This document shows positions 1 through 64,000 of a DNA stretch of 64,000 nt, piece by piece. The DNA comes from Siphonodentalium dalli (lineage: Eukaryota; Mollusca; Scaphopoda; Gadilida; Siphonodentaliidae): contig CP136065.1 of assembly GCA_032622095.1 (NCBI GenBank), positions 26,669,141-26,733,140 of the forward strand, written 5' to 3'. The notes under the pieces are model-generated. The model was not told the DNA's origin and ran no database searches. It saw only the letters and a program-made list of their open reading frames with translations. Positions within the stretch are counted from its first letter, which is position 1. Each line of letters opens with the position of its first letter. Both the position numbers and the translations under genes were made by a program.

Positions 1-707
1 ATCCAAGTTTAACAAAGACACATCGGAACTAATTTGATAGTAAAATGAATTACTACGATGCAAAACGGAAGTGAAAATATAGGTCAACCAGTAATTCAAA
101 AACTAGGAACGTATCTGGACAAATAGCCGGATAATGTGGGCGATCATAAACGTAACTTCAGTCATTAATCACACATGGGACATGTTTAGCTGTTGGGACC
201 TTGGCATGAGAATGTAATGTGTGCACCAATAAATCTCATCCACTCTTTATACCGGTACAACATACATTATATATCGATTTGGTTCGTAACTGCATGTTAA
301 TGGCATACATGTGCTGTTACATATGATAGTTTTTTCTTTCTCTTCATTTTCTTGTCCCCAAGTCTTGGGGATAGTTCCAAGTAGGAACATGCTAGATCCC
401 ATGTAGGTATGAATGAACTGCTTCTTTCTTCTGACTAGTCGCTTCTTATGTTTCATTCTCAGACCAAAACAAACTATTGTGTGTATTACTTTATTGATAT
501 GATTGTTGAAATAATTCCTTCGATAGTTGTGTATTGTACAGTTCCAGTTCCTTCTGAATGGTCCTATATATATATATATGTAATTTCAATTATGAGTGTA
601 GATATTAGTCAGTACAGGCAGGCGGTGGGACTGTTCAATGTACATTTGGGACCGAGTTTTCACCGACTTAATGTCACTAAATCATAAACCATTTTTTTTT
701 GCATTTC
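1..707. other. AT-rich stretch, no gene seen
   Basis: I see no coding exon, RNA gene or clear repeat here. Open frames are short and lack recognisable motifs or splice context. A short TA run lies near 566-580. Confidence 0.5.
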
Positions 708-1211
708 ATGGCTATACGTTTGATTATTTTACTGATTCTATTGTCTGGAAATGTGAAACCGATTCAGGACCTAATTCGTATCAGTCTGAAATATATACAC
801 GGTGTCCATATTTCACTACAACATTAGAAGTATTAGGCCTTTTGAGATAGTATAACAGCCAATGTTTATAAGCCACCTGGATATTTTTATTTAGGGAACA
901 AGAAACTTAATATATTATGCTGTCGAATACGGTGTGTATGTAGTGAATTGCGCAGTGATATGCATCATACCCATATCTCCCCAACCCCAAATTGTGACTG
1001 TGGATACGCCAAAGAAGATGCCTTCATTACTTTTTTTGTATATCCGCTATGCTAGCAAGCTAGGATAAAACTAGCCGAAGCCTTGTCAAAGTATGAAAGT
1101 GTTTCCCCTTTCACATTGCTTTTTGGCAACCCTAACTTACCATATGACGAAAATGCTAATATATACATGAGAGCTCAAGATTTCATACGTACCTCAGGAA
1201 GGTTCGACTAA
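708..1211 (+). pseudogene. Internally deleted LINE ORF2 relic (N-terminal leader and C-terminal zinc region)
   Basis: An ATG at 708 opens a hydrophobic leader (ILLILLSG) followed at 744-771 by a degenerate 2A-like stretch, SGNVKP then a frame-broken remnant of N-P-G-P. Such leaders occur at the start of ORF2 in APE-type LINEs. By about 850-900 the reading resembles the LINE C-terminal region: an arginine-rich segment, then CDCG...EDA at about 990-1027, and a tail LLFGNPNL....AQDFI..SGRF ending at the TAA of 1209-1211. Endonuclease and reverse transcriptase are missing, so the copy is internally deleted. It also carries an in-frame TAG in the zinc region and at least one frameshift near 985. 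The C-terminal part is the better supported half. Confidence 0.5.
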
Positions 1212-3663
1212 GCATACAAACAAACAAATAATTTGCTCCTATTATCACGTCGTTCGCATATTTCAGCAATCATGTGAAACAAGGATGGATGTAATGGTCT
1301 TCTCCTCTTTCTACTCTCTATCTTTCTTCTACATCCTTCTCTTTCATCTTCTATCTCATCATATATCGTACACTCAATCTATCTGGCTGCTCCACTTATT
1401 AATTTAGTCATTTTTTCTGTTACTTTGTAAAATAGATCAACCAATTCGTATGCTCATGTTATTTTCGTTGGTCTTCATTGTTATGTTACTTTGTGTTTGG
1501 AGAGTAGGGGAGATTAAGTGCCACGACCATTTGTACCCCAATCCTAATGCTATGTATAAGAGCAATAAAATATGTTTTAAAAACCTGCTTGTTTGACTAC
1601 AAATGTAATCATGTCTATGCAAATTTGGTTGCTCCCAACTCCCAACCCATGCATCCATAAATCTGATATATCATTTACACCTTCATAAACACATCTCCGT
1701 GTACTCCATAACTCTCGCGTAATAATTCTGGGCAAAATCAAAGATTAATTGACTGGCAATTTTGTAGTTGATTTTGGTCAAAATTATAGCCAACATCGAC
1801 TAATGACTAATTGGCACCACACCCCCCCCCCCCCGCCCCCACCATGAAGACCAAAATTAGTCTGATAATTAACAGTATTATCCACATGGTTTGTAGACTA
1901 CATTAAAGACTGTCTGAAGAAATCATGCATACAGCCACGACATGCCCGAAAAGACAATTGTAGTGGTGCCGCATAGTCTCACACATAAAAACAGAAAGTG
2001 TCATTCGGGGATGCTCTGGCAGCAAAGCAGACACGATTTTGGAAGAGGCCTCTCAGAAAATAACACTTTGATTCAGAACAATTGAAGCTACTTGATTTCC
2101 ATTCCTAAAGCATTTGTCATACATTATCCTGTTAACGGGATGTAATGCACTCGTAGTTACTAGGTGTGAGAACTCATAAGTCTATAAAACCATAAAAACA
2201 ATGTGAAATGTTCTTTTTATTATTAACAATTGTCCAATAATGAGATTTTGCATGCTGAGACCATTGTTATATGTGAACATTAAGTTGACTGTTATAGTCC
2301 TATCAACAAACAAATTTAAATTTTATATTTATTTTATTATGAAATATGCAACCCACTGCAACAGTACACATTGCTGACTGTTAGGGTAGAGTTTGCATTT
2401 ACAAACCAAGCAATGATTTCAACATGTGGAATCTCATCACCGGGGGATTATTAACAATGAAAATAAGAATTTATACATGTTCTTCTTGGTAATAATGGTT
2501 AAACAAACTTTGTGTGATTTTTCAAGCTGTATGGACAGTAAACGCTTTTCATATCTGTCATCGAATGTAATAAAATGGTTTCTCAAATATAATTGGAAGT
2601 GAATATTATAATTTATTCATCATACACACAATAGAAACATTGATTTTACAAAAAAGGCCCAACATTCCAGACTGAGAACATAACAAAATTAGGAAAAGAT
2701 GGTATACCGGTATCTTCTGTTTAATGTATGTGAATGTTAAGGACCAAATCAGAATATTGAGTCTGAGACACCAGTTGATATGCTCCTGTCACTAAAATAT
2801 TTAATTATCTTTCCAACTTTTTCCATATCCTGGGACAGGAAGTTTTACTATTTTTCTAACATTACAAACAAACATCTTTATCACACTTGTTTGTCAAATG
2901 TATGCGACACCAGATGTTTCAAATAAAAGGTTGGCAACACTAATAATAAAGTTACTTCAAAATAAGTTGCACAGAATTTGTTGTTGACGTAATAATTATC
3001 ATGGATTTTGGATATTCCAAACACCAGTCAAGTTACTGAATAACACAGTGATACATTAGTGTTGTTGGCTATTATATCCATTAAATAGTTAATCTGCTAG
3101 TTTTAAAATCTTAGTAGTCGAAATGCTTCTTAAAGATGCTATATATACAACCTGTATTATTTGGCAACGGTCACAGGTACACCTAAAATGTAATCCGATT
3201 TAACGCCCCTAATTTATATATATTTCGGCCTCGGGGTGTAAAACATATTTGATTCGAGTCGAGTTATCAGATATCGATTTCTGAAATCTGTTATTTTTCA
3301 GCACCTGGAATATTCGACGCAAATATTCGACGAATGCCGACCGACATACTCTCGGTACCAAATTGTGTTGAACAAAATATTGATACATAGCAATTTTGGG
3401 GATATTTTATTCTTTAGTTATCTATCATTATTTCTGATAACTGAAGAGGCATTTCAATAAATGTTTTGATGTTGTTGGAATCTGATATGGGGACCATCGA
3501 ATCGGATTGTGTACCTTTAATTATTCAACCTATAATATATGTATATATTTGTGCCAGTTTCTATGGACCTGATGACTTACTCATTGTCTTGGGGTCCTCC
3601 GTCACTCTTTGCCCAAAAGATGGGATAACTGATGTATTTGATATATATAAATCGACACACACA
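1212..3663. other. Noncoding stretch, no gene seen
   Basis: No exon with splice signals or protein motif was found. A poly-C run interrupted by one G lies at about 1821-1840, one of several C/G homopolymers in this AT-rich window. No other repeat boundary is visible. Confidence 0.45.
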
Positions 3664-4123
3664 CCTATAGGTTACAATCAACTAAATATTTCCCATAGGC
3701 GACAGTGTTAGGGTTAAGCCATCCCGGCGATTCATTACCCTACTGAGCCAAACTTTAAATACTTTTGCGTGTAGAACTCCATGTCGGACATAAGTTGTCA
3801 AAAAAGAAATGGTACCTCACCATACTTATTCCTGGAAATAAATTGGCATTTCCACAACTACCCCCTTTTGTGCACAAAATTTTAATATAGAAAAATACCC
3901 CCACCCCCTACCAAATTTGGCGACCAATGTAGCCGCTTGACGAACAATCCCACACAAATGGCCGAGGAATTAACATAGCCTATGAATTTCTTTTTTCTTT
4001 CACATTAAACCGAAGATATTATACACCATTCAGCTGCCGGTATTTTTTTTATGCTGACTCGAGTTTCCCTACACAAATGCCAAGGGGCATAATTTCAAGT
4101 ATTAGTTGCTTATAACCTATACG
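3664..4123. mobile_element. MITE-like element, copy 1
   Basis: A 460-bp block repeated at 5004-5454. Its ends form imperfect terminal inverted repeats: the left end reads CCTATAGGTTACAATCAACT and the right end, reverse-complemented, reads CGTATAGGTTATAAGCAACT. No transposase is encoded. Just inside the left end is a segment containing CCCATAGGCGACAGTGTTA, which also occurs at one end of the elements at 15812-16265, 18858-19084 and 27271-27556. They therefore belong to one wider family. No target-site duplication could be fixed. Confidence 0.65.
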
Positions 4124-5003
4124 CAACCAAAAATGTGTGGATGTTTGCTTGAACATATATCAAATTGTCACAGAAAACATAATATTAATAAAAAACCTGC
4201 TTTCCAGACAAGAACTACACCACTTCTCCCTGTATTGGGTTGTATTTAACCCCACTGTTCCAGACATTGGGCGCAAAATAAAACTTCGTCGGAGCACCTA
4301 TGTTCCACTTTAACCCCCAGCAGACACCACACCATTTGGGACTCTATCCACTTTTTTCCTGTTTTATGTTTTACATGACAACGTGCTATTTTTTAATAGA
4401 AGTCGTATGGCTGTGAAGTGTACTTGACATAAATATTTTTTTAAACAACATAAATACCCAAAAAGCGCGATTTTCGAGTCGAAACTCGTTTGTTTTGGTC
4501 GCGGGAAACACACAGGGACATATAATAACGCCGATTTGACAATGTAACTGGATGCCAGTAATAACAGTCTTCAAGACGCAAAAAAGTCGCATTTCATTAC
4601 ATGGAAGGAAATGACAAATTTGTAACTTGAATTACCCCACCCCCCTCGATTTTTCGGACTCGAAACTGGGGTTCGCTGTGTCCCTTAGAAATTCCCGGTC
4701 CACTCCAAATAACAAATCGAGAATAGACGGATCACTAAATACGACGAGAGGCTGCTGGGCTCGTTTGTCAACTTTTCGACATTAAAGGTGCACTATCTGT
4801 TCCAAATAATTCATTTTTACAAAACACCCATTTTTTGGCATAACATCTGAATTTTGTTGCAAAGGTTAATTTGTCAGATTATGGGGCGCCTCGACACGCT
4901 TTGGGTCCCTAATTTTGTTCAATCTTGAATTTGATTTGATTGGTGGCCAAAATCTGTACTTCGTTGCACTACAAGCCGATGATACCACAAAACACGATTT
5001 TTG
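4124..5003. other. Spacer between two MITE copies
   Basis: No gene or internal repeat recognised. It separates two same-orientation copies of the same element, so the 3664-5454 region may reflect two insertions or a segmental tandem duplication. Confidence 0.4.
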
Positions 5004-5454
5004 CCTATAGGTTACAATCAACTAAATATTTCCCATAGGCGACAGTGTTATGGTTAAGCCATCCCGACGATTCATTACCATACTGAGCCAAACTTTAAAT
5101 ACTTTTGCGTGTAGAACTCCATGTCGGACATAAGTTGTCAAAAAAGAAATGGTACCTCACCATACTTATTCCTGGAAATAAATTGGCATTTCCTTTTATG
5201 CACAAAATTTTAATATAGAAAAATACCCCCACCCCCTACCAAATTTGGCGACCAATGTAGCCGCTTGACGAACAATCCCACACAAATGGCCGAGGAATTA
5301 ACATAGCCTATGAATTTCTTTTTTCTTTCACATTAAACAACCGAAGATATTATACACCATTCAGCTGCCGGTATTTTTTTATGCTGACTCGAGTTTCCCT
5401 ACACAAATGCCAAGGGGCATAATTTCAAGTATTTAGTTGCTTATAACCTATACG
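5004..5454. mobile_element. MITE-like element, copy 2
   Basis: A direct repeat of 3664-4123 with scattered substitutions and small indels, for example loss of about 20 bp near 5194. Its right end, reverse-complemented, begins CCGTATAGGTTATAAGCAAC and pairs with the left end over about 25 bp. It is non-autonomous. Sequence flanking the two copies differs, which favours separate insertions. Confidence 0.65.
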
Positions 5455-6508
5455 GAAAGAGACATCAATATTTTAACATCTTAACAACCTTGAATATGTT
5501 ATAAGTTTAAACTTTTGTTCAGGACATATCAAGACTCACAATATGTGTGTACCATGCAGCTAACAATGAATTTAGTTAGTCGAGCGGAAATTAGATTAGA
5601 TTCGTTCTTAAATATAGGGGTGTATACCATATATATTGGTTTGTTTTACTGTTTCGTCCAGCGTACATGATCGTCATGATGTATGGGTGCTAACATAATT
5701 CCATATATGTATAATGCTCACGTGGGTACATAGGAATGGAATTATAATGTATCACCCGTGGCTATAAGAACAATAACTCCGCATTACCAGTGCATATATG
5801 ACGATTTCACTTCAAAGATACGGCGGTGTTGGCGGTGGGTTTGCTGTTAAAATATTCACCTCCGTCAAAACCCGCCATAAACAGAAATAGTAAAATATAG
5901 ACAGACTTTGTCCTTATACCAATCAGAAATATGGCATAAACAGTATGTTATTGTCAATTTTTTTCCCTTTGTCATGTAAACAAAATCAAAAACCGTTACG
6001 TTACCTGGCTTTTGTTTAGATTCGGATATGGTAAACATAAAGAGCGTTATTTGTTACTGTTCCCCTGATATGGAAATAATAAAGAGCGTTTATATCATTT
6101 GTTTGTGATTAACCTATAGAATTTCGCTGTGTTATGTCAACAGAAGCACAATTTCTGTAACACGAGCAGGCTCTTGTTTACATACACCATCGTATGTCTT
6201 GACGACAATATACTATTTACGCGCTGATTATGTTTGGCATATGAACAAAACTATATATATTTTAATATTCCTTCTGTTGATGGTGATTTGAACAAATATG
6301 AATATTTCTACAAAGAACGCCGCCCGTGCCTTTAATGGCAAACGATAAGAACTATATACGGTATATTATCAATGCAATCTGTTTTAAGAACTTAACTAAT
6401 CTTTGGTCGCAACTAACACATAGATAATCCTTCACCTGCGCTTCCTGACATTTTATCGAGAACTGATTTCCAACATGATTTCTTTCTTTTCTGGGGGGGG
6501 GGGTCCAC
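5455..6508. other. Noncoding stretch, no gene seen
   Basis: Nothing gene-like is visible. A poly-G run lies at about 6494-6503, just beside the broken Myb/SANT ORF. Confidence 0.4.
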
Positions 6509-7324
6509 TTATTCTGCTTCTATTTTGTCGTGTTGTCTCTCGACCTCAACAGGTGCCGAATGTTCTTCAGTGGCAGTGTATTTGGGACCATCCTGTACCT
6601 TTGCTGTTGTCACATCCTTGTCCATGGGAATAGCTTGGGCTGTTAATGAAGACATCAATTTTAAAGGATGTACATTGGTCTTGCAGCCAAGTATCTCAGA
6701 CAACTGCGCATAAAACGCACACTTCTTCAAGTTCGTCTTCGTTGAAGCCTTGGTGCCGGAACTTTAATAAAATCCTCGGTACATTTAAATGCAGCTGTGA
6801 GGCTTTTCCACTTATTCTCACACTGCGAGGCCGTGATGTTTGCAGGAATATTATTTTCAATAAGTCGCCATACGTTCTTTCTTATTTTAACGCTGGTAAA
6901 CATCTTTTGGTTACACTCATATAAGTCTATCAAGGATTTTGTCAGGTTAGTGGTCCACATAATTTTGGAAGAAATATCTTCTGACTCTGCTTGATCAATT
7001 GATTTTGTTGGGATAATTGGCTCTGAAGGTTGTGGTAGAATAATATGACAAGTATTCAATCGAATCGGCAGGTTTTTCTGATGGGTATAATGGTGGGTAT
7101 ATGGGCTCATTCTCGCAACCTACACAAATAGCCTTATGAAAGCCGGCCATATCGATGAGCAAGTTGATCGCCAACGGGTGTATTTGCTGGATAGCCTCCT
7201 TTCCTGTATCGTTCAATTTTCCAATGACCCCCTCGTAGACTGCTACATTTTCAGTAGACCGTACATTTCTTCCCTGACGCCCATAACATTCTTCCTGATT
7301 CACCGCTAGGTATTCACCGAGCAC
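6509..7324 (-). pseudogene. Broken Myb/SANT-like (MSANTD) transposon protein
   Basis: Read on the minus strand, three overlapping open segments form one protein broken by frameshifts. Segment 7324-6995 carries GRQGRNVRSTENV and YEGVIGKLNDTGKEAIQQIH. Segment 7110-6727 contains a Myb/SANT-like trihelix: W-T near the start, LIDLYE, then KNVWRLIEN and the typical CENKWKSLTAAFK. Segment 6730-6509 continues with KKCAFYAQLSEILGCK, the usual C-terminal extension of the domain. Proteins of this type bind DNA and often accompany PIF/Harbinger transposases, but no DDE transposase ORF is visible nearby. The frameshifts (near 6995-7110 and at about 6727) indicate a dead copy. Introns could also explain the frame changes, but no convincing splice pair was seen. 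Confidence 0.65.
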
Positions 7325-10300
7325 TTCTTCGCTAACATATTTGTGAAATGGACTTGGTATGAAATATGTTGTCCCATAGCCCCCAATTGATCACCGGAAC
7401 GACTCTGTGCCATTATTAAATTACAATTTATAAATCAGTCTTGAAGATATTGTATTGATAATTCGAAAATCGAAAAAGTCAGATTATGTCATTATTTCCG
7501 GTTAAGTGCGCATGCCATTATTAAAATATAAACCCAATAACCCTCCCCCTCGACTGGTTTAAATAGTTTACATCGGAATAGTATTCCGGAATGCAGATCG
7601 ACCATTTGAACGGCCCAGAGCTATATTCGAGTAGTCTGCGCATACTCAATATGAACCGAGTAATCCGGAATGGTCCATTGAAACGCAGAGTGACCCCCTT
7701 CAGCTACAGTATGTACAGAGCGTTTATTGCCAGACATTCCTTATATGGTAAGAATAAAGAGCGTTCCTAGCTATATACGTTAGCAGCATATAAGCAGATT
7801 TCCATCATTTCAATAAGTCTTTTCGATGCATTTAAAGTACACACACATGTATCCACAGACTATTTCGTTTCAACACGAAAAGGAGAGCGGTTTGTATTGT
7901 TCGACTTGATTATTATACGTGTATTCCAGTGAAAATCGTCAACTTTGAAAAATTCACTGAGTTCTCTGAGAGAACATGGTCATGTATGTTAATCATTTGC
8001 GGGTGTTCGACTATATCAGAATACTCGGTTACCGACAGGTGGACCTCTCCGCGATGTCTTGGCAACTAACTATTGGGACAAATTGTCAGAAATCAACAAA
8101 CGAGTAGAAAATGGTACAAACATTACTTTCCTCAGCCAATGAAAGAGGAATTTGCGGTCATTAATGCAGTAGTTCATCAAGTATCTACTCATTATAATGA
8201 GGCATAGGTGTATGTAAGTCTTGGCATGTCACGAGGGGTTACATGTAGAACCACTGTTCTTCGCTTGAGTCCTTAAATTAGTCATGTATCATTATTAAAC
8301 GATCATCGCATTTTATGATATAAAACCTAACATATAATACCGTTGGTCTCCTCCGATCTCAGAAACACTCAAAATCTGTTATCAGGAAGGATTGCTAAAT
8401 TCTCAGTTAAACACAAGAAATTTAATGGAAAATAACATAAAAACTTAATAACATAATATCACAATACGCCATCACACATAGCACCAACACATATAATTAG
8501 TGTTCAGTCTTACCCTATAACAATGGTAAACCTTACTCGTATTTAAATTCGCACATTGCTGTTTTTCGCATACACAGCCACAATGGACATCTCGAAAGAA
8601 GTAAAACCACAACCGCGTAGGTGGTTTACTTTGAGGAAATCATTATTTAGCTGCGTGTATTTCAAAATAGTTTGGTTGACATACAGGTGTTTAACACGGG
8701 TTGTATGACCACTGTCACTCCCGTGTTGTGGATATGGAGACGTGGTTTCTTGTCCTTTCGTCATGGAATATTTATATTTGTTACAAGCAAGATGTTACCA
8801 TGATTTACATATCAATAATGGTCTTGAGATTGCATATGCCCGCATGTAAATATAACTGTCTAATCAGTCCAACCTTCCGTAATGTATGCACCTCATATAC
8901 ATGTACAGCCCACTGAGTTTCCCTGTTTAGTATAAATTATGTGCCCGAAAAATAGTACTGCGAGAACTTAAATAGTAGTAAGGTAGGTGCATTTGACATG
9001 TTAGACTGATACTGATAGTTTATTACTTGACTAATATGGTTGTTTGATGCATCGTAGTCGGAAGATGGTTGGCTATAGTTCTTCAACATCAAGCTTACTT
9101 ATGAAATGCGTAATAACTGAAACTCATTTTCAATTGCAAAGTTTGGAACAGTATCAGCCTCTAGAATGGAGCATTATTTGGAGCATCATTGTGCGTCCAT
9201 CAGAACTTTGTTTTCAGTTCATTTTAACTTTCATTGAAACATGATCATTTCTCTTACATAAATCATGGCACACACGAAAACTAAACGTCATTTTGGAACG
9301 AGACTTCAAAACCTGTGTACTCTTCAGCGCATTTTCAAAACCTGTGTATCCTTCAGCACTGTTTTGTTTGTGTGTAAATCGAAAAGTGTATCGTGACAAA
9401 ACCAGCCCAAAATATCCCATAGCACCCTTGGCAAAAGTTAACAGGAACAATTTCTCTTTATATTGAAACCCGATGATTTATTAAGTCAATCCTGCGCGAG
9501 TCCAAATGCGCCCAAAACATTAGCGTTCGTCTTTCCCAAACCTATGACGCGTCGATGTAATTATGAAGCTGCAGTTATGAGCTGTTGCGCATTCACCGAG
9601 AAATAATTGCAACTAGCCACGTGGGCGCCGACCAATCAGAATGCTGGATTTAGTGATAATCACACTTAGTATGTAAATATATTAGTATAACATTTATACA
9701 ACAAACGCAATTGGAACATTCTCGAAAAATGCCTTATGTTTGTTCTTAACGGTTTAGTATTTCTGTTATTACATTGTTTGTGCAGTTTTATTTATTAAAT
9801 TATGCGTTACGTGGTTCTTCGTACAATTTCAATAGAAATAGTCACTCCACTAACATATGGATCGATTATAGTTGATACTGGTACGAGTCAGAAAATTTCC
9901 TTCACATGTCCCGTGCTTCATTTTCCATAATTTTTACTCATTCAACTTAAAATCACATCTATAAAATTCAATAATTTTGAATCGAATAAGCAGCAATTGC
10001 TTATACACGGTACCCAGTAAGACGATTGGTGGTTTAAATTTGCTTACATGCACATCACTCTCTGAAAAAGAAGTAAGTTAAAATAAGTTTATAAATTAGA
10101 CTAACTTAGCAAAGCATAGAATCTCCCTTCTGCAATGTTTTAATATGTCTGGCGAGTTTTGGTTTGTTCGTCTTCTTTAGGAACATACACTGATTTCCAT
10201 CTGAATCGGTTGACTCCGCGGCGTCCTCTGTTCTGAGTGCATGCATAGTCTCTTTCCATCTCAACCTCAAATACAGCATCAGATTCTCAAGTACCTAGTT

Positions 10301-10608
10301 TGTCTTCAATTGTGGAAAGCGCTTAACGCCCCTTGTCGTGTGCCCTCAAAACATTGACGACTGCATGAAAGACCGTTCTGGAGTTGAGAATTGAACGTCG
10401 TTCACAATGTCTATATCCATTAAAGTATGCAAATATCTGTTCAATCCACATCTGATTCAAAACGATGTCGTTAATTTTCTCATATAATTCACCTATTTTC
10501 GAACGATCGTTTCACACACTGTCCAATTCACCTGGCGTCATCCGATTCGGTGTCCCTCTGCCGTCATGCCAGGTTAGGTCCTGTCCGTTTCAGCTGTCTT
10601 TATGTTGT
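7325..10608. other. Noncoding stretch, no gene seen
   Basis: No exon or RNA gene recognised. At 9305-9360 a 30-bp unit containing AAAACCTGTGTA is repeated twice in tandem. Otherwise unremarkable AT-rich DNA. Confidence 0.4.
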
Positions 10609-11034
10609 GGTTACACTGGTGTAAATAAGGTTCCGAGTGACATCTAGCGGATGCGGGAGGAATATATAGGAGAGAATAAAATAGACACTGGGCCCTGATT
10701 GTTCAATAGCCTTGTGTGCTTTTTACATAAAAAAAATCATCACACCTCTTCCCTATGATTTCCCATAGGTAAAGTAACCATTGGCACAGGAATTAACCCT
10801 TTGTAGTGAAGTTTGAATTTTTTGGTGTGGTCTAAAATATGACTGTATTGTTTTATGCGGTTCTGACACTAATTACGAAAACATAAGATTTAAAGGCGAA
10901 TTCCCTGCTAGACAGACATGATTTTTTTGGGTAAAACGTTTCCCAAAATGTCAATTTTTCAGATTTAAAGAAAATTTTGGACCCAACATTTATATTGCCA
11001 ACACTATACGCTAAAACATTTACACCAGTGTAAC
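10609..11034. repeat. Inverted-repeat-bounded segment, possible MITE
   Basis: GGTTACACTGGTGTAAAT at 10609-10626 is repeated as its exact reverse complement at 11017-11034, giving 18-bp perfect inverted ends about 425 bp apart. No coding capacity is seen inside. It could be a small non-autonomous element, but target-site duplications are not evident. Confidence 0.35.
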
Positions 11035-12311
11035 CTTGTGGTATCGCCCCGCACCTTGTTCTGTTTTGTTGAACTGTCAGAAAAGGTTGACACCCACCGC
11101 AGACGAAACGATTAGCGATACGCATTACATTGTTTGGTTACAGCGAGTTAATTGTCTAACTAATTTTGAAGCTTTGTAAACCCATTATATTTTTACGCAC
11201 AAGGAGGTTCCCGCTCCAATTTACCACCGTTGTCCACTGTCTTAATTAGAAGTAGATTGGAGATCCAAATGAGTCAGTTGGAATCAACCGGAAGATATAA
11301 ATCGTTAACGTGTTATGTGATTTCTATGTGCAGAGGCGTGATTTCGCAGGGAAACGAACCCTTTGAAAACCAACCGTGTCGCGATAAGCCACAACTATAG
11401 AAACACACGCAAAACCACAAGTAACCAACCAAACAACTAAAACGTTGAAAAACACAGAGCAGCTTATAAAACTTAATCTGGAATACGTTTGCCCACATAA
11501 GAAGACTGCTTGATAGTGATTTATGCGCCATGATATCACCGATACGAGAATGCATTGTTTGTTTTAGATAGGAGCGCAAACACACCGATATGGAAATGAG
11601 GAAGTCATAATACGCTGTAATATCGTCGTGTATTGACCACTCATATGGGTGGCGTACAAAGATAACGCACTGCAGGTAAACACAAGCAAGGTATGGATTG
11701 TCTTATGTTACCCACGTGATCTGTTTATCATGAATTCCTTTTCTTGGTAATGACTATCTGCGTTCAGTTGGACTCTTGTGTGCAAGCGCATCATTCGGAC
11801 TATAATCTTCTATAAATGTAGGTATATTGTCTGAATACACTGCCCCACTCGGAACTCAGCACGCTTTGTCGAATGTGTAATGAGAAGGTTGTAGAAATGG
11901 AATAAAACCGCCATATTCGTGTCCATTCCACCTTCTGACCCTGTTTGACTCAATGTTTGAGGTGGGTTTAATACGATTGGAACCTCATCATCGCATGTCT
12001 GTCAGTTTAATATGTCCTCCAAAAGTCAGAATTTTCAGGTTGTTTCTAGTAGCACGCATGTGCTGTTATCAGGGTGTGGCTGTTTTGTTCGTGTGTCATT
12101 GATGACGTCAGATCCGTTGCTGCCTCCCGCATGTTTTGTGGGGATCTCCACTATGCATACACTGAAAAAACTTAAGTCTCCTATCCTTGTTTATAACGAA
12201 ATATAGTCCTTATTGCTTTGTATTCATGCGCCATAGATTCACGACACCACGCACGTATTTCAAGTTGGCAGCATAGAAATTAGGAATCCATATCCATAAT
12301 TATGTATTACT
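11035..12311. other. Noncoding stretch, no gene seen
   Basis: No exon, RNA gene or repeat boundary recognised. Confidence 0.4.
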
Positions 12312-15010
12312 AGCAGGGTTACCCGGCGTTGCCCAGGTTAATGTATCCTGTGGATATTTGTTGGGAATAGAGAATGCTCTTGCTTAAAGTGTTATACGTT
12401 TTCTCATAAATTGTATATTCAAATAGCATCACAAAACATGATTATTACAGTCATGGAATATAAGTAGTGGCTCACCTTGTCAATTGTCAATCTGTTTATC
12501 GCGATTAATCCGTTCCACCAATTATGAAGTATTTATTTATTTACAACTGCGTATACGTTAGACGTTATAATATGATACATGAACATCATAAACACATTAG
12601 TTCGATAAAAGATGATAATTGGGTTTTACATATTGAGATGTATCAATCAATCTAGTGGGTTGGACTAAGATCTCGAGGACACCTGGCTATCATATCTCCA
12701 TGAAACGAAATGTTGCTGCGCACATATATCAGCTACATGTGCCAGGCACAGAGCGAGATTTTGAGTTGTTTATGTCAGTCGATGAGTCTGTTCTAAAACC
12801 CTTGTCAGATGTCAGTATTGGTAGGATCCTAAAAAGTCTTGTGCTGCTAACTGCATTTTCTTGTATATCAGAAGAAACTATATTTGACTGCACACTGTGA
12901 CCACTATTTTTGAACAGGCCTTCCATATCTCTTGACAAATTGTAACTTTTTGTGGAAACTGTATTGAATGGAACATACTAAATTTTTTTATTATATATAT
13001 GCAATCCTCTGACGGTTCGAGGTCTCTCAGTTTGCACGAATATATGTATCTCTTCAATAGAATGATAAATATACGTTTAATGCTTCTTCTAGTTATCTCT
13101 TTTTGCTAGCTCATTGTGTGAATGCCTTGATTGACATTCCCATATAAATATGACTGTTAAGAAGATGTAATTGTTCAAGTGACTTATGTGGGTCACCATA
13201 TGTCGGGATTGTGAAATGTGAACGCCCAACTACTTAAAATGATATGGATATGGCCTGGTGACTGTATTATAACTTATATGTGGATATTGGCGAATAGCAA
13301 TCTTATCAATGATAGTGCATATCCGCTCGCCATCCGTGACGCAAACGACACCAAATGTGATTTAATTCATGGTATATCATTTGAGAAAAACGTGTATGAA
13401 TTTGGTGGAATTTGGTTCATTAAATCAATTGTTGGCGCAACGCTGACTCGAACAACGCCATATTGCGAAGATGATTATGTATTCGTTTGGTGGAAATCAG
13501 CGACAAAACTATTTCACCATATTTTTTTAATTTCCCCTCCCACCAACAGCGTCATTTTCGAAAATTTTAACCCGCACCATTATCTTCCTTGTAAAAAGTT
13601 ACCCATCTTAGAACGCCTTGGTGCCATCTCGATTGTACCGCGTGAAGTTATATATAGAACGCACATATACAGACAAAAAGACAGACAGACAGCACGATTT
13701 TATTTCTTGTATCATTTGAGAAGAACGTGTTTGAATTTGATGGTAATTGGTACTAAAAATATTTTTTATCAGTTTTGGTGACCCTCCCGTCCATATTTCG
13801 GACTCAAGCTGCACACACTAAGACTCATTAGAGATTAGAGATGCATATATATGAGATTGGTGAAAATTGGCGAGTACACAAATTCGTATCAAATTTAAGG
13901 TCCCCATAAAATTCCTCGTATCACGGAGAAGAATATGTATCAATCTGATGGAAATCGGCACTAAACATATAGATATAATTGTTTGTGTCTCTCTCATCTC
14001 TATACACCACTGACTCGAATGGCCCCACTTGTGACATCCTTAAACCACACGATTGCACTCCTGATATCATGGAGATGATGGTTTATAAGTTTGGTGATAA
14101 TCGGCGACTAAACAATTTTTTTTATCAAATCTGGTGCCAATCCCTCCCCTCTCCATCTCTCACCCAAACAGCACCACTATGGCGTCTTTAAATCACGATT
14201 AGATTCCTCGTATCATGGATAAGAACGTGTATCAATTTGGTGGAAATTGGCGCTAAAAAAATTGTGCATCAATTTTGGTGCCCCTGTCCCTTTCAATGCA
14301 ACCCTGACTCGAATGAGGCCACATTTGACAGATAAAAGCCACACCATTAGCCTCCTCATACCATGGGACGATTTTGTATAAGTGTGGTGGCAATCGGCGA
14401 CTTATTATCAAATTTAGTGCCCACCCCCTCCCAATCTCTCATCCAAAAACAACAATTTGGCGTTGTTAAATCGCACAATTAGATTCCTTGTATCATGAAG
14501 AAGAATATATATCAATTTGGTGGAAATCGGCGCTAAAATTAGTTTTATCAATTTGGTGCCCCTCTCCCCTTCCGTTCATCCCTGACTCAAACGACGCCAC
14601 TTTTGACATATTTAAACCACACCGTTGGATTCTTCATATCATGGGGATGATTATATGTAAGTTTCGTGGCAATCGGCGACAGAAAAAAAATCTGCCCCCC
14701 CCCCTTCCGGGCACCCCTGACGCGAACGGCGCGACTGTTGCCATATTTAAACCACGCCATTAGATTCCTCATATTATGGGGATGATTATATATAAGTTTG
14801 GTGGCAATCGGCGACAAAAAACAATTCTGCCCCTCCCCCTGTTCTGCCCCTGACAACAACGGCGTCACTTTAGAAAATTCTAACCCCGACCATTATCTTT
14901 CTCGTAAAAAGCTACTCCTAGTAGACCCCTTTGGCATCATCTAGATGGTCCCCTGTGAATTTCTATAGAACACAGACAGACAGACATTCGCAAATATAGA
15001 TATAGATGTC
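12312..15010. mobile_element. Unclassified repetitive element with internal tandem repeats and (ACAG)n end
   Basis: It begins near a GGGTTACCCGGCGTTGCCC motif (12316-12335) and ends near 14978-14990 with an ACAGACAGACAGACA run. From about 13300 to 14920 a unit of roughly 125-150 bp recurs about ten times. Each unit carries a core like CTGACTCGAACGACGCCAC, then AAACCACACCATTAGATTCC, CATGGGGATGATTATAT and TTGGTGGCAATCGGCGAC, with C-rich spacers. A second end-like block at 13604-13702 (GTGCCATCTCGATTGTACC, then ACAGACAG) matches the end block at 14924-14990, so copies may be nested. Open frames across it, such as 13218-13781, are repeat translations rather than genes. The class is unknown to me. 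Confidence 0.5.
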
Positions 15011-15665
15011 CCGTACATGCGAGATTATTATTATAAATATTAAGCGCGATATACAGGCCGGTGTTTTCTGTATTTGTGTACATGAATTTGTAACTGTTAA
15101 TACATACACATAATTACGAAAATAAATGATTTCTCTCCCTCTTAACTACGCACGTTTTCAATAATCTAGACAAATCATTTTCAACAAGAATTTCTCTGAA
15201 TATATTTTGTTAAAATATTGAATTTCGCGCATAATTTTCATTGTCCCCCGAAAAATATAGAAATGACCTCCGTCTGTCGGTTGGTTTGTCCGTCACACAT
15301 GCTGGGTACCTCGAATTCATTGTGTGATAAACTCCTCCAATTTCGAATGAAGAGAATTGAAACATAAGGATATTTTTGATACCAATATATTGTTTTTTTC
15401 GCCCGAGTTGTTACCCTTTCTTTAGAAAAAAGTTGGATCATTTTTTTTCTTCCGAAAAGACCAACCTACTAAAACCATATTTTTTCTGGGGACGTGTGGT
15501 AGGCGACCTTTTATTGCATTATAAAATCTGAACAATTATAAAGAGAAGACCAAAAACAATGGAATTTAATACAGTTGAGATATATAATCAGCATTCGACA
15601 TAATATTATGTTGAGAAGCTAGCCATTCTGTAACGAAATAAGTATGGAATGCGCAAATTCCCTAA
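15011..15665. other. Noncoding stretch, no gene seen
   Basis: No exon or repeat boundary recognised. Confidence 0.35.
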
Positions 15666-15719
15666 AGGAATCAGGGAGCTAAATGTGTTCTAGAGTCGGG
15701 GAGCGAGTACACCGTGGAA
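15666..15719. repeat. Terminal fragment of the TAGGAATC MITE family
   Basis: About 54 bp matching the left terminus of the elements at 15812 and 18858 (AGCTAAATGTGTTCTAGAGT, then GCGAGTACACCGTGGAA). It stops abruptly at the 86-bp duplicated block that follows. Confidence 0.6.
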
Positions 15720-15804
15720 CATGCCTCATATTGGAAAAATAAACCACTACTGCTCGATATAATCCATTTTTGATTTCAGTAAGGTCTATATTTTGATAAA
15801 ATAC
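15719..15804. repeat. 86-bp block identical to 18081-18166
   Basis: The block from ACATGCCTCATATTGG to TTGATAAAATAC recurs at 18081-18166 with no difference that I could see, 2.36 kb away in the same orientation. It sits between two MITE pieces and was probably carried by a recent rearrangement or by insertion of the full element next to it. Confidence 0.65.
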
Positions 15805-15811
15805 ATATATA

Positions 15812-16265
15812 TAGGAATCAGGAAGCTAAATGTGTTCTAGAGTCGGGGAGCGAGTACACCGTGGAATGCTAAAGGTAACTGAAGAATGCCCTTCACCTGA
15901 TGCATGCGACACGTTATTAAAGGATGACATCGCGTTTATTTGATTTGTACATCATATCTAAATAATTCAAACTGGTGAATGAATGTGGAATGGACTTTTG
16001 TGAGCGGGAAATTTATTTAACTAGCTGCTGTAGTTCTGGGTTTTTTCAGATCAAATTTGGCTGTGGGATAGCCCTGTCGTACACTTGGGGATTTATTTTA
16101 AAAAGTAAACACATGACCTATGATTTTTCTTGCATTTTCGTGATCAACTGGTGTCAATCTAGCTGGGTAAACATCACTGGTATACCCTGCAGGCTTCAAT
16201 TCAGTGAATTTGGCCGAAACGTTAACACTGTCGCCTATCGGAAACCATTTAGTTCAGTGTTCCTA
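15812..16265. mobile_element. TAGGAATC-family DNA element (454 bp)
   Basis: The left end TAGGAATCAGGAAGCTAAAT pairs imperfectly with the reverse complement of the right end, TAGGAACACTGAACTAAATG. Both ends lie in TATA-type context, consistent with a TA-rich target. No transposase is present. The right half (15970-16265) matches the reverse complement of 27271-27556, and both ends match the shorter copy at 18858-19084. The open frame at 15975-16268 lies wholly inside the element and is not a gene. Confidence 0.65.
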
Positions 16266-16920
16266 TAAGAAAATTTTGAATTTTATGAAATTTCACGTCT
16301 TGCCATGATAAGTTGTTAATTCCATATTTTCTTATTTTCAAATGATAATGACCACATTTTGGACATATTTAAAGAAGAAACCCATGGATTCGCCTGTAGA
16401 TAGTAAAGAAAGTGATAAATCTGGATATTTTGCATGGACATCGGGTACCATTAGGGGGTCTAAAGCCCTCCTCCCCACAATTTTGAGGAGTGTTAGCCCC
16501 CCCCCCCACCTTGGGGAAAAGGTGACAGTTGACCCAATTAAACTTTTCCGGCACCAGTAGTCTTATCGGGGACCGTAGCCCCACCCCAAGTCGGGGGGGG
16601 GGGGGTGATGGCATCACCACTAGAGTTACTGTCGTGCAAAATTGTCATGGCAGGTTTGTTAAACAGACAGTATGCCCTGCCATCTGGTAAAATGTCATGC
16701 CTGAGGCTGTGTCTGATGTTGTATCATTATGTTTAGATATTTAAATTGACTTATGGTTGCTTTATATTGCTATTAAATTATTTTTTATTTTAATTTTCTG
16801 TTAATTTTGGTAAATGTTTATTATAAATTGCCAAATTCTGCATGAAAAGTGTTTAAAATTGGACAAGATTTCCCTCTCAAAATGTATATTAACATTTCCT
16901 CTTAAATTTAGTAATATTTA
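16266..16920. other. Noncoding stretch with C and G homopolymers
   Basis: No gene seen. A C-run near 16498-16511 and a G-run near 16597-16609 face each other about 85 bp apart, within a segment rich in GGGG/CCCC, and could form a stem. Confidence 0.4.
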
Positions 16921-17066
16921 AGAAATAAATACACGGTGTAGAGGTGTGTATGGTCAAGTTGTACCACAAACAACTGATTGTAGGACGACGCGTAGTGGAG
17001 TTCTACAATCATTTTTTTGTGGGTACAACTTGACCACACACACCGATACACCGTGTATTTATTTCT
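16921..17066. repeat. Foldback hairpin, about 65-bp arms
   Basis: The arms pair from AGAAATAAATACACGGTGTA (16921-16940) with its exact complement at 17047-17066. Pairing continues inward through GGTCAAGTTGTACC opposite GGTACAACTTGACC. The short central region is unpaired. No coding capacity, so it is a non-autonomous foldback or an old MITE. Confidence 0.7.
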
Positions 17067-17970
17067 TTTGTAATACGACTGAAAGTTTATGGTCACAATT
17101 CGACTGAATAGTCAACGAAATACTGCGCTTTTTCGGTCTCAGGTGAGAAAACATTTCGTGGTGTAATTCGTATTGGGCGTACTCGATTTTTTTGCATGGA
17201 GTACTCTGGTAATGTCTTGTCTTGTTATGAAATTCCCCCGTTGACTTTTCGAGGCACCTCTTCTAGAAATAATCGTTGTGATTGGCTAAAAAACGATGTG
17301 TTTTCATCGGCGCCCGTGCGTTTCATTTAAATTGTACAGGAAATACGATGCGGTCATTTCTGTTTTGAACGTTGTTGGTGCAACATGATGAATATGATCA
17401 TCGACTATGGACCATTTTCCTTACACAAAGCGATCTAAATGATCTAGTTTACTAAACTAATCTTATTCCCCTTCTGTACTGGTGAACAAACGCTTTCATT
17501 TTCAACTTGATTCCGAAATATCGAATATGATCGAGATTCGAATCGACGAATGCACAGCCCGGCCCCATGGATTTATTTTGTGATTTAATATACTTATTAA
17601 GTAACTTTCTTTGGTCGTAACATATATCAATATACCATAACATCATTTGGACCATATTCATTGGCAACCAAACTGGTTTCAAGCGACAAATCGCTAGAAA
17701 ATTCGCAAGATTGTCAAGATGTAGCAAAATTCAATCAAAGGGTTACGGGTGCGGGTGTACTCCGTTGATGCCCCGTTTGCGCGGAGTTAGAAAAGACGGG
17801 AAAAGTCGCGTGCGGCGATCTGAATAAACCGATTTTTTTGATTTTTTTCGTGGTACAATTGGAAAAAGTAGAATTGTACCACAAAACTGGAACGAGATAG
17901 CCATGGTAACTCGGGCCACTGGCCAATCAGGACATGGCTTTTAAGCATAGTTAGGCAGGGTCGTATTACA
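17067..17970. other. Possible MITE remnant or spacer
   Basis: TTGTAATACGAC at about 17068 and its reverse complement at about 17958 bracket the stretch. A smaller hairpin (GTGGTACAATT...AATTGTACCAC) lies at about 17850-17882. No gene seen. Confidence 0.3.
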
Positions 17971-18080
17971 ATATGGTATATAAGGGCATACTTCAGTTAT
18001 ACGAGATGCATCAGCTAGTAAAATTGAAAAACAAAATCTAAATTTTTTGGCTTTATTTTGAGGATTGACAATAATTTTCA

Positions 18081-18166
18081 ACATGCCTCATATTGGAAAA
18101 ATAAACCACTACTGCTCGATATAATCCATTTTTGATTTCAGTAAGGTCTATATTTTGATAAAATAC
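18081..18166. repeat. Second copy of the 86-bp block
   Basis: Matches 15719-15804 throughout, as described there. It is followed here by unrelated sequence instead of the MITE. Confidence 0.65.
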
Positions 18167-18717
18167 TATAAGAAACGCTGTGTTTCACACATATACATAT
18201 TTATCATATGACTCAATCATTATTTACGTTGGAAAGTATGTCATAAATCAATTTCATATGAACTACTAGTTCATACCACCTTCCGATAATTTGATTGGTT
18301 TGTTGACAAAAAGTGTGTTCTGATTGGCTGAATGGCAGCCTGGGCCGAGCCGCATCTCTAACTAAATGCAGGTCAAATTCGTGCGCGTCAATCAACGCGA
18401 TGCCGAAATTCTCGCAATTATAATCTTGAAATATATAGTTTTGGACATTGTTATACGATAAATAGAATATGTAATTCGTATTTATCTAATAAACATACGA
18501 TATACTGTCACAAACTGAGAACAGAATAGCGCACTATATCTTCGCGTGCATATTATTTCTGCTAGTTCACCAGGTGTAATAGGGCTTCCGGTGCAATGAA
18601 GTGACGTCACATTAACCTTTTGCTGCCGATGTCATATAGCTTTTTAGTGATTTGTGTGCGTTTTGGACATCATAATCAATGTATAGGTGTCATATGATAA
18701 ATATAATATGTAATTCG

Positions 18718-18836
18718 TGTTTCTCTCATATGATATTTATGAAACTCGTCACGAATTTTCAGTTTTCTCTCGCCGGAGGCTCGAGAAAACTGAAAATTCT
18801 TAGACTCGTTTCATAAATATCATATGAGAGAAACAC
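18718..18836. repeat. Foldback hairpin with 29-bp perfect outer arms
   Basis: The outer arms (GTGTTTCTCTCATATGATAT onward) are perfect over 29 bp at 18718-18746 and 18808-18836. A second perfect stem, GAATTTTCAGTTTTCTC at 18753-18769, pairs with 18783-18799. The loop is GC-rich (CGCCGGAGGC). It lies immediately left of the MITE at 18858. Confidence 0.75.
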
Positions 18837-18857
18837 TCATTTCATATCCTCTATATA

Positions 18858-19084
18858 TAGGAATCGGGGAGCTAAATGTGTTCTAGAGTCGGGGAGCGAG
18901 TACACCGTGGAATGCTAAAGGTGAAGGTAACTGAAGAATTACCTTCACCTGATGCATGCGACACGTTATTAAAGGATGACATCGCGTTTATTTGATTTGT
19001 ACATCATCAGGCTTCAATTCAGTGAATTTGGCCGAAACGTTAACACTGTCGCCTATGGGAAACCATTTAGTTCAGTGATTCCTA
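18858..19084. mobile_element. TAGGAATC-family MITE, short 227-bp copy
   Basis: Left end TAGGAATCGGGGAGCTAAAT; right end, reverse-complemented, TAGGAATCACTGAACTAAAT. It is an internally deleted version of 15812-16265: the left about 165 bp and right about 75 bp match closely and the middle is absent. The inner boundary is CATCATCAGGCTTCAATTCA. Confidence 0.7.
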
Positions 19085-21348
19085 AAGAGTGAGGATGTCA
19101 ACCGCCTCCCACATGATATACGCTGGAATCGGGCCATTTTCAGGCGGTAGGCGGGATTCATACCCCGCTGTTAGACTGTATTCGGGATTCACGAGGCTTC
19201 AAGAGCAATCTTACCATCGATCCAGTGGAGATTATTGATACATGAGCATAGTTCCGTCTCAATGTGTGGGAGGTTCATATCCCTCATCGAACTTGAGTAA
19301 CCACAATTATCCGCGACGAGCTCAGATATCTGCTGAGACGTGGATCCTTTCCACATACCATGATATATTGGTGGAAAACTAAATCAATCATTATTTTGTT
19401 CATGTGTAAGAAAGACAATGGAACCAAAGTAAGCCTTATGAAGGGTCGGTAGAATGTTTTGCCAAAATTCCTGATATTTCAAAAAGGAATTTCTCAAAAT
19501 CTCTGGTATACAGGTTATTGTGACACAATATGTAAGAACCGTCAACTAGTTGGAAATGATAACCACATTTACTTTACTTTTATATGTAAAATATTGATTA
19601 TTCCCTGTACCACAACTTTGGTAAGATAAGACCTTTTAAAGCTTGCATTTCATATATACATGCTATCATACCTGAAAATCATAAGAGAAGACTTAATTTT
19701 TAATGATTCACGAAATTTCATAATTATTATCAGTTAGAAAGACAAAGACACCCACTCATAAATAATTATATATATATGAGAATGTTCATATCATGCCCGC
19801 TGATCAATAACACTGAGCTGAGATGGTTGTTGGTCACATAGTTCCATAGCCAAATACTGAGCTGACTAGGTATCTCTAATACCGTGGTTTTATACATGTT
19901 GATTTATCCCTGCTTGAATGGAATAGCCTGTATACCAACATTTGTTTTCATTGGGTTGAAATATATGTGGCTGCTATATTCTTCATTGTAGTATGTGGGG
20001 TATGATGTTATGTCGTGCAATTAAAAAATTAACTCAACACAAATGCAGCTTCATATCATAGAAACAGAACAATAAACTATTTGTCATTTGAGTCTTTTAT
20101 GAAATTATTAACTACTTTTAGCAGTTCTTGGTACATACATTGACAAAAAAGAACACATTTTTAACCTCACTAATGTATAAAAATACATATTTATTTTGGT
20201 CTTGCCTTAATAACACTACAGATTCTATATACAGTGAAGATGATGACAAGTGAATTTCAGGATTTTCACCGGATAGATCCAGAGATCCAGAGAAATTCTC
20301 GCACATTTGGCCATGATCCACGCATAAACCGCGTTTGGTCCTTACTCGATTTATAATAAGAAGTGTTGTAATTGTGCATGTTTAATAATATCATATGTGT
20401 CTTGTTTTTCTGAAAGACAGTTTGTCTGAATTCGACTGATCTTGCCATACTATTATTATAAATTGTGACCACAGTGGAAAAGTACAGATGTACTGGACGA
20501 ATGATTCATTCACACTCATCACCAGTTTTCTCCAGAAAAGGCAACACATTTCATGTATCATCTGATCATCAGCCAGACACTCACGTGTGTACTTATGTCG
20601 TTTCCGTTGGCCATTGTGTGGGTTATATCCAGACCAATACTGTCACGACATAATTTATTGCCCAACTGTAAAACAATATGCAAACAATAAGAACATATGC
20701 GTGCGAGGTTCAGTTGTGTACACTGGGGCATGCGAAAGTGTTGACATTATTTATTTCCCATTGAAATTTATGTTTAGGCTTTACAGTACTTGAGACGATC
20801 GACAAATACTGCACTTATCCCAGAACTACATACTCAATATATTATCGAAAGACTATTATCAGGATACTGGACACCAGACAAATAACACCACCCCGTGTAC
20901 GTTGTATCGCCAAAACCGAGGGTATCGCCAAAACCGAGAAAATGGGAAAGTCATTTTCACGTATATGATATGGGGATATGTTTGTTTCTCATCGTAAAAT
21001 AGACAAGCACGAGTATTTATCCACCCGCTGTCAATCAGTTTTCCCAGATCAAACTATTTAATATTTTTTGGCGATTTTTTTCAATAGTGTTTTTGCTTTT
21101 GCTCACTCACATTTTCGAGAACATCCACCCACTAGTATAGTTCCTGGACTTCCACGCTGCCAAAACAAATGCCGGTATATAGTTGAATCTGCCAATGAAG
21201 CATAGGATTGAACAGAATGTTAAAAATCAGTGTCGTTCTCAATATCCGCGCGATATGGATGGACCACTGTCGGCCCAGAAAGATGTTAACGCCGCAGATG
21301 AAGATGTCACCAAACGCCGATCATCTGTGCAGTAAATATGCGTACCAC
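19085..21348. other. Noncoding stretch, no gene seen
   Basis: No exon, RNA gene or clear repeat. A TATATATATA run lies near 19768. Confidence 0.4.
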
Positions 21349-21932
21349 TTAAAGGGGTACTGTACGCCACATGTTGTTGTTGGTTTCTATAGTCTCCGAG
21401 TCGGAGAATAAGGTAACAATTTTTCCATTATTTGAAAGTCTGTTGAGTACGAAGTCATGTTACCGATGACAAATTTACCGGAATGCAAAAATACAAATTG
21501 TCGTTGTCGAGTAATTTTTGTAAAGTTTTCAACCAAATGAATCAAATAAAAGTTATATTATATGCATACTAGTCCCATATAATCATTTAAGTTATTGTAT
21601 CGTCGCTAGTCAGTGAGTGGCTTGAGTGTTCTCCCCGTATCATCATAATATTTTAAGCAATCGTGTGTGCGATCGGTTTAAAAATCCAGTATCCCTCAAT
21701 TACTATTTTTGATTACGGTAATTTAAATGACGCCATTTTATGGCTCCAGTCATAAATTCAATTTATATCAAATTATTAACTTTGAAATTATTAAATTTTA
21801 AGATAGCCTATTAACCTGGGCGTTTACAGAATACATCTTCGACTCAAATTACTTATGTTTCTATATATTATCGATATTAGATCGTTGTTGTCACCGGAAA
21901 TTTAATGAAAATGGCGTACAGTACCCCTTTAA
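21349..21932. mobile_element. TTAA-flanked MITE with 17-bp perfect TIRs
   Basis: TTAA at 21349-21352 is followed by AGGGGTACTGTACGCCA. The exact reverse complement lies at the right end and is followed by TTAA at 21929-21932. The TTAA target duplication and GGGG-containing termini are typical of piggyBac-superfamily non-autonomous elements. The interior (about 545 bp) has no transposase, so mobility would depend on an element elsewhere. Confidence 0.75.
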
Positions 21933-23274
21933 AGTCCAGCTGAACTGTAACCTAATTTGAGTATTGATATATCATCCCGTGTGTATCTAAGTCCCCTTAA
22001 CACAAATCCGCAAAACATCCCGTCAAAATATCCCGCAATTATTTTTTATATCTTGGGAACAAAACAGTCGCCGAAGATTTGTTTTCATTTTGCACTGCGC
22101 GCACATTGGCTACTGGAGGAGCACGTGACATGACGTCACGGAGGGATCACAAATGCAAAGTTCTGCTTTGCGTCATTGACAACGTGCTGCGACAATGGCG
22201 ATGGTAGGTCTGCGCTAACGTTGTAAAGATGATTTTGATCTTGCTGCATTCGAGTCTGATGACAATGAGCGGTGACCGACGATCCGACAATAAATCGTCG
22301 CATCCGTGGACCATTTTCACCGGTCTCCCCCCTCTTTCGGACCAAAAGTAGAAAGATAGGCTGTTGTACGTTGGTCTATTAAAACGTCAACACATTTCCC
22401 AATCCCCAACAATAACTGAATTGAAATTCAAACAGTGTTAGACAGTTCAGCCTGTATGTGGGAAATTTTTATTAAATAAAATAATAATTTGTGCCTAATA
22501 CCTGTGGTATGTGGTGTATAATTTTCAACTTATGTTGTGTCACCATTTATGCAGAAACATATTGCATATCACAAGTAGACTCCATGATGAAATAAACAAT
22601 TATGATTTAACATGATATTCACAATACTGGGTATTAAATTTATGTTGGTATGTAATTATTTTTATCTAGTTCAGTCATGAATGTAGTGGGCAGAATTCCA
22701 CAAAAGCTTGACCTATATTCCATCACTATAGTATGCTTCAATTAAATGCTTTTTACGTTTACATTTTTCAACTGGCTTTAATATATAGACACCCAAGTTC
22801 TCATTGAGAATTTATGATCACTAATGGAAGGTATGTGTGAAACATCAAACATTTTATACTATCAAGAATTTCCAAACTGAGCACTGTCTACGTACCGGTA
22901 CTGACCTGAATTTTACATGCAGTATCATGCATGGCCTTTAGATTATCATAAACACATTTTTTTGACAGTCTGTCAACAAAACAAAAACCGCAAAAGGCGT
23001 ACGTATATATTATTTTCAGTGTGTATTATGTTTATTCACTTTATTGTTCCAAATGAATCAAGACCCGTAATGCACAGTCTCCACAAGTACCAACTAAAAA
23101 GACATATATAGGCCTATATCTACCACACTCGGTGGACATGTGGGCGTTCCTGTGCATATGACGACGTAGTACGGTACTGCTTTGATCACAAATCGAACGA
23201 TATGTTACGCATGCTACATTCGCATTAACAAAATAGTCCCTCGCGATTGCTGTTCTTATTTTAAAAATAACACC
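21933..23274. other. Noncoding stretch, no gene seen
   Basis: No exon with support. Small open frames (for example 22136-22345 minus) show no recognisable motif. Confidence 0.4.
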
Positions 23275-25056
23275 TATATATTGGCTTACTCGATGCCAAG
23301 TCAGCTTTTGACGTTGTTTGTAAAGAAATTCTTCTTCGGAAAACTTTCATTACATCAACTGACTACAACACATGGTATATTATTGATGATCTTCATTCTG
23401 ACTGTTCTTCTGTCGTCAAATGGGCATCCAAGAAATCTGCAAGTTTCCAAATATTATAAGGGGTGCGAGAAGGCGGTTTTTGAGCGCAAATCTTTACAAA
23501 CTTTATATTAATGATCTCCTACAACGTTTATCTGATCAACACCTTGGGATTACGATTGGAAATACAAATGTATCGGCAACTGCCTGCGCTGATGATATTG
23601 CCCTTGTGAGCTCAAACGTCACTGATCTACAAACTCTCATTAATGTGGCATACCAGTATAGCAGAGAACACCGGTATTTTCTCCAACCTAAGAAGAGTGT
23701 CATTATCAAAGTATCCCAATGTGGAAAGAAGAAGCATCCAGTTGAATCCTTCACTATTGACAACATAAATATGCCCAATGTTGACTCCTCACGTTTAGGA
23801 ATTATTCGTGCAACATCTATCAATAAAACTATCATGGAAACAATAAACAACAATATCAAAAAGGCTCGTCGGACTGCTTATGTTCTTATGCCTCTTGGAT
23901 TCCATGGTGAGAATGGCCTGGATCATCAAACATGTATACATCTATTTAATATGTATGTAGTTCCTGTTTAAACTTGTGGATGTGAAGTTTTAATTCCATC
24001 TCCGAAGCATGTGAAATTATTGGAGTGCTTCCAAAAGAAATTTATCAAACAGATTTTATCACTATCAAATGCAGTTGCAGACCCGGCTGTATATATTTTA
24101 TCGGGACTTTTACCTATTCAGGGACAAATCGACAAAAAAGTACTTGTTTTATTCAACAATGTTTGTAGACAACCTGACTCTGCCATTGAAAAAACGCTCG
24201 CCCATCGTCAACTTCTACATAAAGATGTCAACAGCAATAGTTGGTTCTCAGAGGTCAGAAAGCTATTTCTAAAATATGATTTATCGTGCATCTATGAGGA
24301 ACTAACATCACCACACAGCAAAGAGGAATGGAAACATCTAGCGAAGAAAGCAGTTAAATTGTACTGGAAAGATCGGATTGTCGCTGAAGCTGCTTTCTAC
24401 AGTACTTTAACACGTCCTAATTCATATTCGTATAATCCTGGGATAGTCAACCAGCTTCTGAATACCCGCAGTGAGCAACATCGATCCTGTTACAAACTAT
24501 CAACCAAACTTCGACTCGTTACAAATACATACTCACTCGGTATACGCCAACAGCGATACAATAAAAACTCAACTTCTGATATATGCTTGCTGTGTAATGA
24601 GGAATCTGAAACCATACAACACTTTCTACTGCACTGCAAATATATACAACCTGTCAGAGATCGGACACTCCCTCTAGTAGCTGAATGTTATCAGAGTATA
24701 TTCACTTCAGAATTCAAACTGTATACAGATGAAATAAAAGTACAATTCCTGACAGATCCTTCATCACCACCTGGCATAGAGACTGCTGATATCCACACTA
24801 TTGAGGACCTGCATCATCATTCATCCGACCTCTGTTACTACCTTCATTGTGCACGATACAGAACACTGTCTGCAAAAAAGTAACTTTTATAAATTAATAC
24901 ATCTGCGAATGCTGAATCTGCACGTCTCAGCAAATCTTTGTTTTATCTAAGTATTATTTTAGGCTGTTCGTATGTATAGACCACAGTTAAGTGCGGATTT
25001 TACTCGCAACACGAGGTTGTCCTAAACGGACGGATCGATAGCTAGAAGAAGAAGAT
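23275..25056 (+). pseudogene. 5'-truncated LINE: reverse transcriptase core to 3' tail
   Basis: The copy starts inside reverse transcriptase motif A (LLDAKSAFDVV, from about 23285). Motif B follows as GVREGG then SANLYKLYINDLL, and motif C is CADDIAL with its catalytic aspartates at 23591-23596. Next come the thumb region (ARRTAYVLMPLGFHGENGLD) and a C-terminal zinc-type motif, CLLCNEESETIQHFLLHC. The frame ends at 24883. The 3' end is probably the (GAA)n run at about 25045-25056. Damage is light: a TAA at about 23456, one frameshift near 23475, and a TAA at 23969-23971 inside an otherwise continuous frame (23420-24883). The 5' truncation is the usual result of incomplete target-primed reverse transcription. 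The clade differs from the LINEs at 34 kb and 46 kb. Confidence 0.85.
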
Positions 25057-26299
25057 ATGATTTCTTGCTTTTTATTCTTCTGAATTCACAATACAGATTT
25101 GAATTTGCTTTGAACCGTGTATTGTAGTTTTGGATACCATGTACATTAGTACTTATTGAAGATAGCAATTTGGGGAGTTTCTTTTGATGGAAATCATGTA
25201 AAAATTTGTAATAGTTGCATGTTTCCAATGTCCTTCAGCGATAGCATATTGTGGTCCCTGCATATTTGTGTTACATATATAATTTTGTCATTAATTTGGT
25301 TATTTGTTATATAAAAAAAACTGGACACATATTGAACATCTTGGAAACCTGTGCACCTATGCTTGTGTGGGTATCTGAGTCCCACTGGAATGATCTGTTA
25401 GGCTACATCATCATGTTGACCTTAACATGTCTTTCGTCTGGTTGAAATCACGAACCAGTATTTTTTTTTAATCGAGGGCCAAAAATTGCTAAAAAAAAAA
25501 TAGGTGTGAAAACATGTAATGTGGCATATCTTCGTGTTGTCTCCTGTTCATGTGTCCAGAACATCGGGATAAATAGTTATTTGTTAAGTTATATCACTGT
25601 TAACCACTATGAAATAGGACATAAGTCTAGAAAGTGGCCATTTTTAAAGTCAGCAGTGAACCTGACTCTTGAATCTGCTAAAGATCTAAATGCGCGTTCG
25701 CCATTATAGCCTCGATAATAATGTAACGACACCTTATATGTAACCTTTAGGTTTCAGCAACATAGCAAACATTTATGTCAAAGTTGGTTGTGTATGTTGT
25801 AAAGCTGGTCCGGAACCCTTAGGTCTAAAGATTATGGCATTTTAACGACTCCGGCAATTTGAACATAAAGTCAATACTTTCAAATCAATCCTTGCTCGTT
25901 TACAAAATAAGATTGCTTTAATCGCTTGAACGGGAGTTTGTAGTTCGCAGCTGCCTCTTGTACTCACTTAGAGCTCGGTACATTTTACTCACCTAGAGAT
26001 CTGAGTATTTTATAAACTTCTGTTATGTTCAGCCACAAGAAACTTGTAACGTGTGCTACTATGGTATTGCTGTCGGCATGCACATGGCGGGAACAGTCAC
26101 ATAATATCACAACGCCAAACCATACACGTTTACGTCGGCCAGCGTCCAGATAAACGTGTAAATAATAGGCGGTGGTGTGTACAAGCTGCCACCATGCGAT
26201 CACCGATGTGCTTAATTGGCGCCAATCAAATTAAGTTCTTTTCACACAGGCAAATCCCATTCTCTGGCTGCATGCACAGCGTTAGCCGCTAAGTCTGTC
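25057..26299. other. Upstream region of the cadherin-like gene
   Basis: No coding exon that I can support. It should contain the promoter of the plus-strand gene beginning near 26.3 kb. No clear TATA box or initiator could be assigned. Confidence 0.35.
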
Positions 26300-26409
26300 A
26301 TTAGAACAGTCTATTATTCCTCTTGGCTACAAGTTGCTATATACCCGTTGGACGCAACATATAAATTGTTTGATTGTGTGCATGTAGACGAACTAGTGAC
26401 ATGAATCAG
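26300..26409 (+). other. 5' untranslated exon of the cadherin-like gene (start not determined)
   Basis: A strong 5' splice site (CAG|GTGAGT) ends this exon at 26409. A 76-bp intron (26410-26485) ends in a good acceptor, TTGTTTATTCCATTACAG. The left boundary given is arbitrary because the transcription start cannot be read from sequence. The last bases contain ATGAATCAG, which after splicing reads on into AAATGA, making a four-codon upstream ORF across the junction. Confidence 0.55.
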
Positions 26410-26485
26410 GTGAGTTCCGTTGGTAATAGCAACACACGTTACGCGTACGTGAAACTGAACATTGCTATTGTTTATTCCATTACAG

Positions 26486-26568
26486 AAATGATCTGACATA
26501 TCTAAATATGAGGTGCTTGGAGTTGGTGATCCTGTTTGGGGCCGTCGTATTCTACTCAGAGGGAGCGT
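26486..26568 (+). CDS. Cadherin-like gene, exon with start codon and signal peptide
   Basis: The exon opens after an acceptor at 26485. Translation starts at the ATG of 26508, giving [20 protein letters not shown], with a hydrophobic core ([10 protein letters not shown]) and small residues before a likely cleavage site. It ends one base into a codon at 26568, before the donor GTGAGT. That phase-1 end fits only a partner beginning with two bases, as at 39307. Two short upstream ORFs precede the start: one across the upstream splice junction and ATGATCTGA at 26488-26496. Confidence 0.75.
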
Positions 26569-29500
26569 GTGAGTACATATTCACGTTTTGGTATTATGTG
26601 TCACATATCCATATACAATTAGTCACCATAACCGAAAGCCAGTTTAGATTATCCAATATCATTGTTTTAAAGTTGAACTCTCCGCTCGGGTATTTGGGTG
26701 TGGTTGTTGTATAAACAGCACCATCAGCGTCACTGCAAGTGTTCGCTTTTTTGTTATTGCGCGGCTTAATCTTGGTTTAAACATTGTTTATTTCCCATCA
26801 AATTTATAATAACATGAACCGTTTATACCTGAGTTGACAGAGTAATAGAATGACAGTGCTGGATGATTTATGTGTATGATGCGTTTCTTGAAATTCGACA
26901 GCGTTGAAAAAATGCACACCGATAACGGGACGTATAACTACCGAGAACGAGATGAGATGTTGCACCGAACCGCATTCAAGTGATTACATAGTGTGAAATA
27001 AGCACACAGTATGTCTTTAAACTTGTGACTATGATTGTAACTAAGACAATTATAATTTTTTGATTGGAGACATTCACACTTCTCCTGTCAAGCAATAGAC
27101 TATCCGTGGCAGGAAAGCATCAACCATGTAGCCCAAGGATATAATGTTTCTTAAACATGTGCCTCACACATCTCGCGTCTATTTCGAAGTCGATAACATG
27201 TTCTTGTGATTAACATTTCTGTGTTTCTAACTGCTTGTCTTCGGTCATTGTATTATAACGAGGTGGTTTATAGGAATCACTAAACTGAATGGTTTCCCAT
27301 AGGCGACAGTGTTAACGTTTCGGCCAAATTCACTGAATTGAAGGCTATGGGCCACTCCAGTGATGTTTACCTAGCTAGATTGACACCAGTTTATCACGAG
27401 AATGCAAGAAAAATCATAGGTCATGTGTTTACGTTTTTAAATAAATCCCCAAGTGTACGGCAGGGCTATCCCACAGCCAAATTTGATCTGGAAGCAGCCA
27501 ATTAAATAAATTTCCCACTCAAAAAAATCCATTCCCCCATTAATTCACCAGTTTAAATGGGCGCGATTCTAGCCAGGACATCTATGGTTGTCACTCGCGT
27601 TAGCAACCAAGCTTTCAGTCAACGTGATTTGATCGTGCAAGTATTGCATATACCATGAGTGTTCTTTCTCTACCACTCTCAATCTAATAAACTCGCTGGT
27701 GAGTATCACTGTTGTGGTGTAACTGGTCTATTCCGATCCTCGTTTGTGAACGTATTCTCAACTCGAGTAGATTGTCGGCTGGGTGTGGTGACGAACAGTT
27801 ATCGTGTTCGTAAATTAAGTGAAAACAATGCACCCCCAGATGCACTCCCGTGAACATGACTATACTGTTCTTGAAACATATTCCAATTCTCAACAGATTG
27901 ACCCTCCATTAATGAACGTCGAAGAATGCGGATCGGAATATACCCTTGAAATTGGTCCACATGTATATGAGTCTACAACAATATATATTTTCAGTAATTT
28001 AATGCTAATTATTAAATTAAGCTTTATCGTGGACGTGAGCCTGTGAGGAATTAGTCAACTTCGTCTTTTCAACAGGGGTTGCTTAAAACTTATTGATTCT
28101 GATTACCGGCGGCTTAGACAAGACGGATATTTTCGGCGGGAAATTATTTTGACATAAACTCTTTAATAACTGGCCGATCGGCTTCAACATTACAACAAAT
28201 GAGCTGATACCAATACATATTTACAAGTATTGACATTCTATGGTATAAAAAGTACGTTCTTCTCAGAAAAAAACCTTCTGAAAAACTTTTTCCCTAATTT
28301 CGAGGCATTGGACTCATGTTTGTACTGTATACAACATGTCTCTGAACGATAAGAAAAGACCAATGGATTCTACTTCGAGCGCCAGTGGTGATGACAGCAT
28401 ACTGCACAAAGATCCCAATCAAGGTAAAAGTAAACCTGGACCAGGGAAGAAATCTAAAACGACAGACATTGGAAAGTCGAGTCAGCAGAAGCTACCATTC
28501 AATTCAATAACATCAAGTGATAAATCTGACACTTCTATAAGCAAAGCACTTGCAGAAATCAACTCCAAATTGGACACACTTGTAACCAAATCTGACCTCG
28601 CAAAAAGTATAGAGCCCTTAGTCACCACTGAAAATTTAAATACCATCATTACCAACCTGAAAGTGGAGTATGACAGAAAGTTAGAGACAGTAAAAGATGA
28701 ATGTGAAAGTAAGGTGTTTGACGCAGAAACTAGAATTGACCAGATGGACGACCAAATGACTCGACTCGCGAGTGAAGTTCAGGACAGGGATAATGATATC
28801 GCACAAATGAGAGATGAAATTAAGCAGTTGAAAGACAAGCATAACCGCTTGGAGCAGCAAACCAGAAAAGACAGCATACGTGTATTCGGGGTGGGGGATG
28901 ACAGTGCCAAAGAGACAGTAGACCAGTGCGAAAAGAAGTTAGTGAAAATCTTTCAGGACAAATTACATCTCCCTATTGAACAGCGCGATATAAGCATCGC
29001 ACACAGAATTGGCAAATTTGATACAAAGCAAAAATTTCCCAGAAGTGTTATATGCCAGTTTATATCCAGGAGGGCAAAGAACGACATTATTCGAGAAAGG
29101 AAAGCATTGAAGGGTCAAGGAATTGTTATCAAAGAAGACCTGACTGATACTAACAGTTCACTCTTGAAAAGTGCCAAAGAATCATCAGCTGTCGAAGATT
29201 CCTGGTCAGTTGGTGGGAAAATTTATGTTAAATATTCAGATAAATCAAAAAACATCAAACAGATCTCAAAATTAAGTGACGTATAAATTATGAATTTTTC
29301 AATATCGCACATATATATTCAGTCCCTGCATATTCTATATTGTCAGCATAGTCTACCAATTAATACCACATTCACTGAAATAGCTTGAATGTTATAAGTT
29401 ATGATATTGGAATAGAACAATATGAACTTTTGACTCTATTAATTCCACCAAAAGCAAACATATTTTACTTTTCTTGTCTCAAAACAGATAAATTCAGCAC

Positions 29501-29666
29501 ACTCACTGAAATAGCTTGAATGTTATAAGTTGTGATATTAGAATAGATCAATATGAGCTTTTGATTCTATTAATTCCACCAAAAACAAACATATTTCACT
29601 TTTCCTGTCTCAAAACAGATATACTCAGCATATGAGTATGTACGTATATGTATTTATATACATGTA

Positions 29667-29713
<47 letters not shown>

Positions 29714-32210
29714 ATATATATATATATATATATGTATAAATTTATAAAGATATATGTTATGTCACAAAAGTTTGATATGTGTTCGATGCATGTGCGACCT
29801 GTCTGTTCAATCACCCTTCAATACAATACATGCGCTACGATTGTGCGAGTTCCGTAAATATCATATGCCTTTAAATAATGCTCGACCGGTCCCTCGATGT
29901 CGCTTTAACACTTTTCACATGCTACAAGTATGTCACGCCCCTCAAATAAGATATTTTTCCTTTAAATATCATATACGTTAAAATAGAAAAAGTCTCCCAA
30001 ATATAATTTGTCACTTTAATCCCTGATGCACAAATGAATTTACACATATGTATGATCAGAATTATACAAAGCGAATCATGCCATAAGCTTCCTAAGACGG
30101 CGCGTTATTAAATAAAATTGCCTCATGAATGCCATGTGCCGCTTTAAGTTACCTACCAGTAAGAAGGAATGATGAAAAATCAAATTGTATTTATTAATGG
30201 AATCACACATGTTCAATGACCCTATAAATTAGTACCATACATGGGCTACGATTGTGTGAGTTCCTTTAAATAGCATATGTCCTTACATATTGCTTGACCT
30301 GTCCCTCTATGTCCCTTTAAGGTATTTCACATGCTACAAGTATGTCACGCCCCTCAAATACCATATTTTCCCTTAAAATAATTAATATCATACCCTGTAT
30401 ACGTTAAAAATAGAAAAAGTTTCACGAATGGAATGTGTCACTTTAATTTTTGATGCAAGATTGAATCAACACATATGAATTATCGTATCATACAAAGCGA
30501 ATCATTGCATAACACATATGTGTTATTGGAATCTTGCAAAGTGCTCCGAGCCAGATGCTTCTTAAGATGGCATGTAATAATATTATAAAAAATCGTCTCA
30601 TGAATGTCTTGTGCTGCTTTAACCCAGTCTGTAGGAGCAAATGATAACAAAAACCATGCATGTATTCAAAACTGGAATCATACACAGAATACCATTACAG
30701 ACGTCTAAGATTTCTGCGTTAAAATTGAAAAAAGTTATATGAATGGCATGCGTCGCTTTAATGCTAGATAGAAAAAATATACATGTATTTAATGCTGGAA
30801 TCATACACAGAGAACTATTCCAGACAATTAAGATTTTGCGCATCAATAGAAAAAGGTTTTGTGAATGCCATGCGTCGCTTTAATCCTGGATACTCGAATG
30901 AATCATCATATACAGTAATGCCCTAATTAGTCGACTCCATAGCCACGGCAGAGTTGTGGGTGGCTTCTCGGGATTTGGTTGGGAGTATGGCTTGTTGCCA
31001 TTCATCTGAAAGCTCTCGCTGAGAGCTTCCCGATGAGTGGCGGCGGGCCATGTTTCCGACTGGGTCCTGACGGTTGCTCGTGCTTCTGCTGTTGTTGCGA
31101 GGTCTATTGCAATGGTCGATTTGGTACAGTCGGGTCCTTAACACTTTGCACATATCTAATTATTATTATTTTATTTTTTTTATTTTTTATTTTATGAATG
31201 TCGTGTGCTGCTTTAACCCAGGCTGTAGGAGCAAATGATAAAAAAAACATGCATGTATTCAAAACTGGAATCAGACACAAAATACCATTACAGACGTCTA
31301 AGATTTCTGCATTAAAATTGAAAAAAGTTATATGAATGACATGCGTCGCTTTAATGCTAGATAGAAAAAATATACATGTATTTAATGCTGGAATCATACA
31401 CAGAGAACCATTCCAGTCATTTAAGATTTTGCGCATCAATAGAAAAAGGTTTTGTGAATGCTATGCATCGCTTTAATCCTGGATACTCGAATGAATCATC
31501 ATATACAGTAATACCCTAATTAATCGACTCCATAGCCACGGCAGAGTTGTGGGTGGCTTCTCGGGCTTTGGTTGGGTGTATGGCTTGTTGCCATTCATCT
31601 GAAAGCTCTTCTGAGAGCTTCCCTATGAATGGCGGCGGGCCATGTTTCCGACTGGGTCCTGAGGGGCTGCTCGTGCTAGATGGAAAAAAATATATACATG
31701 AATTTAATGCTGGAATCATACACAGAGAACCATTCCAGACATTTAAGATCTTGCGCATAAATAGAAAAAAGTTCTATGAATGCCATGCGTCGATTTTAAT
31801 CCTGGATACTCGAATGAATCATCAAATACAGTAATGCCCTAATTAATCGACTCCATAGCCACGGCAGAGTTATGGGTGGCTCGAATGAATCATCATATAC
31901 AGTAATGCCCTAATTAATCGACTCCATAGACACGGCAGAGTTGTGGGAGGCTTCACGTGATTTGGTTGGGGGTATGGCTTGCTGCCATTCATCTGAAAGC
32001 TCTCGCTGAGAGCTTCCCGATGAGTGGCGGCGGGCCATGTTTCCGACTGGGTCCTGAGGGGTTGCTCGTTCGTGGTTCTGCTGTGGTTGCGAGGTCTATT
32101 GCAATGGTCGATTTGGTACAGTCAGGTCCTTAACACTTTGCACATATATAATCATTATTATTTTATTTATTTATTTATTTATTTTTTAATAATATTTTTT
32201 TTTTTAATTT

Positions 32211-32248
<38 letters not shown>

Positions 32249-35200
32249 CTCTTTATAATATGAAATTATTCGATTACTTTTGAAAAAGATGATCCTTTAT
32301 CTGACTACCTTGAACTTATACATAACTATGATATTCAATGCTCTATTATAATTTATATATAGGTTCTTTATTTATACGTGCACTAGATATCTAGAATTTT
32401 CCATATTGGCCTACCACTATACACTCATGAATCGTGATGAATGGCATACACTGCTTATTACCTTTGTATATCTACATGTACGTAGTACAAATGAATCTAC
32501 ATATACATAATTACAAATCCCATGATGGGTCACAAAATCTTTTGTTTTACTCGACTATTACACAACACACCATGTATACCAGACTTAAACTGGATGGTGC
32601 TCTATTATAGAAAAAATACCCATGATATGAAATGTGCCACTTTAACTGTGAATGTATGAATGAATTGACACATACGTACTATAACTAATGTATGTACAAA
32701 TTATTTGACGCACCAAATTTGTTTGTATTTACTGGTGTTTAGATTACAATGTATAGATAAAATGTCTCATGATGGCATGCATGTAGGGCATTGTAGGCCA
32801 CTTTAAATACCCTTAGATATGCGGATTAACCAGCACATACATCCCATGATGTGTCATAAAAGTTTATATATGACATGTGTCACTGAATTGGAATAACACT
32901 CAAAGCATTATGTCAGACTTAGAACCCTGCTTTAATATAGAAAAATGCCATGTGCCACCTTACCCCTTGGCCTTACTACACACATATAGGCCTACATATA
33001 CATGTACTGTATACCTCTTTGTATTTACTGGAATCATGATATCAGTCAGTATTATTATCTTTCCACATTACTTGTTGTATTTTTGTATATACTATATAGA
33101 TAACCACAAATAATGTATTATAATATGTCAAAAGGACAAAACAGAATATATGCATTCATGTGCATGTACAGAGGTATATAAACATACACAACTTCAAATT
33201 GGCTATACCGGTATATAAAGTAATTATCAATTATTAATTATTAATACTTACTTCACATTATGGTAGCCTACATATTGTACATTGCATTTGTTCATAATGG
33301 ACATGACTGAAACGTACGCCTTCAACTAATGATGTTTGCCAGTCAACTCAATACTGGGTCAATGGGTTAACCACCTGCAATGGATGCATATTGTAGCTAC
33401 CGGTACCACGTGTTTTAGTCGAATCCATTCGTATAGCATTGAAGGCATGTCTTTGAACAACAAGTGCTTCACGTTTCCTCAATCCGAATGAATGAATGTA
33501 AACACAGAATAACTTATATAACAAACGAGAATAGAAATTAACTCAAATTTGATGTCTTCCTTGCACACGACTCACGAGAGAACGCAGCGAATTCCCGAAT
33601 GCGAGGTCGTCGATCTGACCTGCAGGCTGTGACGTTTATTGTTATTGAAATAACTATGTCATGTTGTGGTACAGTCAGGTCCGAAACATTCTGAGCACAA
33701 TTATGTGCACTCCATTAAGACGAATTAATTAACGAATTTAGACTTCTTTTGAAGACAAAATAGACTTTTTCAAAGATAATCAGAAGTCGGTATATCATAC
33801 ATGTACATACACTCATGTATGCATTTTCGTGCTGTATTAATACGTTCTTGTTTATGTATTTTCAATATATTGGCTTATACCCTCATGCATTTAGCCATAA
33901 AGGCCTATGTTTTATCATTTTATGGAGTTATCTCTTTCTATCATGCCGTAAGTCCTCGTTGCGAGTCAAGATGACTACACGTCATGTCACAAATATGCTT
34001 TTTTTTGGCAATACTCACATGAAAAAATAACACGTGGAACTTATAATTTTAATTAACCGTCGACTGAATCGTATTCGAGGACTTACTTGAAACATATATA
34101 CCCGCCGAATACAACACATCATTAAAATAATATGTACTTCATATTACGGTTAGCTCTTGTAACAATGCACGGATTATACATATTCATACTTGCATTTTTA
34201 ATTCATTCTGAAGTGGAGGGCATATATATCATTCATTCCATTATAGGTCATATCCATGGCTACACATAACGTAAATCTGAGTGAGGTTCGGGATTCTGAT
34301 GAATATAACTTTACAATGAAATGGAACGACACGGAACAGGAACATGACGATTATTTTAATTCTGCTATTAATACCTGCAATGAATGTGCATACATTTCAC
34401 CATCACATGCTATAGATCAACCAAATAAAAAATCAAAATTTTCAATATTCAGCCTCAACTGTCGAAGCATTAACGCGAATTTCGATTCATTGTGTAATCT
34501 CCTGTGCGACTTAAAGTCGAATAACAATTCATTCGACGTTATAGCTTTAACGGAAACATTCAAAATACGGCAAGCATCACACTTTCAAATCCCGGGATAT
34601 CACCCTATGGAATTCAAGTGTAGAGATGATGACGATGATGGTAGAGGTGGTGTATGCCTTTACATAAAAGAATCAATCCACTATAAAAATCGACCCGACC
34701 TTAGTGAATTTATTCCACACGTGATAGAAACAATATTCGTGGAAATTAACCCAGGAAAAAATGACTCTCGGATAATCGGCTGCGTTTACAGACCAAATAC
34801 CGCGCCAAAGGCCAACATTGATCAATTTTTGAAAAAATTTGACGATATTCTAGAAAAAATTAATAACCACAAATCATATATATCAGGAGACTTTAATATT
34901 GACCTCCTCAATTTCAACTCGCATACAAAAACGAATGATTTCATAAATAACATTTTCACAAGAGGATTCGTGCCAAGGATAACTAAACCCACTCGAATGA
35001 CTGATCATTCAGCAACTCTTATCGATAATATATATACCAATAATCTACAAGGCGAATGTAAATCTGGTATAATCACATGCGATGTATCCGATCACTTCGG
35101 CATATTTTATTCAGAATCTAACCAAAAGAGACAAAACAGCCCCAATAATAACGAAACTATCACTAATCAAAGAAGTTTTAGTCCTGATAACATAATTAGA

Positions 35201-38200
35201 TTCAAAAATCTTTTAAAATCTTGTACCTTTGACTCCGTTACATCTTGTAGAAGTGTCGACCAAGCATATGAAATCTTCTTAGATATCTATATGAATGCAT
35301 ATGAACTAGCTTTCCCCATCAAAAGTCGACATATACCCAAAAAATTCATAAAACGCGAACCTTGGATGACATCTGGATTGATTAAGTCTAGTATTGTTAA
35401 GAACCAGCTATATTTACGCAAATTGAATAAACCCACGGAAACGAACGTAAATAAATATTTGAGTTATCGTACCTTATATAATAAACTAATCAGAAGGAGT
35501 AAACATATATACTATACAAATATTCTAGAAGTAAATAAAAATAACTTAAAGAAAACATGGGAAATACTTAAGGGTGCATTGAAGATAAATGGAAACACAA
35601 ATAATAGCCCAAAGACCTTTACTGAAAACGGAATAGAACTTGAAAATTCCAAACTCATATCGGAAAAGTTCAATGACTTTTTTTCCAAAATTGGGCGGGA
35701 AACTAGCCAACTCAATGAAAATGAAAATGACTCTCATTTTACAGATTTTCTTCATAACCGCAAACCAGACGACATCAATTTCAAAATAATTCCGACCTCT
35801 ATACAGGAGATCATCCTCACATGTTTCTCTATGACTGGGAAAGTATCAAGGGATTTCAATGGTCTATCAACTAAACTTATCAAGGAAACAATTGAGGTGA
35901 TAGCCCCAGCATTATTGCATATTTTCAACTTGTCTTTAGAGCATGGAATAGTCCCTAACAAAATGAAAATTTCTAAAGTAGTCCCGATCCCAAAAAATAA
36001 TATCACTCATGAAATTTCCAACTACAGACCTATCAGCATTCTTCCAGCTATCTCTAAACTTCTCGAAAAAATAATGCATAAACGATTATTAGACTTCTTA
36101 AATGAACAAAACATACTCTATAAACACCAATACGGCTTCCGTCCTAATCATTCAACCTTCCATCCTGTATTACACCTCCTCGATCAAGTTGTCTCAAATA
36201 ATGACAAAATGACAAGAGATTCCACTTTAGCTCTATTTCTCGACCTCTCAAAAGCATTTGACACGATAAATCACGATATTTTACTCCATAAACTAGATCA
36301 CTATGGTATACGAGGCACAGCATACTCATGGTTTCAGAGCTATCTGCAAAATAGAAGGCAATATGTTGAACTCAATGGTATTAAATCTAAATTAACGGAA
36401 GTGACGTGTGGAGTGCCCCAGGGATCTATTCTGGGACCGATAATTTTCTTAATATACGTTAACGATATGTCAAATTCGACAACCATGGATATCTTATCAT
36501 ACGCGGACGATACGACTCTAGTAACTGGTGGAAAAGATGGCATCCTTGTAGAAAGTTATGTGAATAATGAGTTACGCAACATATTTGCTTGGTGCTGTAG
36601 CAATAAGTTAGTGATCAATACTAAAAAAAGCAACTTTATGCTAATACACCCAGAGAACAATGATGACAAATGGAACTTTATAAAGGTTTACTTAAATAAT
36701 ACAGAACTAAACAAGGTAGGAAATCTTGAGCACGAATCCTCCACAAAATTCTTAGGAATCCATATAGATGAAAACCTGACTTTCAAAAAACATGTGTCCT
36801 CTGTTTGTTCTAAAATGGTGAATGCCATATACCACATCAATAAAGTTAAACACTTCTTTCCTGGTAGCGCACTTAAAACATTATATTATGCTCTAATACA
36901 AAGCCATCTCGTTTACGGTATTCAAATATGGGGACATGTCCCTGCGGTCAAAAAAAATTTCATGCTTCAAAAACGCGCGATGCGAGTTTTATGTAATAAG
37001 AAATATAGAAGCCACACAGAACCTCTCTTTAAAAAAGAAAATATACTCAAAATCTACGACATCCACAAAGTACAAGCGGCTGTTTTCATGCATGATTGGT
37101 ATCATATGCGCTTAATAGAATCATTCACCGACATGTTTACCAAACGCAAAACCGGACCAGAAACCCGGCAAAAGCACCCACTATTTTTAAAAAAACCAAG
37201 AACATCTTGGTCCCAACAACTACCATTCCATTCTTTTCCAACTATATGGAACAATTTAGATAACGAATTTACATCATACCAATCCAGACACACATTCAAA
37301 CGGCGTTTACATGCCGATGGCATTAAAAAATATGCTGCAACAATTAAATGCAACAATCAAAGATGTCCCGACTGTGTGGTAGCTCGTCAATAAGTGACTT
37401 CCACAATATCGCAATCATCAACCTCACTCAGCATATTCCTACTCGACTTACAAGGAACATCCCACTGACAAGAAAGAGACAAACCATCGAGTAACCAATA
37501 AGCGATTTATCTAGACGTATACCCTCCATGTATATAATCCAGTTAAATGCAACCATTGTGTGATACATAATTATATAGCCGTGCATTGTACAAGAAATCT
37601 TGACCGCCTATCGTAACATCTTTTCTTCTTTAAGGGGATGGCAGTAAGACAGTCTAGTCTGACTATGCCACCCCCTCGAATATACAATATAATATTTGTC
37701 AAATGTATTATTCATTAATATGTGTATATTGAAATAAAATATCCTATCCTATCCTATCCTATCCGGTGATCAGGTTTAGCATATCGTGAATTCAACAAGT
37801 ATAGAATAGATACATTCAGCTTAGTTTGACTTGAATGTGAATACTACTAGTTTAGTGAAAGGAACATCTTTTGATCAAAGATATACCAGTAATATATTCA
37901 ATTTATTGAGAAATATTGCCATGCATTGCTAATTTTATCTTTGCAAATAAATAATCTGAAAGTGAAAGCATAGATGGGTGTACACACAGGGCACTCTATA
38001 TTTGTCAATACGATTCATGTCGGGCACAAGTTATACCCTTGAAATTGGTCCAACGTTCACGATCCCACTGAGACTGATCTCGTGGAGATAAGCAAATAGT
38101 GCACTTATTTCTTGGGACTGAAATAAGCTCATATTAGCATTATTTAGATATGAAATAAGATATATATTGGCCTAAACGCTGGTTATTAAAACGGCCCAAT

Positions 38201-41200
38201 ATGGGACTATTTCAATATGAAATAAGCCCATATTGTGCTTATTTGCACGAGAAAAGACTGAAATTAACACGAATAAACCAACTCACGATTTATCGGATGT
38301 ATGCTCTATATAACGCGATTTCACTGTGCCCACGTCATCCAACATAATAACGGGTATTAGACAACTATGGGCTTATTTCATAAACAAATAAGTCAAATAA
38401 GAACTTATGTGAATATTTTAGTCCAATTTGAACCTGTTCACGTGATATTTTCGATGAGAAACCCAATTGACTATTTTTTGGGACCTCTCGGCAAATACAG
38501 AAGGAAACCACGCCCCTTCTGCAAGTACTTCGTAGAACTGCAAGATAACTTGTACCATTCCATGTTGGGGCGCTTTGTTATTTTAATTTTTAGAATTGCA
38601 TGGGAATACCGGGAAAATGTAGTATTGCCACTGGGCAATGAAAATATATTAATATGCTTGCCTATTAACTCGCTTTGATGCCGAATAACACGCATTCGTG
38701 GTCCCCGGACTTGTTCCCAGTGTTTAGCCTCTGCGCAAATGTCCAGCAAGTAGATACTATTAAGTACCACCATACCTATTCTGTCGGCGGAAGCGCTACG
38801 TCGCGGAGTCGCACGGAACAGTGCACGGAGCGGCTGAGCCAGGAACGATAATAGTGTACACCCCTGATATTGGTTCCAGATTCACAATAGAATATCCAAT
38901 ATTTTACAATTGTGAACACGCTTTCCATATGCCCCATTGCAAACGTTTCATTGTATACTATTGTTTACACGATAATCCCCAGGTACTGAAGTATCTTGAA
39001 CGGAAATATTGACTTTTGTTGTAACTATGCAAAACTCATTTCTCATGCAGGAATTCTCCTTTAAATCTTGTGTTTTCGTAACAATGTTCAGAACGGCACT
39101 AAATATTTCAAATGGTTGATCACTGTACCAATTGCTATTTCACCAATGGGAATTTGTAGGGAAGCTTTGTTATGTACTTTTATGGAACGGATAAACCGAC
39201 AATGCTATTGGCCAACCAGGGCCCAGTGTCAATCTTATCTTATCCTATAGTTACATTCTATTTATATTTAGACCATTGTAACAAAGTTTACTGTCTTGTA
39301 TTTCAGCGAATGATCCACCCGCAATAACAATTACTACCAACTTACCTATTATAGAACGTGAGCGACATATAGCATGTAAGTTTAAGTTACTACCAACATA
39401 CCTATTATAGAACCTGATCGGCATATAGCAGGGAAGTTTGAAATGCGCAACTGGTCCATTTGTTCTATCTTGCACATTATATTTCCGAAAAATGGGCACT
39501 TTATACTGAAGGTCGTGTCTCCGCAATTTATGCGCTATGCTCGACTTACTATTTTCCCAATGCCCAGTCTCTCCTCCTGTCAACAACAACGTGAAATATT
39601 GGGCATATCATATTGCAGTGTGGATTGTGTATTATGTCAGGTTCAATAGTCAGAATTCAACTTGAGATTTTCATGGAAAATCTCAGAAAATACCGATAAC
39701 GAAATATATATTCTTTTCCGATTGGTCAGGTTTGTTATCGGAAAGATATGTGGTGTATCTATATTGTTTGATCTACATTTATATGATTGATAATAAGACA
39801 CGCATATTTTACGATACAATATAAAAGTAACAATGAAAACGGACTTGTGGGCGAGCAGTTCCCTCAGGAATTGTCCAGATGATAGTCTATGGCTCTTTTT
39901 TAACGAATTATCTTAATATAATACATCCTTGTTCCATGTAAAAACGGCTTAGATTATGGCATCATTCATTCATTCAATTTTTCGAATGTTTATATTTCCT
40001 GAACATCCATCCAGACGAAAAACATAATTTGATTACTGTTCATAAATTCAATTTAGCGAAGACGCAGTTAATGGTTGACTGAAATTTATCTTCATTCTAG
40101 CTGATCATGAATATGCCATCCTGAGTGGTACCGCAACGGACACATTAGGAGATCGAGTAACTGTGTCTATGACACCTTCATTCACCGGCGACATCCTACA
40201 CTGGCGTCTGCAAAATAACAGTCGCAATCCACATGACGTCGACTTCATCGTGTACGTCTATGGGTATCTTGATTATGAAACAATCGTGAGTATCTACGCT
40301 AATTTCAAAATCGGGTTCAAGTCAGGAATGTACCTAGAGGGAGGGTCTCATTGGTGTGTTCAACGCTCCAACTGGGAATTCAACTCTTCTTGAACCAGAC
40401 CGAAATTCCCAAGAGTCCAGCTGCAAATATCGTTTGCGTCCTTTTGGTTAAAATTGTTCAACTGGTCGAAGTTTCCACAATTTCACCAGCATTCGACATA
40501 TTCCAGCTAATACACGTTCGATTCCAACAGTTTACCGAATTTATGGACATATTGGACTTCTGACATAAAACAACATATTTCACACTCGACGCGGCGAATG
40601 GCCGTAATGGAATAAACATTTGCTAGTCAAGTCATGGTGATACAGACGTAAATACACAGAACTACACGATTTTGTTAATGGGTTTGACACGGTAAGGGTG
40701 TTAGCGCAGACGGATAGAACGCATATAATGAGAGGCGCAGCATCGAGTTCTATATGTCTGCGATGACACAAATGTCGTATCAACAAACCCATTAACACGT
40801 TCGTTCTGTGTTTATTACACGTCACCATTCTAGAATCCGTGCTTTCAAAAATGCAGGCTTACGAGGTTTATATAGGCACATAGAGGGCTTGTTTTGTCAT
40901 TGTGATGATGCTTTTTATTTTATAGTTCCGGTCTCATGGTTGAGGCGAACGTCATTTAAGGTTCAACGAGATGTTTATGGAACTTACATTCCATACGGAT
41001 TTGTAAATATGGAACATCAATGACATTACTTCTAGGAACAAGCGTGTAATAATTTATATAATAGGTAATATTTGTAGAATATGTCTACCGCCCCACTGCG
41101 ATGTGGTAAGAGTCCCCTAATGTGGCACCCTTTTTTCGCGATGTGAATACCGTGATAGATGGTTTGTGAGTACCTGGTCATGATGGTACTAGGGCAGTCG

Positions 41201-44200
41201 TATCATATGAGTCATCGACCTGCGAGTACGGCTTAGCTCATAATCACGTTGGTCCTGCATTTCTTTAAGGCGGATGGTTGAGTTGACCGTCATTAAGACG
41301 GGTGGTCGACTTGACCCTCTTTCAGACGGGTGGTTGAGTCGACCCGGCTCAATCAATCGGCTAATCACGCCTCACCACGGTGTTTCAGATTCAATTTCTG
41401 TCATAATTATGTTGAATTATTAGGTCTGCAGTTGTGTGTTCTGTTTTTTCGTGTATGTTGTTTTGTCATTTCTCTTTGTGTTTCGTCTTGCTGATTGTCA
41501 GAAGTATAAATCTAGTACTATTCACATCGGTCTCACTGTGGGGAGGTTGCTTATGGGATAACAGTGTGGTGTTTTGTGATTTCGGAAAGGTACATGGCGA
41601 ATATACTGTGGTAAATTTAGTCTCCGCCGTCGCCCATTAACGGGTATTTGCCACAGTATATTCGCCATGTACCTTTCCGAAATCACAAAACACCACACTG
41701 TTATCCCCATTCTAATGCTCTTCGAACTTAAAAACGTTATTTAGACAAACAAATGCCTCGTAATTATCAACGAAATGTGCGGCCATAGAAAACATTCAGC
41801 CAATTCACGACTTTTTATTTTAAATTTAATGCGCTAGATAAAATATAGTCCCTCAATTACCATCGCTCTTATCGTTAAAAATGCTGATAATCATGAAAAA
41901 TTGCCACCTCAAATAGAAATAAATATGCACAACAATCAGTTTCTGCATGTACCTGATGTCTTTTTCAGATGTTTACCACTTAGAAATTGCGGTTTTGATT
42001 TTACCGCGAACTTGAAGTTGAATTGAAACAATGGGAAATTGTTTACTCAATGCGATGTATTTCACGCCGTGTCTGTCGCGGTTTCATGTCAAGAAATTTG
42101 GTCAAATGATATCGAGGCACTGACATTGGTGGGATATAACGGTGTGGTGTTTTGCATTTTCTGAAAGTACATGTATACAGGGCGAATGTACTGACTGTCA
42201 GTTTTCGACAAAAGCGACGTAGCTGGTTTGTTTATATAGCAACGAGCTAGTAACGGAATTCAATAGCAAGGGTGCCAACTCTATAATCTACTCCGTAACG
42301 TCGCCGGCATGTACTGCGTAAGGGTGACGTCATGGAGTGAAACGGAACAGTGAGCGGGGCTGGATTGGGCATGGCCGAGAATAGGAATTCAGCTAACGGC
42401 AACGTTGGCGCGTAGGAATATCTAACATTGAAGCGGTGAACCGGACTATACATTGCGACAGGTTATTGAATGAATAACCCCCCGCAAATATGTGGTGTTT
42501 CCGGGGGTATATTAGCCTAAGTGCATTAGAATAAAGGTTTGACAGTGGCAGTCTTTGGCCCGACCATTCGAATGGTAGTCAGGGGCATCTGCTGTGCTCA
42601 CTTTCGATTATTTGCTACTCATCTGGCAACTCAGACAAAACATAAGGCGTAATGACTCGATAACTTTCAATGGTGCTGAGGTTTATCCTCAGCCTTTGGC
42701 TTTGATCCGAATGTCAAGAGACCATCTGTATTTGTCATTGATAAAACGTTACAATTTCGTATTGCTGGACAATTGAAATGTCACCAATCTCGACGCTATT
42801 CTGTCATTAGCATATATTGCACAAACATCAGTGTTGGTTATTCCTAATCAGACATTTCATAGTAGCAAAGCTGTGTGGAGAACCCTTCGATATTGCCGAT
42901 TCTGCGGAATTTGCACCACATGGAGTTACAGAAATTCGTAGATTTTCCAGACTGTCGGTTGGTTTAATAATATTTATTCCCAATAATAATTTGTTACAAT
43001 ATAATATATTGGCAATTCATGTTACCATGTTCCTTGTGTATGGGAGTGGATTCGGCTGTAAGCCTATATGGCTTATATATGCCGTCTCCACAAGTGACCT
43101 TATCATCGGTGGACATAATATAAAATGGTGCGACAAAGCAAGCAATATTATGCTTGCATTACTCGAGTCGCGTCCCGTCGTGGAGTTGTCGGAGACAGGT
43201 AATGAATTGGTATATTCATGTAATAAATGTTTACACCATGTCTAATATATTATAGTATGGGTTTCATAGAATGGGTTCGTAAGAGCAATACAGACACATA
43301 TATACAGTCATATATACAACATTTCTGTGTCACCTGTCGTGTCGGTCATCAGCTATTTTAATATATCCATTTATTGGATATTTACTTAATGTAATTATTA
43401 TTGGGCAGTGCCATATAATCTGTATATATGTTAGCTCGAAAAGCGTTCTGTCATGATTATGAATTTCTGGACTGTTTTAAATGTCAAAATATTTTCGCTC
43501 AGAGTATTTGAAATCGTGCCGTGAAGTGCGCTCTCAATGGTTGTTCTTTCCAAATTACCAGAAAAACATTCGTTTCTTTGTCTACTGTATACTGGGCAGT
43601 GGAATAAGAAATGATTCTCCGTTTCATCGCTTCCACACACAATGAGGACTTGATCTGAGATAATTTTCACATAAGTCTTTATTAAGAAAACTACAACCAA
43701 GTCGCAATCTGCAGTGATGTATTTGCGCTGGGCGTGAGTAATAGTAATAGTGGTAAATATAAGGTTCTCTATGGTTATTATCCGTGCTTCCTATTGTCGA
43801 CTTAAAGTCACACAACGTTTCACACTTCCGCACATTGTCTGGGGGTGTGTTCCACATCTCAACGGCTGGGGGAAGAAAGGACTTTTCGTATGACACAGTA
43901 TCACGAGAAGGGTTAGTTAGGTGATGCTTTCTCTGTGGATATTGGTGCATATTCTCTGTTGATCTGTGGAACTAAGGTATATAGATATGAGGGTGTCATT
44001 TTATAGAACATTTTGTAGAATTTGGCATAATTTGGAGATTTTCCGACGTTCAGACAATTTTTCCCATCCAGTTTCCTTTATGAGGTTTTCATTACTGCTG
44101 CTTTTGGTTGCTCCAGTTACTATTCTCGCTGCCTCATATTGCACTTTTTCGAGCATGTCGCTTTCGCCATTAGTCCAATTGTCCCAAACAGGAGAAGCTT

Positions 44201-47200
44201 ATTCTAAAATAGGACGTATGTAAACAAAATAAATTCTTTCAAGGGTTCTCCTGTCTAGGACAAATTTGTTCTTTGCAAGCAAAGCCACTTTTTTGGCTGC
44301 TCTCTTTTGAATTTCAGTTACATGATGGCTCCAGTTACCATTGTTGTTGAATGTCAGTCCTAGATGTTTATAATTAGACACAGTTTATATTACTTCGTCG
44401 CCCATTATTAAAGGTTTGTGTATAGGTTTGTTATCTTTTCGCGAAATTATCATTGACTTTGTCTTAGGGGCACTAAATTTGACATTCCACTGTTTGGACC
44501 ACCTCATAATTTTTTCTAAGTCAGAATTCATTACATCAGCCGCTAAATCTGGATCTTCTATTGATAGATAAATTGATGTGTCGTCGGCGAAGAGCTTTAT
44601 ATTACATGTGAGGTCAATATAATTTATGTAAACTAGGAATAAAAGAGGGCCTAGTATTTACCCTTGAGGGACACCTGCCAGGACGGGTTTCCATGATGAT
44701 TGCACCCCTTCAATGCATACCCGTTGCCTCCTCTCGCTCGAGTAGCTAGACAATAATGTCAAAATATTCCCCTCTACACCACATTTTTGTAATTTGAAAA
44801 TTAGTCCTTTATGCCAAACATTGTCGAAAGCTTTGCTAATATCACAAAATAGGCATGTGATTTCCTTTCCTTCTTCTAGATTTGTAATTATATACTGGTA
44901 TATCTCAGTTAATTGGTATACGGTGGAATCTTTTGGTGTGAATCCGGATTGCAAGTTAGTGAGGAGATTATTATCCCTTAGGTATGTGGAGAGACTTTTA
45001 TTGATACATTTCTCAAAGACTTTAGAAATACAACTGAGAAGTGCGACTGGACGATAGTTACTCGGGTCAGAGGAATCACCTTTTTTGAAAATGGGCGTTA
45101 TATTCGCGCGTTTCCATTCGACTGGGAAATGTGATTTTTCAATATATTTATTTAATAAATATACGAAGGGATTTGCGATGGAGCTAGCACATTCTTTCAA
45201 GATCCTTGGACTAATATCATCTGGGCCACTGGCTTTTGCTATCTTTAATTCTTTTAGTGCGGAGTATACTTGTTCGCTCGTGATTATCATATTTTCAAAT
45301 CTGGATTCCGTTCTGTATGTCATATTTGGTAACCCTGCATTTGACGAATCTGTCAAGGATGAGATTTTGCAAAAGAAATCGTTGAGTATTTCAGCTTTTT
45401 GGAATGGATTGGAAGTAAATTCTATACCACCCTTAAGGGGTGGTATCGGTTTAGATCGTGGTTTTAGAAATTTATTTAATGTCTTCCACCATACCGATGT
45501 CTCTGTATCTTTGCTACCAAGAATGGTTTGTCTTTTATCAATATGCGAACGTTTAGCTACTCTAATGGCGTGTACTGTTTCATTTCTTTTCGATCGGTAA
45601 TTATTCCACGAATTCTCTGTATTTTTGCGTTTTGCTATTCTATATGTTCGCTTTCTTTGTCTTATTAATTTGCGAATTGATGCATTCATCCAATCGGATT
45701 CATTAGTTCGAATTGTAATTTCCTTGTGGGGAATATATTTTTCCATTATATTTTTAAATTTAGTTGTGAATATTGATGTCAGGTCCACTGTGGTTGCGTT
45801 TTCCATATCTGAGAGGTAATTCCAGGAGGATAATTCTTTATTCATAGAAGAAAAATTTGCATTATCGTAGTTCCAAATTGTCCTCCTGAAAGTTCTCTCG
45901 TATTTCAGAGGATTTAAATCTAAGCTCAGTACAACTGGGCAGTGGTATCTTACTAGATAGGAACGAATGTATCTTCAACCTCCGTGCTATGAATAAATTC
46001 CTTTTTGTTTGTCATGAAGATATCAATCAACGTTGAAGAAGATTCCGTGAAATGGGTTGGTTCTTCAACCAATTGCGACAGCCCTTTAAATGCACAGATG
46101 TCTTTAATTTTATTTGGTCCTGGAGGTAGCTGGTTACAGTTCAGATCACCGGTTATGATTACATGAAAATTGAGAGAGGTTGCACACTCGATGGATGTTT
46201 CTATGTTATCCCATACATTATTGGGGGTATTGGGGGGGGGCCTATAAAATGTACCAATTAATGTTTTATGTCTTTCGAAGTTAACTTCAATCCAAACACT
46301 TTCTAGATTGGGTATTTCTAGGTCAAATCTTCTCCTATATGGTAGGTTGTTTTTAATGTAAGTCACGACTCCACCTCCAGTGGTTTCTGTTACTCGGTCA
46401 CATCTTTCGGGCAGTGAAAGCCGGGGATATTTAATGTTTCATCATCAATGTTACTTGACAGCCAGGTTTCAGTGAAAGTCACCACATGATAGGCAAACGA
46501 TTCGGCTCGAACCAAGTCAATTTTATGTCTTAAACTTTGAATATTCATGTGCATAAATTTAATTGTTGAATGATCTGATGTTGTGGAAGTGTTATTCTCA
46601 GGTCCTGGATGAGGGTGTACATCTGACGCAATTAGTAACAAAATAAATATTATTCCCGCGAGAGAAAATGTAATTGCTAATTCTGTGGTGCATATGCCCA
46701 GTGTATGTTTGGTCAATGATCGTTTTTATGTTTCGGACCCTAGTTCTAAGTGTTTTCAGGTTGTCTAATACTTTTTCTACCAATGAAAATAACATAAAAT
46801 GAATTGTCAGGGCCACCAAGAATGCTGTGTAAATCGGCACTCCGTTTAGTCTTGATTGCACTATTGCCAAAGCTGCATATGAGGAGATAACACTTAATAT
46901 TTTCCTATTTGGTAATTTCATCGATCTAGAATGATTGAGACCTATTCGCACCCTGTATGTCATTAAATCAACCATTATCATATGTGTATGCACAATATAA
47001 ATACACGCAATGAAAGCAAGAATGGGTGGAAATGAATAGGTCTGAATACATTTTGTAGACTCTACACAATTTTGAAGCTACATATATCTGACTTGACATG
47101 TGGCACGTAAATGCAGTGTTGTATTGCTCGTACGTTGGTAAGGTTTTACTCTCACAAGGAACATCACAAAGAAAATGAAATGAAACATAAACAACAATAA

Positions 47201-50200
47201 AGTATATGCATGTATACATGAGTAATGGCAAGATGGTTGTCGTGACTGAGTTATGGGGCGAATTTTCAGTAAATGGGTTATTATTTATTTGCGAGGTAGT
47301 ATTCGATATCGGGATCAAAGAGTCGTGCGTTATTCTTTAATTCGAATTTTTATTTTTATTTAATTTCACATGCGGAAAGCCGTTTAATGGTTCGGATGGC
47401 CCCATCTTATAGATTCAGTTAACATGAGAGAGACAGCGATATAACTCTAGATTGTGTATGCTATTCAGAATGATGTCACACAACGAAAACAGTCTAATGG
47501 ACGAGCGATAACTCTTGATTGTGTAATCTATACAAAATCGTTTCAATAAAATTGCAAATTTTCGTTATCAAAGAGCAGTAACTCCATCATTAGATGTAAA
47601 ACTGTAGACTGTCGGTTGGTAATATGAAGATAGATTTCACTAAATAAAAAATTGTAACACTATATAAAGTGTAGGTGCTCGGTGTTCTATTTCTGGTCAT
47701 GGTCATACTTTTTGTTTTAATCTGTCAAGGTTCACATGTTGCAATGGATTGTTAATATAATTATGGATTCAAGATTCAAAGAGAAACATGTAAGGTCGAG
47801 AAATATAGTTGGTTCTCAATTCCACAGGTCGCTTACTAATGCTGCCGCCACTACGGAACGTATCTTGATGCTAGCACTGTTGATTGTAAACTGTCTTGTC
47901 TTCTCCATACCGTACATGTTCGATGGGAACATACACTTATCACATTTGGATGGCCATGAGGATTATTTGTTCGCGATATCAAACGGGTCTCCGATTGTTG
48001 TAGAGTACGTGCCACCGCAAAAGAAAGCAAAGCACCCCTCATTCCGGTAGTGGTCCAACTATTTGTTACTCACCTTATTCTTTGTCTGCAGTATGTGTAT
48101 ATATAGATTTGTAACAGGTGTGGCCTATTGATACAGTTAGTGTTTGTATAGATTCTTATTGTAGTCTGTTAGATTCTGGGCTTATGTTACGGGCCCATCA
48201 TATTGGAGAGGGTACAATGCCGTTCGGCTGACATAAGGTCAGCAAGGGTCCATGGGCTCTGTGGTGCTAGACCCGCCTGTCGACAGGGCACATTGTGGTT
48301 TATACGAAAGGTGCAACCGAGACCAAGACTGACTGCCAAACAGCCAAAGGCGCGATTATAGCGCAATAAAAAAAATATGTCGCGCTTATTCTATGCGATA
48401 TTGAGCGCAAAATATTGCGATATTAAGCGCGCACAATTTCATACAGACCCGATAATGCTATATTTATATTAGATAACTACTGTGCATATAGTGTACACAT
48501 AGTGTACATATAGCATTTACAACTATAATTATATACAGATCTAAAACATTGTCTCTGTTTATGCAATAAACAATATAGAAGAAGCAATAATTTGCTTTAA
48601 ATGTCACAATTTTGAGCGCAAGATGTCGCAATATTAACGCGAAATATTGCGATATGAAGTGCAAAATATTGCAATACTATCGCAAGCGGCGCGCTTATGA
48701 GCGTTTCCACTTGTAATATAATTGCGATATTGGGCGCGAAAATAGCGCGCTTAATATACCACTTCTTTTGGCTGGTACTTTTGGGCATATCAGGTGTACA
48801 TACATTATATCAATACGATGTATAAAAGTTTGAAACATACAAATTCCTCGCAAAACAATTGGGATCCCCTGACAAAATAAAACATGTTCATTGTAGATCC
48901 CCGGCCAGTGGGCCATGTCATGTTTCTAATCATTTACGATTAAGTGTTATGATACATGTATTTACAATTCAACCCCGTGTGGTGCACAGTGTAATTTAAT
49001 AGAAAGCGTTATTATTCATTTGATGCTTGTGCAAACAATATGTATTCCCAGTTCCGTCCCATTTGCACACCACCTTGAGTGAACAAATTTTCACGAGTGT
49101 CCTACTATTGTAAATGTCCAACCGATCACGCCCACTCACTGTGGTTGGAAACTCCAGTCCAAACACATAACTGAAACTTTTCGGTCTAAAACAAATGATT
49201 ACTGGTTTGGAGATCAAACTGTAGGAACAAATTCATGCAGGTGATGAAAACCTTATATATAGTCTCACCACAGACCACTTCTCTGCGTCCCTGGTTAGTT
49301 ATAGTGTAAGCAAAAATTATTTAAAACTCAAACATAACACAAACAATACACACATAGATACAGATGGAATAAGAATCATTATTTGACAATAAGCTAAACG
49401 CTTTTTAAAAACATATTATGGACTTGTTTGATAAGTTAGTATTCAGGCGATGTGTCAACATTGGAAAGTTAGCATTCTACAAGCATCGCCGAAAATTTCA
49501 ATGAAATCGACTATACAACTCTATAGAATTCATAGTCTGAACTACGCTCAATTGTAAATATTTAGATTTTGATTCAGGACGCAACTATCGGTGATAGACT
49601 GACACAAATAATTTCGCAATCGAGAGTCATTGCATTTGATTAATAAATAAAAATGACGGTGTGTGTTGTCAATTTGGATTCAAGTGTTGTGAAACACTCA
49701 GGTATGGTGATCAAATATAAATTTGTAGAATAATCTTGCTCAAAATAGTTATTTTTACGAATATAAATCCGAATTTACAACACAAACCGTCATTTTTATA
49801 TGTCAATTAAATCCAATGATTCTCGGTGGCGAAATCATTTGCGTTCGTCTATCGCCGTTTGTTGCATCCCGAATCGAGATGTAAATAGTTACAATTGCGC
49901 GTTGTTCAGACGATGTTTTCTATGGAGTGGTGTGGTCCATTTCGTTGAGATCTTCGGAGATGTTAGTAGAATTGTTGATACAGCGCCTGAGTACTAACTT
50001 GTCGGTTTAATGCACCCGAACAAGTCCATAATATGTCTTTAATATTGATGTGTCCCTGATTCTGTTGCCGTGGAAATATTTTGACCATCCCAACTATCGA
50101 TGCCCATTCACTTCCCCATTTGGGGTGACAAGAAGACAGTCTATCGTGACTGTATGGCTATGCCACCCATCGAATAGATAATATAATGTAACTGCTTAAT

Positions 50201-53200
50201 CTAGTATGTATTGATGTTATACACGTACGTGCATATTGGAAAATAAAATATCCATCCTATACTATTCATTTAGTTGAGCGTGTTCGCACATTTTACATGT
50301 TCTTCAAGATATTTCTCGTTTTTTTTCATTTCAGATTGATTTCACGATAACAATGAAAGCGACAGATTCGCATAATACGGTACGTTCGTGGTCTAATGTC
50401 CACTGATTTAACATAATACGGTATATTCGTGCTCTAATGCCCAATGATTTAACATATCACGGTTCGTGATCTAATGCCCACTGATTTAACATACTACGGT
50501 ATGTTCATGATCTAATGCCCACTGATTTAACATAATACGGTATGTTCATGCTCTAATGCCCACTGATTTAACAGAATACGATATGTTCATGCTATAATGC
50601 CCACTGATTTAACATAATACGGTATGTTCATGCTCTAATGCCCACTGATTTCACATAATGCGGCATGTTCATGCTCTAATGCCCACTGATTTAACATAAT
50701 ACGACATGGCCATGCTCTAATGCCCACTGATTTAACATAATACGGCATGTTCATGCTCTAATGCCCACTGATTTAACATAATGCGGTATGTTCGTGCTCT
50801 AATGTTCACTGATTTAACCATTTCTTTATTAAATGGAATATCCCATTAGAAGTATATATTGGAATGGTCTATTGTTCATCTGGAGGGCTGTTCAAAAAAT
50901 ATAAGCAGACGAAGATATAATATGTCATTTATTGAACTTATTATTTTAACATTTCCTAAGGCGACTGCTGATCAATGAGTATTTATTAAATAACGGATTG
51001 AATAATTTATCGCAGAACAGTGTGATTAAACAACACACGGTTGCCTTATGCGAAGTTCGCTTCATGGTCAGAGGCACAGCCCATGTATTTAATGCACCCA
51101 ATACAAACCAATGATCGCATGGGCACAATGCCAACTGAAAGAATGTGACAGTCAAGTAATATTGTCGAAAATATCAACCAATTCGACCGCAATATTTCAG
51201 AAAATAATATTCCGCCAACGAGTTTCTGCATCTCATTCATATAAGAATAACGTTGTGTGGTGTCAATTTGGATCATTTTGATGAATAATATTCATTACCA
51301 CACTTAATCACCCCACTGGAGTGTTCCAAATAACTTCTCAGAACTGCCTTGATTGATTCGAAGGTATAATGTTATCATTTTGAGCTAGAGACTCTAGTCA
51401 ACAAGAGCTTATGTAACTGGGAAATGTATTCCCCACGAACTGAAATTTTACTATTTAAAACAAAAACTTTTTTTGCAACATGCATACATGTATTTGATTC
51501 CTAATATGTCTTATAAAACACTTTGTAACACCAAGGGTGCTATTCACCGGCTGGGTTTATAATATAGTCCAGGTAGTTTTACGAGGCGACGCTCAATGCG
51601 AAGCTGTCGGTGGACATATCGATGGGAAGAGATCGCCGCGCCATATAGGATTATCCAATCAAGGTGATTGGCGTCAATCATAGATTGACCACCGGTCACA
51701 TAAACATGCTGCGTGTAAGGCCCGTTCCAAACGACGGATTTTTGTCGACTCGAATCTAATACCAGACCCACAATTGTATTAAATGCGTATAAAATGCGAC
51801 GTTTGAAACAATTAGATCCGTGTCAGACGCATCACAGACGAATCTCCGTCCAATTCAGACGAATCTTCGTCGGTGATGCGTCTGAAATCCGTCTTGGTTT
51901 CAAACGACGGATTTTTGACGACTCGAATCTAATACATGTGACGAGAAGAGCCGAAAGTTGCCGAAGAACGAATGCAAATGATATGATAATGATATGATAA
52001 TGGTATAATAATGAGGGGGCTCCCCTTATCTGAGGAAATACCCATGCACATGACGTCATAAATTTTGTCGCACGCTCTCTTTGTCATAAAGAAAGATATA
52101 TCTATAAGCATTGCTTAGGTGACATTGTGAAAATTGTAATTATTTTGGTAGTTTGATTCCTCAACGAACATGGCATGTCACTGACTCACATCTTATAATG
52201 GATATAGTATCAATGTTTTAGAATAATCCATATATACCGGTATAAGGGGTAGGGGTTGTAGCAACTGATTTATAATAATTCATATAGACCGATATTCCTT
52301 ATTGTAAGGAATAGGGGTGGTAGTCTCTGATGTATAATAATTAATATTTAGCGGTATTACTTATTATAAGTGGCAGAGGTGGTACTACTGATTTATAATA
52401 ATTCATATATACCGATATTACTTATTATGAGGGGTAAATGGGTAGTAACCTCTTATTTATAATAATTCATATATTCAGGTATTATTTGTTATAAGGGGCA
52501 GAGTGGTAGCCTATGATTTATAATAATTTATAAATACCGGTATTCCTTATTATAAGGGGTAGGGGTGGTAGCCTCAGATTTATAATAATTCATATAAACC
52601 GGTATTACTTATTATGAGGGGTAGGGATGGTAGCCTATGATTTATAATAATTCATAGATACCGGTATTCCTTATTATAAAGGATATATAGGTGGTAGCCT
52701 ATGATTTATACTATATAATTAATATATTCCGGTATTCCTCATTATAAGGGGTAGGGGTGGTACCACTGATCTTATTTATAATAATTCATATATACCGGCA
52801 TTACTTATTATGAGGGTATAGGGGTGGTAACCTCTTATTATAATAAATCATATATTCCTTATTATAAGGGTAGGGGTGGTAGTCTCTGATTTATAATAAT
52901 TCTTGTATACCTGTATTCACGTGCATGGTATACACATATATGGCAATTGGTTGCACGATCTAACATTTATTTGTAGCGCCTATTATATTATATTATATAA
53001 CTATATGTACTATATACATCCTCATATACATATGCACATATATTCGCGCTGCAATCGCGCATATATTTATACATAATTTATACTGTATTTTAGTATATAT
53101 ATGTATAACATACCGGTATATATAGGCCTCTATATCTACGCGTGACCATTTTGTGAAGGTAACATGGAGTGAACCTTTAAATAAATCGACCGATGTATTA

Positions 53201-56200
53201 GATTCGACGCGACAAAGATGCGTCCGTCTGAAACACAATTGACCGCAGACGCATCACCGACGGATTTAATACAATTAGATTCGAGTCGACAAAAATCCGT
53301 CGTTTGGAACGGGCCTTACAGTACACGTTTGTACACATTTCAACAATGAGCAACCGAGGAAAAGGACGTGGGGCAAAATATACCACCGACGACATGAGGG
53401 GGTCTACAAAAAAATCCGTATATAGGGCCGGGGTGGGTGGGTGGTCCAGAGGCCGAAACAATCGTGCTTGTAATATTTTTCCAAAATGGGTTTTTTTCAA
53501 ACAATTTACAAGTACTGACCATGTAATGTTGTTTGTAAGCATGTTAGTATCATGTTGGTTGGCATATGGCTATATAGACAGCTATAGTGACTATTTAGCC
53601 TCATATTTAGCAACATTCTGGATTTCACAGGATCCCGTCCCACTTCTCAGTGGAAAACCGTAATTTAGTAAAAAAAATTAATGTATTACCCAGTTGTATT
53701 ACCCGAATAAAAGTAATACAATAAAAAAAACTGTATCACAAATACTACATGAACATGGTGAATACTCAATGATGACTAGATATCATTGACCCGATTGTTG
53801 CATAATGTGAAATTGAAAAGGGTATCTCATAAATTTCTAATGTCTGAAATACTGTAATTCATTCCTTCTGGTTACTTCTCATCTTTTTAATGATTGCAAG
53901 TAATGTTAATTTGCAGCACTTATCCAAATAAAACTGAAATGGTTATGATGAATGGCCGTTACTGTTTATTGTTCAGACAATCCCAACTGAAGGTGACGCT
54001 ATTCTTCTTGAATTTACGAACTTCATCTTGAAGCTTAAATACTGCTCAACAAGACTAAACTACATGTACAATACTAATTGTATACTGTTATCGCTTACAA
54101 ATAGATGAACTGAAATAATGTGATGCATTCAGATGCTTTGAGAAATGACGTTCTTCAATGTCTTCAAAGTTCAAACTAAAATCAAGAATATAATCTGACT
54201 GCAGACTCTAGTGCACAAATATACATACAAATGGTTGAGTTATAATAATGCAAAATGTGTTTGCGGATGGAACCAAGTTGGTAGCTCTGGTATGTATCGA
54301 CAGGCAAAACCTGTGATATGCAGTAATATTTGCATACATCCTTCCCGTATCAATCAGGTCTATCACCATACCAAACCACTTCAAAATTCGACAACCGACA
54401 CTTCAACTTATATGGCAAAAACTTTGTACGGATTGAATTTCATAAACAGGGCCCATGGATAACTCTGGTAGGCATTGATACTCACAATCCGTGATATTAT
54501 GCATATTCGTTCCCCATTTCTGGTCCGTCACATGTCATAGAGCATAAAAATATGACAACCGACTCTTGAGTTATGATGCAAAATGTTTGTACAGACGGAC
54601 GGCTCGAGACGTCAACTATATACCGCCGACTAATATCGGGGGTATAATAACCATATATCTATGTGTATACCCAACCAAAACAATTCCCCTCCTCACCCAC
54701 CCCGGTGGATAAGACTAAAGAGTTCTTTGATCATGCACAACTAATTGTAGAACCCCTGACCTGTTTACCACTATTTACACTGGCCAGTGTTCTCTGTCAG
54801 ACTAAACACGCTCGATATATTAAGGCTATAATGCGGTCTAAGGGCAATTTGTGACATGCAGTGTACCTACACAATGCTTTATTATTGTTGTTAGATACTG
54901 GAAACACCAGGAAACACCTGGAAATGCAGTTTATTTTTCGTTTTTCTGGCCTGTGCTTTACCGATTAAGGATGTTATTGTTTGAGTCTTAATTTTACACA
55001 CTTTGTACCAAAAAAGGATAGTGGAATGGGATTGAAAGGCAGTTAACACAGTTATTGAAGAACGGCGTCCTCGGGGTCGGAAAAAACCTTTTTGGGCCCT
55101 ATATGTGCAATTGATTTCCAGCCCCCCCCCCCCCCCACTGCCGACGAGCGTAACACTTGTTTGGGCATTGTGGAGAGAAGAATCAAAATATTAAAAAACA
55201 AAGAAACCGGCACCATTCACCAGCGCCGGAAAAATGATGCATGGAAAGACATTTCTTTGGAAATAGCAGGGAAATATCCAAACAGAACCAAAACACAAAC
55301 AAAATTCTTCTTAGACGTTATCTTCTTGGCTCTTCATTTTCACACTGCGCTAATTAAAAAACCTCATTAATATAATCATTCTGCAGATATATAAACGCAA
55401 GCATGAGTCTCCACACAATTATACCCAAAAATTATACAGCTGTACATGCCGATTGTGGCCGGTGAGTGTTCATGAATTAGTCGTAAGACGGCGTCAATTG
55501 ACAGGTGACAAATCTGATAGATTGGATCAATCACACCATCGACAGCGTGTGTCGTTTGCGCTAAAGCAAAGATACCTTTGCGTTCAGCCGCTACCATATA
55601 AACTACCTGGTTTATAAAATAGTCTCGCTTGGTGAATAGCACCCCTGATGTTTCTGCTATGGTGAACATTATGCAAATTTGTCTTTATGATGAACTTTAT
55701 GCAAATTTGTCTTTAAAATAGTTTAATACATTTGTTGTTTGAAGTGTTGTCAGGAAGAGGTAATAGAGCTGGTTTTGTTTTAACCCTTCCATGACTGGAT
55801 CTTCATGAATTTTTGCGAGAACCCTTTGCCAATATACTGGCCTAACAATATGTACCACGACCTTGTAATCCAGTGCATTATCTTATATATGCGGGGCTCC
55901 CTATGGGAGAATCGCATATATAAGAGAATTCACTGGCACAGGATCTATAATTATGCACCAGCGCATCGCCCGTCATCAAGGTTAATATATGTTATTGCCA
56001 TCTATATTGATATAGTCATACGTTATGATATAAACTCTCACTTAGGTGATGGCAATTGTTAGTACAGTCATATAAAGGGTATTCTACTTTACGCAATTTC
56101 CATGTCAGGTGTTATGGTATACAGAAGATAAACATTCTAGTCCAGGAGATATTGGTCGACCTCTGCACCCCCCCCCCCCCCAGGACTCAACTTCACCCCA

Positions 56201-59200
56201 CTAATTTTATTTCTTAATGTCCCCTCTAATTTTTTTCACTTGTTAACAAGAAAAAAAAGTGGCCGCAGAGACTCCATACAAGATGGCGTCCATCATGGCG
56301 GCCATTTTTTATATATGCACCAGGTCTCTTTGATCGCCATTATAGTAAATATGATAGCACATGCGGTCTTGTTTTCCGCTCGATTCGTTATGCTAATATA
56401 CAACCCTTACAAATTAGACAAAAATCCGTATATATGTGCGCCGAATAGTCATATTATGACTTCCATGAATCAAAACAACAGTACCTGAGCTTATTCTGAA
56501 TTGCCACATTCAGCATTATCTAGATACGTTTCCGTCTCTTCGTCAGATTAAACTATCTCACCCACAACAACAGTTTACTACACTTCTTTGTAGAAGGGTG
56601 CCACTAATCGGAATGTTTCAAACAATACATATGCCGGTGTCCAGCTCACGTGTTTGTTTCGAAAGCTTGGAATTCTTAGCGAGCTTCATTCGTGGTATAG
56701 TTTATGGTATAATTCAGATGCTGCATATGGGGTATAGGCGTCATCTTGTGCAATACACTAGAAAGGTATTCGGTCGATGCGTATACTAGCTTTCAGAAGG
56801 ACCTATCTATCTGCGTGTTGTCAGCTTTGTTGACCTAATGGGGATAACAACGTGTACACCTGGTGATGTTCCCAAACAGCCACTTCTCAATATATGGTTC
56901 ATCAATTCACATACTCATCCAATCCACTGACGTACCCGGACAACTTCTGTATATGGCTTCGAATGTTGAAAGCCCGACATTTGACGGATGCATTTCTGCT
57001 AAGGCGTAGAAGACCATAATGCATAATATACCCAAACTCCTTGAACATGATCATAAGAACAATCTTGTTGGCGTCCAGCAATCGTCTCACCTTCTCACAG
57101 ATCCAAGCAGATGATAACAATACACACGGTGCTAGTTTGTGGGTATGTGTCATGATATTAGAAATGAAATTGGACCATGACTGCACCGCCCCTTATTTTG
57201 TTATGTTTTAGATTCAGACAGGATCTCATGTGTGGCTTTGCTGTCCTTGTATGCTAAGATTGTATGTTCCCATCCGTTTGGAAGCCGTTCTTAAACAACT
57301 GGACCAGGCGTGTGCCATTGGCTACTGCTGTATAAGCCCCAGCAAGACTGGGATGTAGTCTTAAAGGCGATACCTTTGATAGTTGGTTGATATGTCATAC
57401 CCACGCTGGGTGGTATGGTTCAAGAAAGTACAAATGCCGTCAACAAAAGGGTGAAATGTTTAACGCGAAGAACATCCAGAGGAATGTTACGTTGATGAGC
57501 TCTTGCATTCAGTTCAACAAACGTTGGTACACCAAGTGATTTCTTGGTAACATCACCATTGCGACCATTTTCCTGCATGAGACATTAACTACTATATTCT
57601 AAAGTTATATATATAAAGCTATATGATCATAAAGGTCGCGTTCCCCAACGTCCACAGCCATTGTCATCGAGACTGTAAATTGTTCTTTAAATACATAGTG
57701 AAATAAATGCACCACAGTTCCTGACATTTTCTTGAATAATACCGCCCACACACTGACGCTAACCCTGAGAGATGATAACAAAAAACGCATACATTCATGC
57801 TATAAAGACATTATCCTTTAGTCCATCCGACTGTTTTGAGGGAAGCTAGCATAGTATTATCCAGACAAAAATGTACGTAGTTGAATCAGAAAGGCTTCGA
57901 AACGGATGTGGAAAGACAATCTTACCACACCAAATAAAACCGACACGCATGACATTCTATATCTTAAACATGCACCAGGTGTAGGGGTGGTGGGTACCGT
58001 GGCCCATTTCATTCCCACTATCATGGCGCATGTCCACAAAATAGCACCGCGAGCATTGTTCTTCTCTGCTGGGAAATATTCGACGAGACAATTGCGGGGC
58101 GTCACACAGTTTGCTTCGGATCATGGTCAAGAAGTGTGGGTAGTCTGTTCACTATGGTCTTCTCCTTAGCAGATAGACATCTGTCCAAGGGAATGAGACA
58201 GCTAGCAACCTTCGAAACACATATGCCAATGCGTTCGCTTAGTTTGTGAGTTGACGATCCATCTATTGAGAAGTGACTAGCTAACTGGTTCGCCAGGTGT
58301 ACACGTCGTTATCCCCATGGGTATGAGACACATACATAGAGATGACCTTCTGTAAGCATGTATACTCATCGGTCATAAGCCTTCCTAGTTCAAGATGACG
58401 CACAAATATCATATTTAGCAAATATTTAAAATCGTAAGCTAGACACCGGAAAATGAATTGTTTGAAACGTTATGATTAGAGGGACCCTACTCCCAGGAAG
58501 TGGTGAATACTTTGTTGGTGTGAGCGACCTAGATTTAGCAGACAAAGAAATGGAAGCTGGTCCAGATAATTATGGATGTGACGTGGCAAATCAGAATCTG
58601 TTATCAGGTAATTGTTCTGATAGAACTATTCGGCGCACCTACGCTTACGGCCATTATCGGCGCTAAGTGGAGAATGGATTTCGAAATGCCACATCGCGAT
58701 ATTAATTGTGGTTTTTCATCTTTCCAGAAGGATACGAGCTATGTTATGCGTTTTGGTACCTTTAAGTTGAACTAGTATATGGTTTATGTACAGTTTTGTC
58801 CATACATACCGATATTATGACAAAAAGTTGAAATTAATATGTGAAAATATAAATTTCTTTTCAATTTCTAGCCGCCAATTTAGCAGCGATCTTGGCTGTG
58901 AGTATCAATTGCCAAACTCTAATGAATACTTCATGTCACTATTCCATATCAACATGTTATGGTGGATAGAAATCGCGAAACAATAACACCCATCGTAAGA
59001 AAGTAAAGGAATGTAGACTTGTTTTCAAAATTCGGTCGCCATTTTGGCCGCCATCTTCTATTTGGAAAACAATTTCTTGCATGAGATGTAATGTAATTAC
59101 TTCACCTCAGTATTTGCAACTCAACTGTAAGCATGGGTAAAGTTGTCTCGACAATAATGCCCAATGATGTGAATATGAGGGAATTTCGGTGATTTTTCAA

Positions 59201-62200
59201 AATCTGTCCGCCATTGTGGGCGCCATTTTGGATTTGGGGGACTTTATTTGGATATGGTATAAGGAAAGTTCTTCGCCTAGTTGTTCCCAGCTCACAATAG
59301 TAAGCAGGTGTTGAGTTTTCATGACAATAATGCTCACTGATGTTAAAATCGTTGATTTTTTTATTTCTGGTGGCCATTTTGGCCGCCATCTTGGATTTGG
59401 GTAAATATTCCTCAACTCAGGTATAAGAGGAATCCTAGCTTGAGTATCTCCTGCACATATATATGCATGGGTGTTGTTATAATAGCAATAACATTCATTG
59501 ATTCGAAACATTACATCGCGTTATTAACGTAGATTCGGCTTTGACCTATTATACCGGCATTTGGGAAAACGTGATATCGGACAAAAATATCCCACAATGA
59601 ATGTATATTATGGTTCCCATGTGGTCGACAATGACTCCACTATTTGATAAATGTATAACATGACGCAAAGATGCCAACATTTTCTCACAGAGACACACGA
59701 ATGGTGGTAACGTGTCAGAAAAATAGCATATTTTCACATTTCGGAAAATAATTGGATTCTTATGTCGGATTTTTGGCTAATTTGTAAGGGTTGTATATTA
59801 GCATAACGAATCGAGCGGAAAACAAGACCGCATGTGATATCATCTTTACTATAACGGCGATCAAAGAGACCTGGTGCATTAAAAAACAATGGCCGCCATG
59901 ATGGACGCCATCTTGTCTGGAGTCTCTGCGGCCACTTTTTTTTCTTGTTAACAAGTGAAAAAAATTAGAGGAGACATTAAGAAAGAAAATTAGTGGGGTG
60001 AAGTTGAGTCCTGGGGGTGCAGAGGTCGACCAATATCTCCTGGACTATTCAGTATAGTTTTAGGTTAACAATTTAATTATTTCATGTTGGTCAGTAAATT
60101 CTGTTTTACTATTTTGGCAATATGCTAATATATAAACATGATCTCTCTTCCCGGGTAACACCTACAACCTGAAGGTAACTTCTGTGACGCGAAAATTGAA
60201 GGTATGTATACATGGTAATAATAGAGCTGAATGAGTCATTGTCGCATAATTTGGACCTTATTTGGTGGTATGTACGGGGTACCCAGTTTTGGGAATCGGT
60301 TGTTTGTTTACACATCTTGACAGAGAGTGGTGGATTTGTGTTATAGAAATTAGCACCATTCTAAACGTTATATGGCCGACAAAGGGTAAATATGAAACAG
60401 GAATAACATCTTAAAGATGACTACACATGTGAAATATGATCATATGTAAGATTTTGGTATCAAGTGTGCGCTGGTAAAACATCAAAGGTCAAGGTGGGTA
60501 CCAAACAAAATCACCTTTTCGTAAAGCTGGAATCTAACAAACCAAAATGTGGCGACAATGACCCAATGAGAGCATCTTTCTCACGACACATGAATCAGAC
60601 TAATATTCCGATTCCAAACTTCTTTCAGGTTTCGTCCACATCTGCTGGGGTTTTTATCACGAACGAAAATGACGAGATTCCCGTTTTCCTCAATTTGCCT
60701 TACAAATGGGATATAAAGGAGGTATGTTGTCCTAATATCTCTTCTGATGAGCTATGCATGTCACCTCAAAGCACCACTAATCATCAAAAAGTCGTATGTA
60801 GATGAGTAACCGGCGTCTCTCGTCAGTATGTTTACGCCCTTTTGAAAAAATGTCGTATTATGTAATCAGTTTGCCCGGACGTCCGTCCGTCCGTTAACAT
60901 TTTTGGTTTCCGATCGATAACTCAAGTTTGGATTATTTTATCCAAAACATACAAAGTTGGTATGTGTATTTCCCAGCCAAAGATACAGGCCAAGTTCGAA
61001 TACGGGTTCCGTCCAATTATTTGTGCACGAGTTGCGGCCATTTTTTGACTTACTTAGAATTTGACCGATTTCAAAACGTTTCGGTTTCCGACCGATAACT
61101 CCTCTTTGGATTATTTGATCTGAACCAAAAATGGTATGTTTGTTTCCCACCTAAAAAATACAGGCCGAGTTCGAATATGGGTTCTGTCCAATTCTTTTCG
61201 CATGAGTTTCGACCTTTTTGACCGCATTTTGGCATTGAAATAAGGGTATATCAGATATTCTTTGTATGCTCAAATTGTTATTGTGTTTTGCGGTGGTACC
61301 ATTCAAAATGGCTAAAGATCGTATTTTTCCAGGCCCTATAGATTCTTTTGTTTCATGTCACGGTAAATATAAAGAGCATTTGACTCCCTTCCGTTCATAA
61401 ATTTCTATCATTTTAATATGTCTGTTTAGAACATACTAGGTGCATATATAAATATCTAGCTCATTAAACGGAACTATTTTTATAACGTGAAAACACGTGC
61501 AATTACATGCATGTTCTAGTTAAAATTTACGTGTTGTGCCAAGTAAATTGGCACACGTTTTAACGCGCAACCATCTATCAATAATTCAGATGAAGATTAG
61601 TGGGCTACATGTAACTTACTGTGCTGCTTTGTAGAATCCCCATACTATAGATGAATTTCAGATAACAAATAAGAATAAATTAGGCTGATTTTGTGAGGAG
61701 AAAGCTGTACAAATATAAGCAATGAATGTTGTTTGAGTGTTCTGTCAATCAAACACACACATCCTACATTCAGTTCTTAATTGTTCGCTGTCGTTGACCA
61801 TACAAAATCGTCCAGTGGTTAATGCAGCACTATACGGTCACCACTAGATCATCGTTCACCTACGATTGGACAATTTCTTCGGCACTTTGCAAAACTTGCG
61901 AAAGTGGTACAAATAGTTGCGGTATTCTATAGTCTTTAGATTATTGGATCCTGCAGTACGACATGTCACAATCTAAACCTGGCTAAGAAATGAACATTAA
62001 TCATGAAAATGCTACTGCCTTCCAGAGTAGCTGACTAACATATTTTAACATGTGAGGAGGGTGTCTTCCTCTAGGTTACTTTATAAATGTCTATATGATA
62101 TTGTCAAATAGCTTAACTTGACAAATAGAGGAATCAAATATTGCCCAGTCCCACTCCTAGCTCAATGGTGAGTAGAAATTCAACGAGTTATTTGAATAAT

Positions 62201-63953
62201 TAATCATTTATTCTGTACTAATCTGACAAAAGTGATATATATTATGTGTATTGATTTCAAATATATACAATAGAGTATAATTTGTGATTGCTAGCTCCCT
62301 ACTTGCGTCACCGTTCCAGTGATAGCATATCCATACGACATAGACAGACATAATGTCCTGAGCTATGTGTTAGAATTCATCTTATTATTTATGTCGATTG
62401 ATCATCACCATCTGTATTCATATATTAGTTGAATACTTCAAGATATTGTTTTAATAACAATATTCAATGTGAGAAATAAGCTTCTCAAATTATATTTGCG
62501 TTGGGTGAAAGACGGTAGTCTAACACGAAAACAGGATACATCGGATAGTACCCATGATAAACAATAGTATCCAAAATAGATTGGAAATTCCCAACCAAAC
62601 GCCTACTCTGAAAGTGTTGTCAATGGGCTGACTTGTCTCAACGACGGGCGTTCCTTAGTACTGATAAATAGTTCACGAGAACTTTGAGATCGTTACTGCT
62701 TTTGTGTATCGTCTGGATTTGATCAAAATATAATGAATTGCGTTCCCTTACGGAGGGGGAGCCTTCTATACCCCGGGATTGCGTTCCCTAGAGGGCACGC
62801 AGTGCGTTCCCTTACGGTCACGTGACTGCGTTCCCTTGCTGGGCACGCACTGCGTTCTCTGCTCTTGTGGGCACTCAGTGCGTTCCTAGTAACCGTATCT
62901 AACCAAGCGCGCAGTAATTTCACGAACCGGAAGTTAAGCTTCTGGATCGTGACGTCACCAGTAAACAATGTGCTGCAATTCACAATGAATAACATGACGA
63001 ATAATATTACTTGCGCCAATAAAATACTCATATATAACGAACCAAAGTTTCCAAACGAGTGATTTTATGAATGAGGCGATGGGTTGATAGGTGAACAATT
63101 ACGAAATGAAATGACGCGCTGCTAAACGAAAGGTAAAAACCTAACTTCGTTACAATATGTATGATAAAAATGCCCCTTTGCTCAAAACCCTGCTCGAACA
63201 TTAGTTAAAACGAACAAACAATCACACAAACTCCACCTAATGTTATAGCTACCAAATCAACCATAACCCATATAGCAATAAGCTCTGGAATGCACAACAC
63301 CAAGCACCATAACATCACAAAATCATGCATGTAAATATCTTCAGCTGTCATCTTGTAAACATTTTGTGTGCTTAATTGTTTGTATTGGGAGAGGGGCTTC
63401 ATAAGTTGGAAAACTGTGTGCCCCGATCCCTTTTGTATTATTAAATGCAAATAAAATACGTTTCAAGTCCTGAAAATGTTATGCGCGGTTACATGCATTT
63501 AGTATTTGTTCTTTGTATTTCGTCGAACCTACGTGCTAGAAGGCCACGCAATTAAGCAGCTGTATGGCGCATTACGCCAACATATATAAACCGTCCACCT
63601 ATGGTGAAGATGGTACTAAACCCGATAGGCGCGGATTGTGATCAACACGCAGGGACGATTGCCTTATTCGTGTATCTGGACAAGTATGTCACTTACTTTC
63701 CGGGGGTTGGGAGGTTTTTATGATCAATGGAGTGATTCGCCTGTGATGCCTATGTGCGGTCTTCCTCCACTCGTAAAACAGTAACGTCGTGATATGCATG
63801 GCATCGCGGCTAAAACGAGGATAAACAACATTAAGCTTTCAATCTTCATATACATTTCAGAAAGATTCTGCCAACGAAAGCCTCATATACAAAACCATAG
63901 CATCATATGATGCCGATAGGCCTGATGAAGCAACAATAAGCTACTCCATGGCG
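26508..63953 (+). CDS. Cadherin-superfamily protein, 5' part (spliced, six coding exons, 3' end outside window)
   Basis: Joining 26508-26568, 39307-39375, 40101-40285, 50335-50379, 60629-60721 and 63861-63953 gives 182 codons with no stop and matching phases at every junction (1, 1, 0, 0, 0). Residues 1-20 are a signal peptide. Residues about 22-140 form one extracellular cadherin-like repeat with NDPP at 22-25, E37/E39, LDYE at 100-103, ATD at 114-116 and NENDEIPVF at 132-140. Residues 141-182 begin a second repeat with K-E at 150-151 and DAD at 168-170. Classical cadherins use such acidic residues for inter-repeat calcium binding; here the first D of the DxNDN motif is N, so binding may be weakened. 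N-glycosylation sequons lie at N82 and N156. The role is presumably cell-surface adhesion or recognition; the subfamily is not recognised. The five introns total about 36.9 kb, mostly transposons. Confidence 0.8.
26569..27270. other. Start of intron 1, nothing recognised
   Basis: Intronic sequence with no repeat boundary or second gene that I can support. Confidence 0.4.
27271..27556. mobile_element. TAGGAATC-family element, truncated, inverted copy
   Basis: It begins TAGGAATCACTAAACTGAAT and runs as the reverse complement of 15970-16265, including the shared CCCATAGGCGACAGTGTTAA segment. The opposite terminus is missing; similarity stops near 27556. Confidence 0.65.
27557..28335. other. Intron 1 segment with one unexplained ORF
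   Basis: An open frame at 27819-28046 (+) includes [11 protein letters not shown] and [13 protein letters not shown], tyrosine-rich and hydrophilic, reminiscent of a receptor cytoplasmic tail. The motif YTLEIGP recurs at about 38030-38053 (22 identical bases). No splice model joins either to the cadherin gene. 28050-28335 may be the 5' leader of the LINE ORF1 that follows. Confidence 0.3.
28336..29286 (+). CDS. LINE ORF1 protein (coiled coil + RRM-like), intact
   Basis: A 316-codon intact frame. Residues about 1-65 are basic and Ser/Lys-rich. Residues about 75-176 look like a coiled coil (heptads in [10 protein letters not shown] through [14 protein letters not shown]). From R177 an RRM-like core follows (KDSIRVFGV, then [11 protein letters not shown] with H223), and then a C-terminal domain (REDLT-like [23 protein letters not shown]). 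This layout is that of LINE ORF1 RNA-binding chaperones, which coat retrotransposon RNA. It lies in intron 1, in the same sense as the host gene. An intact ORF2 lies 4.97 kb downstream at 34256, and it is unclear whether the two belong to one interrupted element. Confidence 0.85.
   Translation: MSLNDKKRPMDSTSSASGDDSILHKDPNQGKSKPGPGKKSKTTDIGKSSQQKLPFNSITSSDKSDTSISKALAEINSKLDTLVTKSDLAKSIEPLVTTENLNTIITNLKVEYDRKLETVKDECESKVFDAETRIDQMDDQMTRLASEVQDRDNDIAQMRDEIKQLKDKHNRLEQQTRKDSIRVFGVGDDSAKETVDQCEKKLVKIFQDKLHLPIEQRDISIAHRIGKFDTKQKFPRSVICQFISRRAKNDIIRERKALKGQGIVIKEDLTDTNSSLLKSAKESSAVEDSWSVGGKIYVKYSDKSKNIKQISKLSDV
29372..29632. repeat. 131-bp tandem duplication
   Basis: Two units (29372-29502 and 29503-29632), each starting TCACTGAAATAGCTTGAATG, differ at scattered sites. 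They lie just 3' of the LINE ORF1 stop and may be part of that element's inter-ORF or 3' region. Confidence 0.75.
29658..29742. repeat. (TA)n microsatellite
   Basis: About 85 bp of TATATA with TGTATA interruptions. Open frames over it on both strands are low-complexity artefacts. Confidence 0.9.
30924..32150. repeat. GC-rich module, four partial copies
   Basis: Copies lie at about 30924-31155, 31517-31678 (3'-truncated), 31840-31881 (short) and 31911-32147. Each starts near TAATTARTCGACTCCATAGC, and the long ones include AGCTTCCCGATGAGTGGCGG. Complete copies end at CTTTGCACATAT followed by an A/T-rich tail, which suggests a retroposed unit. On the minus strand the copies share a frame encoding ELSDEWQQA and [14 protein letters not shown] ending in a shared stop, but amino-acid changes between copies argue against strong selection. 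Confidence 0.55.
32155..32246. repeat. (ATTT)n and poly-T tract
   Basis: About 90 bp of TTTATTTATTT grading into a poly-T run of roughly 35 bases. It follows the last GC-rich module as a tail. Confidence 0.9.
32991..34255. other. Intron 1 segment, no gene seen
   Basis: No motif-bearing frame. The right part may include the 5' leader of the LINE whose ORF2 starts at 34256, but no boundary is visible. Confidence 0.4.
34256..37393 (+). CDS. LINE ORF2: APE endonuclease + reverse transcriptase, intact (1045 aa)
   Basis: A full-length ORF with no stop. The APE-type endonuclease spans residues about 60-285: SLNCRS with N68, ALTET with E100, SGDFNIDL with D212/N214, and VSDHFG with D279/H280. The reverse transcriptase spans about 570-830: [27 protein letters not shown], motif [11 protein letters not shown] with D663, motif [11 protein letters not shown], and motif C YADD at 749-752. 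The C-terminal domain includes [15 protein letters not shown] and ends CNNQRCPDC. This is the Jockey/CR1/L2-like architecture and size. It nicks target DNA and copies its own RNA in place. All catalytic residues are present, so it may be recent or active. It lies in intron 1, sense to the host gene. Confidence 0.93.
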   Translation: MATHNVNLSEVRDSDEYNFTMKWNDTEQEHDDYFNSAINTCNECAYISPSHAIDQPNKKSKFSIFSLNCRSINANFDSLCNLLCDLKSNNNSFDVIALTETFKIRQASHFQIPGYHPMEFKCRDDDDDGRGGVCLYIKESIHYKNRPDLSEFIPHVIETIFVEINPGKNDSRIIGCVYRPNTAPKANIDQFLKKFDDILEKINNHKSYISGDFNIDLLNFNSHTKTNDFINNIFTRGFVPRITKPTRMTDHSATLIDNIYTNNLQGECKSGIITCDVSDHFGIFYSESNQKRQNSPNNNETITNQRSFSPDNIIRFKNLLKSCTFDSVTSCRSVDQAYEIFLDIYMNAYELAFPIKSRHIPKKFIKREPWMTSGLIKSSIVKNQLYLRKLNKPTETNVNKYLSYRTLYNKLIRRSKHIYYTNILEVNKNNLKKTWEILKGALKINGNTNNSPKTFTENGIELENSKLISEKFNDFFSKIGRETSQLNENENDSHFTDFLHNRKPDDINFKIIPTSIQEIILTCFSMTGKVSRDFNGLSTKLIKETIEVIAPALLHIFNLSLEHGIVPNKMKISKVVPIPKNNITHEISNYRPISILPAISKLLEKIMHKRLLDFLNEQNILYKHQYGFRPNHSTFHPVLHLLDQVVSNNDKMTRDSTLALFLDLSKAFDTINHDILLHKLDHYGIRGTAYSWFQSYLQNRRQYVELNGIKSKLTEVTCGVPQGSILGPIIFLIYVNDMSNSTTMDILSYADDTTLVTGGKDGILVESYVNNELRNIFAWCCSNKLVINTKKSNFMLIHPENNDDKWNFIKVYLNNTELNKVGNLEHESSTKFLGIHIDENLTFKKHVSSVCSKMVNAIYHINKVKHFFPGSALKTLYYALIQSHLVYGIQIWGHVPAVKKNFMLQKRAMRVLCNKKYRSHTEPLFKKENILKIYDIHKVQAAVFMHDWYHMRLIESFTDMFTKRKTGPETRQKHPLFLKKPRTSWSQQLPFHSFPTIWNNLDNEFTSYQSRHTFKRRLHADGIKKYAATIKCNNQRCPDCVVARQ
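37394..37763 (+). mobile_element. LINE 3' UTR and (TATCC)n tail
   Basis: About 345 bp of untranslated sequence, a short hairpin-prone stretch (GACAGTCTAGTCTGACTATG at about 37653-37672), then AATAAAATATCC and four further TATCC repeats ending at 37763. The last about 190 bp are related to 50085-50270. Confidence 0.8.
37764..39306. other. End of intron 1
   Basis: Contains recurrent AATATGAAATAAGCCCATAT-type motifs at about 38090-38400, probably a diverged small repeat, and the 22-base match to 27940 at about 38032-38053. No exon other than that at 39307. Confidence 0.4.
39307..39375 (+). CDS. Cadherin-like gene, exon 2
   Basis: The acceptor is TACTGTCTTGTATTTCAG, ending at 39306; the donor is GCAT|GTAAGT at 39376. 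The 69-nt exon completes a serine codon with the signal exon, reads NDPPAI....[10 protein letters not shown], and leaves one base for the next exon. NDPP followed by I-E-R-E resembles the linker and first strand of a cadherin repeat. The exon end and donor are duplicated in tandem (39331-39386 and 39387-39442), and in the second copy the GT is lost. Confidence 0.75.
39331..39442 (+). repeat. 56-bp tandem duplication across the exon 2 donor
   Basis: Unit 1 (39331-39386) comprises the last 45 bases of exon 2 and the first 11 bases of the intron. Unit 2 (39387-39442) repeats it with about eight substitutions. The donor context GCATGTAAGT of unit 1 became GCAGGGAAGT in unit 2, so the second donor is dead. 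The 56-bp period is not a multiple of three, so use of a live second donor would have shifted frame. Confidence 0.8.
40101..40285 (+). CDS. Cadherin-like gene, exon 3
   Basis: The acceptor TTTATCTTCATTCTAG ends at 40100; the donor ATC|GTGAGT starts at 40286. The first two bases complete a serine codon begun in exon 2. The 61 following codons encode the middle of the first repeat: [19 protein letters not shown], then [10 protein letters not shown] (a glycosylation sequon), and finally [16 protein letters not shown] is the cadherin motif usually written LDRE/LDYE. The exon ends in phase 0. Intron 2 upstream is only 725 bp. Confidence 0.8.
40286..41554. other. Start of intron 3, no gene seen
   Basis: No supported exon. 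Around 41280-41345 a short motif (GACGGGTGGTTGAGTTGACC-like) recurs three times in tandem at about 30-bp spacing. Confidence 0.45.
41555..41707. repeat. Foldback with 57-bp perfect arms
   Basis: Arms at 41555-41611 and 41651-41707 are exact reverse complements as far as I can read, separated by a 39-bp GC-richer loop (TCTCCGCCGTCGCCCATTAA). A diverged single-arm copy (GTGTGGTGTTTTGCATTTTC, then GGCGAATGTACTG) lies at about 42131-42200. The perfect pairing implies recent formation. In RNA it would be a strong hairpin. Confidence 0.85.
41708..43430. other. Intron 3 segment, no supported gene
   Basis: An open frame at 42817-43245 ends near a donor-like GTAATG, but it has no recognisable domain and does not fit the phase of the cadherin gene. 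A diverged arm of the 41.6-kb foldback lies at about 42131-42200. Confidence 0.4.
43431..46716 (-). pseudogene. Minus-strand LINE ORF2 (2A-like leader, endonuclease, reverse transcriptase), disabled
   Basis: Reading down the minus strand from 46716: a hydrophobic leader, a degenerate 2A-like SDVHPHPGP (46626-46600), and the endonuclease start ([20 protein letters not shown]). After a frameshift near 46395 come [20 protein letters not shown] and ITGDLN. After another frameshift near 45955 come [13 protein letters not shown] and the RT (44658-45845: [43 protein letters not shown]). The frame then continues through a TAA to [12 protein letters not shown] and FADD (44580-44591), then a TAA near 44383, and [17 protein letters not shown]. 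The C-terminus survives as [11 protein letters not shown] and, after a last frameshift, [14 protein letters not shown]. Catalytic motifs are retained but at least three frameshifts and four stops disable it. Confidence 0.88.
46600..46626 (-). other. Degenerate 2A-like recoding motif in LINE leader
   Basis: Minus-strand codons read S-D-V-H-P-H-P-G-P, directly after a hydrophobic stretch (IIFILLLIA). The functional 2A consensus is D-V/I-E-x-N-P-G-P, where ribosomes skip the last G-P bond. Here E is H and the key N is H, so skipping is probably lost in this copy. Confidence 0.7.
46717..48343. other. Intron 3 segment, no supported gene
   Basis: 46717 to about 47318 could be the 5' leader of the minus-strand LINE, with open but motif-free frames. 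A 104-codon plus-strand frame at 47736-48050 has one hydrophobic segment ([15 protein letters not shown]) but no splice or homology support. Confidence 0.35.
48344..48775. mobile_element. MITE-like element rich in GCGATATT / GCGCAAAATATT
   Basis: CAGCCAAA near 48339 faces its complement TTTGGCTG near 48768. Between them GCGCAAAATATTGCGATATT-type motifs recur in both orientations, in two clusters (48350-48435 and 48610-48755). The sequence alternates GCGC and AATATT palindromes and so has high potential for cruciform or hairpin structure. No ORF. Confidence 0.5.
48776..49404. other. Intron 3 segment, no gene seen
   Basis: Nothing recognised. Confidence 0.35.
49405..50042. mobile_element. Near-palindromic 638-bp foldback element flanked by TTAA
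   Basis: Left ACATATTATGGACTTGTT (49411-49428) and right AACAAGTCCATAATATGT (50019-50036) begin two arms of about 300 bp. The arms stay complementary inward through TCTGAAC.ACGC.CAATTGTAA, GATAGAC..AC.CAAAT, and finally AAAAATGACGGT.TGTGTTGT at the centre (49650-49800). Identity is imperfect (many substitutions, some indels). TTAA is present at 49405-49408 and 50039-50042, suggesting TTAA-specific insertion. No transposase. It lies immediately left of a LINE 3' fragment and 0.3 kb before exon 4. Confidence 0.7.
50085..50270 (+). mobile_element. LINE 3'-end fragment (relative of the 34-kb LINE)
   Basis: Resembles 37595-37763: TTGACC....CTATCG, GGGGTGACAAGAAGACAGTC, CTATGCCACCC.TCGAATA, and a terminal AAAATAAAATATCCATCCTA. 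It is a strongly 5'-truncated, dead-on-arrival copy of a related but diverged family member. Confidence 0.7.
50335..50379 (+). CDS. Cadherin-like gene, exon 4 (45-nt micro-exon)
   Basis: A strong polypyrimidine acceptor (TTTTTTTTCATTTCAG) ends at 50334; the donor ACG|GTACGT begins at 50380. The 15 codons read [15 protein letters not shown], the hydrophobic alternation plus A-x-D that follows LDYE in cadherin repeats, and both ends are phase 0, so it fits directly between exons 3 and 5. The last nine exon bases and the donor form the first unit of an 11-copy minisatellite. The small size would hide it from many gene finders. Confidence 0.8.
50371..50817 (+). repeat. 41-bp minisatellite, 11 copies, starting across the exon 4 donor
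   Basis: The unit is CATAATACGGTATGTTCATG followed by CTCTAATGCCCACTGATTTAA. Copies start at 50371, 50412, 50453 (37 bp, 4-bp deletion), 50490, 50531, 50572, 50613, 50654, 50695, 50736 and 50777. The first nine bases of copy 1 are the last nine bases of exon 4, and its next bases are the donor GTACGT. GT is kept at the donor position in copies 1, 2, 3, 4, 5, 7 and 11, is GC in 8 and 10, and is lost in 6 and 9. No unique spacers occur, so it is not a CRISPR array. Confidence 0.9.
50818..51715. other. Intron 4 segment, no gene seen
   Basis: No exon or repeat boundary recognised. Confidence 0.4.
51716..53322. mobile_element. 1.6-kb non-autonomous TIR element
   Basis: The left end (51714 onward) reads GTAAGGCCCGTTCCAAACGA and continues CGGATTTTTGTCGACTCGAA. 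The right end, to about 53322, is its reverse complement over about 45 bp. Subterminal blocks carry repeated CAGACGCATCA and GACGGATTT motifs on both sides, and an internal copy of the TIR (51905-51945) lies in direct orientation. GGCCCGTT-type termini are reminiscent of PIF/Harbinger or related DNA elements, but a clear target duplication was not found. No transposase. A ~62-bp minisatellite fills the centre. Confidence 0.65.
52216..52916. repeat. ~62-bp minisatellite with ACCGGTAT core, about 12 copies
   Basis: The unit resembles TTTATAATAATTCATATATA, then CCGGTATTACTTATTATAAG and GGGTAGGGGTGGTAGCCTCT. About 12 diverged copies vary by several bases in length. The palindrome ATACCGGTAT recurs in or near most units and also appears outside the array (for example 2705, 33208 and 53110). 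Confidence 0.85.
53323..54179. other. Intron 4 segment, small unsupported ORF
   Basis: A frame to 53663 (from ATG 53346, 105 codons) has a basic N-terminus ([15 protein letters not shown]) and a hydrophobic segment ([18 protein letters not shown]). No homology or splice support, and it abuts the TIR element. Confidence 0.3.
54180..54650. repeat. Hairpin-ended repeat
   Basis: Two related segments (TTGAGTTATAATAATGCAAAA at about 54233 and TTGAGTTATGATGCAAAATG at about 54566) end in a GACGGACGG run. The terminal hairpin is ATACCGCCGA / TCGGGGGTAT at 54620-54645, followed by AATAA. A short 3' hairpin plus A/T end suggests a mobile element, but the class is uncertain. Confidence 0.4.
55135..55369 (+). 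pseudogene. Myb/SANT-like domain fragment
   Basis: The frame following the poly-C run (about 55122-55136) reads [19 protein letters not shown], then [19 protein letters not shown] and KTQTK. This fits the helix pattern of transposon Myb/SANT-like domains (K-x-x-A-W-x-x-I then a T-x-x-Q-x-K recognition helix). It continues only to 55369 and lacks the rest of such proteins, so it is read as a fragment. It is not the same subtype as 6509-7324. Confidence 0.4.
56141..56436. repeat. 295-bp repeat, left member of an inverted pair
   Basis: The inverted partner is at 59755-60048. It begins CCAGGAGATATTGGTCGACC, contains a 14-base C-run (5 bases in the partner), AAGATGGCGTCCATCATGGC, and the TTTTCCGCTCGATTCGTTAT stretch. 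Both members carry the same short open frame ([32 protein letters not shown]), conserved because the DNA is nearly identical. Confidence 0.8.
56836..57300. repeat. Left arm of a diverged long inverted repeat
   Basis: ATGGGGATAACAACGTGTAC at 56838 pairs with GTACACGTCGTTATCCCCAT at 58300-58319. Similarity continues inward for about 450 bp at moderate identity. Read toward the centre, each arm encodes a related short frame on the opposite strand. Here (minus, 57186-56902) it is [20 protein letters not shown]. Confidence 0.6.
57880..58322. repeat. Right arm of the diverged long inverted repeat
   Basis: The inverted counterpart of 56836-57300. Its frame (plus, 57906-58169) includes [20 protein letters not shown], clearly related to the left-arm reading. 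The ~580-bp spacer shows no ORF of note. It may be a foldback transposon or an old inverted duplication of an element. Confidence 0.6.
59030..59530. repeat. ~165-bp tandem repeat, three units, with GGCCGCCATCTTGG core
   Basis: The units share CCATTTTGGCCGCCATCTTG (59039, 59210 and 59372 regions), then TTTGG, a variable stretch, and GACAATAATGC.CA.TGATG. The CGCCATTTT/AAGATGGCGGC core matches the YY1-type binding consensus. Sits between the two members of the 295-bp inverted pair. Confidence 0.7.
59755..60048. repeat. 295-bp repeat, right member of the inverted pair
   Basis: The reverse complement of 56141-56436 at high identity, 3.3 kb away. It lacks most of the C-run of its partner. The two could pair in the intron 4 transcript. 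Confidence 0.8.
60629..60721 (+). CDS. Cadherin-like gene, exon 5
   Basis: The acceptor TTCCAAACTTCTTTCAG ends at 60628; the donor GAG|GTATGT begins at 60722. The 93-nt phase 0-0 exon encodes [19 protein letters not shown], then LPYKWDIKE. This is the canonical end of one cadherin repeat (S-x-A-x-V-x-V...NDN-x-P-x-F) and the start of the next (Y-x-x-x-I-x-E). The DxNDN-type motif is NENDE, with N for the first D. Open frame continues upstream of the acceptor (from 60464), but that part lacks cadherin features and I treat it as intronic. Confidence 0.85.
60880..61245. repeat. Two-unit ~178-bp tandem repeat
   Basis: Units start near TTGGTTTCCGATCGATAACT (about 60903) and TCGGTTTCCGACCGATAACT (about 61080). 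Each includes TTTGGATTATTT, GGTATGT, TTTCCCA, ACAGGCC and AGTTCGAATA.GGGTTC. A CGTCCGTCCGTCCG run precedes the first. It lies in intron 5 just after exon 5. The type is common in invertebrate genomes, but I cannot name the family. Confidence 0.6.
61246..62729. other. Intron 5 segment, no gene seen
   Basis: No supported exon or repeat boundary. Confidence 0.4.
62733..62890. repeat. GC-rich TGCGTTCCC minisatellite, six irregular units
   Basis: TGCGTTCCCT or a close variant starts units at about 62738, 62780, 62802, 62827, 62850 and 62878. Complete units are about 23-42 bp and most end in GCACGCA/GCACTCA. An E-box (CACGTG) lies at 62819-62824. It stands out as a GC-rich island in intron 5. Confidence 0.75.
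62891..63860. other. End of intron 5, no gene seen
   Basis: No exon other than that at 63861. Confidence 0.4.
63861..63953 (+). CDS. Cadherin-like gene, exon 6 (last in window)
   Basis: The acceptor TATACATTTCAG ends at 63860; the donor GCG|GTAAGT begins at 63954. This 93-nt phase 0-0 exon reads [20 protein letters not shown] and then EATISYSMA. It matches the cadherin pattern after the glutamate: variable loop, hydrophobic strand, A-x-DAD calcium motif, and I-x-Y-S. N156 (N-E-S) is a glycosylation sequon. The open donor shows that the gene continues beyond 64000. Confidence 0.85.
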
Positions 63954-64000
63954 GTAAGTTTTCACATTTATTGAGCAAAACCATTTTGTTTGTGTTTGGC

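Follow-up and report, generated by a model that had tools for sequence, protein, structure and literature searches.

Tandem repeats that run across exon-intron boundaries have been described in amphioxus, where they were named 'mirages' and occur in Adh3 and in the globin genes BflGb6 and BflGb9 (PMC3087553). The repeat unit is 10-72 bp in Adh3 and 150-160 bp in the globin genes. Splice signals are kept in many, not all, of the copies, the ends of the clusters escape homogenisation and length varies, while regular splicing is apparently undisturbed. Exon-boundary minisatellites are proposed there as raw material for intron gain (PMC3087553). Two human cases are related. The repeats of the IFI6 (6-16 or G1P3) minisatellite act as splice donors, with two downstream units used and three mRNA species produced (PMC4526556). 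In human duplicated genes, minisatellites (internal tandem repeats) lie at exon-intron boundaries and can alter splicing (PMC2812944).

An array of this kind is present in the window, the whole stretch of 64,000 nucleotides of Siphonodentalium dalli DNA that was analysed.

50371-50817, forward strand: minisatellite of 11 units, all of 41 bp except copy 3 (37 bp), cut in register

Tandem Repeats Finder gives 11.0 copies of period 41 at 50371-50818 (89% matches, score 672). The array unit starts with CATAATACG, which is followed at once by the donor position, and the exon at 50335-50379 ends in these same 9 nt. The unit consists of 9 exon nt and 32 intron nt and therefore extends across the exon-intron boundary. 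An earlier note on this DNA had described an 11-fold 41-bp repeat that includes the last nine exon bases and the donor, and Tandem Repeats Finder and the register cut bear this description out. The donor position is GT in seven of the 11 units (copies 1, 2, 3, 4, 5, 7 and 11), GC in two (copies 8 and 10) and neither in two (copies 6 and 9), exactly as had been counted, with the reservation that copy 3 carries a 4-bp deletion, of ambiguous exact placement, that touches or adjoins its donor. The GT of copy 3 comes after this deletion and thus may not be the original one. When two units were compared with the window by blastn, the matches outside the array were short and weak (best E 0.012), so that within the window the 41-bp unit is local to the array.

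Like the amphioxus mirages in their published description, the array is made of minisatellite-like tandem duplicates across an exon-intron boundary and has a splice signal in many, not all, of its copies, and the 41-bp unit falls inside the size range of the Adh3 mirages. The host differs from Adh3 and the globin genes covered there, being a cadherin-like gene with 11 copies at a 5' splice site. The IFI6 minisatellite has a 12-bp unit and the reading frame is kept. The array resembles it in that minisatellite repeat units carry donors, and differs from it in its 41-bp unit and in that each use of a downstream copy would meet a TGA, so that no coding product would be kept. It shares with the human duplicated-gene repeats their position at an exon-intron boundary, whereas those repeats belong to primate-specific paralogues with transcript support and the present array is known from sequence alone. 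A literature search of open-licence papers gave no cadherin case of a boundary minisatellite among the matches listed. Since boundary arrays have been described in amphioxus and human genes, the structure is already of a known kind. The earlier statement that no standard element does this gives way to the named amphioxus mirages and to the IFI6 minisatellite, which supplies used donors (PMC3087553, PMC4526556); the array clearly illustrates an oddity that already has a name but has seldom been described.

The array follows an exon that the following evidence supports as a coding exon of an animal cadherin-like gene. Four predicted exons are considered.

40101-40285, forward strand: upstream predicted coding exon, presumably exon 3 of the earlier note, with an open frame, splice signals and a cadherin match when joined
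50335-50379, forward strand: 45-nt predicted coding exon, exon 4 of the earlier note, phase 0-0, supported by acceptor, profile rank and PDB match
60629-60721, forward strand: next predicted coding exon, 93 nt, donor GAG/GTATGT
63861-63953, forward strand: following predicted coding exon, 93 nt, donor GCG/GTAAGT, reading as the opening of the cadherin repeat that follows

The upstream exon holds 2 nt and then 61 codons that end in ...YGYLDYETI, with the donor ATC/GTGAGT. The 45-nt exon has a 3' splice site with a strong polypyrimidine tract and CAG, and a generic splice-site matrix ranks its acceptor first among the window's 5954 AGs, both strands counted. The junctions 40285/50335 and 50379/60629 are both in phase 0 and on one strand. 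When the first three exons were joined and searched against PDB with phmmer, Cadherin 23 was matched at a whole-sequence E of 6.9e-9, a value to which several repeats of the same chain contribute; taken singly, the best-matching stretch of the top chain reaches an independent E of 1.6e-4. LDYE, ATD and NEND..PVF follow one another in the conserved order across both junctions. Joining 40101-40285 to 60629-60721 without the 45-nt exon leaves a best PDB phmmer E of 0.18. With all four exons joined (less the last residue of 63861-63953) CELSR1 becomes the top PDB match; its whole-sequence E of 1.8e-16 is summed in the same way, and its strongest single stretch has an independent E of 0.023.

The Pfam scores are lower. 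The three joined exons match cadherin (PF00028) at 16.0 bits (E 0.017), below the cut-off of 28.8, and the unrelated family ERMP1_C at 17.5 bits (E 0.0031), which is above cadherin and below that family's own cut-off. With four exons cadherin reaches 20.1 bits (E 8.6e-4, cut-off 28.8) versus 16.5 for ERMP1_C. The join of 40101-40285 and 60629-60721, and either piece alone, have no Pfam match up to E 10. The first hint of a cadherin came from a PDB search with three single open frames, which gave nothing at E < 0.07 and Cadherin 23 as the best cadherin match at E 0.084. Raw-frame Pfam scans, in which stops were read as X and forward-strand blocks were taken with gaps of up to 8 bases, found no cadherin at E 1 or better in the forward-strand frames of the whole window or on the reverse strand of 47000-51999.

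A control set was made of all in-phase open AG..GT candidates of 12-240 nt between the outer exons (n=885), unfiltered for splice strength, and each was inserted and scored against a cadherin profile built from 13 of the 14 cadherin stretches shown for three PDB chains from the three-exon query. The 45-nt exon ranks first of the 885 at 37.6 bits, and its variant ending at a later GT comes second (33.8 bits). The next unrelated candidate scores 24.5 bits; the score without an insert is 15.9 and the mean is 16.8 (s.d. 1.8). The profile fragments come from other proteins and are the joined query's own matches, so the test depends in part on that query. A second cadherin profile was made from 10 of 13 stretches from the PDB matches of the four-exon query. 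Among 3648 scored candidates before 40060 there was no convincing exon upstream of 40101 (best 9.3 bits), which leaves the number 'exon 4' unconfirmed. The existence of a 45-nt exon directly before the array, as had been proposed, is supported by the PDB match with it and the loss of that match without it, by its rank and by its acceptor.

The surroundings are rich in mobile elements. A truncated LINE 3' end lies at 50122-50265, shortly upstream of the 45-nt exon (68%, E 6e-8), and stretches to about 50044 by permissive alignment; its family is that of the LINE ending near 37765. This LINE has an open frame of 1048 codons at 34247-37393 on the forward strand, with reverse transcriptase and endonuclease (RVT_1 E 6.9e-39), and a (TATCC)n tail at 37740-37764. 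Upstream of it a coiled-coil-like frame of 334 codons (28282-29286, forward strand) may be its ORF1. The stretch 49405-50042 is a foldback element that aligns along its length with its reverse complement at 72% and has similar fragments at 51202-51273. Remains of a second LINE, with broken reverse transcriptase frames read by eye from translations, occupy 43431-46725 on the reverse strand. A reverse transcriptase remnant with zf-RVT lies at 23400-24900 on the forward strand (E 3.1e-5 and 0.0012, both below the Pfam cut-offs), and a weak Myb/SANT-like match at 55143-55265 on the same strand (Myb_DNA-bind_5 E 0.02, below cut-off). A long near-perfect palindrome was spotted by eye at about 41568-41700. 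The idea that the 45-nt exon is a false exon amid these elements was overturned by the protein test.

A second minisatellite (52241-52917; 62-bp unit, 10.9 copies) lies within an element at 51714-53320 whose 47-bp terminal inverted repeats are perfect. Kinship of the 41-bp and 62-bp units is suggestive only, with 15 of 18 bases in common and a score equalled in 37 of 2000 shuffles, where the observed score was taken on one strand and the shuffles on both. The 45-nt exon was also considered as a decayed repeat copy and this was rejected, the 35 nt before the array resembling the unit weakly: depending on the scoring scheme, 416, 750 or 1047 of 9750 window positions and 43, 30 or 123 of 2000 shuffles equal the likeness, and the longer stretch 50300-50370 does no better than the 35 nt.

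The seven GT donors of the array differ in predicted strength, scored in bits by a generic matrix and in kcal/mol for pairing with U1.

50380-50385, forward strand: copy 1, authentic donor GTACGT, 6.90 bits, U1 -4.6 kcal/mol, in-frame splice to the next exon
50421-50426, forward strand: copy 2, donor GTATAT, weak at 3.86 bits, U1 -4.4, close to copy 1
50462-50467, forward strand: copy 3, donor GTTCGT, weak at 2.25 bits, U1 -3.3, with 4 bp missing there
50499-50504, forward strand: copy 4, donor GTATGT, 7.41 bits, U1 -5.0, slightly above the authentic donor
50540-50545, forward strand: copy 5, donor GTATGT, 7.41 bits, U1 -5.0, slightly above the authentic donor
50622-50627, forward strand: copy 7, donor GTATGT, 7.41 bits, U1 -5.0, slightly above the authentic donor
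50786-50791, forward strand: copy 11, donor GTATGT, 6.54 bits, slightly below the authentic donor, and U1 -5.0, slightly above it

By the matrix, good donors (6.5-7.4 bits) occur only in copies 1, 4, 5, 7 and 11, and the GC and lost copies score near or below 0 bits. U1 scoring of each unit places copies 4, 5, 7 and 11 ahead of copy 1. The authentic donor is in the top 1.8% of the 7452 GTs in the window by the matrix, while 10.7% of them pair with U1 as well or better, and its U1 pairing is the weakest among the four donors of the gene seen in the window (-4.6 versus -5.3, -6.4 and -8.8). With strong downstream copies and an authentic site unremarkable in U1 pairing, donor competition is credible on paper, and substantial misuse may occur given that copies 4, 5 and 7 slightly exceed an authentic donor that pairs with U1 more weakly than the other three. 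RNA folding predictions give copy 1 no advantage over the strong decoys. Greater accessibility of copy 1 in folded RNA, hinted at in one context (0.45), was gone over six, where the means are 0.38 for copy 1, 0.36, 0.37, 0.31 and 0.34 for copies 4, 5, 7 and 11, and 0.58 for copy 2.

Splicing at any later copy has a simple consequence in the reading frame.

50404-50406, forward strand: in-frame TGA, retained if splicing uses copy 2 or later

Readthrough in the exon frame into the intronic part of copy 1 gives VRSWSNVH and then this TGA, which lies upstream of the donor at 50421, and all ten downstream positions meet it first. Copy 1 is thus the sole array donor with a continuous frame, and since splicing at a later copy keeps the TGA, truncation comes after 8 extra residues and before frame counts. 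The downstream GT donors add 41, 82, 119, 160, 242 and 406 nt, none divisible by 3. The earlier expectation that downstream use shifts the frame is correct for the GT copies and is secondary to the in-frame TGA. The truncated product of later-donor use would probably be removed by nonsense-mediated decay.

Variation among the copies bears on whether the downstream donors are maintained. Across copies 2-11, the GT columns contain 2 and 3 variants against a column mean of 0.59, and GT is the most variable adjacent column pair, only one of the 41 pairs (itself) reaching its sum. Four of the ten downstream copies are without GT. The columns of the 9-nt donor as a whole are unexceptional, with 7 of 41 circular shifts as variable. 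The variability of the GT pair gives no sign that decoys are maintained. Selection against decoy donors was considered and found not significant: of the events counted by eye, GT holds 3 of 20 (p 0.071) and the 9-nt donor 8 of 21 (p 0.070). The simplest reading is that the decoy donors are free of constraint. The T-to-C change of the donor is common to the adjacent copies 8, 9 and 10 and was therefore probably spread by array turnover.

Unit column 29 is T in the terminal copies 1 and 11 and C in copies 2-10, and column 18 is G in copies 1, 2, 3 and 11 and A in copies 4-10. The bases common to both ends fit a founding duplication with the exon end and amplification inside. This makes growth from the 5' splice site, as earlier suggested, plausible, the direction of growth being inferred from these two columns. 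The terminal copies may be set apart from the inner ones, as they are in the amphioxus mirages, although copies 6 and 9, both internal, show in the distance table about the same divergence from the other copies as copies 1 and 11 do.

We regard the array, with a probability of about 0.7, as a minisatellite of the mirage type, a by-product of tandem duplication whose copies are passive and in which splicing falls mostly at copy 1. A 41-bp stretch, made up of 9 nt from the exon's end and the 32 nt that open the intron, would have been duplicated in tandem into the intron and then amplified to 11 copies. Copy 1 would be the donor most likely used, as the only one with an uninterrupted frame, and the downstream copies would be passive duplicates, some strong enough for occasional use. 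Each leaky downstream splice would then bring in the eight residues and the TGA, with presumed nonsense-mediated decay. The earlier proposal of an array of competing or decoy donors is kept in part: four downstream copies (4, 5, 7 and 11) are about as strong as the authentic one, and upkeep of decoys is unsupported.

The same near-equal donors and the stop met on every downstream use would suit a poison-splicing VNTR, in which downstream donors compete, the stop-bearing share is degraded and the number of strong copies sets cadherin output. The use of IFI6 repeats as donors (PMC4526556) is a precedent; the decoy GT is, however, not conserved, and amphioxus mirages are reported without disturbance of splicing (PMC3087553), so that we consider this reading unlikely. 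Its extension to a heritable dial, in which repeat number sets gene expression through diversion to the stop-bearing exon or through U1 snRNP shielding of the 10-kb intron, is very unlikely. U1 snRNP shields introns from premature 3' end formation. Were such a dial real, near-equal decoys would divert a copy-number-dependent share of the cadherin pre-mRNA to the stop-bearing exon.

Two further readings change the relation of exon to array. An older intronic minisatellite may have come first, the exon end later moving to the donor of the first repeat. The last residues of the exon lie in a stretch that is variable among cadherin repeats, where a shifted end would be tolerable, but copy 1 agrees with the other terminal copy as a founder would, and the rest of the exon resembles the unit no more than chance (416 to 1047 of 9750 positions), which makes this order of events a slender prospect. 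That the 45-nt stretch is no exon and the GT motifs fall in the array by chance would fit the dense mobile-element setting, with a LINE 3' end about 70 bp upstream. Against this stand the best acceptor of 5954, rank 1 of 885 and PDB E-values of 6.9e-9 and 1.8e-16 versus 0.18, and we give coincidence hardly any weight.

As a mirage-type minisatellite, the array would extend the short list of genes with exon-boundary minisatellites in PMC3087553 to a cadherin-like gene. Its limits are well defined, and it offers a natural series of potentially competing 5' splice sites at a coding exon. Because the frame stays uninterrupted from the first of these sites alone, the array may be used to study by which rules the spliceosome picks one of several near-identical donors, and it could show how minisatellites at splice sites are tolerated.
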